The notes beneath the pieces are model-generated. The model saw nothing but the letters and a program-made list of their open reading frames with translations. It had not been told where the DNA came from and made no database searches. Made by a program: the position numbers and the translations under genes. Below are positions 1 through 39,878 of a stretch of DNA of 39,878 nt, one piece after another. How positions within the stretch are numbered: position 1 is the stretch's first letter; every line of letters begins with the position of its first letter. The stretch comes from Planctomycetota bacterium (GTDB lineage Bacteria > Planctomycetota > Phycisphaerae > UBA1845 > UTPLA1), in the NCBI GenBank assembly GCA_003576905.1, contig QEVG01000039.1, positions 1 to 39,878 of the forward strand, read 5' to 3'.

Positions 1-29
1 AGGAGGAACCTGCGGAGCTGGTTCCTCCT
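1..29 (-). terminator. Perfect inverted repeat downstream of the kelch gene
   Basis: AGGAGGAACC (1-10) and GGTTCCTCCT (20-29) are perfect reverse complements with a 9-base loop. The hairpin lies 47 bases past the stop codon of the minus-strand kelch gene, so it could be its terminator. Any T-tract on that strand would lie outside the window, so this is unproven. Confidence 0.4.
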
Positions 30-75
30 CAGGGATACCGGAGAAACCGTCCTCATACCAGACCGGCCAAAAGTC

Positions 76-333
76 TCACTTGGCGTGAAACACTACACAC
101 TGGCTTCCGTTCCATTCCCAAGTATCGTTCAAATACCCGATGAACCCAAGCCCGTTTGACGTATGTCCACCAAAGAGAATGACGACTCCGCGACCGCTGT
201 CATAAGCAAGCGCGCAACCCTCGCGACGGAAGGGAATTCTCTGAACCCAATCGCCCTCTTGACCGAGCGCGATTGATGGAGACAGAGCCGCAACCGACAG
301 GATGCCAACGATTCCGAACGCGCGCGAGTTCAT
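76..333 (-). CDS. Truncated kelch-motif secreted protein
   Basis: This is an 85-aa protein starting at the ATG at 333. The start is fixed by GGAGG six bases upstream (340-344 on the plus strand). Residues 1-25 form a signal peptide (MNSRAFGIVGILSVAALSPS then IALGQ). The rest contains one kelch-like blade: ALAYDSGRGVVILFGG followed by LNDTWEWNGS, which matches the kelch pattern of a hydrophobic strand, double Gly and Trp. Kelch propellers normally have four to seven blades, so a single blade followed by a stop codon implies a truncated gene or a fragment. The open frame continues upstream to 435 but that part has no ribosome site. Family assignment by motif is fairly safe; the function is unknown. 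Confidence 0.55.
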   Translation of the reverse strand: MNSRAFGIVGILSVAALSPSIALGQEGDWVQRIPFRREGCALAYDSGRGVVILFGGHTSNGLGFIGYLNDTWEWNGSQCVVFHAK

Positions 334-487
334 TGGGTTCCTCCCCGGCAAGCGCAGCGGAACTGTCGGAAACCGATCGAGTCGCGAAGCCCTGTCTTCT
401 GCCACCGAGCGCAGTCTGCTGCTAAGGCTATCCAAGGTAGAGGAATGCCGGCCACTGAAAAAGACGGCAATTCGAATGACAACAACA

Positions 488-515
488 ATGATGTCATCAT
501 TGATAATGACATCAT
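488..515 (-). terminator. Stem-loop overlapping the LuxR-type stop codon
   Basis: ATGATGTCAT (488-497) and ATGACATCAT (506-515) form a perfect 10-bp inverted repeat with an 8-base loop. It overlaps the minus-strand stop codon at 512-514. On the minus strand it is followed by TTGTTGTTGTC. The weak stem plus T-rich tail fits a factor-independent terminator. An operator in front of the kelch gene is an alternative. Confidence 0.4.
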
Positions 516-814
516 CGCCGCGACCAAGCCGACTGCGCGATGGCGAAAATGGCCAGAATCAACTCGCTTCGATCCTGTGCGCCGATGCGTTGAAAGAGCC
601 GACCGAGATGGGTCCGAACGGTCGAGTAACTGAGGCCGAGTTGCGCGGCAATCTGCTTGTCGCAATATCCGCGCAGGATCAGCGTGACGACCTTGGATTG
701 CTGCGGCGTCAAGTCGAGCGTCGCGGCCACTTCTGACCAGACATCGGGCTCAAGCGTGACCGCCCTGCGGCCTGCGGTGAGTTGGAAGGTGGGTTTTCTG
801 CGACGGCGGGCCAT
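512..814 (-). CDS. LuxR/GerE-type HTH DNA-binding protein (no receiver domain)
   Basis: This is a 100-aa protein if started at the ATG at 814 (MARRRRKPTF...). The open frame runs back to 925, but that extension is Arg/Pro-rich and looks non-coding. Residues about 33-93 match the GerE/LuxR C-terminal HTH: LTPQQSKVVTLILRGYCDKQ, then IAAQLGLSYSTVRTHLGRLF, then a helix with RSELI. The pattern LTxxQxxVxxLxxxGxxxKxIAxxLxxSxxTVRxH is well kept. No receiver or autoinducer domain is present, so it is a stand-alone DNA-binding domain. The basic N-terminus (RRRR) may add DNA contacts. Its target is unknown; it reads away from the methylase-helicase gene and toward the kelch gene. There is no strong ribosome site at 814. 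Confidence 0.7.
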   Translation of the reverse strand: MARRRRKPTFQLTAGRRAVTLEPDVWSEVAATLDLTPQQSKVVTLILRGYCDKQIAAQLGLSYSTVRTHLGRLFQRIGAQDRSELILAIFAIAQSAWSRR

Positions 815-1502
815 GCCGGTGCCCCAAAAAAGCGGAGCGTCGAACCAAGGACGCTCGTGGAACCCCCGGCAAGGGGCATACGGAACGTGCCCTGGCCGAC
901 GCCCCTTTCGGGGCGCGGCAACCAAGGCACTGCTTCCGTATCGAGAACTTGCCGGTTTTCCACGAAGCAGCGTCTTGACGCTCGCGCGTCATTTCAGATT
1001 GTCGCCGGCCCGCAAAGCCGGGCCGACTCCTTGGATTATACGCGGTCCCAAGGCCGTAGCACTGCTCGTAGATGGGCCGCCGCTACTTCCACCAATGGAA
1101 TTCTCGCTTGTTGTCGGGCCGGCAGTTCCGATGCTGGCGCCTGTCATCCGGAATCCTGAGTGCAAAGAACGCCGGGCTGCTTGGACGGCTTTTCGATTGA
1201 ACAAATCGACAGAACGTGTTATGCGAATCTCGAAGAAACACATCGCGGGATCATGACCGACGCAATACCCCAGACCGACAAGAATTCTTTCGCAGGGCTC
1301 AACACGGGCCCGGTCGATCTGTCGCCGCCAGGAGACGGGTTGGGACAGGCCCGGGGCGGGTCAGGCACACAGGAATACAACAGTCCTGATTGTTCCTGAG
1401 CATGGGCCGCAGGTCACGTCCCCCGCAGCATCCCATTCTGCCGTTCCCGTCCGATGCGGACGATCCGCCGGTCGCTCTCGAAGAACCCACCGATACACAA
1501 AT
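815..1502. other. Region without a convincing gene; several hairpins
   Basis: No frame here looks like a conserved protein. Three short GC-rich hairpins are present: CCCC/GGGG at 864-876, CGCCCC/GGGGCG with loop TTTC at 900-915, and CGGCCCG/CGGGCCG with a 6-base loop at 1006-1025. None is followed by a T-tract. A 48-codon frame from ATG 1253 to TGA 1399 (starts MTDAIPQTDKN) is possible but unsupported. The frame of the methylase-helicase is also open from TTG 1390/ATG 1402. Confidence 0.4.
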
Positions 1503-1508
1503 AGGAGG
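1503..1508 (+). promoter_or_regulatory. Strong ribosome binding site for the 105-aa gene
   Basis: AGGAGG sits five bases before the ATG at 1514. It is one of the best Shine-Dalgarno matches in the window, and it decides that the frame starting at 1514 is translated even though a longer overlapping frame is open here. Confidence 0.7.
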
Positions 1509-1513
1509 TCACC

Positions 1514-1831
1514 ATGCCGTACAAGACGATCATCATCGAGCTACTTCGACAGCAGCCCTGGCTTCACGGCCGGCTTCGCCGAAAGCGGAAGGCGCTCGCA
1601 GTCGTGAATCACTACGCCGGCGAACTGAAGACGCGCCACGAACACTGGAAAGCGACGCTGCCCGTGAGCCGGCCGGACATGGGTTCGATCCAGCTCGCCA
1701 GCGCCGCGCTGGAGATCGCCCTCGCCGAGGTGAAGCCTCGTTTGCGGAACGCGTCGCTGCCGGGCGAAGAGAATCATTCGTCGTCGGGCGTCGCAAGGGC
1801 GCGGTCCCGCAAACGCACGTCGCGCGCCTGA
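1514..1831 (+). CDS. Small plasmid/ICE-type hypothetical protein upstream of methylase-helicase
   Basis: This is a 105-aa protein with an excellent ribosome site. Residues 1-75 read as a helical, charged cytoplasmic protein: MPYKTIIIELLRQQPWLHGR at the N-terminus, then YAGELKTRHEHWKATL and IQLASAALEIALAEV. From memory this resembles small proteins (YKT...LELxxxxP...ELKxxHExWK...ALExAL) encoded just before large methylase-helicase genes on plasmids and integrative elements; I cannot check this here. The last 30 residues are Arg/Ser-rich. Its stop TGA (1829-1831) overlaps the frame of the next gene. The function is unknown; an accessory role to the downstream helicase is an inference from position. 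Confidence 0.6.
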   Translation: MPYKTIIIELLRQQPWLHGRLRRKRKALAVVNHYAGELKTRHEHWKATLPVSRPDMGSIQLASAALEIALAEVKPRLRNASLPGEENHSSSGVARARSRKRTSRA

Positions 1832-4800
1832 CATGGGCAGGCGAGCCGACGCTGTTCGACCTGCTGTCGCCTCCACCGCCTTCTGAAACCCATTCGACGA
1901 CAGATCGAAGCACGCCGGCGGCCGGCAAGCCCGAGCCGGCGACACCTGTCCAGATCGCCAGCGGCGAGAAGGAAAAAGCCCGCGACATCATCGCGGCCAT
2001 CCGCACGCTTCAGACAGTCGAAAGCGAGCAGCGAAAGGCTACCCCGGAGGAGAGACAGGCGCTCGCCCGCTTCGCCGGCTTCGGGCCGGTCGCCCTGTCG
2101 ATTTTTCCCGACCCGGTGACAGGCCGCTACAAGGACGCCGGCTGGGAGAAGCTCGGCGAAGAATTGAAATCCCTGCTCACGCCCGCCGAGTACGACAGCG
2201 CCAAGCGCACGACGTTCAACGCTTTCTACACGTCGCCCATCGTTATCGCCGGCATTCACGAGGCCATCGCGCGGCTGGGCGTGCCCGACGACGCCACCAT
2301 TCTGGAACCCGGATGCGGCATCGGCAACTTCATGGGCCAGGGGAGCGGCCGGCATCGCTTCATCGGCGTCGAGCTGGACTCGATTTCGGGGCGCATCGCG
2401 CGGGCTTTGCATCCCGACCAGGACATCCGCATCGAGAGCTTCCGCGACACCAAGCTGCCCGAGGGTCGCATCGACGCCGTGATCGGCAACGTGCCTTTCG
2501 CTGAAATCAAACTCGATTATCACGGGCAGAAGCTCGCATTGCATGACTACTTCCTCGCCAAGTCGGTCGATGCGCTGAAGCCCGGCGGCGTGCTGGCGGT
2601 GGTCACGTCGCATTTCACGCTCGACAAGCAGAATGCCGCCGGCCGCGAGTATCTCGGCGACAAGGCTGACTTCGTCGGCGCGATCCGCCTGCCGTCGGAT
2701 GCGTTCAAACGAGAAGGGACAGCCGTCGTCACCGACATCGTGTTCCTGCGCAAGCGAGCGCCCGGCGAGCCGGCCCATCATGCCGATCCGCAGTGGCTGG
2801 GCATCGCCCCGCTGGCCATCGAGGGGGCCGAAGTCCCGATCAATCGCTATTTCATCAATCACCCTGAGATGGTGCTCGGTACGTGGACGAGGCAGGACAC
2901 GCTTTACGGCGGCGAAGGCTATAGCGTTCGCGGCAACGGCGACCTTGCCGAAAAGCTCAGGGAAGCAATCCGGCAGTTGCCGGAGTTCCAACCGGCACCG
3001 GCGTCGCGTGAATCCGAGCAACCCGCCGCGACGTTTACGCCGCCGCCGCCCGAGAAGCACATCAACGAGGGAAGTTTCTTCGTCCGGGACGACAACGCCA
3101 TTTGCCAGCTCGTGAACGGCCAGGGCGTCGCCGTCGAATATGGCGGCAAGGCACTGAAGGCCAACGGGACGTTGACCGGCCGAAGGCTCGCCGGCCTGAT
3201 CGGCCTGCGCGACCGCGCCCGCCGCGTGTTGCAATCACAGAACGAAGGCTGGCCGGCCGAGCATCGAGACGAAGCGCGGCGCGATCTCAATAACGCCTAC
3301 GACCGGTTCAGCCGTGCCTACGGCCCGATCAACAAGACCAGCTTCAGCGAGAGTCGTGACGGCAGCGTCATCCGCCGACGGCCCAACCTGGCCAAGTTCA
3401 TCGAAGATCCCGACGCCATGCTGGTGATGTCGCTCGAAGACTACGACGAAGTCACAGAAAAGGCTCAGAAGGCCGCCATCATGAGCAAGGACGTGGTGGG
3501 CCGGACCCCGCCTGTCACACAGGTCAGAAACGCCGAGGAAGGCTTGCTCGTCTCGCTCAATCAGCGGGGCAGGGTGGACCTGCCGTTCATCGCCGAACTG
3601 TACGGCAAGCCGGAGGAGCGGATCGTCACCGAACTGGGCGATCTGATCTACCACGATCCGGAGTCGAAGTCGTGGAAGACCGCCGACGAGTATCTGTCAG
3701 GCAATGTCCGCGCCAGGCTGGCCGCAGCCGAAAAGGCGGGACGGGCCTACGCACAGAACGCCGAGGCGCTGCGGCGCGTGCAGCCCGAGGACGTGCTGCC
3801 CGGCGACATCGACGCCAATCTCGGCGCGCCGTGGGTTCCGGCAAGTGACATCCAGGCTTTCGCGGCGGAGTTATTCCATGTTCCGCCGGAGGCCGTGCCC
3901 GTCGCGCATCTTGAGAAAGACGCGGTATGGAGCCTCGATGCAGGTCACGCCGCGCGGGCGTCCGTCGCCGCGACCTCCGACTTCGGCACGGCGCGCGCCA
4001 ACGGCGCGTGGCTGCTGGAACTGGCCCTCAACATGAAATCGCCGGTGATCTACGACATCATCGACCACGGCGACAAGGAAGAGCGCGTCGTCAACCAGAA
4101 TGAGACGCTCGCCGCACGCGAGAAGCAGAAGCTCATCAAGGAGCGCTTCCGCGCATGGGTGTTCACAGATCCCGAACGCACCGAGCGGCTCGTGCGCATC
4201 TACAACGACAACTACAACAATCTTCGGCCGCGCCTCTTCGACGGCTCGCACCTCGACTTCCCCGGCATGAACCAGACGATCCACTTGCGGCCGCACCAGG
4301 CCGACGCGATATGGCGGGGGATGAGTTCCGGGAACACGCTGCTGGCCCACGCCGTCGGCGCCGGCAAGACGTTCACGATGGCTGCGACCGGAATGAAGAT
4401 GAAGCAGGCCGGCCTCATTAAGAAGCCGATGTACGTCGTGCCCAACCACCTGCTGGAGCAGTTCGCCCGCGAATTCATGCAGCTCTACCCCAACGCCAGG
4501 CTTCTGGTCGCCGGCAAGGAGGATTTGCGCCGCGACCGCCGCAAGCTGTTGACCGCCAAGATCGCCAGCGGCGACTGGGACGGCATCCTCGTCACGCATT
4601 CGTCGTTCGAGCGGATCGGCATGTCGCGGGAATATCAGGAGAAGTTCCTCACCGAGCAGATCGCCAAGTATGACGAGCTGCTGCTTAAACATGCCGGCGC
4701 CAAGGGATCGAACCGGAACATCATCAAGCAGATCGAGAAGCAGAAGGCAGCCCGTGTCGAGCGCTTAAAGGACCTGCTGGCCGAGGAGAAGAAGGATGAC

Positions 4801-6954
4801 GGCCTCGTATTCGACGAATTGGGCGTCGATCACGTCTTCATCGATGAGGCCCACTTCTTCAAGAATCTGGAGACGCCGACCAAGATGGAGCGAGTCGCCG
4901 GCATCCAGACCGGCGGCAGCGAGCGCGCCTTCGACGTGTACATGAAGGCGAGCTATCTCGGCGAGCAGCATCCCGGCCACGGCGTCACCTTCGCCACCGG
5001 CACGCCGGTCTCGAACACGATGGTCGAGATGTACACGATGCAGCGCTTCCTCGACCCGGCCGGGCTGAAGAGCAGGGGCTTGGAACACTTCGACGCCTGG
5101 GCGGCGACGTTCGGTGAAGTCATCGACACAATGGAGATTTCGCCGGACGGGGCGTCGCTTAGGCCACGCAGCCGTTTTGCGAAATTCACCAACCTCCCGG
5201 AATTGCAGCAGATGTTCCGTGCTTTCTCCGACGTGCAGACGGCCGAGATGCTCAACCTGCCGCGGCCGCGGCTGGAAGGCGGCAAGCAGATCGTCGTCGC
5301 CTGTCCCATGTCCGCGGAGCAGCACGCCCTTCAGGACGGACTCGTTGCCCGATACGAGCGGCTGCGGACGGAAAAGGTGGACCCGCGCGAGGACAATGCC
5401 CTCAACATCACGACCGACGGCCGCAAGCTGGCTCTCGACGGGCGGATGCTCTCCGCCTCCGCACCGGACTTTCCCGGCTCAAAGGTCAACCGTTTGGTCG
5501 AGAACGTCCTCGCCACATGGGAGAAGACGGCTGCCACGCGCGGCACGCAGATGATCTTCTGCGACATGGGCGTGCATAAGACGCCCTGGGGCTATTCGGC
5601 GTACGACGACGTGACCGAGAAACTCATTGCCACCGGCATCCCCCGCAGCGAAATCGCCGCCATCGGCGACGCCGATTCCGACGCCAAGAAGCAGGCCCTC
5701 TTCGAGAAAGTCCGCAACGGCACGGTGCGTGTGTTGATCGGCAGCACGCAGAAGATGGGCACCGGCACCAACGTCCAGCAGCGGCTGGTCGCCCTGCATC
5801 ATCTTGATGCCCCGTGGAAACCGGCCGAGGTCGAGCAGCGCGAAGGCCGCATCCTGCGGCAGGGCAACACCAACGAGGAAGTGGCCGTTTATCGCTACGT
5901 CACCGAAGGTTCGTTCGATGCTTACATGTGGCAGGCCCTGGAGACGAAAGCCAGATTCATCGGCCAGGTCATCACCGGCAACAACGCCGCGCGCCGCGCC
6001 GAGGATGTCGGCGGGCAGGAGCTTTCGTACGCGGAAGTGAAGGCCATCGCCTCCGGCAACCCAGCCGTACTGACGCTCGCCGAGGCCGACGCCGAATTGC
6101 AGCGGCTGGCGCTCCTGAAGAAGAACCACGTCGATGAGCAGTACGTCGCCCGCCGCAGCGTGCGGGATTTGCCCGAGAAAATCGCCCGGCTCAACGATCG
6201 GTTGTCGAACCTCATGGCCGACCAATCAACGGCGACGGCTCATGCCCGCGATCCGGTTACGATCAACGGCCGCGAGTATGCGAAGGACGAGGCCATCGCC
6301 GTGCTGGGCGCGCAAATAGACAAACTGCCGCGCGACGTGCGCCAGGAGCAGCGAAGCCCGCTCGGCGTGTATCGCGGCATGCGCTTCGGCCTCGTGATGC
6401 ATCGAGATTTCCCGCCCGACGTGTACGTTGAAGGCGCGACCATGCGATACGACCGCCTTCTCCGCGGCAGCCACGGCCCGCGCGCCGTGCTCAACGCCAC
6501 TGAGCGACTGTGCAACGCCTTTGGCAGCGAGATCGACGGCGTGAAACAGGACCTGTCCATCGCCGAATCGCAACTCCGCGACTACCACGCCCGCATCGGC
6601 AAGCCGTTCACGCACGAAACCTACGAGGCCGAACTGACGCACCTGCGCGACCGGCTCAAGGCGAGCCTCGCCGGCATCCCGTCGAACCCCGGCAGCGTCG
6701 AATCGCCTGATCCCGCTGCCGAACCACCCGTTTCAACCGCCGATCTGGCCAACCGGATCAAGGCCCTCAAGGCTGCCCACACCATTGACGCCGCCCCCGA
6801 GCGCACCACGAGCCGCCGTCTCAATGCCGAGGAACCCGTCACGTCCCGCATCCGCCGACGGCAACCAAGGGCGTTGTCATCAACCCCGGAAGCTGTGTCG
6901 AACGATGTGGGGAGCATTCTTGGAATCAGACGCACGACCGGACGACGAATCTGA
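1828..6954 (+). CDS. DarB-like DNA N6-methylase / SNF2 helicase fusion
   Basis: This is a giant protein, about 1708 aa counted from 1828. Residues about 155-320 form a Rossmann methylase: motif I ILEPGCGIGNFMG near 157 and the catalytic-type motif GNVPF near 218 (NPPY/NPPF in typical enzymes), then GGVLAVVTSHFTLD. From about residue 820 a superfamily-2 helicase follows: Walker A AVGAGKT near 842, VFIDEAHFF (DEAH) near 1002, ATGTPVSNTM near 1055, and QREGRILRQGN (motif VI) near 1340. This architecture is known from phage P1 DarB and large plasmid/ICE proteins. Roles in protecting incoming DNA from restriction or in transfer are inference. The start is unresolved. The frame is open from TTG 1390/ATG 1402, but that stretch overlaps the 105-aa gene. 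Between 1514 and about 2115 I see no in-frame ATG, GTG or TTG. CTG at 1828, overlapping the upstream TGA as CTGA, is the best candidate. Confidence 0.85.
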   Translation: MTWAGEPTLFDLLSPPPPSETHSTTDRSTPAAGKPEPATPVQIASGEKEKARDIIAAIRTLQTVESEQRKATPEERQALARFAGFGPVALSIFPDPVTGRYKDAGWEKLGEELKSLLTPAEYDSAKRTTFNAFYTSPIVIAGIHEAIARLGVPDDATILEPGCGIGNFMGQGSGRHRFIGVELDSISGRIARALHPDQDIRIESFRDTKLPEGRIDAVIGNVPFAEIKLDYHGQKLALHDYFLAKSVDALKPGGVLAVVTSHFTLDKQNAAGREYLGDKADFVGAIRLPSDAFKREGTAVVTDIVFLRKRAPGEPAHHADPQWLGIAPLAIEGAEVPINRYFINHPEMVLGTWTRQDTLYGGEGYSVRGNGDLAEKLREAIRQLPEFQPAPASRESEQPAATFTPPPPEKHINEGSFFVRDDNAICQLVNGQGVAVEYGGKALKANGTLTGRRLAGLIGLRDRARRVLQSQNEGWPAEHRDEARRDLNNAYDRFSRAYGPINKTSFSESRDGSVIRRRPNLAKFIEDPDAMLVMSLEDYDEVTEKAQKAAIMSKDVVGRTPPVTQVRNAEEGLLVSLNQRGRVDLPFIAELYGKPEERIVTELGDLIYHDPESKSWKTADEYLSGNVRARLAAAEKAGRAYAQNAEALRRVQPEDVLPGDIDANLGAPWVPASDIQAFAAELFHVPPEAVPVAHLEKDAVWSLDAGHAARASVAATSDFGTARANGAWLLELALNMKSPVIYDIIDHGDKEERVVNQNETLAAREKQKLIKERFRAWVFTDPERTERLVRIYNDNYNNLRPRLFDGSHLDFPGMNQTIHLRPHQADAIWRGMSSGNTLLAHAVGAGKTFTMAATGMKMKQAGLIKKPMYVVPNHLLEQFAREFMQLYPNARLLVAGKEDLRRDRRKLLTAKIASGDWDGILVTHSSFERIGMSREYQEKFLTEQIAKYDELLLKHAGAKGSNRNIIKQIEKQKAARVERLKDLLAEEKKDDGLVFDELGVDHVFIDEAHFFKNLETPTKMERVAGIQTGGSERAFDVYMKASYLGEQHPGHGVTFATGTPVSNTMVEMYTMQRFLDPAGLKSRGLEHFDAWAATFGEVIDTMEISPDGASLRPRSRFAKFTNLPELQQMFRAFSDVQTAEMLNLPRPRLEGGKQIVVACPMSAEQHALQDGLVARYERLRTEKVDPREDNALNITTDGRKLALDGRMLSASAPDFPGSKVNRLVENVLATWEKTAATRGTQMIFCDMGVHKTPWGYSAYDDVTEKLIATGIPRSEIAAIGDADSDAKKQALFEKVRNGTVRVLIGSTQKMGTGTNVQQRLVALHHLDAPWKPAEVEQREGRILRQGNTNEEVAVYRYVTEGSFDAYMWQALETKARFIGQVITGNNAARRAEDVGGQELSYAEVKAIASGNPAVLTLAEADAELQRLALLKKNHVDEQYVARRSVRDLPEKIARLNDRLSNLMADQSTATAHARDPVTINGREYAKDEAIAVLGAQIDKLPRDVRQEQRSPLGVYRGMRFGLVMHRDFPPDVYVEGATMRYDRLLRGSHGPRAVLNATERLCNAFGSEIDGVKQDLSIAESQLRDYHARIGKPFTHETYEAELTHLRDRLKASLAGIPSNPGSVESPDPAAEPPVSTADLANRIKALKAAHTIDAAPERTTSRRLNAEEPVTSRIRRRQPRALSSTPEAVSNDVGSILGIRRTTGRRI

Positions 6955-7093
6955 AATCTATCGAATTCTGACGGCCGCGGATTACGACCGGAGCGCGGCC
7001 AATCGCGGCCTGCCTGTGGACAACTTGGCACTCCGCGACGACAAGGCAAGACTGCACGCGCCAGGTGTTGCGCGATTGTCACAAGAGCCGTGA
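6905..7093 (+). CDS. Possible 62-aa protein overlapping the end of the methylase-helicase
   Basis: ATG 6905 opens a frame reading MWGAFLESDARPDDESEIYR, then ILTAADYDRSAANRGLPVDN and LALRDDKARLH. It looks more protein-like than a random frame, with an acidic, helical first half. It overlaps the last 50 bases of the helicase gene and has only a weak upstream GGAAG. It may be a real small partner gene of the element or a decayed one. I do not recognise the family. Confidence 0.35.
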   Translation: MWGAFLESDARPDDESEIYRILTAADYDRSAANRGLPVDNLALRDDKARLHAPGVARLSQEP

Positions 7094-7343
7094 CTTCGAG
7101 TTCGAGGAGAGGCTGAATGGCATTCAAGGAAGGTTCGAGCCGGGGCAAACTCCGCTGGTCTTCACCATCGTTGTCGAGTCGTCCGCGGCGATTCCGTTTT
7201 TGTTGCCGCTCTCAAATCGCATCCTTTCGGCTAGCCGTTCCGCTTCCCGCCCCTGAGTCTCGTACGCCTGCATCCGACAGCTACAGAATCCTGCTGGCTT
7301 CGCCGCAGCTCGCTACTTTCCGAGACCGTTCCAGGGCCGTAAA
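7094..7343 (+). other. Apparent gene remnant between helicase and metal island
   Basis: Frame 7065-7256 includes protein-like stretches (RDFEFEERLNGIQGRF, TPLVFTIVVESS) but starts only with TTG and degrades into Ser/Arg-rich sequence. A second frame from ATG 7117 (77 aa) has AGGAGA upstream but is Ser/Arg-rich and looks unnatural. I read this as eroded or non-coding sequence, with no reliable gene. Confidence 0.3.
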
Positions 7344-7376
7344 GCCATAAGTAATTTAGCGATAGGCGCTTATGGC
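7344..7376. promoter_or_regulatory. Inverted repeat upstream of metal module A
   Basis: GCCATAAG (7344-7351) and CTTATGGC (7369-7376) are perfect 8-base inverted repeats separated by 17 AT-richer bases. They lie 92 bases before the first gene of the island. This could be a dimeric regulator site or a hairpin. No regulator gene is adjacent. Confidence 0.35.
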
Positions 7377-7468
7377 GCGACACTCCCTCCAAAGTCCTGA
7401 AAGAGAATCGCGTGAAGGCAACGCGCTATTTGCCCGATCACCAGAATGGGCGATATAGTTGAGAAGCA

Positions 7469-7870
7469 ATGACTAGACTGCTCGCGACAATCCTGATGCT
7501 CGCCTTGGTGGTTTCGTGCCCGCTTGTTTGCCGGGCGATGATGCCCGCGAATGACCGTGGCGCGAAGGATGCGCAGATCATAACTCAGGAATTGCCCGGA
7601 GACTTCGATTGTTGTCCGGGAGGCGAGCAGGAGCGTTCCACGCCAGCCGATCCTTGCGAAGGCACCTCATGCTTCTGCTCAACGTTCGTGACAGTTGACC
7701 GCGCGCAGACGACTGCGATTGAGCGGGCGGTCTTCAGCTTGTTTTATGATGCCATTGCTTCGACACTTGTCTGCTTCACGCCTCAAGTCGTCGATGAACT
7801 CATCGTCGACGAACCTGTCTCGCATGTGCAAGCCCCCGGAAGCTCGTCCATCCTTCCTCTCCTAATCTGA
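7469..7870 (+). CDS. Cys-rich secreted protein heading metal module A
   Basis: This is a 133-aa protein. Residues 1-23 form a signal peptide (MTRLLATILMLALVVSCPLV). The mature part has clustered cysteines: DFDCCPGG, then DPCEGTSCFCSTFV, then a single Cys in LVCFTPQ. It ends in SSSILPLLI. The Cys clusters and its place before an RND pump suggest periplasmic metal binding (inference). It has the same layout as the protein at 16192-16572, which heads the second RND module: signal peptide, Cys cluster ending in a TFV-type strand, and a C-terminal LPLL(I/V). The two look like distant paralogs. I recognise no named family. A weak ribosome site (GAGAAG) precedes the ATG. Confidence 0.6.
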   Translation: MTRLLATILMLALVVSCPLVCRAMMPANDRGAKDAQIITQELPGDFDCCPGGEQERSTPADPCEGTSCFCSTFVTVDRAQTTAIERAVFSLFYDAIASTLVCFTPQVVDELIVDEPVSHVQAPGSSSILPLLI

Positions 7871-7921
7871 TTCTATCTCATCGTTAGTCGGTCGTCGCAT
7901 CTCCGTTGGCGGCAGTGATTT

Positions 7922-7949
7922 CGTGGATTGGACACTATCCATGTCCACG
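7922..7949 (+). promoter_or_regulatory. Stem-loop in the leader of the RND adaptor gene
   Basis: CGTGGA (7922-7927) pairs with TCCACG (7944-7949). Inside it, TGGA (7929-7932) pairs with TCCA (7938-7941) around the loop CACTA. It lies 53 bases before the adaptor start. It has no T-tract, so it may be a leader hairpin or a regulator site. Confidence 0.3.
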
Positions 7950-8002
7950 GGAAGTTCATCTTTATCTGATATTCACGAGACCGAATTCCGAGGTGCCAAT
8001 CT

Positions 8003-9721
8003 ATGTCTTTTCTTCGCAACGTGGCTGTGCTGCCACTTCGATCTCTAACACGGTTCCTTCCGACGCTGGCCGTTCTGATCGCCATTGGCGGCGTCGGCTA
8101 TTGGGGTCACTCGAATGAGTGGCGCGCGCCGAAGTTCGCTTCACTATTCGGTTCACCACCGGCCCGCGAAGCGGAAGATTGGTGCGCTGAGCACAACGTG
8201 CCAGAGTCGCGGTGCATCAAGTGTCATCCTGAACTCGCCGGCGAAGCCCAAGCCGATTGGTGCAAGGAGCATGGCGTGCCGGAATCCAGGTGTACGATTT
8301 GTCACCCTGAAATACTGACAAAGGGCGTGGCCGGCGACTGGTGCAGGGAGCATGGCGTGCCCGAGTCGAACTGCACAATTTGTCATCCCGAAATCGCCAT
8401 TAAAGGCGAGGCGCCAAAGTCGGAGACCGGGATCACCATTCTTCCGCCTGACAAACCCGAAACGACGGCTCCTGCCTCGACCTCCGGGAAAGCCGACACT
8501 TGTTCTGCCAAGGAACCTCCGACCCCCAGCGAGACTGAAGCACTGATACCGAGCAAAGTTCCAAAGGAACCAGCGACGTGCCAAACGCATGCGCTGCGCG
8601 TCCAGTTCGCCTCGGCCGATTCGGTGAAGAAGGCCGGCGTATCGCTTGGCGGTGTCGTCGAACGCCCGATGGAGCAGACGGTCGGCGCGAACGCCGAGAC
8701 GCGATATGACCAGACGCGCTTCGCGGAAGTCGCTGCACGGGTTCCCGGTGTCGTTTGGCGCGTAGACAGACAACTGGGCGACGAGGTTCGCAAGGGCGAT
8801 GTGCTCGCGCTCGCCGATTCGGCCGAAGTGGGGCGGGCAAAGGCCGAACTGTTGACGGCCACCGCGCAGCGCGAGCTGCGCGAGAAATCGCTGGAACGAA
8901 TCAGCGCCTTGCTGCCGCAGAAGATCAGTACGGAGGTTGAGCTTCAGGAAGCTCAAGCAGCTCTGCGCGAGGCTGGGATTCGTGTATTCAACTCGCGGCA
9001 AGCGTTGATCAATCTCGGGCTGACCGTACCAACGGAAAACCAACAGACTCCCGCGGAGAAGGACCTGCAACTTTTCGGGCTGCCAGATCAAGTCCGCGCA
9101 TCGCTTGACAGTGGCGCGCCCTCGGCAAACCTCGTTCCGCTGCTTGCGCCCCTCGATGGCACGGTAATCCAGCGCGATGCCGTCGAGGGAAAGGTGATTG
9201 AGGCATCTAAGCCTGTCTTTGCGATTGCGGACACGCGGCGCATGTGGCTGATGATCGATGTTCCGCAATCACAGATCAGTCGGATTGCGATCGGGCAAGC
9301 CGTCAACTTCCGCCCGGAACGGAGCGATGAGAACGCGCACGGGAAAATCACGTGGATGAGCACCGGGGTCGATGACCAGACTCGAACGGTCAAGGTCCGC
9401 GCCGAACTTGATAACGAAGATGGACGACTCCTCGCTTCAACCTTCGGTCGGGCAGACATCACCATTCGAGAATCCGCGAATGCCGTTGCTGTGCCAACGA
9501 GCGCCATCCAATGGGAAGGATGTTGCCACATTGTCTTTGTTCGGCTAACCGACGACATCTTTCAAACGCGCAAGGTCAAGCTCGGGGCGCGTGATGCTTA
9601 CTTCACAGAAATCGTGGCAGGACTCCTTCCGGGCGAGGTTGTGGCAACCACCGGGAGCCATGTTCTCAAATCTGAAATCCTGAAGAGCAACCTCGGTGCA
9701 GGCTGCTGCGCCGACGAATAA
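8003..9721 (+). CDS. RND periplasmic adaptor with N-terminal WC-EH-CxxCH repeats
   Basis: This is a 572-aa membrane fusion protein (HlyD/CusB/CzcB type). A single N-terminal membrane anchor spans about residues 17-35. Then come three 19-residue repeats (59-77, 85-103, 112-130) of pattern DWCxEHxVPESxCxxCHPE, and a Pro-rich linker to about 195. The adaptor core follows: a lipoyl-like half VPGVVWRVDRQLGDEVRKGD, a coiled-coil hairpin (about 270-340), the second lipoyl half LAPLDGTVIQRDAVEGKVIE, and a beta-barrel domain. The C-terminus ends GAGCCADE. CusB relatives often carry extra N-terminal metal-binding segments, but this repeat is not one I recognise. CxxCH also resembles a haem c site; the extra conserved Cys, Glu and His argue for metal binding instead. 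The pump gene follows 20 bases downstream. GAGGTG precedes the ATG. Confidence 0.85.
   Translation: MSFLRNVAVLPLRSLTRFLPTLAVLIAIGGVGYWGHSNEWRAPKFASLFGSPPAREAEDWCAEHNVPESRCIKCHPELAGEAQADWCKEHGVPESRCTICHPEILTKGVAGDWCREHGVPESNCTICHPEIAIKGEAPKSETGITILPPDKPETTAPASTSGKADTCSAKEPPTPSETEALIPSKVPKEPATCQTHALRVQFASADSVKKAGVSLGGVVERPMEQTVGANAETRYDQTRFAEVAARVPGVVWRVDRQLGDEVRKGDVLALADSAEVGRAKAELLTATAQRELREKSLERISALLPQKISTEVELQEAQAALREAGIRVFNSRQALINLGLTVPTENQQTPAEKDLQLFGLPDQVRASLDSGAPSANLVPLLAPLDGTVIQRDAVEGKVIEASKPVFAIADTRRMWLMIDVPQSQISRIAIGQAVNFRPERSDENAHGKITWMSTGVDDQTRTVKVRAELDNEDGRLLASTFGRADITIRESANAVAVPTSAIQWEGCCHIVFVRLTDDIFQTRKVKLGARDAYFTEIVAGLLPGEVVATTGSHVLKSEILKSNLGAGCCADE
8177..8392 (+). repeat. Three coding repeats of a Cys/His metal-binding-like module
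   Basis: Copies lie at 8177-8233, 8255-8311 and 8336-8392, each 57 bases (19 codons). Each encodes Asp-Trp-Cys-x-Glu-His-x-Val-Pro-Glu-Ser-x-Cys-x-x-Cys-His-Pro-Glu. Third codon positions differ among copies while the residues hold, so selection acts on the protein. Two more copies are at 13098-13154 and 13182-13238. Confidence 0.9.
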
Positions 9722-9741
9722 GAACAGCAGAGACGAACAGC

Positions 9742-12700
9742 ATGTTGAATTGGATTATCAACTGGTCGCTTCGGCGCAGGATGCTGGTGGTCGGCATCAC
9801 GCTCGGGTTTGTCGTCGCCGGCATGATCGCCATCAGCCACTTGAACATCGATGCCTTCCCCGACACGACGCCGGTGCAGGTTCAGATCAATACCGTTGCT
9901 CCGGCATTGGGACCAGAGGAGGTCGAGCGACAGATCACGATTCCGGTGGAGCAGTCGATCAGCGGCCTACCGGGATTGAAGAACGTTCGCTCCATTTCAA
10001 AGTTCGGGTTATCGCAAGTTGTGGTCACGTTCGAGGACGGGATCGATATTTACTTCGCCCGCCGCCTCATTGGGGAACGTCTTTCGACCGTCGAGTTGCC
10101 TGCCGGGATCACGCTCCCTGAGATGGGACCGGTTGCGACTGGGCTTGGCGAAGTCTTTCACTACATCGTCACCTCCGAGACTCGGAATCTCACTGAACTG
10201 CGGACCATTCAGGATTGGACAATCAAACCCGTCCTGCGCGCGGTTCCCGGCGTAGCCGAGATCAACAGTTGGGGTGGTCTGGAAAAGCAATATCAAGTTC
10301 GTATCGACCCGAACCGGCTGATCAAGTACGGCCTCTCTTATGACGAGGTCATCGAGGCACTGGAACAGAACAATCTCAATGCCGGCGGTGGCAGCATCGG
10401 TACCGGCGGCGCGATGCAGCTTGTCCAGGGCATCGGCCGTGTCGTGACGCTCGATCAAATTGGCGACATCGTCATTAAGGCGCAGGATGGCATACCGATC
10501 CACGTGCATGACGTGGCGGACGTGCAGGTCGGCGCGGAGATTCGGCGCGGGGCAGTCACCTACGGCGGCGGCGGCGAAGCCGTGCTCGGCCTGGGCTTCA
10601 TGTTAATGGGCCAGAATACGCACGAAGTCACGTCAAGGCTCAAAGAGAAGCTGGAAGAGATCAAGAAGACGTTGCCGGCCGATGTCCACGTTGAGACGGT
10701 GTACGATCGGACAGAATTGGTAGATCACGTCATTGACACAGTCCGCAAGAATCTGTTCGAGGGGGGGCTACTCGTCATTGCCGTGCTGTTCATGTTCCTC
10801 GGCAATCTCCGAGCCGGATTGATAGTCGCGATGGCAATCCCCCTCTCGATGCTATTCGCCTTTTCGGGAATGCTGCAATTCGCCATCGCCGGTAGTCTCA
10901 TGAGTCTCGGGGCCATCGATTTCGGTCTGGTTGTGGACAGCGCAGTCATCCAGATCGAAAACGCGACGCGTCACATCGCTCACGACCGGCGCAAACGACC
11001 GCTTGTTGAGGTGGTGCGCGACGCCGTGTTGGAAGTCCGCAAGCCGACGATGTTCGGTGAACTCATCATTGCTCTCGTGTACGCGCCTATTCTTGCGCTC
11101 GAAGGAATCGAAGGGAAACTCTTCCGTCCGATGGCGTTGACGGTGATATTCGCCCTGGCCGGTTCGCTCGTGCTGTCGCTGACGCTCATGCCCGTGCTCG
11201 CGAGTCTATTGCTGCCTCGCCGAATGGAAGAACGCGATCCACTCCTCGTTCGCCTCGCGCGTCGCGCCTATGCCCCCGTGCTTCAGTTCGTCATGCGGCA
11301 CAATGTTGTCGTGCTGGCGTTGGCCGTATGCGTCTTGGGATTCGCCGCTGTCGTCGCCCGCGGTTTGGGTACCGAGTTCATTCCCCGACTATCAGAAGGC
11401 GCGATTGTCGCCAATGTCGTTCGCCTAGCGGGCACGGACCTCGATGAGTCCGTTCGTTACAACACGCAGATGGAGCGGGCGTTACTGTCCGCCTTTCCCG
11501 ACGAGATACGCCATGTCTGGAGCCGCATCGGCACGGCTGAGGTCGCAACCGATCCGATGGGCGTGGAGCTGACCGATATCTTCCTGTCATTGACGCCGCG
11601 CAGCCAATGGAAGCGCGCAGAGACGCAAACTGAGTTGGTCGAATTGATGCTGCGGGAGCTGCGCGACATGCCCGGGCAGCGCGTCGCGATGACGCAGCCT
11701 ATCGAAATGCGAATGAACGAGATGATCGCCGGCGTGCGCGGCGACGTGGCCCTGAAGCTGTACGGCGACGACTTGGACATCCTCAAGGCAAAGGGTAACG
11801 AAATCGGTGCCATTCTGGGCTCGATACGCGGGGCTGCCGATCTGAGCACCGAGCAACTCACCGGACAGCCGGTGTTGCAAATCCGAGTCGATCAGGAAGC
11901 CATCGCCCGTCACGGCGTGCCCGCGAAGGCCGTGATGGACCTCGTCGAGTCCATTGGAAGCAAGCCACTCGGCGAAGTGATCGAGGGGCAGCTCCGCTTC
12001 CCGCTCGTGGCGCGCCTGCCCGACGCGTATCGCCGTGATATCGATGCAGTCAGAGCTGTCGTCCTCCCAACAGCATCCGGCCAGCGCGTCCCCCTTGCCA
12101 CCCTTGCCGCGATTGAGGAAGTAGAAGGCCCTTCCACGATCACGCGCGAGTGGGGGCAGCGCCGCACGACGATTCAAGTCAACGTTCGCGGTCGCGACAT
12201 GGGCGGCTATGTTGCCGAGGCGCAGCAGCGGCTTGCGAAGGAAGTTGAACTACCGCCAGGGCGCTATCGCGTTGAATGGGGCGGCCAATTCGAAAACTAC
12301 GACCGGGCGCGCAACCGACTTCTCATTGTTGTCCCAGGCGTACTCGTGATGATTTTTGTGTTGCTCTATGTCACGTACAACCGCGTGCTGGATGCGATCC
12401 GCGTGTTCACCGGCGTTCCCTTCGCCGTCGTCGGCGGCGCGATCGCACTGTGGGTCCGCGACATGCCATTTTCGATTTCGGCGGCCGTGGGATTCATCGC
12501 CCTGTCTGGCGTTGCCGTTCTGGGAGACATGGTCCTTGTGTCCTACGTTCGGCAATTGCTTGCTGGCGGGGCGTCGCTTCGCGAGGCAATCTCGGAGGCG
12601 GCGACGACAAGGTTGCGACCCGTCTTGATGACTGCGCTCGTGGCCTCCTTGGGGTTCGTTCCAATGGCCCTCAGCACGGGCGTCGGAGCAGAAGTCCAGC

Positions 12701-12912
12701 GGCCGCTCGCTACCGTCGTGATTGGCGGCGTCATCAGCAGCACATTGCTGACGCTGCTTGTTTTGCCCGCCATTTATCTCGTCTTTGGGGCAGTGAGCGC
12801 CGCGAAGGCGGCGAAGGACGCCGAAGGCGACGACGCCCTTAAACGACCAACCCCAGCGTTGGAGTCGATCGATCTTCCCACACCAACGGGAACGGAACCG
12901 GTTCATGCATGA
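9742..12912 (+). CDS. HME-RND heavy-metal efflux pump (module A)
   Basis: This is a 1056-aa inner-membrane RND transporter of the CzcA/CusA heavy-metal class, with the usual length. The N-terminus MLNWIINWSLRRRMLVVGIT, followed by HLNIDAFPDTTPVQVQIN, is typical of HME-RND pumps. In TM4 the proton-relay residues are D393, D399 and E406 within GAIDFGLVVDSAVIQIEN, with the spacing of CzcA's Asp/Asp/Glu. The C-terminal half repeats the fold (WGGQFENYDRAR, then the TM segments around SAAVGFIALSGVAVLGDMVL). The Ser after the second Asp (DSA rather than DGA) differs from the module C pump. The Asp-Glu relay favours a divalent metal over Cu/Ag; this is inference. It is directly downstream of the adaptor, but module A has no outer-membrane channel gene. 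Confidence 0.92.
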   Translation: MLNWIINWSLRRRMLVVGITLGFVVAGMIAISHLNIDAFPDTTPVQVQINTVAPALGPEEVERQITIPVEQSISGLPGLKNVRSISKFGLSQVVVTFEDGIDIYFARRLIGERLSTVELPAGITLPEMGPVATGLGEVFHYIVTSETRNLTELRTIQDWTIKPVLRAVPGVAEINSWGGLEKQYQVRIDPNRLIKYGLSYDEVIEALEQNNLNAGGGSIGTGGAMQLVQGIGRVVTLDQIGDIVIKAQDGIPIHVHDVADVQVGAEIRRGAVTYGGGGEAVLGLGFMLMGQNTHEVTSRLKEKLEEIKKTLPADVHVETVYDRTELVDHVIDTVRKNLFEGGLLVIAVLFMFLGNLRAGLIVAMAIPLSMLFAFSGMLQFAIAGSLMSLGAIDFGLVVDSAVIQIENATRHIAHDRRKRPLVEVVRDAVLEVRKPTMFGELIIALVYAPILALEGIEGKLFRPMALTVIFALAGSLVLSLTLMPVLASLLLPRRMEERDPLLVRLARRAYAPVLQFVMRHNVVVLALAVCVLGFAAVVARGLGTEFIPRLSEGAIVANVVRLAGTDLDESVRYNTQMERALLSAFPDEIRHVWSRIGTAEVATDPMGVELTDIFLSLTPRSQWKRAETQTELVELMLRELRDMPGQRVAMTQPIEMRMNEMIAGVRGDVALKLYGDDLDILKAKGNEIGAILGSIRGAADLSTEQLTGQPVLQIRVDQEAIARHGVPAKAVMDLVESIGSKPLGEVIEGQLRFPLVARLPDAYRRDIDAVRAVVLPTASGQRVPLATLAAIEEVEGPSTITREWGQRRTTIQVNVRGRDMGGYVAEAQQRLAKEVELPPGRYRVEWGGQFENYDRARNRLLIVVPGVLVMIFVLLYVTYNRVLDAIRVFTGVPFAVVGGAIALWVRDMPFSISAAVGFIALSGVAVLGDMVLVSYVRQLLAGGASLREAISEAATTRLRPVLMTALVASLGFVPMALSTGVGAEVQRPLATVVIGGVISSTLLTLLVLPAIYLVFGAVSAAKAAKDAEGDDALKRPTPALESIDLPTPTGTEPVHA

Positions 12913-12916
12913 GGAG
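12911..12916 (+). promoter_or_regulatory. Ribosome binding site deciding the lipoprotein start
   Basis: GAGGAG overlaps the pump stop codon and lies seven bases before ATG 12924. It favours that ATG over the one at 12909 and implies translational coupling with the pump. Confidence 0.6.
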
Positions 12917-12923
12917 AAAAACC

Positions 12924-13280
12924 ATGCGATTCAGAAGAAAGTGCAAGTCGTTTTTGCTCGTGCTCTTCAGCACGCCGCTCATGATGGGCGGTTGCGATTG
13001 CGGAGGCGACGCACACACGAAATCGGAAGCACCGAAGGTCGAATCTCCCCCAGCCGAGCCGCCTAAAGCGCCGCTCGTCAAGAAACCGGAAATCGTTGAT
13101 TGGTGCGTCGAACATGGCGTGCCTGAATCCATCTGCACGCGCTGTAACGCGGCGCTAATCGAGGGATTCAAGAAAAAAGGCGATTGGTGCAAGGAACATG
13201 GCCTGCCCGAGTCCCAGTGTTTCGTTTGCCATCCCGATTTGAGAGCCAAGTTTGAAGCAATGGCACCCAAGAGGCCGTGA
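12924..13280 (+). CDS. Lipoprotein with two WC-EH-CxxC repeats
   Basis: This is a 118-aa lipoprotein. The signal peptide ends in a lipobox-like LMMGGC (C24), followed by DCGG and a Pro/Lys-rich tether to about residue 55. Two 19-residue modules follow: 59-77 (DWCVEHGVPESICTRCN...) and 87-105 (DWCKEHGLPESQCFVCHPD). They are the same module as the three repeats in the module A adaptor; the first ends CN instead of CH. The protein is therefore a membrane-tethered carrier of the adaptor's metal-binding-like module. A periplasmic metal relay to the pump is an attractive inference. It is coupled to the pump gene and overlaps the next start by one base (TGATG). Confidence 0.75.
   Translation: MRFRRKCKSFLLVLFSTPLMMGGCDCGGDAHTKSEAPKVESPPAEPPKAPLVKKPEIVDWCVEHGVPESICTRCNAALIEGFKKKGDWCKEHGLPESQCFVCHPDLRAKFEAMAPKRP
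13098..13238 (+). repeat. Two further copies of the Cys/His coding module
   Basis: Copies lie at 13098-13154 and 13182-13238 and encode the DWCxEHG(V/L)PESxCxxC(N/H) module in the lipoprotein. They match the adaptor repeats at 8177-8392. Confidence 0.88.
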
Positions 13281-13753
13281 TGCCCGAAGTTGCCTGCAAA
13301 GTTGCCGGGCGTGTTCCCGCCTCGGCATTTGTGCGTTTAGTCGCGACTCTCGCTGCGATCGGAAGCGCCACCATTTTGGGCTTTGCTATGACACTCGCCC
13401 CCAGTCCGACGGGCGTCGGCACGCACACGCAACTCGGCTTGCCCCCGGACCCGATACTGAAAGCGACTGGCGTGCCAATGCCGGGCTGCGGAATGACGAC
13501 CAGCTTCGCATGGTTCGTCCGCGGCAACCTGCTCGCCAGCATCTATGTGGAGCCGATGGGAGCGTTTCTGGCGACTCTGACCGCGGCGGTTGTTCCTCTG
13601 GGTTTGTTCATCGCGATCACGGCCCGGCCGGTGCATCGCAGGCTCGCGCCCCTGTTGCGCATGCGGGTACTGGTGATCGTCATCGCGTTCGCGGCCCTTT
13701 CGTGGGCGTGGAAGGTACTGATCCATGTGAACGGCTGGGACGGCTGGAGATAA
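13280..13753 (+). CDS. DUF2752-like membrane protein
   Basis: This is a 157-aa protein starting at ATG 13280, overlapping the previous TGA by one base. It has about three membrane segments: residues about 18-39 (VATLAAIGSATILGFAMTLA), about 90-110, and about 127-145. Between the first two lies the DUF2752 signature: GVPMPGCGMTTSF...GNLLAS....P. DUF2752 proteins are small membrane proteins of unknown function with a conserved PCPGCGxT motif; here the first Cys is Met (PMPGCG). Its position inside a metal-efflux operon, after a Cys-module lipoprotein, suggests a link to metal handling; this is inference. Confidence 0.65.
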   Translation: MPEVACKVAGRVPASAFVRLVATLAAIGSATILGFAMTLAPSPTGVGTHTQLGLPPDPILKATGVPMPGCGMTTSFAWFVRGNLLASIYVEPMGAFLATLTAAVVPLGLFIAITARPVHRRLAPLLRMRVLVIVIAFAALSWAWKVLIHVNGWDGWR

Positions 13754-13756
13754 TCA

Positions 13757-13906
13757 ATGTGGAAGGTCCTCAATTACATCGCTGTCACGACCAGCGCGAC
13801 GTTCTTTACGGGCTGTGGATACCGCCATGGAGATATTGCACTTGACGGCAGACTCCAAATTGAGCTGTCACTCGAGAACGGACCTTGCTTCAAGAAAGCC
13901 CAGTGA
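13757..13906 (+). CDS. Mini-lipoprotein (49 aa), apparent truncated paralog
   Basis: ATG 13757 lies four bases after the DUF2752-like stop. The 49-aa product has a signal peptide ending in FFTGC (C20), followed by GYRHGDIALDGRLQIE. The segment after the Cys matches the lipoprotein at 15695-16120, which reads GC-AYRHGDIVRDG-YRIE. The two are clearly related, and this one stops after about 50 residues instead of 141. It is either a truncated copy or a short natural form. Function unknown. Confidence 0.5.
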   Translation: MWKVLNYIAVTTSATFFTGCGYRHGDIALDGRLQIELSLENGPCFKKAQ

Positions 13907-13937
13907 TCCTGTCCTCCTGCTCTTGTGAGGATCGAAC

Positions 13938-14756
13938 GTGCGACCTTGGCGAGTCATTTCCTGCATCGGGATCGCATCGTTGACCGGATGCGCAGGACTT
14001 ATGACACAACCTTTAGTGAGTCGAAGTCGAAGTGGAAAACCGCCAGTGAAAATGTGTAATGAAAACTCGGCGAAGGAGCACACATCACCTAATGTGGACG
14101 AAAAAGGAAAATGGTATGTAGACATCGGGATCAATCAAGCCTTTCCGTTGCTTCACGAGAGTCAATCCGAAATTGATTCTGGGATCAATCGTCCAGTTAG
14201 CCTTCTCGGTACTGAGAATTCCTCCGTGCGGACGTTTCAGGATTGGCGGCGCGAGGGCTTATTACTGACGCCCATGATCGGTGCCGGCTACGAATTCAAC
14301 GAGTGGTTTTCATTCGGCGGCCGGTTTGGCGGGTCGAGGGGTAGCCAAAGGAATGAGCGGCAGTTGCTGACGGGAAAGCTAGACGCCGACTTTGAATACA
14401 GTGTTGGCATCGCGGAACTTTATGGACTCGTTTATCCGCTCAAACGTGCTGAGCCCGTCGAGGGGGCGGACTTTGTCGCAGCACTACGAGCCGGCCGGCC
14501 TTTCATATCGCAGGCGCTGAGTATCACGCGCTTCGTTCAGAAGGCGGACGTATCGATACCGTTTGGCCCCATTCGATACCAAACGGAAACCACTAACGAT
14601 GATTTCATTCCAGGCTACCACCCGGGGCTAGGTTGGGAGTGGGCGATATCCAGGCAGTGGAGCATGAGATTGTCAGGGCACTATAGCTTCTATTTCGACC
14701 GCAGTAGTGAATTCGATGGCTTTGGAGCCAGTATTGTGTTTGCTTATCGACTGTGA
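13938..14756 (+). CDS. Predicted outer-membrane beta-barrel lipoprotein
   Basis: This is a 272-aa protein from GTG 13938, with GAGGATC just upstream. A signal peptide ends in SLTGC (C18). From about residue 55 there are alternating aromatic/polar strands typical of a small outer-membrane barrel: WYVDIGINQ, LTPMIGAGYEFNEWFSFGGR, LDADFEYSVGIAELYG, GLGWEWAISRQWSMRLSGHY. It ends FGASIVFAYRL, with the penultimate aromatic pattern of barrels. I recognise no named family. Its position between two metal-efflux modules suggests a channel or sensor at the outer membrane, but this is only an inference. Confidence 0.5.
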   Translation: MRPWRVISCIGIASLTGCAGLMTQPLVSRSRSGKPPVKMCNENSAKEHTSPNVDEKGKWYVDIGINQAFPLLHESQSEIDSGINRPVSLLGTENSSVRTFQDWRREGLLLTPMIGAGYEFNEWFSFGGRFGGSRGSQRNERQLLTGKLDADFEYSVGIAELYGLVYPLKRAEPVEGADFVAALRAGRPFISQALSITRFVQKADVSIPFGPIRYQTETTNDDFIPGYHPGLGWEWAISRQWSMRLSGHYSFYFDRSSEFDGFGASIVFAYRL

Positions 14757-14779
14757 GCTTATTGTCAAAGGAACTAATC

Positions 14780-14995
14780 ATGAACCGCAAGCGTGAGATT
14801 GCCAAATTCTTCTGTGGTTTTGAGACGTATCATGCCGTTGTCCACGGCTATTTGTGGCTTTCGGGTACGCCGTTCTCGGCGTTCGGCATCACATTCACAC
14901 CTGCGTGGAACGCGGCGGGCGTCATCATCAACGGCGCGATCGCCGTGGCCCTTGGCCTTTATGCATGGCGGCCAGCGGCCCGCGAAAGTTCCTGA
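14780..14995 (+). CDS. Small two-helix membrane protein
   Basis: This is a 71-aa protein from ATG 14780 with AAAGGAAC upstream. The sequence FFCGFETYHAVVHGYLWLSG, then AFGITFTPAWNAAGVIINGA, then IAVALGLYAW gives two hydrophobic segments with His and Glu near the first (E-x2-H-x3-H). It directly precedes the CDF-type transporter. I do not recognise a named family. The polar residues inside the first helix could bind metal (inference). Confidence 0.6.
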   Translation: MNRKREIAKFFCGFETYHAVVHGYLWLSGTPFSAFGITFTPAWNAAGVIINGAIAVALGLYAWRPAARESS

Positions 14996-15068
14996 GCGAT
15001 TGCGGCTTGCATTCGCTCTTAAACAGAAGGTCGCGGAGTCACCGGGCGACCATTCGTGGACGTTGAAC

Positions 15069-15698
15069 ATGAGCGAGCGCGACGAAGCAATCGAGCCCCA
15101 GCTTGACGCGAGCGATGCCGCCGAGCAGCGCACGCTCAAATGGGTGCTCGCCATAAACGCCACGCAGGTGATCGTGGCCGGAGCCGCGGGAATCGCTGCA
15201 CAGTCGACAGGACTGCTGGGCGCTGCCCTCGACAACCTCGGGGACGCCGCCGTCTATGCCGTCAGCCTCTACGCGGTCGGCCGGACGGTTGTCACCAAGG
15301 CGCGCGTCGCAAACCTGTCAGGCGTACTTCTCATCGTAATGGCGCTGATGTTGCTCGGCGAGATCATCCGGCGCTTCGTCGGAGGGTCCGAACCAATCGG
15401 ACTTACCATGATCATCACGGCCATCCTGAACGCTGCGACGAACGTGTTCAACCTTTGGCTCCTGCGGCCGCACCACGAGCACGGCGTGCATCTGAAGGCG
15501 TCTTGGATCTTCACCACCAACGACATGATCGCCAATCTTGGGATCGTCGCGTCTGGTGTTGCGGTAATGCTCTTGAAGTCCCCGCTCCCCGACCTGGCAA
15601 TCGGCATCGTGGTCGCCGGGATCGTCATCAAAGGCGGCTGGGAGATACTAGAGCACGCGCGGGAAGCGAACCCTGTTGGTCGTGAGGCAGAAAAATGA
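15069..15698 (+). CDS. Short CDF-type cation transporter
   Basis: This is a 209-aa inner-membrane protein with six predicted helices and no C-terminal cytoplasmic domain. CDF features: in TM2, LLGAALDNLGDAAVYAVSLY gives the D55-x3-D59 pair of the transport site. In TM5 the usual His-x3-Asp is replaced by WIFTTND (Phe at -4, Asp152 kept). A cytoplasmic loop carries HHEHGVHLK. Short CDF relatives without the C-terminal domain exist, and I believe some have an N-D at this place. The likely job is Zn/Cd/Co export from cytoplasm to periplasm, feeding the RND pumps (inference). The frame is open upstream of ATG 15069 but overlaps the previous gene. The stop overlaps the next start (ATGA). Confidence 0.75.
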   Translation: MSERDEAIEPQLDASDAAEQRTLKWVLAINATQVIVAGAAGIAAQSTGLLGAALDNLGDAAVYAVSLYAVGRTVVTKARVANLSGVLLIVMALMLLGEIIRRFVGGSEPIGLTMIITAILNAATNVFNLWLLRPHHEHGVHLKASWIFTTNDMIANLGIVASGVAVMLLKSPLPDLAIGIVVAGIVIKGGWEILEHAREANPVGREAEK

Positions 15699-16120
15699 GA
15701 ACAACGCTCATCATCACGACGGGCTTTCTGGTCTCGGCTACGGGCTGCGCCTATCGACATGGGGACATCGTTCGTGATGGATGCTATCGGATCGAGACAA
15801 CGCCGCCAGCCGGTCCGATCTTTTACGGCGTAAATGTCGAGAGAGAGGATGGCCGGTTCATCGTGTCCGGCTTCGGAAAGCGCCCTACGCCGCATGGGAG
15901 CGTCGAGGTGCAGATTGTCGGACCCGCAGGGGAGATTCTCGATAGCAAGACGGCCGACCTGCTGCGGCCACTCGCTGTTCGGAACCGGAGCTATAATTAC
16001 CGGTTTAGGGCGGTCTTATCGCAGGTCCCGCCCGATGGTAGCATGATCCGCGTGCATTATCACGAGTCGGCCGCGGATCGTGCCGATATGCGTCGAGGCG
16101 ACGGCTCCGCGGACCGCTGA
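15695..16120 (+). CDS. Lipoprotein with YRHGDI motif
   Basis: This is a 141-aa lipoprotein overlapping the CDF stop by four bases, so the two are probably co-translated. The signal peptide ends SATGC (C18). The mature part starts AYRHGDIVRDGCYRIETTPP and continues with beta-rich sequence (GPIFYGVNVEREDGRFIVSG; VEVQIVGPAGEIL; YNYRFRAVLSQV), suggesting one immunoglobulin-like or beta-sandwich domain. The N-terminal mature segment is shared with the 49-aa protein at 13757. Function unknown. Confidence 0.6.
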   Translation: MRTTLIITTGFLVSATGCAYRHGDIVRDGCYRIETTPPAGPIFYGVNVEREDGRFIVSGFGKRPTPHGSVEVQIVGPAGEILDSKTADLLRPLAVRNRSYNYRFRAVLSQVPPDGSMIRVHYHESAADRADMRRGDGSADR

Positions 16121-16191
16121 ATCCGTCAGTCTAAATGGCCGAGCAAGTTGACAACCACGAGACCCCGCATTCAACTATGTGAACGGACGAA

Positions 16192-16572
16192 ATGCTAGGC
16201 CGACTTGTAATCATCGCAGCAGGTCTTTGGACGTTCTTCGGCGCGCCCACGCTTTGCGCGGCCGGCCTGATCGTCCATGCCTGCGATCCAGCTTGTGAGC
16301 CCGCATCTCCCGAAGACGGGCATCATGGGCAAGAAGGCGGCTGCGGGCACGAATCAGGCTGTGCGTCCGACCCATGCACGTTCGTTGCCGCGCCGTCCGG
16401 CAACCTCGTTCTTGCCAAACTCCAGCTCCCTTCCGCAGAATTTTCTCAGTCGGCGGCCGTATCATACGAAGGCTCCAGGCCGCCGGACGGCTTTTCCTTC
16501 TCAGTACATCTCGACGACTTCGCACTCTGCAGAAGTCCAGGCCTCGGCCGCTCCCTGCCTCTCCTGGTTTGA
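16192..16572 (+). CDS. Cys/His-rich secreted protein heading metal module C
   Basis: This is a 126-aa protein with a signal peptide (residues 1-24: MLGRLVIIAAGLWTFFGAPT then LCAA). The mature N-terminus is rich in Cys and His: HACDPACEP, then HHGQEGGCGHESGCASDPCT, then FVAAP. It ends GLGRSLPLLV. Layout and ending match the protein at 7469-7870, which heads the first RND module. A periplasmic metal-binding role is inferred from composition and position. A TTGACA hexamer at 16148-16153 lies upstream, but I see no good -10 partner. Confidence 0.6.
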   Translation: MLGRLVIIAAGLWTFFGAPTLCAAGLIVHACDPACEPASPEDGHHGQEGGCGHESGCASDPCTFVAAPSGNLVLAKLQLPSAEFSQSAAVSYEGSRPPDGFSFSVHLDDFALCRSPGLGRSLPLLV

Positions 16573-16685
16573 TCCCTCTCTGAACTGTTCCCCACGTCGC
16601 TTCTAAGCGCGTTCAGCTAACCACTGGGCGGCGCTATTGCGCGGATCATTTTCTGACTCGCCGGTGTTTTGAGATAGGGCTCGTT

Positions 16686-18203
16686 ATGCGATCAATTCTC
16701 ACGTATTGCGTCATTGCATTTGCGGTACTTCTCTGCGGCTGCGCGCAAGTGAAACCACAACCCGATTATGACCGGGCCAATGAGCATATTCAGGATGCCA
16801 CCGGCTACGCGCCGGGTTACCGGCCGAGCGAGGAATTGTTGGCTTCGCAACAGGTCGAATTGCTCATGCATGACGGTTTGTCGCTCGACGACGCCGTCAA
16901 ACTGGCGCTGCTTAACAACCCCACGCTCCAGGCGACGTACCGCGATGTCGGAATCGCGAGAGCCGACGTGGTTCAGTCGGGACTCTTCTCGAATCCGACT
17001 TTCGCGTTCTCTGCGCAGTTTCCCGAAGGCGGCGGCCGGAGCAACATCCAGGCGAGTCTCGCCCAGAACATCGTCGATCTGTGGCAGATTCCCATACGCA
17101 AGCGGGCAGCCGAACGATCGCTCGATGAGTCGATCCTTCGCCTCGCGCGTGCCGCAGCACAACTTTGCATTGATACCAAGATTGCCTATTACGCCGCTGT
17201 CGCAGCCGACCAGAACCTTGACATCGCGAGAGAAAACTACGACATCGTCAAGCGTCTGCTCGACGTGGCTCTGGCCCGTCAGAAGGCGGGGTTTGTCAGC
17301 GAACTGGACGTAAATCTGAACCGCCAAACCGTCCTCACCGCTCAACTCGAAGTCCAACAGGCTCGCCTGGATGCGGCCGCCGCGCGAAGACAACTGGCGC
17401 TGTTACTTGGCGTGACGACGCGCGTTGAGGATGTCGCGTTGACGACGCCGCTGTCCGAGGCGCCGTTGGTCTGGTGGACGACAGACGAGTTGCTCGAAGT
17501 CGCACGGGAGCATCGCCTCGATCTGCGAGCGGCGAGGAAATCCGCCGAAGCCGCCGCCGTGCGGCTTGAATTCGAGTACCGTAAGATATTCCCCGATTTC
17601 AACATCGGTGCGGCGCTTGAACGGAACGAGCGCCGAGCTCTGCCGGGCCGCGATGTGCTGGCCGACACCGCCCGTGCATCGATTGCAAACGGCGCCCTGA
17701 CGGCGCCCGACATCCAGTCCCGCGGTCAGCGCAACCAGGAGCGCCGGCAGGAGATCGACGCGATCCTCGGCCCCGCTTTCTCACTGACACTGCCGATCTT
17801 CGACCAAAATCAGGCACAGATTGCTCGGGCTCGTTTCACCTTCGAGCAGACTTTGAAGCAGGTCGAGGCGCTCGAACGCGGAATCGTTCAAGAAACGCGG
17901 CAATCGCTCGATGCGGCGACGACAGCTGCGGAGATCGCCCGTTTCTATGAGCAGTCTCTCCTGCCGCAATCACAATCAAACCTCGAATTGACGCGCACAT
18001 CGTACGAAAAGGGGGCGACGCCGATCCTGGTCGTTCTCGACGCGCAGCGGTCATTGCTGGCCGCGCGCCGTGGTGCGGTCACGGCCCGGCAGGCGGCATC
18101 GACCTCGCTCGCGGAACTGGAACGCGTTACGGCACAGCCCCTCCGGGCGCTGCCGACTTCAATGCCCGCTTCACAGCCGGCCAGCTTGCCGGAGGGTTTT
18201 TGA
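16686..18203 (+). CDS. czcC: CzcC-like outer-membrane efflux channel (TolC family)
   Basis: This is a 505-aa TolC-family lipoprotein. The signal peptide ends LLCGC (C19). Two homologous helical halves follow: SLDDAVKLALLNNPTLQATY and DVGIARADVVQSG in the first, and QEIDAILGPAFSLTLPIFDQ and ARARFTFEQTLKQVEALERG in the second. The start pattern LxxAVxLALxNNPxLxA and the ILGPAFSLTLPIFDQN motif are typical of CzcC/CusC. It opens the C-B-A order of module C. It is the only outer-membrane channel in the island and could also serve the module A pump (inference). Confidence 0.88.
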   Translation: MRSILTYCVIAFAVLLCGCAQVKPQPDYDRANEHIQDATGYAPGYRPSEELLASQQVELLMHDGLSLDDAVKLALLNNPTLQATYRDVGIARADVVQSGLFSNPTFAFSAQFPEGGGRSNIQASLAQNIVDLWQIPIRKRAAERSLDESILRLARAAAQLCIDTKIAYYAAVAADQNLDIARENYDIVKRLLDVALARQKAGFVSELDVNLNRQTVLTAQLEVQQARLDAAAARRQLALLLGVTTRVEDVALTTPLSEAPLVWWTTDELLEVAREHRLDLRAARKSAEAAAVRLEFEYRKIFPDFNIGAALERNERRALPGRDVLADTARASIANGALTAPDIQSRGQRNQERRQEIDAILGPAFSLTLPIFDQNQAQIARARFTFEQTLKQVEALERGIVQETRQSLDAATTAAEIARFYEQSLLPQSQSNLELTRTSYEKGATPILVVLDAQRSLLAARRGAVTARQAASTSLAELERVTAQPLRALPTSMPASQPASLPEGF

Positions 18204-18225
18204 GAACCTCATCGGAGATTGATCG

Positions 18226-18432
18226 ATGACAATACGCAGCGCCTTGAAAAGCCGTCGAATCGCAGCGTGCGCGACGTTGATGCTACTGATACTGGTTCAA
18301 TCGGGCTGCATTCCGACTGATCCGGCATCAACATCCGATCCGGTTTCCACTATCGGGTCGGAAGTCTTGAACCAGGCTGTCAACTTTTTCTTCAGCTTCC
18401 TGCGGAGTGCGCTCGCCGCATTTCTTTTGTGA
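18226..18432 (+). CDS. Small lipoprotein between czcC and czcB
   Basis: This is a 68-aa protein. The signal peptide ends LVQSGC (C28), followed by IPTDPAST and a hydrophobic C-terminal helix ending FFFSFLRSALAAFLL. The C-terminal amphipathic/hydrophobic end resembles tiny lipoproteins I associate with planctomycete genomes, though I cannot verify this. It is 22 bases after the CzcC-like gene and 10 before the CzcB-like gene, so it is clearly part of the operon. Function unknown. Confidence 0.6.
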   Translation: MTIRSALKSRRIAACATLMLLILVQSGCIPTDPASTSDPVSTIGSEVLNQAVNFFFSFLRSALAAFLL

Positions 18433-18442
18433 GTAAAATGGT

Positions 18443-19765
18443 ATGAATACGAATCAGCGATCAAGCAAAACCGCTTTCCGGTACGCAGCCTTGGTGCTGG
18501 CCTTCATGCTGACTGTGTCGCTGCTCGCGCTGGTGGCCTGTCGTGACAAGGGCGTGAATCACGCCGCGGCGAACGATGCCGAGGACCGCCATTCGGAAGG
18601 CGATGGGCATGATCACGGCGAAGGCGGGCACGAACATGGCGGCGAAGTGAAACTCACACCCGATGCCATCGCGCGTTACGGGGTGAAAGTCGAAGCGGCC
18701 TCCCTCTACAAGCTTCAGCCCTCGTTCATCGCCCCCGCGCGCGTCGCATACAACGCCGAATCGATGGCACACGTCGGAACGCCGCTTCCCGGCCGCGTGG
18801 TAGATTTGGCTGTCCGCCTCGGCGACCGCGTAAAGAAGGGAGACGCGCTTCTCATCGTGGAAAGCCCGGAATTGGGTGAGGCCCAAAACGACTTTCTGGG
18901 CAAGCAAATCGCCGCGAAGGCTGCGGAATCCGCTGTAGAACTCGCGCAAGGCGCTTTGGATCGCGCCAAGGGTCTCTATGAAGAGACGGGCGGTATCGCC
19001 CTGGAGGAGGTCAAGAAGCGCGAGGGTGAACTCAAGGCGGCTCAGGCGTCGTTACTCACCGCACAAGCGGCCGCCACGGCTTCGGAGAACAAGCTTCACC
19101 TCCTCGGAATGGACCAGGCGGCGGTCGAGAAGCTGCGAAGTACCGGCGAAGTCAATCCCAAGTTCACGATCATCGCTCCGCTCGACGGCGAAGTCGTCGA
19201 ACGGGAGGTCAAATTCGGTGAACTCGTCAATCGTGAGAAGGAGGCACTCATCGTGCTTGCCGACCTGAGCACGCTGTGGGTGCTGGCCGATGTGCCCGAG
19301 GCTCGGCTGCCGGAAATCGCCATCGGGGCCGATGCCTGGATTCACGCCGGGAGCCTTGATCCGCATCGGCACGAGGGTCAAGTCTCCTACATCGCGCCCC
19401 AGATCGATCCGCGTACCCGCACCGCAGCCGTCCGCATCGTGGTGAAATGCGAGCATGGCGCTCTACGCCCGGGTGCATTCGTACAAGTTGAGATCTCAAA
19501 GACAGATCGCAATGCCGAGGAGCCGCCGCCGGTTGTTGCAGTGCCGGAAGATGCTATCCAGACGGTCGAAGGCCGCTCTGTCGTCTTCGTGCCCGTGCCG
19601 AAAGAGGAGAACACCTTCGTTGAGCGCGCAGTAACAGTGGGCAAGCCGGTGGGCGGAATGGTTCCTGTTCTCTCCGGACTCGTTGAGGGCGAGCAGTTCG
19701 TGGCGGCTGGAACCTTCGTGATGAAGGCGGAACTCGGCAAGAGCACGGCCGAACACCAGCACTAG
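18443..19765 (+). CDS. czcB: CzcB-like RND periplasmic adaptor
   Basis: This is a 440-aa adaptor. The signal peptide/anchor ends LLALVAC (C33), so it is a probable lipoprotein. A His-rich segment at residues 50-65 (HSEGDGHDHGEGGHEHGG) likely binds metal. Then come the lipoyl half VGTPLPGRVVDLAVRLGDRV, a coiled-coil hairpin (about 150-215), the second lipoyl half APLDGEVVEREVKFGELV, a beta-barrel and the membrane-proximal domain. The C-terminus ends AEHQH. Unlike the module A adaptor, it uses His clusters instead of Cys repeats. It lies in the usual C-B-A order before the pump. Confidence 0.9.
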   Translation: MNTNQRSSKTAFRYAALVLAFMLTVSLLALVACRDKGVNHAAANDAEDRHSEGDGHDHGEGGHEHGGEVKLTPDAIARYGVKVEAASLYKLQPSFIAPARVAYNAESMAHVGTPLPGRVVDLAVRLGDRVKKGDALLIVESPELGEAQNDFLGKQIAAKAAESAVELAQGALDRAKGLYEETGGIALEEVKKREGELKAAQASLLTAQAAATASENKLHLLGMDQAAVEKLRSTGEVNPKFTIIAPLDGEVVEREVKFGELVNREKEALIVLADLSTLWVLADVPEARLPEIAIGADAWIHAGSLDPHRHEGQVSYIAPQIDPRTRTAAVRIVVKCEHGALRPGAFVQVEISKTDRNAEEPPPVVAVPEDAIQTVEGRSVVFVPVPKEENTFVERAVTVGKPVGGMVPVLSGLVEGEQFVAAGTFVMKAELGKSTAEHQH

Positions 19766-19797
19766 TCTAGAGGTTCTCCTCGTTGGAGCAGACGGAC

Positions 19798-22700
19798 ATG
19801 TTGGAAAAGATCCTTCATTTCTCAATTCGCAATCGCTGGTTGATTGTCCTCTTCACGCTGATTGCCGGCGCGATCGGCGTACATGCATTGACCCAACTAC
19901 CCATCGACGCGGTGCCGGACATCACCAATAACCAGGTCCAGATCAACATCGTCTATCCCGCGCTCTCGCCGATCGAGATCGAGAAGCAGGTGACGTTCCC
20001 CATCGAGACGACGCTCGCGGGCATTCCCGGCTTGCGATCGACTCGTTCGTTGTCTCGCAATGGATTCTCCCAGGTCACGGTGATTTTCGAAGACGATGTC
20101 AATATCTACTTTGCCCGTCAGCAGGTCGCGGAGCGGCTCAACGAGGCAAGAGAGAACCTGCCGCCCGGCGCTGAGCCGATCATGGGGCCCGTCGCCACCG
20201 GTCTCGGCGAAATCTACATGTACACCGTGGAGTACGAACATCCGCACGGCAAAGGCGCTGTCACCGCGGATGGCAAGCCGGGATGGCAGAGCGATGGATC
20301 GTACCTCACACCCGAAGGTCGCCGACTTACGTCAGATGTGGCCTTGGCATCGTATTTGCGCGAAGTGCAGGATTGGGTCATTCGCCCGCAGCTCAAGAGC
20401 GTCAAAGACGTGGCCGGCGTGGACGCGATCGGCGGCTATGTCAAGCAATATCACATCCAGCCGGACCCCATGAAGCTGGTGAGCTATGGCTTTACGTTCC
20501 ATGACGTGATCGAAGCGCTGGAGCGGAATAATGCCAGCACAGGCGCGGGCTACATCGAGCACAAGGGCGAGTCGTATGTCGTCCGCGCGACCGGGCGAAT
20601 CGGCTCGATCGAGGAAATTGAGTCCATCGTGATCGGCTCGCGGAACGGCGTGCCGACCTACGCGCGCGATATCGTCGTGCCTGGGGGAGTCGGCGTCGGC
20701 CGCGAGCTTCGCAGCGGCTCGGCCAGCGAGAATGGCGAGGAAGTCGTGGTCGGCACCGCGATCATGCTCATTGGGGCGAATAGCCGAACCGTTGCCGCCG
20801 CCGTTGATAAGAAGATGGAGGAAATCCGCCGCAGCCTCCCGCCGGACATTCGCGCCAAGACGGTTCTCAACCGAACCAAGCTGGTGGATGCCACGGTTCG
20901 CACCGTGGAGGGAAACCTGACCGAAGGTGCGATCCTGGTCATCGTCGTTCTCTTCCTGCTGCTCGGAAATATTCGGGCGGCGCTCATCTGTGCATCAGCC
21001 ATTCCCTTGTCAATGCTGCTTACCGCGATCGGCATGGTGCAAAGCAAGGTGAGCGGCAACTTGATGTCGCTCGGGGCGATCGACTTCGGCCTGATTGTCG
21101 ATGGCGCTGTCATCATTGTCGAGAATTGCCTGAGGCGTCTCGCGGGCGAACAGCATCGGTTGGGACGCGTCCTCACGCTTCAGGAACGATTGCACGTCGT
21201 TCTGTCGGCGAGCCAGGAAGTACGCCAAGCGACCGCGTTCGGCGAGGCGATCATTATCACCGTCTATTTCCCGATTCTGGCTCTCACGGGCATCGAGGGA
21301 AAGATGTTCCATCCGATGGCCCTGACGGTCATCTTCGCGCTCATTGGGGCCTTCGTCCTGTCACTCACCTTTGTTCCGGCGCTGGTTGCGATACTTATCC
21401 GCGGAAAAGTGAAAGAGAAGGAAGTCTTTTTCGTGCGGTGGGCCAAGGCTCTTTACGAGCCGACAGTTCGGTGGGCCGTCCGAATGCGCTGGGCCGTCGT
21501 GGGCACTGCGGTCGTTCTGTTTGGCGCCTCACTGCTGCTGTTCAGGGCGCTCGGCCAGGAATTTGTGCCGACGCTTGACGAAAAGGACATCGCCATGCAC
21601 GCGATGCGAATTCCCAGCACCGCGCTCACCCAATCGCAGGGAATGCAGTTCGATGTGGAGCGCGTCGTGTCGTCGTTCCCTGAAGTGGCATTCGTCTATT
21701 CCAAGACGGGAACCGCCGAGATGGCGACTGACCCAATGCCCGTCAACGTGTCCGACACGTTCATCATCTTCAAGCCCGAGGAAGAGTGGCGATCCGAAGC
21801 TGAGATGGACCAGCTCATCGCCGAAAAGACCGAAGAGATGGAGCGGCTCGGTGGCGGTCACGAGGAGGAGGGTCATGCCCACGGCGAACACGAGCACGGC
21901 GAGATGAAGCTCACGGGCCACAAGGGCAAGCTCCAGAAGCTCATCGAACTGACCGTCAAGACGCTGCCCGGCAACAATTACGAGTTCACGCAGCCGATCC
22001 AGATGCGTTTCAACGAACTCATCGCCGGTGTTCGCGGTGATGTGGCGGTCAAGGTCTTTGGTGATGACTTCGACGCCATGCGGAAAACTGCGAATGACAT
22101 TCTCGCGCTGCTTCAACAGGTTCCCGGCGTGGCCGATGCGAAGGTCGAACAGACGACTGGCCTGCCGGTGTTGACAATCGATATCGATCGTGCCGCCATC
22201 GCCCGCTACGGGTTGAACGTGACCGATGTTCAGGATGTTGTCGCCGCTGCCATCGGTGGCCGCGAAGCCGGCCAGGTGTTTGAGGGCGATCGTCGATTTG
22301 ACCTGGTGGTGAGGCTTCCTGAGCAAATTCGAGGCCGCATGGACGCACTGGAGAACCTGCCGATCCCGCTTCCAAGAATCGAGGAGGAGGCGTCCGAGGT
22401 GCGACTCGCGTCGGCTGCGGATTTCAGCGGCGTCATGCCCGAACGAGTCGACGCCGGGTTCATCCCCTTGGGAAACGTGTCCCGAATCACCGTGGCCGAA
22501 GGCGCGAACCAGATCAGCCGCGAGAACGGCAAGCGACGAATCGTCGTTCAATGCAATGTGCGCGGCCGCGACCTCGGTTCGTTCGTCGATGAAGCGCAGT
22601 CGAAAGTCGCTGCCGTCGCCCTGCCGCCCGGAGGCTGGCTCGATTGGGGCGGCCAATATGAGAATCTTGTGGCCGCCAAAGAGCGCCTAACGATTGTCGT

Positions 22701-23283
22701 TCCGATTTGCTTCCTCCTCATCTTCCTCCTGCTGTTCAGCACATTCAAGAGCGTCAAGTATTCGCTGCTCGTCTTCAGCGCTGTTCCGCTTGGATTGACC
22801 GGCGGTATCGCGACGCTCTGGCTTCGCGGAATGCCATTCTCCATCTCTGCCGCCGTTGGCTTCATCGCTCTGTCCGGCGTGGCGGTGCTGAACGGGCTCG
22901 TCATGGTCACGTTCATCAACCAGATCAGACGAGAAGGAATGCCTCGGGATGAGGCGATCATTCAAGGGTCGCTCACGCGCTTGCGGCCGGTGCTCATGAC
23001 GGCGCTAGTCGCGTCCCTGGGGTTTGTTCCGATGGCGCTCGCGACTGGAACCGGTGCTGAGGTGCAACGACCGCTAGCGACCGTCGTCATCGGCGGACTT
23101 ATCACCAGCACGTTGTTGACGCTCCTCGTGCTTCCGGCCCTGTATCGCATCTTTACTGGCTGGGATCCCACCGGTCTTCCGACTCCACTGCCGCAGGAAT
23201 GGGAGAACCCCAGCGAAGCCGATGGCGTGGAACCTGCGGCCGTCAATCCTGCTACCGCTGGAACCAACCCGGCGTTGCCATAG
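19798..23283 (+). CDS. czcA: CzcA-like HME-RND heavy-metal efflux pump (module C)
   Basis: This is a 1161-aa protein from ATG 19798 (MLEKILHFSIRNRWLIVLFT) with GGAG upstream; a TTG at 19783 is also in frame. TM4 has GAIDFGLIVDGAVIIVENCL, with D429, D435 and E442 as the CzcA-type proton relay. A His-rich insertion at residues 688-708 (HEEEGHAHGEHEHGEMKLTG) lies in the second half of the periplasmic domain and is absent from the module A pump. A longer loop with GKGAVTADGKPGWQSDGSYL near 150 explains part of the greater length. Zn/Cd/Co export is the family expectation. Confidence 0.93.
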   Translation: MLEKILHFSIRNRWLIVLFTLIAGAIGVHALTQLPIDAVPDITNNQVQINIVYPALSPIEIEKQVTFPIETTLAGIPGLRSTRSLSRNGFSQVTVIFEDDVNIYFARQQVAERLNEARENLPPGAEPIMGPVATGLGEIYMYTVEYEHPHGKGAVTADGKPGWQSDGSYLTPEGRRLTSDVALASYLREVQDWVIRPQLKSVKDVAGVDAIGGYVKQYHIQPDPMKLVSYGFTFHDVIEALERNNASTGAGYIEHKGESYVVRATGRIGSIEEIESIVIGSRNGVPTYARDIVVPGGVGVGRELRSGSASENGEEVVVGTAIMLIGANSRTVAAAVDKKMEEIRRSLPPDIRAKTVLNRTKLVDATVRTVEGNLTEGAILVIVVLFLLLGNIRAALICASAIPLSMLLTAIGMVQSKVSGNLMSLGAIDFGLIVDGAVIIVENCLRRLAGEQHRLGRVLTLQERLHVVLSASQEVRQATAFGEAIIITVYFPILALTGIEGKMFHPMALTVIFALIGAFVLSLTFVPALVAILIRGKVKEKEVFFVRWAKALYEPTVRWAVRMRWAVVGTAVVLFGASLLLFRALGQEFVPTLDEKDIAMHAMRIPSTALTQSQGMQFDVERVVSSFPEVAFVYSKTGTAEMATDPMPVNVSDTFIIFKPEEEWRSEAEMDQLIAEKTEEMERLGGGHEEEGHAHGEHEHGEMKLTGHKGKLQKLIELTVKTLPGNNYEFTQPIQMRFNELIAGVRGDVAVKVFGDDFDAMRKTANDILALLQQVPGVADAKVEQTTGLPVLTIDIDRAAIARYGLNVTDVQDVVAAAIGGREAGQVFEGDRRFDLVVRLPEQIRGRMDALENLPIPLPRIEEEASEVRLASAADFSGVMPERVDAGFIPLGNVSRITVAEGANQISRENGKRRIVVQCNVRGRDLGSFVDEAQSKVAAVALPPGGWLDWGGQYENLVAAKERLTIVVPICFLLIFLLLFSTFKSVKYSLLVFSAVPLGLTGGIATLWLRGMPFSISAAVGFIALSGVAVLNGLVMVTFINQIRREGMPRDEAIIQGSLTRLRPVLMTALVASLGFVPMALATGTGAEVQRPLATVVIGGLITSTLLTLLVLPALYRIFTGWDPTGLPTPLPQEWENPSEADGVEPAAVNPATAGTNPALP

Positions 23284-23350
23284 TTATCGACTCGTCGCCG
23301 AACGGCGCGTGCCGTTTCAGGTATCCAAGTTCAACACGAAGGAGAAACCC

Positions 23351-23623
23351 ATGATCCAAAAGAATGGAAACAAAGCGCTCATCGGTTTGGTTGCTGTCGT
23401 CCTTGGGACATTCTGCGCCGTGAACCTGATGGGCCAGTCGGGCACCGCCCAGCCCGTCCGCAGCGAGACGCAGTATTTCGTCACAGGCGAGGGCGACGAT
23501 GCCCACCTCTGGGTGAGAGAGGGCTCCAATCTTCGCTGCATCGGCCACGGTGAGTGCAAAGCCCACGGCGACCACAAGCACGGCGACGGGCATGATCATG
23601 ACAAAGAAATGTCGAAGCCGTAA
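23351..23623 (+). CDS. His-rich periplasmic protein
   Basis: This is a 90-aa protein from ATG 23351 with AAGGAGA upstream. The signal peptide (ALIGLVAVVLGTFCAVNLMG) is followed by a short domain (TQYFVTGEGDDAHLWVREGS, NLRCIGHGECKAHG) and the tail DHKHGDGHDHDKEMSKP. The tail resembles the His segments of the adaptor and pump in the same module. It is probably a periplasmic metal buffer or chaperone (inference). It lies 67 bases after the pump and overlaps the next frame. Confidence 0.65.
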   Translation: MIQKNGNKALIGLVAVVLGTFCAVNLMGQSGTAQPVRSETQYFVTGEGDDAHLWVREGSNLRCIGHGECKAHGDHKHGDGHDHDKEMSKP

Positions 23624-23915
23624 GCACCGCCAGCGTGGCCGCGATGGACGCCACCGGCGTCCGTTGCGGCCGCCCGGCGTTCTCGCGCTCATCCTATGGC
23701 TCACGCCATTTGTCGGCTTGACGGTGCTTGCCGCCGCTGTCGCGTATCGAACGATGGAGAAACACCGAGAGCGTCACGGCCATTCCCACCTGCCGCATGG
23801 CACCATTCTGACAGCGTTTCTCTTGCTGGGACCGATCGTGGCAGTCTGCTGGATATGGCATCATCTCAGAAGGCAAGCTCGGAAAGACGGCACAAAAGAC
23901 TGGGGAGAAAGCTGA
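23592..23915 (+). CDS. Small two-helix membrane protein with His-rich loop
   Basis: The frame from ATG 23592 (or 23598) to 23915 gives about 107 residues. A basic N-terminus (KKCRSRKHRQRGRDGRHRR) is followed by a helix LALILWLTPFVGLTVLAAAV, a loop HRERHGHSHLPHG, a second helix ILTAFLLLGPIVAVCWIW and a charged tail. It overlaps the previous gene by 32 bases in another frame and has no clear ribosome site, so the start is uncertain. The His-rich loop and position before the P1B ATPase suggest a metal-related role. Confidence 0.5.
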   Translation: MIMTKKCRSRKHRQRGRDGRHRRPLRPPGVLALILWLTPFVGLTVLAAAVAYRTMEKHRERHGHSHLPHGTILTAFLLLGPIVAVCWIWHHLRRQARKDGTKDWGES

Positions 23916-23940
23916 CGGCAAGCGGCATCGTGGTGCATTC

Positions 23941-26181
23941 ATGAATAAGAACCAACGAACCGATCGCAATGCCGAGATGGTGGAAGCAAAGTACCGAATA
24001 CAGGGAATGGACTGCGCTGAAGAAGTTGACGTGCTTCGGAAAGAACTCGGCCCGCTCTCTGGCGTCCTCGACCTGCGTTTTGACATTCTCTCGGCCACAA
24101 TGACCGTCGTCTACGATCCCGCTCGCATTACTCCGTCCAATCTGATCGAAGCCGTCGCTCGCACAGGCATGCGTGCTGAAGAGTGGCGGGAGCGGGCGCC
24201 GCGCGAAGACACTGGAGCGCACTGGCGTCGCTGGGGACGCACGGTCACCACCGCCATCAGCGGCGTATTCGTCCTCCTGAGCTTCATCACACATGCTTGG
24301 ACGGCCGGCTGGTATGTTGCCATCGGCGGCCACGAAGCCCCGATGCCGTGGCTGTCGCGAATCCTATACATAGGCGCTGTCATCAGCGGAGCTTGGTTCA
24401 TCCTGCCGAAGGCATGGCACGCGCTTCGCCGCGTCAGGCCGGACATGAACCTACTGATGACGATCGCCGTCGCGGGCGCGATCGGGATTGGGGAGTATCT
24501 TGAAGCCGCGACCGTCGCGTTTCTCTTTGCCCTTTCTCTCGCGCTGGAAGCATGGAGCGTGGGGCGTGCCCGCCGGGCGATCGCCGCGCTCCTTGAAATC
24601 ACTCCGCCGACGGCGCGAGTCGTAGACGCCGATGGCCGCGAACAGGATGTCGCAGTGGATACCGTCGTGGTTGGCTCGAAACTCCTTGTGCGTCCCGGCG
24701 AGCGGATTCCGCTCGATGGTCGCGTCCTCTCGGGTGAAAGCCATGTCAATCAGGCGCCGATTACCGGTGAATCCGTGCCGGTCGAAAAAGCGCCCGGCAA
24801 CGAGGTGTTTGCGGGCTCAATCAATGGCGACGGAGCGCTGGAAATCGAATCCACCAAGCCAGCCGGCGACACGACGGTTGCTCACATCATTCGCATGGTG
24901 GAGCAGGCCCAGCAAGAGCGTGCGCCTATGGAGCAATGGGTGGATCGTTTTGCTCGATATTACACGCCGGCCGTCCTCGCGCTAGCCGCGCTCGTTATGT
25001 TAATGCCGCCTCTCGTGTTTGGCGGTGCCTGGTCAGATTGGTTCTATCAGGCATTGGTGTTGCTCGTGATCGCCTGCCCGTGTGCGCTCGTCATTTCGAC
25101 GCCCGTCAGTATCGTAGCGGCGTTGACCGCCGCGGCGCGTGCCGGCGTGCTGATCAAGGGTGGCCTGCACCTGGAACAAGCCGCCCGAATTCGTGTCGTC
25201 GCCCTCGATAAGACCGGCACGCTCACCGAAGGCCGTCCTCAGGTGCAATCCATCGTGCCGCTCGCCGGGCACGGTGAGCGCGAAGTCATTGAGACGGCGG
25301 CCGCCATCGAGGCACGCTCGGAGCATCCATTGGGGCAAGCGATCGTGCGTCACGCGAAATCGCTGGGGATTCCGCCGGCGCCGGCCCAACGTTTTCAGGC
25401 CCTCAAAGGCAAGGGAGCAACTGCTATCTTGAATGATCGTCCGGCCTGGGTCGGCTCGCACCGCCTCCTGGAAGAGCGCGGTCAGGAAACGCCCGAGATG
25501 CATGACCAATTGGAGCAGCTCTCCGCCGCCGGAACGAGTGTTGTCGTCGTAGGAAAGGACGATCACATTTGCGGGTTCGTTGCCGTTGGCGATCGCATTC
25601 GGCCGGAATCCACCGGCACGATCAAAGCCATGAAAGCCGCCGGGATTGAGCGAATCGTCATGCTCACAGGCGACAACGAGCCGACCGGTCGGCGAATCGG
25701 CATGGAAACTGGCGTGGATGAAGTCCGCGCTGAGTTGCTGCCGGATGGGAAGGTTGCGGCAGTTGAAGAGCTGGTAAAGCGCTACGGCGCTGTCGCCATG
25801 ATCGGCGACGGCGTGAACGATGCCCCAGCGCTGGCGCGGGCAAACCTCGGCATCGCAATGGGCGCCATCGGGTCCGATGCTGCGATCGAGACAGCCGACA
25901 TCGCGCTGATGAGCGATGACCTCTCTCGCTTGCCTTGGATGCTACATCACGCTCGCCGGACCTTGCGGATCATACTTCAAAACATCATCGCCTCACTGGT
26001 CGTAAAGGGAGTTTTTGTCTTACTTGCGACCCGAGGTTATGCAACCCTGTGGGCTGCGATTGCAGCCGATACGGGTATGTCGCTGGTGGTCGTGTTCAAT
26101 TCGCTGCGCCTTCTCAAGGACCGGCGACCACGCCATGACACTGCCCTCAAACTGCCCTCAAAACGCATCACGGGACGGTAA
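23941..26181 (+). CDS. Zn/Cd/Pb-type P1B heavy-metal ATPase
   Basis: This is a 746-aa P-type ATPase. The N-terminal HMA domain has GMDCAEEV (C25, with Glu in place of the second Cys), a variant I associate with some CadA-like pumps. TM6 has CPC (C379-P-C381). The phosphorylation motif is DKTGT (D423), followed by GDNEPTGRRI and MIGDGVNDAPALA. The last helices carry LWAAIAADTGMSLVVVFNSL with D710, the ZntA/CadA-type Asp that marks P1B-2 (Zn/Cd/Pb). It moves metal from cytoplasm to periplasm and would supply the RND pumps. It closes the island, 25 bases after the small membrane protein. Confidence 0.93.
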   Translation: MNKNQRTDRNAEMVEAKYRIQGMDCAEEVDVLRKELGPLSGVLDLRFDILSATMTVVYDPARITPSNLIEAVARTGMRAEEWRERAPREDTGAHWRRWGRTVTTAISGVFVLLSFITHAWTAGWYVAIGGHEAPMPWLSRILYIGAVISGAWFILPKAWHALRRVRPDMNLLMTIAVAGAIGIGEYLEAATVAFLFALSLALEAWSVGRARRAIAALLEITPPTARVVDADGREQDVAVDTVVVGSKLLVRPGERIPLDGRVLSGESHVNQAPITGESVPVEKAPGNEVFAGSINGDGALEIESTKPAGDTTVAHIIRMVEQAQQERAPMEQWVDRFARYYTPAVLALAALVMLMPPLVFGGAWSDWFYQALVLLVIACPCALVISTPVSIVAALTAAARAGVLIKGGLHLEQAARIRVVALDKTGTLTEGRPQVQSIVPLAGHGEREVIETAAAIEARSEHPLGQAIVRHAKSLGIPPAPAQRFQALKGKGATAILNDRPAWVGSHRLLEERGQETPEMHDQLEQLSAAGTSVVVVGKDDHICGFVAVGDRIRPESTGTIKAMKAAGIERIVMLTGDNEPTGRRIGMETGVDEVRAELLPDGKVAAVEELVKRYGAVAMIGDGVNDAPALARANLGIAMGAIGSDAAIETADIALMSDDLSRLPWMLHHARRTLRIILQNIIASLVVKGVFVLLATRGYATLWAAIAADTGMSLVVVFNSLRLLKDRRPRHDTALKLPSKRITGR

Positions 26182-26287
26182 AAAACCGTGGAGGAACAGG
26201 ACATCGGCGAGACGCGCGAAGTCGTTGTCGCTTCGGAGGTTGGGCGATAAACTGAGATTCCGGCAGAGGTTGAGGAATCGGGGGAGA

Positions 26288-26306
26288 TCGAATCCCCCCC
26301 TCTCCG
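26288..26306 (+). other. tRNA-Ser 3'-end-like fragment, candidate att remnant
   Basis: TCGAATCCCCCCCTCTCCG reads exactly like the end of a bacterial tRNA-Ser: T-loop TCGAAT, T-stem CCCCC, acceptor strand CCTCTCC and discriminator G, followed by GTTA rather than CCA. The complementary GGGGG at 26280-26284 is present, but the T-loop has two extra bases and no 5' half of a tRNA is visible. This is what an integrase leaves when an element inserts at a tRNA-Ser gene. It sits 107 bases after the last island gene. Confidence 0.4.
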
Positions 26307-26422
26307 GTTAGCCTGTCTTCGGTTAGTGTACTTGGGCCTGCGAGCCTTGGACGCGCGGTCTTGCGGGTTTCGGGCGTGAACGATTCGCTCCGAGGGCCGA
26401 CAGTTCGATGATCCTGCCGCGG

Positions 26423-26450
26423 TCGACATCCTCCGTCATGCGGCTATGAT
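26423..26450 (+). promoter_or_regulatory. Candidate sigma-70-type promoter for the DUF4397 gene
   Basis: TCGACA (26423-26428) and TATGAT (26445-26450) are spaced by 16 bases, each one mismatch from consensus. They lie 55 bases before the start at 26506. Confidence 0.35.
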
Positions 26451-26505
26451 CGTCTCGCCGCGAATATCCCACAGAATCCTCGCTCTTTTTCCCCGGAGGG
26501 TTACG

Positions 26506-27189
26506 ATGAGACGTTCTGCCACGATCCTTGCGTTGGTTTTTTCCGCTGCGGTCCTGTCCAGCTGCGACGGCCTGGGTTTCGGCCCCGGATTCGGCTCGGC
26601 TGCTCGGCTGAGCATCGTGTACCTCAGTCCCGACGGGCCCCTGGTCGACCTGTGTGTCGGCGACGAGGAGCTATTCACGGACGTCGGTTACGAAGACGCC
26701 ACGGAGTATCGCGAAGTGGACACCGGTGCCTTGCCCGTGCGCGTTGTTCCCGCCGGCGCGGGTTGCGGCGCGATCGGCGCGGTGTCGGGCGATGTGGACT
26801 TTCCGAGCGGGACGGACACTACGATCGTCGTTCTCGACTTCCATGACGATCTGAAGCTCCTCGTTTTGGATGACGACAATTCCACGCCGCCGGAGGGGAC
26901 CGCCCGAATCCGATTCGTGCACGCCTCGCCGGACACGACGGTCGTCGATCTGACGCTTTCGGATGGAACGCTTGTCTTCGACGATTTCGCATTCACCGAG
27001 GCGGCGGAATACCTCGAAGTGGACGCCGGAACGTACGATTTCGACGTGCGCAACGCGGCTGGCACGACGCTTTTCCTGCCGGTGGACGGCGTGATGCTTG
27101 AGGACGGCGGGGTATACACGTTCTACCTGATCGGCCTGCTCGCCGGCGCACCCGATCTCGACGTGATCATCACGCAGGACAACTTTTAG
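26506..27189 (+). CDS. DUF4397 lipoprotein
   Basis: This is a 227-aa protein from ATG 26506, with CGGAGG upstream; an upstream in-frame ATG at 26446 has no ribosome site. The lipobox VLSSC (C20) implies lipidation. Two tandem DUF4397 units follow: ARLSIVYLSPDGPLVDLCVG starts the first and ARIRFVHASPDTTVVDLTLS the second. Each continues with a beta strand pair ending in a YxEVD(T/A)G turn and a (V/F)xVxxAxxG strand. DUF4397 proteins are secreted beta-sandwich proteins of unknown role. It is probably chromosomal backbone rather than island. Confidence 0.8.
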   Translation: MRRSATILALVFSAAVLSSCDGLGFGPGFGSAARLSIVYLSPDGPLVDLCVGDEELFTDVGYEDATEYREVDTGALPVRVVPAGAGCGAIGAVSGDVDFPSGTDTTIVVLDFHDDLKLLVLDDDNSTPPEGTARIRFVHASPDTTVVDLTLSDGTLVFDDFAFTEAAEYLEVDAGTYDFDVRNAAGTTLFLPVDGVMLEDGGVYTFYLIGLLAGAPDLDVIITQDNF

Positions 27190-27244
27190 GAGGCCGCCGG
27201 GTCGATCCGGGAGTTTCGGGCCGCCGTCGGTTACGATCTCCGGC

Positions 27245-28261
27245 ATGTCGGCAGTTCGGGAATCTGTCACGGTCATCGGAGCGGGTGTCAGTGGTTTGAC
27301 ATGCGCGCTTCGGCTCCTGGAGCAGGGCCGACCTGTGCGGGTTTTCGCCGACCGGCGGACGCCGAACACCACTTCCGACCGCGCCGGCGCGGTCTTCAGC
27401 CCCTTTCGCATCGAGGGGCACGAACGCGCCGGGCAGTGGACGCAGCGAGCGTACTCCGTCCTGAGCGAACTCGCGGAGCGAGAGCCAGCGGCGGGCGTCT
27501 CCCTGACGCCGCTCCGGGAGCTCTTCTTTCGCCGCCTGGACGGCGATCCCTGGTGGGCCGAGTTTGTTCGCGGGTACGAACGACAGACGACCATCCCGGC
27601 GGGCTACGCCGACTCGGTACGGGCGATCGTGCCGCGAATGAACATGCGGCGGTACATGCCCTGGCTGGAGTCACGCGTGCTCGAATTCGGCGGAGTCCTC
27701 GTTGACCGGCGTGTGCCCGATCTATCTTCCGCATTTGCAACGGGAACGCAGATCGTTGTGAACTGTTCCGGGCTCGGGGCGGGAACTCTTGCGAACGACA
27801 CTGCCGTGACTCCGATGCGCGGGCAGATTCTCCACGTACGGACGGGGATGAGCATTCCGGAGTGCATTGTCGAGGAGGGAAGCGGCGTCCGGACCACCTA
27901 CGTGTTTCCGTTTGAGGATTACACCGTGCTGGGGGGCACGTACGAGCGGGGTGAAACCATCGAGGCGACCGACGAGGCGGTATTGCGCGGGATAGTCGAA
28001 CGGTGCAGCGCTATGCTCCGGGCATGCGGATACTCAGGGGTCGAGGGGCTGGTGCGTGAGAGGCTGCGCGATCTTGCGGGGCTTCGCCCCGCGCGGGTCG
28101 TCGGCGGCGTGGACGAGGCCGTCCGGCTCGAGACCGAGCGGATCGGCGATAATCATTGGGTGATTCATAACTACGGCCACGGCCGTGCAGGCGTCACGCT
28201 GTCGTGGGGCTGTGCCGACGACGTGGCCAAACGGGTCGCGGAAATTTTCGAGGCTTTGTGA
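27245..28261 (+). CDS. D-amino-acid oxidase family FAD enzyme
   Basis: This is a 338-aa protein, near the usual length for the family. The N-terminal FAD-binding motif is VTVIGAGVSGLTCALRLLEQ. The C-terminus has the DAO signature: GLRPARVVGGVDEAVRLE and HNYGHGRAGVTLSWGCA, covering the substrate-carboxylate Arg (GLRPAR) and the His-Gly flavin region. The expected reaction is oxidative deamination of D-amino acids to 2-oxo acids, H2O2 and ammonia; glycine oxidase is a related alternative. It is probably cytosolic and is 12 bases before the DinB-like gene. Confidence 0.85.
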   Translation: MSAVRESVTVIGAGVSGLTCALRLLEQGRPVRVFADRRTPNTTSDRAGAVFSPFRIEGHERAGQWTQRAYSVLSELAEREPAAGVSLTPLRELFFRRLDGDPWWAEFVRGYERQTTIPAGYADSVRAIVPRMNMRRYMPWLESRVLEFGGVLVDRRVPDLSSAFATGTQIVVNCSGLGAGTLANDTAVTPMRGQILHVRTGMSIPECIVEEGSGVRTTYVFPFEDYTVLGGTYERGETIEATDEAVLRGIVERCSAMLRACGYSGVEGLVRERLRDLAGLRPARVVGGVDEAVRLETERIGDNHWVIHNYGHGRAGVTLSWGCADDVAKRVAEIFEAL

Positions 28262-28272
28262 GGGAGTGAATC

Positions 28273-28761
28273 GTGTTTGATGCTCTCTGCCGGCTGTACG
28301 CATTCAATCAGCATTATTGCCACTCGCTGTTGTCGGATGTTCCGGAGGAAAAGACGGCGTTTCAGCCGTCGCCCGGCATCAACACGCCGGCGTGGATCCT
28401 CGGACACCTGGCGATCTGCACGGACTTCGCGGCGCGTATCCTGGGCGGCCCGATCGCCTGCCCCAGGGACTGGCATCAGAGATTCGGACCGGGTTCGACA
28501 CCCGGCGCGAGCGCCGAGCCTGCCCCTCCGATGCGCGAGCTTGTTGCGGCCTATGACGCCGGACATGAGCGGGTGACGTCGCTTCTTCCCGGCGCGGATT
28601 CGGCCGCATTGGCGCAGCCGCACAACGTTGACATTCTTTCAGGCACGCCGATCCGGACGGTCGGCGAATTGCTGGCGCACCTGATGACCACCCATGAATC
28701 AATGCACTTGGGGCAGTTTTCAATGTGGCGCCGAATGATGGGCCATTCGCCGCTCTTTTAG
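28273..28761 (+). CDS. DinB-like metal-dependent protein
   Basis: This is a 162-aa protein from GTG 28273, with AGGGAG upstream. It has the DinB four-helix-bundle pattern: FNQHYCHSLL in helix 1, then NTPAWILGHLAICT (H45), and finally HLMTTHESMHLGQFSMWRRM (H141 and H145). The three His would form the DinB metal site. DinB-fold enzymes include thiol transferases, but the specific activity cannot be told here. It forms a close row with the D-amino-acid oxidase and the hydrolase. Confidence 0.75.
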   Translation: MFDALCRLYAFNQHYCHSLLSDVPEEKTAFQPSPGINTPAWILGHLAICTDFAARILGGPIACPRDWHQRFGPGSTPGASAEPAPPMRELVAAYDAGHERVTSLLPGADSAALAQPHNVDILSGTPIRTVGELLAHLMTTHESMHLGQFSMWRRMMGHSPLF

Positions 28762-28788
28762 CGGCAGCGCGCGAACAGGAGCCGGAAC

Positions 28789-29610
28789 ATGAAAATCAAG
28801 GTTGCTGGCGTCGAACTGCACTGCGATGTGGCCGGGGGCGGGCCAGTCGTGCTCTTTGTCCATGGCTTTCCCCTTTCGGGCCGGCTCTGGGAGCCGGCGG
28901 TGCGGCGGCTGTCGAGCGCATACCGATGCATCGTGCCCGATCTGCGCGGAATGGGACGCAGCCGGGGCACCGCGACGGCGACCATGCAGGACTACGCCGA
29001 AGATCTGGCCGTGGTGCTGGACGCCGTGGGCGAGACGGGCCCGGTGGTTGCCGTGGGTCTGTCGATGGGGGGCTATGTTCTGTTTGAGTTCTTTCGCCGC
29101 CACCGTGGCCGGGTAAGGGCTCTTGTCCTGGCGGACACACAGGCCGTTGACGACAAGCCCGAGACACGGGCCAGGCGGCAGGAGATGATCGCGGCGGTGC
29201 GACAGCGCGGCAGCAGCGTGGCAGCCGAAGCCATGATCGAAAAGCTCTTTGGTCCGGACGCCCCGGCGGGGCTGCGCCGGGAGTGGCTTGAGATCATGTC
29301 GGCGTCACCTTCAGAGGGTGTGACCGCGGCGCTTCAGGCGATGGCCGACCGCCCGGACTCGCGACCGACGTTGGCAGAGATTGACGTGCCCACGCTGATC
29401 GCGGTGGGGGAGCACGACACCATCACGCCGCCGGGGGTGCACCGCGAGATGCACGAGGCGATCCGCGGGGCGAGCCTCGAGATTGTCCCCGGCGCGGGGC
29501 ACATGCTGCCGGTGGAGAAGCCGGAGGCGTTTGGGGAGATTCTGGAGCGGTTCCTGGCGGAGTTGGAACTTGGTGACGATCCGCTCTCTAACAGTAACAC
29601 AGTCAAATAA
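28789..29610 (+). CDS. Alpha/beta hydrolase
   Basis: This is a 273-aa alpha/beta-fold hydrolase. The oxyanion HG motif is VLFVHGFPLSGRLW. The catalytic triad is likely S92 in GLSMGG (nucleophile elbow), D210 in AVGEHDTITPP and H238 in GAGHMLPVEKPE. The similarity is to 3-oxoadipate enol-lactonase/esterase-type members, but the substrate cannot be assigned. It lies 27 bases after the DinB-like gene. The C-terminal tail (LGDDPLSNSNTVK) is probably unstructured. Confidence 0.85.
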   Translation: MKIKVAGVELHCDVAGGGPVVLFVHGFPLSGRLWEPAVRRLSSAYRCIVPDLRGMGRSRGTATATMQDYAEDLAVVLDAVGETGPVVAVGLSMGGYVLFEFFRRHRGRVRALVLADTQAVDDKPETRARRQEMIAAVRQRGSSVAAEAMIEKLFGPDAPAGLRREWLEIMSASPSEGVTAALQAMADRPDSRPTLAEIDVPTLIAVGEHDTITPPGVHREMHEAIRGASLEIVPGAGHMLPVEKPEAFGEILERFLAELELGDDPLSNSNTVK

Positions 29611-29613
29611 GAA

Positions 29614-29641
29614 GGGCGGCTGAGTATCTGCTCAGCCGCCC
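29614..29641. terminator. Strong terminator hairpin between convergent genes
   Basis: GGGCGGCTGAG (29614-29624) and CTCAGCCGCCC (29631-29641) form a perfect 11-bp stem with a 6-base loop. On the minus strand it is followed by TTCTTATTTGAC, a T-rich tail, so it best fits termination of the FG-GAP gene. It may also act on the plus-strand hydrolase gene, which ends three bases before it. Confidence 0.75.
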
Positions 29642-29684
29642 AATCATTCGAGAACGCTTCCGGCGCTACGGGCGATTACAATCG

Positions 29685-32600
29685 TTAGGGCACCTGGTTT
29701 GAACCAAAGCTGTTGCCGTAAATGAGATAAGCTTCACCGGCGTCCGGTCGTCGCTGCGTGGGGTCCGCCTGATTTACGAAGTCAGCTCTCGGCGCACCCA
29801 GCATGATGTCATCGAAGCCGTCACCGTCTACGTCGCCGACGCCTCCCACAAAGTCGATCGGAGCCTCGGTTTCCGATCCCACACCCTGAAGAACGCGACC
29901 GACGAACACAATGCCGGGCAACGCCGTCGATCCGACTTCTGACAACACAAACACATTGTTGGTGCGGCCGTTTACAGTTGGATCGAGGTGCGGGCCACCA
30001 AAAATCAGGTAGCCGACACCCAGATGCGGAACGCGGCCCGCGGCGCAAACACCATTTGTTGGAAGTTCAAAGGTCCCGTCGGTTCGGCGGCAGCGAATCT
30101 CGCCGGGACTCGAGATCAGTAGGTCGCCGGAGCCGTCGCCGTTGAAGTCACCGGCGGACGCAACGTCTCGACCTGCGGCGGCGCCGGCCATGGCACCGAG
30201 GAACCGTACGCCGACCAGCTGGGGCGTGCCGACCTGGTCTGCAGTAAATCCAAGTTCACCGGTCCAGGGCTGTCTTCCAAACAGGACTCCGACGTAACCG
30301 ACGTCCGTTTCCGGGAACAGATCACCGTTGATATCGGCATCGAAGAACTCAGAGGCAAAAGCGACATCCGATACCGCGTCGCCATTCACGTCCTCAATGC
30401 CGGCTTGAACTGCTCCAAATCGATCGCCTGCGTTAACGCCCATCACCTTCAGGTGTGGGACATCCTCGACAACCACGTTTCCAAAGCCGCCCGACGGCGA
30501 GAACAGGATGTAGAAGATCCCTGCGTCGGCCATGCCGTTCGGATCGGCGGCGGGAGCGCCACATGCGATATCCGGCGCGCCATCCTGGTTGGCTTGACCG
30601 GCGGACGTGGCAAAGCCGAACATGTCGCCATCTGTCGTGCCGATGATCTGGCTGTTTTGAGGAACTCCCTGGAAGCACCGAACGCAATTTGGCGGATCAG
30701 TTTCAGTGCAGTTGCCTGAAAAGGGCGGAGGGCAATTCCCCGCATAGTTGGGGAATGAATAGATTTCGTCCGGGCCTCGAAACGTCTCGTTCAGGTATCC
30801 GTTCTGCCGAAAATCAGAATACCAAATCTGGACGCGTCCCGGTCCGATGCCGAATGGAAAGCCGGGGCTCGAGATCAGCAACTCCTCACCTGGGTCGTTG
30901 TCGAGGCTTTGGATCGCCGAGACCGTCCTGCCAAACTGGTTGAACGAATCAATGCCGAGTGCAAGGGGGTCGCCATTAAACCAGCCTCCGCGCCAGCGAA
31001 GTCCGCGCGGTGTATCGAGGTCGCTGTGGCTGATGAATTCGTCGTCAACGGCACCGGCCTCGTCAAACTGCCCGGCAATCCGTGCATCCACGAATCTTCG
31101 GAACACATTCCGCAAGTCATTTGTTCCGTCGACCAGGATCACAATGCCCTGATCAACAGGACCCAAGTCATCGTTCGGGACGACTGAACAATTGTCAGCA
31201 TTCGGGAAAACGTCGCCCTCTGCGGAATAGGGCCCTCCCATTTCACTGCATTGGTCGGCCGGATCGTCGTCGGCATGGTCGTATGCACTCACCCATGGCA
31301 AGCCGAAAATCAGGTCAGCGACACCGTCCGCGGTCAAGTCCGCTCGGGTAATTGATGTCAATCCAGCGCTTAGCGCACTAGGATGCAATGGGTCCGCAAG
31401 ATCACCCGGCGGACCCGTCATACCGAATGGAGTAGGCATGGCATAGATCGTTCCGCGGAAGAATGATCCGATGCTATTGATGCTGATCGATCCGCCGAAG
31501 CGCCCCACATTGCTTGCATCGTACGGATTGGCGAGGTATTCGGGTGGTTCCGGAAAGTCGACAATTTCGCCATCGGGGCCGGTGACACCGCCGTCCGGTA
31601 GTCCATCTCCATCCGTGTCCGCCGGGAAAGGAAGCTTCGGCCGACCGAATACGAGATACGCTGCACCGACTTGGGGTCGGTTTCGCGGGCTCCCGAAGCG
31701 GCTCGCAATCATGAAGTCCTGTGCGCCGTCAAGGTCAATGTCAGTGGCGGCTACGAAGTCAGTGCCGAGGTTTTCGCCTGCCGAGAATCCAACGAATCGA
31801 GCACCGGAATACTTGAAACCAAGGTCTGCGACATTAACGATGCCGCTGGCAGCCCCAGCGATATTCAGCGCGCCCGAAGAATAAATGTGGCGTGTGTCGT
31901 TTCCGTCCGTAATAGTCGCCCGAATGAAATATGGTAGCTCGCGCGGAGGAATTCGTGCGAAGTCAATTTGGAAGATGTAGGTCTTTTCCTCACCGGCGAG
32001 TGGTGCTCCCGGAAACGGCAACTGCCCTGGAGTCGTCGGCGGGAGAATTCTTGGATTCCGCCGAACTTCCAAACTATCAGGCTGCTCGATGGGATCTTCC
32101 GGAGTTCCCGGCGGAGGCGGGTCACCGTCAAAAGTAGGATCGTCATCCTGTCGATTGGCTGAGGGGAGGATGATGATGTTTGTGGCCGGGTCGAATGGAT
32201 CGCCCGGGTTATTGATGTCGTCGTTGTTCGGAATCAGGTCCTTGTCGAGCAGCAGCGTAATCGTCGCACTCGAATCCACGTCGGCGTAGATGTACCTCAA
32301 CGTCAACTCATCCAAAGCCGAAAGCCCGATGTTGACCGTCGGCGCAAGGAACACCACCTGCGGCGGGCTTGTCGATGGCTCCGTTCCAGGCGGGCCGATT
32401 TGAACCGGCGCGGAGCTTACGACGCGAACCGGCAGATTGCCCTGGCCGCTGAGCGGGTCGTAGGTACGGTCGTCGATCTCCGCGAACACGTTGTAGGTGC
32501 CGGCAGGAATCGAAGTGGTATCCCACACAGCGGAACCATTGGCGACGCCCGGGCCGACCGGGAAGCCGCCGAGAATCGGGATTTCCTGCTGAGGTGTGGG

Positions 32601-32882
32601 ATTGCCGGAGGTTGATGCGAAGATTCTGGCGACGGCGGCGTCTTCGCCGTCTTCGCCGGTGAAGTTGATCGTGACCGGGTCGCCTACCTCGGCGAAATTG
32701 TTGCCGAAATCAGTGACAATGCTTGTAATCGTGATCCACGGAGGGCGGTTTCCGGCTGGGACCGGGGGGTTGTTGGGATCCCCGCCCGTGCCGGGGCAGT
32801 TCAGGCCCGTTGTGACGCCCACCGCACTGAGTGCGAGAAGAACCCAGACGACCGCTCTGCGCGTATTGATGATCCGACTCAT
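29685..32882 (-). CDS. Large secreted FG-GAP / integrin-alpha-like repeat protein
   Basis: This is a 1065-aa secreted protein. GGAGG (32894-32898 on the plus strand) lies 11 bases before the ATG. The N-terminal signal MSRIINTRRAVVWVLLALSA is followed by TTGLNC; the Cys may be lipidated, but Asn at -1 is unusual for a lipobox. Residues about 45-330 hold beta-sandwich-like domains. The rest carries FG-GAP repeats, each with a Ca-binding loop and a YLIFG-type strand: ATDIDLDGAQDFMIASRFGS, ADINGDLFPETD, GDFNGDGSGDLLISSPGE and GDVDGDGFDDIMLGAPRADF. These usually fold as a beta propeller on the cell surface. The specific role is unknown. Confidence 0.85.
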   Translation of the reverse strand: MSRIINTRRAVVWVLLALSAVGVTTGLNCPGTGGDPNNPPVPAGNRPPWITITSIVTDFGNNFAEVGDPVTINFTGEDGEDAAVARIFASTSGNPTPQQEIPILGGFPVGPGVANGSAVWDTTSIPAGTYNVFAEIDDRTYDPLSGQGNLPVRVVSSAPVQIGPPGTEPSTSPPQVVFLAPTVNIGLSALDELTLRYIYADVDSSATITLLLDKDLIPNNDDINNPGDPFDPATNIIILPSANRQDDDPTFDGDPPPPGTPEDPIEQPDSLEVRRNPRILPPTTPGQLPFPGAPLAGEEKTYIFQIDFARIPPRELPYFIRATITDGNDTRHIYSSGALNIAGAASGIVNVADLGFKYSGARFVGFSAGENLGTDFVAATDIDLDGAQDFMIASRFGSPRNRPQVGAAYLVFGRPKLPFPADTDGDGLPDGGVTGPDGEIVDFPEPPEYLANPYDASNVGRFGGSISINSIGSFFRGTIYAMPTPFGMTGPPGDLADPLHPSALSAGLTSITRADLTADGVADLIFGLPWVSAYDHADDDPADQCSEMGGPYSAEGDVFPNADNCSVVPNDDLGPVDQGIVILVDGTNDLRNVFRRFVDARIAGQFDEAGAVDDEFISHSDLDTPRGLRWRGGWFNGDPLALGIDSFNQFGRTVSAIQSLDNDPGEELLISSPGFPFGIGPGRVQIWYSDFRQNGYLNETFRGPDEIYSFPNYAGNCPPPFSGNCTETDPPNCVRCFQGVPQNSQIIGTTDGDMFGFATSAGQANQDGAPDIACGAPAADPNGMADAGIFYILFSPSGGFGNVVVEDVPHLKVMGVNAGDRFGAVQAGIEDVNGDAVSDVAFASEFFDADINGDLFPETDVGYVGVLFGRQPWTGELGFTADQVGTPQLVGVRFLGAMAGAAAGRDVASAGDFNGDGSGDLLISSPGEIRCRRTDGTFELPTNGVCAAGRVPHLGVGYLIFGGPHLDPTVNGRTNNVFVLSEVGSTALPGIVFVGRVLQGVGSETEAPIDFVGGVGDVDGDGFDDIMLGAPRADFVNQADPTQRRPDAGEAYLIYGNSFGSNQVP

Positions 32883-33293
32883 CGCAGAATGTTCCTCCCA
32901 AGGCGGGTCGGGGCCCCATTGCGGGGAGTCCCGGGCATGCTGAGTAACGGTGGGACGGTTGAGGACCCCTCTAGTCTGTCCATTCTATCCCGTTTCAAAC
33001 GGCCTCGTCAAGATTTACGGAGTGCCGCAAATACGGAGCGGCCAAGCACTTTCATTCATGAAGGGGCCTTTGAATCACGCGAGGTTTCGGTTTTTCGTGC
33101 CAAACTCCGGTATCCTCGATTCACGCATTATGAATCGCGTTTTCCCGGTCGCGTCACCGCATTCTAGGCCCTAGCCACGTGTCCGATTTGAGCCGCTTTT
33201 CCCCCACGGGCCCGGATTCGATAACTGATCCTTTGTTTGCGGACTGTTATCGCACAAGGAGTTATCGTATCCTGACGGGTCCGGAGAATTGTC
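32883..33293. promoter_or_regulatory. Divergent intergenic region with repeated heptamers
   Basis: No gene is convincing here. The region separates two divergent genes. CGATTCA (33117-33123) and TGAATCG (33131-33137) form a 7-base inverted repeat around CGCATTA, with a related TGAATCA at 33071-33077. Closer to the radical SAM gene, GTTATCG occurs at 33246-33252 and 33261-33267 and its reverse complement CGATAAC at 33219-33225. These could be regulator sites. CGGAGA provides the ribosome site for the gene at 33294. Confidence 0.4.
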
Positions 33294-35129
33294 ATGCCAA
33301 AGACCCTCGGACAGCGCGTCAGCGAAGAGCTTCTGCCCGCCGTTCAGCGGCCGGGGCAGTACATCGGCCGCGAGGTCAATCAGCTCGTCCGCGACGGCGA
33401 CTGGGACCGGGCCGAGGTTCGCGTGGCGGTCTGCTTTCCTGACGCATACACGATCGGCATGTCCCACCTGGGGTGCCAGATCATCTACTGGCTGTGTAAC
33501 CACACGCCGGGCGTCTGCGCCGAGCGGGTTTATTCGCCGTGGATTGATGCCGAGGCGATCCTGCGCGGACGGGGGCTGCCGCTTTTTACATGGGACACGC
33601 GACAGCCCGTCGGCACTGCTGACATTGTCGCCGTTAGCCTTCAGTACGAACTGGGATTCACCAACCTCCTGCAACTTCTCGAACTTTCGGGCATTCCGGT
33701 GCGATCGGCGCAGCGCGATGACTCGCACCCGCTGGTCATTGTCGGCGGGCCCCAGGCGGACAATCCCGAGCCGGTTGCGGACTTTGTCGACCTCGTGGTC
33801 ATCGGCGACGGCGAAGAGTCGATGGCCGCGATTCTCGCGCTCTACAGGGAATTGAAGGCGAGCGGCGTGCGCCGACGCGACATGATCGAGATCATGGCCC
33901 GGCGCTTACCGTGGATTTACGCACCGAGCCTTTATGACGTGGCGTATCACGAGGACGGCACGATCGCGGGGGTGATGCCCCGCGTGCGCGGGCTGCCGCT
34001 CCAGATCGAGCGGTGCCAGACGCCGGACTTCGAACATGCTCCGTTTCCGCTGCGGCCCATTCTGCCCTACGTGGAGGTCGTCCACGACCGGATGGCCATT
34101 GAAGTGATGCGCGGCTGTCCCCAGCGATGCAGATTCTGCCACGCAGGGTACACCAAGCGGCCCGTCGGCGTTCGGAGCATTGAGAAGATCGTGGAGATCG
34201 CCGAGGCCCAGTACGCCGCCACCGGGCACAGCGAGCTGGGCCTGCTGTCGCTGTCGACCGCGGACTACCCGCACTTGCGGGAGCTTGCTGAGCGGGTCAA
34301 TGAGCGGTTCGCCGGGCGCCGGGTGAACATCTCGATGCCGTCGCTTCGGGTGGACAAGATGCTTCAGAATATTCCGTGGATGGCGAGCAGCGTCCGCAAG
34401 AGCGGAATCACCATTGCCATCGAGGCGGCGAGCGATCGGCTGCGCGCGGCGATTCGCAAGAAGGTGACCGACGGCAACCTGATGGACGGCATTCGCGAGG
34501 TGTACAAGGCGGGATGGAAGCGCATCAAGGCTTATTTCATGGTCGGATTCCCCGGCGAAACGCCCGACGACATCCGGGCGATTCATTCGCTTTGCCACGA
34601 GATGTCCCGGGAGCGGAGGCGCATGGGCAAGGGGCCGGCGCAAATCACGGGAAGCGTCGGCTGGCTGGTGCCCAAACCATATACGCCTTTCCAATGGGCG
34701 GCCCAGCCGCGAGTCGAATATTTCATCGAAGCGCGGCGCATCCTTGCGGACTTGTCACGGAGACAGGGAGGCAGGAATGTTTCGGTGCGCACCCACGATC
34801 CGCAGCGAAGCGTTCTTGAGGCGGTGCTTTCGCGCGGCGACCGCAGGCTGGCGTCCGCGATCGAGTCGGCCTACCGGGCCGGGGCGCGCTTCGACGGCTG
34901 GGACGAGTGTTTTAACTATGACACGTGGGTGCGGGCGTTCGACGCGACCGGAATAGATCCCGACTGGTATGCCCACCGCGAGCGGCCCTACGGCGAGATT
35001 CTGCCCTGGGACCACATTCGCAGCGGCCCCGCGCGGGACTATCTCGAGGGCCAGTACACCGACGTGTACGTAAAAACGGATCAGCCGGCCCCGCCCCCGG
35101 GCGTCCTACCGCTGCCGGTGGTTGCGTAG
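33294..35129 (+). CDS. TIGR03960-type B12-binding radical SAM protein
   Basis: This is a 611-aa protein. The N-terminal B12-binding-like domain (residues about 40-200: VRVAVCFPDAYTIGMSHLGC, LVIVGGPQADNPEPVADFVD) is followed by a radical SAM core with C275-x3-C279-x2-C282 in RGCPQRCRFCHAG, which binds the 4Fe-4S cluster. Other motifs: ITIAIEAASDRLR and YFMVGFPGETPDDI. The order and the C-terminal WDECFNYDTW segment fit the TIGR03960 family, whose exact reaction is not established; in many genomes it is found next to a TIGR03936 protein and ribonuclease E/G, but neither neighbour is here. Start by CGGAGA. Confidence 0.85.
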   Translation: MPKTLGQRVSEELLPAVQRPGQYIGREVNQLVRDGDWDRAEVRVAVCFPDAYTIGMSHLGCQIIYWLCNHTPGVCAERVYSPWIDAEAILRGRGLPLFTWDTRQPVGTADIVAVSLQYELGFTNLLQLLELSGIPVRSAQRDDSHPLVIVGGPQADNPEPVADFVDLVVIGDGEESMAAILALYRELKASGVRRRDMIEIMARRLPWIYAPSLYDVAYHEDGTIAGVMPRVRGLPLQIERCQTPDFEHAPFPLRPILPYVEVVHDRMAIEVMRGCPQRCRFCHAGYTKRPVGVRSIEKIVEIAEAQYAATGHSELGLLSLSTADYPHLRELAERVNERFAGRRVNISMPSLRVDKMLQNIPWMASSVRKSGITIAIEAASDRLRAAIRKKVTDGNLMDGIREVYKAGWKRIKAYFMVGFPGETPDDIRAIHSLCHEMSRERRRMGKGPAQITGSVGWLVPKPYTPFQWAAQPRVEYFIEARRILADLSRRQGGRNVSVRTHDPQRSVLEAVLSRGDRRLASAIESAYRAGARFDGWDECFNYDTWVRAFDATGIDPDWYAHRERPYGEILPWDHIRSGPARDYLEGQYTDVYVKTDQPAPPPGVLPLPVVA

Positions 35130-35177
35130 GGTGCGATTGACCCGGGTCGCGCTTTGCGCAGCTTGCAAACGCACCCT
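35128..35177. repeat. REP-like inverted repeat between convergent genes
   Basis: AGGGTGCG (35128-35135) and CGCACCCT (35170-35177) are perfect 8-base inverted repeats enclosing 34 bases with internal palindromes (ACCCGGGT, and GCGC-TTT-GCGC). The outer repeat overlaps the radical SAM stop codon. It could be a bidirectional terminator or a REP-type element dispersed in this genome. Confidence 0.4.
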
Positions 35178-35233
35178 GCCGCGCTGTGCCGGAGGTACCG
35201 GACACCCCAAACCGTAACCCGCCGACTCCGACC

Positions 35234-36784
35234 CTAAAGCCGCTCGGTGATACTCTTTCCCTGCATGAAGAGCTGGAGGTAGTCGCGGCCGCCGGCCTTG
35301 CTGTCGGTGCCGGACATGTTGAACCCGCCGAAAGGCTGAACGTCAACGAGTGCGCCGGTGCATTTGCGGTTGAGATAGAGGTTCCCGACATGGAACTCGT
35401 GCCGCGCGCGTTCCAGTTCAGCCCGGTCGTTCGAATAGATCGCCCCGGTCAGGCCGTACTCTGTGCCGTTGGCAATCGCGAGCAGCTCGTCCAGCCCGCG
35501 GCCCCTGATGATGGCGAGGACCGGACCGAATATCTCCTCCTGCGCCAATCGCGCGGTGGGCTTGATGTCGTCGAAAATGGTCGGGGGGATGAAGTAGCCG
35601 GGCGACGGCGTCCTGACATCTCCCAGAAGCAGCCGGCCCTCTTTCCTGCCGATTTCGATATATCCGTTGATTTTCTCAAATGCGGCCTTGTCGATGACCG
35701 CCCCCATGTTGAAGTTCTCCAGGCTGGTCGGGTTGCCGACAGTAAGTTTGCGCGCCCGCTCGACGACAAGCGTCACCAGCGCGTTGTGAACCCGTTCATC
35801 AACCACGAGCCGGCTGCACGCCGAGCACTTCTGGCCCTGGAAGCCAAATGCCGCGGCTACGACACCTTCCGCGGCGGCGGCGACGTCGGCCTTGTCGGTG
35901 ACGACAATGCTGTCCTTTCCACCCATTTCCAGGATCGTGCGTTTGAGCCAGGTTTGTCCGGGATGGACCTTCGCCGCGCGCTCGAAGATGCGCGTCCCGA
36001 TCTCGCGCGATCCGGTAAATGCGATGAAGCGCGTCCGAGGTGAATCGACGAGTGCGTCTCCCATTGCGCCGCCGCTGCCGGGGCAGAAATTCACCACGCC
36101 TGGCGGGAGCATCACTTCTTCGAGAACCTCCATGAACTTGGCGGCGATGATAGGCGAGGCAGAGGCCGGCTTCAGCACGACGGTGTTTCCGGTGACCAGG
36201 GCCGCAGACGTCATGCCCGCCATGATCGCCAGGGGGAAATTCCACGGAGGAATCACGACGCCCACGCCGAGGGGGATGTAGCGAAGCTCGTTTTCCTCGC
36301 CGGGGTAGGGTGTCACCGGCTGCGGCGGACCGAGCCGCATCATCTCGCGGGCATAAAACTCAAGAAAATCGACGCACTCGCAGGCGTCGGCGTAGGCCTC
36401 GATCCAAGGCTTGGATTCTTCGTAAACCATCCACGCCGCGAATTCGTAGATGCGCCGGCGGATGACGGCTGCGGCACGGAGCAGGTAGCGCGCTCGGGCC
36501 TCGGGAGCGACGCGCGACCAGGTCTTGAACGCTTCGTCGGCGGCGGCCAACGCGGCGTGCGCTTCCTCAATACCGGCCTTGGCGACCCGACCGACGACCT
36601 GTTCCGGCAGGGCCGGGTTGATCGAGTCAATCTTCGCCGCGGTATCAACCTTTTTTCCGCCGATTCGCAGGGGGTAGCTGCGTCCCAACTGGGATTCGAC
36701 GAGCTTGAGGGCGTCCAGCATATTCTGACGCGGGCCGGGCTGGCTGAAATCGACGTACTCTTCGGGGCGATAGGGTGTAAGCAT
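35234..36784 (-). CDS. Delta-1-pyrroline-5-carboxylate dehydrogenase (TIGR01237 type)
   Basis: This is a 516-aa aldehyde dehydrogenase. It fits the RocA/PutA-type L-glutamate gamma-semialdehyde dehydrogenase: N-terminal TPYRPEEYVDFSQPG, substrate-site strand GVGVVIPPWNFPLAIMAG, E286 in TILEMGGKDS and catalytic C320 in GFQGQKCSACSR, and C-terminal QPFGGFNMSGTDSKAGG. The expected reaction oxidises glutamate semialdehyde/P5C to glutamate with NAD+, completing proline degradation. No proline dehydrogenase gene is adjacent. It is convergent with the radical SAM gene and divergent from the PRPP synthetase gene. Confidence 0.9.
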   Translation of the reverse strand: MLTPYRPEEYVDFSQPGPRQNMLDALKLVESQLGRSYPLRIGGKKVDTAAKIDSINPALPEQVVGRVAKAGIEEAHAALAAADEAFKTWSRVAPEARARYLLRAAAVIRRRIYEFAAWMVYEESKPWIEAYADACECVDFLEFYAREMMRLGPPQPVTPYPGEENELRYIPLGVGVVIPPWNFPLAIMAGMTSAALVTGNTVVLKPASASPIIAAKFMEVLEEVMLPPGVVNFCPGSGGAMGDALVDSPRTRFIAFTGSREIGTRIFERAAKVHPGQTWLKRTILEMGGKDSIVVTDKADVAAAAEGVVAAAFGFQGQKCSACSRLVVDERVHNALVTLVVERARKLTVGNPTSLENFNMGAVIDKAAFEKINGYIEIGRKEGRLLLGDVRTPSPGYFIPPTIFDDIKPTARLAQEEIFGPVLAIIRGRGLDELLAIANGTEYGLTGAIYSNDRAELERARHEFHVGNLYLNRKCTGALVDVQPFGGFNMSGTDSKAGGRDYLQLFMQGKSITERL

Positions 36785-36928
36785 GATCTCCTCCCATTGA
36801 TGTCGCCGTCGCGGCAGAGCCGACCGGGGAGTTTAGCACAGGGATTCGGGGTCCGCGAGCGACCGGGCGACGGGCGGGTGGCGCAGGGTTAAGATGGGCA
36901 AGGTCGCCGGTCCAAAGGAATCTCACCG

Positions 36929-37885
36929 ATGCCTAACAACGAGAAGTTGCTTGTCTTTGCCGGGTCCGGGAGCAGGCAGATTGCCGCTGCCATATGCAAA
37001 ACACTGGGCGTTCGACCGGGGTCGTGCGAGACAAAGTTCTTCTCCGAAGGGAACACGTTTGTTCGCGTGGGGCAGAACGTCCGCGGCCGCGACGTTTTCT
37101 TCGTGCAGTCGCTGAGCTACCCGGTCAATGACCACTTCATGGAGCTTCTTTTCTTCGCGGATGCGTTCAAGAGGGCATCCGCCAAGAGTGTCACGGCGGT
37201 GATCCCGTTCTTCGGCTATGGCAAGGGCGACAAGAAGGATGAGCCGCGCGTTTCCATTCGGGCCCGGGTGTGTGCCGACTGCCTCGAAACGGTCGGAGTG
37301 GACCGCATCGTGACCATGGACCTGCACGCCCCACAGATTCAGGGGTTCTTCCGCGTTCCCGTGGATCACCTGTACGCGCTGCCGGTCATTGCCGCCTATT
37401 TCAAAAAGAAGATGAAAAGTCCGAAGGACTGGGTGGTCGTGGGGCCGGACGTCGGCGCGGCGGGAATGGCCAACGCCTATGCGCACTACTTCGGCGCCAA
37501 GACCGTCATCGCCGAGAAAAAGCGGATCGGCCATAAGGAACAGGCGGTGGTCGAGCGCCTCATTGGATATGTCAAAGGAAAGCACGCTCTCATCGTCGAC
37601 GACTTCACGATAACCGGGGGGACGCTGATCGCTACCGCGGAACGCCTGCAAATGGAGGGAGCCCGCGAGATCTACGCAGCGGTTGCTCACGGGGTCATGA
37701 GCACGGGCTCCTCGGCCAAACTGGATGCCAGCCCGATTCGGGAGCTGGTCATCACGGACACGATCGAATACCGCTGGGAGCCCCTCTCCAAGAAGATTCG
37801 GGTCATTTCCGCTGCGCCGCTCTTTGCCAAGGCCATTAAGAACATCTACCGGCAGACGAGCGTTTCCGACCTGTTCCGGTTTTGA
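36929..37885 (+). CDS. prs: Ribose-phosphate pyrophosphokinase (PRPP synthetase), variant loop
   Basis: This is a 318-aa protein of normal Prs length. It shows VNDHFMELLFFADAFKRASA, MDLHAPQIQGFF with His133, VGPDVGAAG and EKKRIGHKE, and the PRPP-binding loop DDFTITGGT (224-232; DDxIDTGGT is usual). The ATP-binding flexible loop normally reads YARQDRK...R; here it is YGKGDKKDEPRVSIRAR (about 97-113), so the Arg-Gln pair is replaced by Lys-Gly. The enzyme makes PRPP from ribose 5-phosphate and ATP for nucleotide, His and Trp synthesis. The variant loop may mark a distinct Prs subfamily. The activity is likely but the variation should be noted. Confidence 0.85.
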   Translation: MPNNEKLLVFAGSGSRQIAAAICKTLGVRPGSCETKFFSEGNTFVRVGQNVRGRDVFFVQSLSYPVNDHFMELLFFADAFKRASAKSVTAVIPFFGYGKGDKKDEPRVSIRARVCADCLETVGVDRIVTMDLHAPQIQGFFRVPVDHLYALPVIAAYFKKKMKSPKDWVVVGPDVGAAGMANAYAHYFGAKTVIAEKKRIGHKEQAVVERLIGYVKGKHALIVDDFTITGGTLIATAERLQMEGAREIYAAVAHGVMSTGSSAKLDASPIRELVITDTIEYRWEPLSKKIRVISAAPLFAKAIKNIYRQTSVSDLFRF

Positions 37886-37952
37886 GGTCGTCGTGGATCT
37901 CTGCACCCTGGTCGACCGGGCGTGCATGGAATGTCTAAAGGCTATTTGCCGT

Positions 37953-37988
37953 ATGTTCCGATCTGGTTACGTAACGAAATAGGAACAT
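37953..37988. promoter_or_regulatory. 36-bp symmetric operator upstream of the ArsR-like gene
   Basis: ATGTTCC (37953-37959) and GGAACAT (37982-37988) are perfect inverted repeats. In between, GTTACGTAAC (37966-37975) is a perfect palindrome with exactly the same centre (37970.5), and each arm is separated from it by six bases. It ends four bases before the ATG of the ArsR-like gene, as expected for an autorepressor site. Confidence 0.6.
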
Positions 37989-37992
37989 TAAT

Positions 37993-38397
37993 ATGTCCGA
38001 TGCATACTTCGCGCTTTCTGATGCGACTCGTCGCGAGATTCTAAGGCTTTTGTCGGGTCGGGAATTGCCTGCCGGGGAGATTGCGGCGGCCTTTCCCCAG
38101 CAGCGTCCAGCCATTTCCAAGCATTTGGCCGTCCTGAAGAGGGCCGGACTTGTTGAGGAGATGCGCAGCCGCCAGCAGCGAATCTACGCCGTCCGGCCAG
38201 GGTCGCTGCAAGCCGTGGTCGGGTTTCTTGCCGCCATTGAGCCGCCGACCGAACCCCGATCATCTGTATGCATTCACCGCAAGCCGCACACGGTCGTGGC
38301 GAACAATGTCTCGACGGCTCCCCATCGTTATGTTCCGTCAGAAGAACATACTGGCGATGACCGGCGTCAAAGTGTTTTCGATCTGGATTTCGATTGA
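37993..38397 (+). CDS. ArsR/SdpR-like winged-helix repressor
   Basis: This is a 134-aa protein. Residues 1-78 form an ArsR-type winged helix: YFALSDATRREILRLLSGRE, then LPAGEIAAAFPQQRPAISKH (recognition helix), then LAVLKRAGLVEEMRSRQQRI (wing). No Cys metal site (CxCxC or alpha-3 CVC) is visible, so it is not an obvious arsenic or metal sensor; it resembles SdpR-type autorepressors. After about residue 90 the sequence loses similarity (PPTEPRSSVCIHRKPHTVVA...), which may mean a frameshift or a diverged C-terminus. A strong dyad lies just upstream and a related one inside the 3' part of the frame (38329-38350). No clear ribosome site is seen. Confidence 0.7.
   Translation: MSDAYFALSDATRREILRLLSGRELPAGEIAAAFPQQRPAISKHLAVLKRAGLVEEMRSRQQRIYAVRPGSLQAVVGFLAAIEPPTEPRSSVCIHRKPHTVVANNVSTAPHRYVPSEEHTGDDRRQSVFDLDFD
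38329..38350. promoter_or_regulatory. Second ATGTTC/GAACAT dyad near the end of the ArsR-like gene
   Basis: TATGTTC (38329-38335) and GAACATA (38344-38350) are perfect inverted repeats with an 8-base spacer. The left arm TATGTTCCG is identical to that of the upstream operator at 37952-37960. This suggests a second site for the same repressor. Confidence 0.5.
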
Positions 38398-38460
38398 TTC
38401 CCAGGGGATGGGAAGTTCGCGAGGATTTTTGCGATGGAACCCGGGTCTGTGTCGCCGGGC

Positions 38461-39702
38461 TTAATCTGAGATCATGCGGCAGAGCTGGACGCAGATGATC
38501 CCCCCATATGTCCCCAAAACGTACCCCAGAATGGCGAGAAGGACACCGACCGAAGCGAGTACCGGGTTGAAGGCGCTTGCCACGATGGGTGCGGAAGCGG
38601 CGCCTCCGATGTTCGCCTGCGAACCGACGGCGATGAAAAAGATCGGTGCCCGTACGAGCCTGCCCACGCCGAAGATGATGACGCCGTGGATGAGCATCCA
38701 GGTTGCGCCGACGGCCAGGTACCAGCCGCTGTCCGCCATCCGGCGGAAACTCGCCTCCGCGCCGATGCACGCCACGAGCATGTAGAGCAGAACAGTTCCC
38801 ATTTTCGACGCGCCGGCGCCTTCGAGCGATCGAACGCGGGTAAAGGAGAGGCCGACCCCGAGCGTCGTAACGAGAATGACCTTCCATGCAAAGCTGCCGA
38901 GATAGGCCTTCATGGCGGAAATTGCCGGCAGAGTCATCAGCCATTCGGCGGCCACGTGGCACATCCATGCGGAGCCGAAGCCGAGTGTGACGACGAAGAG
39001 CAGGTCTTTCGTGCTCGTGGGGCGAGTCACGCTGTCCTGATACTCCTGCATTTCGTGCTGAAGCACGGCGATCATCGAGCTATCCGCTTTCAGCCAGCGG
39101 TCAACGCGCTCCCGGCGACCCGCGAGATAGATCAGAAATGCCATCCAGACGTTTGCGACCGCGATGTCCACGACGATCAGCGGGCTGATGACGGCGCTGG
39201 CGACGCCGTAAGACTCCTGTACAGCAACTCCGTTGGCGCTGCCGCCGATCCAGGTACCGGCAAGATAGGTGAGGGCCTTCCACGCATCGTCGGGGAGTTT
39301 GTGCTGCCAGATCGCCAGCGACAGGGGGCCGCCCACCACCACGCCGACTGCACCTGCAACAAAAACGACCAGCGCGCGCGGGCCGAGGCGAAGAATGGCT
39401 GGCACGTCGAGAGAGATGGTGAGGAGAATGAGGCTGGCCGGCAGGACAAAATCCTTGACCCAGCGATAAAGGGCAGACTCCTCCGGGAGCACGCGAAACG
39501 CGGTCAGGGCCGTCGGGACGAAGTAGCAGAAGAGGATGGCCGGAAGGATCTTAAAGACCCGCCCGATGATAGGCCTTCCCTGCGCCCAGAATACTACGGA
39601 GAGGCAGCCCAGGAGCAGCGCAAACTGCCCGGTGGGGTGGGTAATCAGCGCTTCCTGCGTCGCCGACGCGAGCATGCCCTGGGAGAAAAGACCTTCCTTC
39701 AT
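38461..39702 (-). CDS. DUF819 family integral membrane protein
   Basis: About 413 aa from ATG 39702 (MKEGLFSQGMLASATQEALI); ATG 39675 is an alternative. The frame continues upstream to 39870 but that part is antisense to the tRNA and is not coding. There are roughly ten or eleven hydrophobic helices. The DUF819 pattern is seen in the Gly-rich half-helices TYLAGTWIGGSANGVAVQES and IFFIAVGSQANIGGAASAPI, an inverted-repeat arrangement like that of transporters. It is probably an inner-membrane transporter of unknown substrate. It is on the minus strand next to the ArsR-like gene and converges with it. Confidence 0.8.
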   Translation of the reverse strand: MKEGLFSQGMLASATQEALITHPTGQFALLLGCLSVVFWAQGRPIIGRVFKILPAILFCYFVPTALTAFRVLPEESALYRWVKDFVLPASLILLTISLDVPAILRLGPRALVVFVAGAVGVVVGGPLSLAIWQHKLPDDAWKALTYLAGTWIGGSANGVAVQESYGVASAVISPLIVVDIAVANVWMAFLIYLAGRRERVDRWLKADSSMIAVLQHEMQEYQDSVTRPTSTKDLLFVVTLGFGSAWMCHVAAEWLMTLPAISAMKAYLGSFAWKVILVTTLGVGLSFTRVRSLEGAGASKMGTVLLYMLVACIGAEASFRRMADSGWYLAVGATWMLIHGVIIFGVGRLVRAPIFFIAVGSQANIGGAASAPIVASAFNPVLASVGVLLAILGYVLGTYGGIICVQLCRMISD

Positions 39703-39795
39703 GGACGCATGGTAGCCTGTGCCGCTAGCGGGACAACGGGATCGCCGCATTTTCCGCACGCACGGATCGTGGTACCTTATGCGCGCGGAAATGCC

Positions 39796-39878
39796 GGGCG
39801 TGTGGCGGAATGGCAGACGCTGGGGATTTAAAATCCCTTGTCCGAAAGGACGTGTGGGTTCGAGTCCCACCTCGCCCA
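39796..39878 (+). tRNA. tRNA-Leu (anticodon UAA)
   Basis: This is a class II tRNA of 83 bases up to the discriminator A; any encoded CCA would lie outside the window. Acceptor strands GGGCGTG (39796-39802) and CTCGCCC (39871-39877) pair with one T-T mismatch. The D-arm is GCG...CGC. The anticodon stem GGGGA/TCCCT encloses loop TTTAAAA with anticodon TAA. The long variable arm is GTCC-GAAA-GGAC. The T-arm GTGGG-TTCGAGT-CCCAC is perfect. tRNA-Leu(UAA) reads TTA and TTG codons. Confidence 0.93.

Follow-up and report, generated by a model that had tools for sequence, protein, structure and literature searches.

A repeated Cys/His module in the adaptor and a putative lipoprotein of a CzcA-type pump: a candidate metal-binding domain of one heavy-metal RND branch

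Introduction

Why do two genes that flank a heavy-metal permease gene encode the same small Cys/His unit, and what could that unit do for the pump? The question is raised by a 39,878-nucleotide stretch from a Planctomycetota bacterium (GCA_003576905.1, contig QEVG01000039.1; the whole stretch is called the window here). D-W-C-x2-H-x6-C-x2-C occurs in it five times, with three copies in an RND adaptor and two in a putative lipoprotein, the genes of which lie on either side of a CzcA-type permease gene.

Results

Five module copies in two proteins of one operon, as claimed in an earlier note on this DNA, were confirmed by pattern count and coordinates. All features given here are on the plus strand. 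The adaptor modules lie at 8177..8230 (residues 59-76; candidate ligands C61 H64 C71 C74), 8255..8308 (residues 85-102; C87 H90 C97 C100) and 8336..8389 (residues 112-129; C114 H117 C124 C127). Those of the lipoprotein lie at 13098..13151 (residues 64-81; C66 H69 C76 C79, with Asn next) and 13182..13235 (residues 92-109; C94 H97 C104 C107). W-C-x2-H-x6-C-x2-C was found five times in the six frames of the window and not at all in any of 200 base shuffles.

Selection on the ligand residues, proposed from the same reading of the DNA, is strong. Third codon positions vary most between the modules of the window, pairs of which (18 codons) differ at 7-11 third, 0-7 first and 2-5 second positions. 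For the three-module block compared with its close homologue L045, dN was 0.02 and dS 1.9. The residue invariance described earlier holds inside the window for D, W, the three C, E, H and P-E-S, but Trp, Pro-Glu-Ser and the final His vary outside it. C,H,C,C was retained in 471 of 473 HMM-aligned modules, a collection biased toward modules that keep their ligands; in one of the two exceptions (L059) a Cys is replaced by His, another metal ligand. The ligand columns of adaptor module 2 were invariant in 50 aligned adaptors.

The adaptor (8003..9718, 572 aa) is an RND periplasmic adaptor by family match and fold. It matched HlyD_D23 (PF16576; E 2.9e-39, 135 bits, cut-off 30) and TIGR01730 (153 bits, cut-off 94.9); ‘CzcB-type’ is used loosely for it, as the CzcB/NccB subfamily model TIGR00999 gave 170.9 bits, below its cut-off of 319.3. 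The nearest solved sequence and fold was ZneB (3lnn; Foldseek E 6.9e-25). An AlphaFold2 helix with a hydrophobic stretch (residues 3-37, 8009..8113) is probably a membrane anchor, and the three modules follow it with middling confidence (block means 57-78) and scant regular structure. They are joined to the body by a low-confidence tether (residues 133-190, 8399..8572; pLDDT below 50 at 133-169 and 171-181, body mostly 90-98), which on this model is probably flexible.

Further Cys residues were found toward the C-terminus. An internal Cys-Cys in the body (C507-C508 in WEGCCHIVFV, 9521..9526) occurs in 42 of 69 module adaptors. The protein ends in a GAGCC tail (C568 C569, 9704..9709), of which C568 is kept in 71/71 module adaptors, just 2 non-module rows extending to that column. 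A Cys within the final 25 residues was present in all 69 module adaptors compared, vs none of 15 non-module adaptors, and a tail Cys was also present in 15/15 adaptors drawn from another group.

The second module protein (12909..13277, 123 aa) is regarded as a putative lipoprotein on account of its lipobox-like LMMGGC (residues 26-31; C31 at 12999-13001). In the best 80 named loci, 39 of 48 separate module ORFs had a lipobox-like Cys, detected by a regular expression with some misplaced matches. The residue next to this Cys was too variable to sort the proteins to the inner or outer membrane, and the expression missed or misplaced some sites. AlphaFold2 gave a confident fold for residues 71-120 (block means 85-91), with two-residue strands about each C-x2-H and a helix behind each C-x2-C. 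As regards a zinc-ribbon or treble-clef type of site, each module is predicted to have short strands plus a helix, at high confidence in the lipoprotein and middling confidence in the adaptor; a Foldseek search with the lipoprotein model matched no solved structure.

The permease (9742..12909) scored 1175.6 bits against TIGR00914 (CusA/CzcA; cut-off 701.45), and its nearest solved sequence was ZneA (4k0e, E 3.6e-207). ZneB and ZneA (HME3a) are thus the nearest PDB relatives of the adaptor body and the permease; ZneB is not known to have such repeats. The TM4 motif, DFGLVVDSAVIQIEN, does not fit DFGX3DGAX3VEN, given as the HME1/HME2 signature in an excerpt of PMC3637150, and so differs from CzcBA (HME1). 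DFGxxVD[SN][SA] was read in 66 of 68 readable TM4 segments of module-adjoining permeases, the other two (L077, L103) being of other types.

The modules mark a single permease branch among relatives. In the permease tree the module pumps formed one branch (25 vs 17 rows) with one label change (SH-aLRT 100). Of the 30 best permease matches in 61 relatives, each scoring at least 553 bits, 28 had a module no more than about 5 kb away on comparison by eye; the remaining two had a module adaptor on another contig of the genome. The next 16 permease places had no module in the stretches examined. Coupling to a single branch points to one historical event rather than many.

In named genomes, 456 module stretches were confirmed, and the module is widespread in several bacterial groups; no match was found in phage records. 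Among the best 80 named loci, 74 had the module in an adaptor and 78 an RND permease ORF, and 76 of 78 same-strand RND permease ORFs lay within 400 bp of a module ORF. The adaptor-permease-lipoprotein unit recurs across loci. In the loci examined, the module is closely linked to adaptors of heavy-metal RND pumps and to the proteins next to them, in support of the earlier note. Restriction to such pumps stands for most of these loci and fails for six lipoproteins in which a module pair precedes a thioredoxin-like stretch and no CzcA-type permease was found within the stretch examined. Three of the four thioredoxin-like stretches scanned exceeded the Pfam cut-off. This fusion is an unexpected second setting of the module. 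A thioredoxin gene was also noted in the metal island of pK2D_1.

At one locus (L248) a module lipoprotein lies near a pump whose adaptor is module-free. Where no lipobox was detected in the adaptor, a separate module ORF stood beside it in 27 of 38 cases, vs 12 of 32 where one was detected. A rule that a lipid-anchored adaptor carries the pair while a membrane-helix adaptor needs a separate lipoprotein was rejected on these counts, which show a tendency only. The lipobox call of L099 is probably false.

The metal island of the window also encodes a Cation_efflux protein and a P1B-ATPase, which exceeded the cut-off of the Cd family (522 bits) and, with a lower score, that of the copper subfamily (415 bits); as it passes both, the island does not single out one metal. 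The same island holds a second pump (18443-23283), a His-rich HME that shares the common adaptor and permease families and likewise bears extra ligands at both adaptor ends. In the His-rich HME adaptors these ends are rich in His/Asp, where the module adaptors have Cys modules and the GAGCC tail, and the sampled permeases have a TM4 of the DG type.

The module is a widespread but unnamed domain in the libraries searched. The earlier statement that it belongs to no named family was upheld: the window proteins gave no module match above cut-off in Pfam-A or NCBIfam, and a profile search of PDB sequences reached E 0.57 at best. None of the titles and abstracts listed described it, and four of its letter strings were absent from a full-text search (most subscription journals lay outside its scope). 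B-box and double zinc ribbon families were rejected, their scattered Pfam matches in 29 pair sequences being put down to shared C/H spacing; the best of them was zf-B_box_Trim66 (E 9.8e-06), which matched 13 of the 29 sequences when E values up to 1 were allowed. No Pfam cut-off was reached by member 1 of the pair sequences.

HMBD (PF19335) is the closest in design, with short repeated C-x2-H ... C-x2-C units in RND adaptors, and is also present in the source genome. It occurs twice in one adaptor (C32); at another locus (C5) an adaptor with two matches (one Cys-less) precedes a 401-aa protein that bears several, and an RND permease. Profile comparison aligned the ligand pairs at 81% probability, a weak value for a 25-column Cys-dominated pattern. 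The loop between ligand pairs is 10-11 residues in HMBD and 6 in the module, and CxxC is followed mostly by Met two residues on in HMBD but mostly by (H/N)P in the module. The sole readable TM4 beside an HMBD adaptor, SIGVMVDSSIVMVEN, is without DFG. PF19335 was not found for the two window proteins in Pfam at E up to 1, nor among the 25 of 29 families listed for the 29 pair sequences. Membership was therefore rejected for want of a Pfam match and for its spacing, though the two may be distant kin.

Discussion

It is probable, judging from sequence, that the module is a small periplasmic CHCC metal-binding domain that loads a CzcA-type pump of one branch. C-x2-H, between short predicted strands, and C-x2-C, before a predicted helix, would together bind a single divalent ion of soft or borderline character; Zn(II), Cd(II) and Pb(II) are the likeliest. 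We infer metal binding, the identity of the metal and the direction of transfer. With three modules on what is probably a flexible arm of a membrane-anchored adaptor and two on the lipoprotein of the same operon, the ion would be captured in the periplasm and delivered, with the GAGCC tail of the adaptor, to the CzcA-type pump. A disulfide would not account for three Cys and one His per module, an odd number of Cys.

Such an arrangement would be analogous to CusF and the N-terminal region of CusB working with CusA, or to HMBD arrays. According to an extract of PMC4446572, HME adaptors bear additional metal-chaperone domains, which are found as stand-alone proteins too, and in CusF/CusB and the C-terminal domain of SilB the metal part of the adaptor likewise has a separate periplasmic counterpart that passes metal on. 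These use Met clusters for Cu(I)/Ag(I), and the CusF/SilB domain is a beta-barrel; the module, unlike CusF/SilB, has Cys/His, small predicted strand-helix units and a ZneA-like permease alongside. The PDB profile search gave no sequence link between them.

The modules might instead be structural, each stabilised by one constitutive Zn and docking lipoprotein, adaptor and perhaps permease, with the exported ion not carried. A matching module pair in the adaptor and lipoprotein of one operon would suit assembly, and Pro (433/484) and Glu (437/484), strongly conserved besides the ligands, are what a surface or fold would be expected to keep. We nevertheless consider this unlikely: strict copies vary from none (one degraded case) to six per adaptor, the co-conserved C-terminal Cys tail better suits metal handling, and neighbouring-branch adaptors have His-rich ends in most of those sampled, unlike docking domains. 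That the modules are periplasmic sensors or gates, occupancy altering the adaptor conformation and switching the pump on while no ion is fed, is improbable; the predicted, probably flexible linker that carries the module arm would allow it, but a lipoprotein separate from the adaptor suggests supply.

There is little to recommend thiol redox elements, partners in a thioredoxin disulfide relay with a secondary metal link. The six fusions and the thioredoxin gene on the pK2D_1 island speak for them; against them, a thioredoxin-like motif (one regular expression) occurred in 1 of the 80 named loci, the module His is conserved as strongly as the Cys, and heavy-metal pumps make up most loci examined. 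A covalent haem c site at CxxCH, which the earlier note had entertained, can be set aside almost entirely despite CxxCH in 3/3 adaptor and 1/2 lipoprotein modules of the window and weak cytochrome matches (Cytochrome_C7, at E 0.09 for the adaptor, and in three of the 29 pair sequences with E 0.018 at best; NCBIfam cytochrome c551 in the thioredoxin-fused L242, 22.1 bits vs a cut-off of 118), because His follows CxxC in just 76 of 284 distinct modules (Asn, at 151, is commoner) and in none of 45 lipoprotein first modules (the window protein and 44 homologues, chosen for two strict modules), and the near-invariant preceding C-x2-H would be left unexplained.

Extending the metal-loading reading, we tentatively offer a wider scheme, which has rather less than an even chance of being right. 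It would be a previously undescribed thiol metal relay, running from the CHCC lipoprotein or adaptor arm through the adaptor Cys tail to a dedicated CzcA branch (DFGLxVDS/N); the thioredoxin-fused relative would keep or recycle periplasmic thiols, and the adaptor ends would distinguish three versions of HME pump, Cys, His and HMBD.

Beyond CusCFBA, the loading of HME pumps with periplasmic ions and the basis of their selectivity between Zn, Cd, Pb, Co and Ni are poorly understood. A pump branch with Cys at both adaptor ends, next to His or HMBD branches, provides a natural comparison; if the adaptor ends load the pump, swapping them should shift metal preference. Annotators could name current hypotheticals such as K2D_47010 on pK2D_1, and a widespread unnamed domain gains a place and a testable role.

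Operon and module copies

The adaptor gene of the window (8003-9721 including the stop, + strand) encodes three copies of the D-W-C-x2-H-x6-C-x2-C module, and the gene of the 123-aa lipoprotein (12909-13280, +) encodes two. The RND permease gene (9742-12912, +) lies between them, separated from the adaptor gene by 20 bp, and its stop is overlapped by the lipoprotein start. The earlier note's five copies in two proteins of one operon were confirmed: W-C-x2-H-x6-C-x2-C occurred five times in the six frames of the window against zero in 200 base shuffles. Clear matches in the window's own 4.71-Mb genome were confined to this adaptor and lipoprotein.

The start of a DUF2752 protein (13277-13753) overlaps the lipoprotein stop. 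Small Cys-rich proteins whose N-termini look like signals are encoded at 7469-7870 and 16192-16572, each immediately upstream of pump genes; neither had a Pfam match above cut-off, and the first had no NCBIfam match. A large helicase-like protein with ResIII/SNF2 matches (1390-6954) resembles a mobile-element DNA methylase/helicase in its sequence, and the metal genes of the window may be an island.

Family searches and structure prediction

Pfam-A and NCBIfam identified the adaptor body and the permease, and neither the module nor the lipoprotein gave a match above cut-off. The adaptor scored above the cut-off of TIGR01730 and below that of the narrower CzcB/NccB model TIGR00999. Scanning the 29 module-pair sequences of alignment A2 against Pfam yielded scattered zinc-finger-like and unrelated families (commonest in 20 of 29 members, E up to 1; lowest E of the scan 9.8e-06). 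A module-pair profile found nothing convincing among PDB sequences (best E 0.57). The earlier view that the repeat has no named family agrees with the Pfam-A, NCBIfam and PDB-sequence searches.

The predicted model of the lipoprotein module pair has block means of 85-91 across residues 71-120, with two-residue strands at 65-66, 71-72, 93-94 and 99-100 and a helix after each C-x2-C (82-90 and 109-118). Foldseek gave no solved match to this model. The adaptor model has a helix at residues 3-37. Confidence is middling across the modules (57-78), which show little regular structure, and mostly below 50 for residues 133-181; in the body it mostly exceeds 90, and the body's first match is ZneB.

Residue conservation

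All four ligand columns were filled in 473 HMM-aligned modules, and 471 of these kept C, H, C and C; the rows are not independent and come from a search model favouring these residues. The exceptions were His for Cys at locus L059 and Asp for Cys in a degraded-looking copy at L101. Trp was present in 263 of 284 distinct modules and in 386 of 445 in the HMM set; CxxC was followed by Asn in 151 of the 284 and by His in 76. Beyond the window, the claimed invariance nearly holds for the Cys/His ligands and fails for Trp; the post-CxxC residue varies. The first ligand pair occurs as a C-x-H variant in some adaptors and in thioredoxin fusions. Forty-five lipoproteins with exactly two strict modules (the window's and 44 others) were aligned, leaving out L059, the second fragment of L087, the four-module ORF of L107 and one duplicate. 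Over the three-module block, dN between the window and L044 was 0.037 with dS saturated, and between the window and L045 it was 0.020 with dS 1.9; over the last 180 adaptor residues, dN was 0.118 and 0.143, respectively.

Distribution and gene context

Of 473 stretches matched in a scan of named genomes, tblastn confirmed 456. Record titles, some possibly wrongly binned, were mostly of Planctomycetota groups, with Deltaproteobacteria/Myxococcales/Polyangia, Ignavibacterium, Calditrichaeota, Zixibacteria, Armatimonadetes and a few others. Genome scans of incomplete, partly metagenomic collections matched 79 of 392 genomes of the window's phylum, 33 of 235 in the group around L087 and 33 of 132 in that around L076; HMM and regular-expression counts vary with the thresholds set. 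Among the relatives, own genome included, 28 of 61 matched at E 0.01; three of these were weak matches in which a second test found no module, leaving 25.

In the best 80 of the 456 confirmed stretches, the module lay in an adaptor-like ORF in 74, in a separate ORF in 46 and in both in 40. A same-strand RND permease ORF was present at 78, within 400 bp of a module ORF in 76; the other two were L091 and L107, the latter cut by a contig end. All 15 module ORFs examined from the group around L076 were adaptors, 14 with a permease within 1.5 kb. Among 89 loci from the genome searches, three lacked the module by HMM and four others had no adaptor and no RND gene within 1.5 kb on each side. Longer stretches showed a module adaptor with its permease upstream of L145 (L249), and a pump with a module-free adaptor close to L137 (L248); L239 and L241 were thioredoxin fusions. 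The module lipoprotein downstream of the L248 pump (8591-9253, +) has an extra His-rich stretch.

The profile search proposed in the earlier note placed the module in RND adaptors or their neighbours at most of the loci examined, apart from thioredoxin-fused lipoproteins without a permease like the window's. Six such fusions were found (L242-L247), four of them among matches from the group around L087 beyond the loci set. In each, a module pair precedes a thioredoxin-like stretch in a lipoprotein: L242 (5086-5787, -), L244 (6346-6978, +), L245 (6858-7619, +), L247 (6580-7275, -), and L243 and L246, judged thioredoxin fusions by sequence. The Pfam Thioredoxin cut-off was passed by three of four scanned; the fourth, L245, scored 18.6 against 23.5 bits. 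The six fetched stretches, of which that of L243 is only 3.4 kb, contained no permease of the window's kind. In L247 the gene next to the fusion encodes an MMPL-family transporter; the wider RND superfamily includes the MMPL family. In L242, L244 and L245 the neighbouring gene encodes a ~340-aa protein that has a CxxC near its start (CAACGNPSLP and similar) and matched nothing in Pfam or NCBIfam.

Coupling to one permease branch

The first 497 permease residues were searched in 61 relatives, and the 30 highest-scoring places, all with 553 bits or more, were matched by eye to module places. A module lay within ~5 kb at 28. The remaining two were G004:C109 and G040:C212. In G004 a module adaptor without a permease is on a different contig from the branch permease; in G040 the permease contig ends within its adaptor, and on another contig a module adaptor is cut off by the contig start. 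The fetched G004 stretches, L192 and L193, hold the module-branch permease and the module adaptor separately, each lacking its partner. The fetched stretches of the next 16 permease places contained no module; 15 had an adaptor, and the other, L206, is a 3.1-kb contig.

TM4 was readable at 23 of 25 loci from the best places and read DFGLxVDS[SA] in all 23; at 13 of the next 16 it was readable and of D-G type. Beside the best 80 named loci, DFGxxVD[SN][SA] occurred in 66 of 68 readable (exceptions L077 and L103), 10 being unreadable and two without a permease. An unrooted permease tree, built by a quick method from 42 rows (25 with the module label, G004 and G040 by genome; 17 without), needs one label change, with SH-aLRT 100. 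The module-permease link is one historical coupling, not several independent ones.

Adaptor ends

All 69 complete module-adaptor ORFs of the best 80 loci had a Cys in the last 25 residues, 51 of them Cys-Cys; internal Cys-Cys occurred in 42. The tail was G-x-G-C-C in 15 of 15 fetched from the group around L076. Non-module adaptors had a Cys tail in 0 of 15, a His-containing tail (e.g. HEH, HDH) in 12 of 15 and, by eye, mostly a His-rich N-terminal region. The window holds a second HME pump set (16686-26181; TolC-type protein, His-rich adaptor and permease, with a P1B-ATPase in the same stretch), whose adaptor is of the His kind.

Known systems and metal

The nearest organised analogue is on contig C5 of the same genome (L250), where an HMBD adaptor, an HMBD array protein of 401 aa and an RND permease lie next to one another; the adaptor has two HMBD matches, one without its Cys, and the 401-aa protein several. 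In HMBD and in the module the ligand pairs come in the same order, but spacing and sequence are different. The extra metal-chaperone domains of HME systems (PMC4446572) resemble the module in position and in occurring fused and standalone, but their chemistry differs and no kinship was detected.

ZneA was the nearest solved sequence to the permease, with CusA behind. PMC7060636 assigns HME classes on the basis of TM4 and places the zne system in HME3a, for divalent cations. The HME1/2 TM4 given in PMC3637150 is DFGX3DGAX3VEN; the module branch differs from this and so does not fit HME1/2. The P1B-ATPase of the possible island scores above the cut-off of the cadmium subfamily (522 against 313.5 bits) and, by a smaller margin, above that of the copper subfamily (415 against 397 bits), and a Cation_efflux protein is encoded there too. 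Plasmid pK2D_1 has a similar order, czcB-czcA-hypothetical protein (the module match), then cadA and czcD. Our best guess is that the metals handled are Zn/Cd/Pb-type ions.
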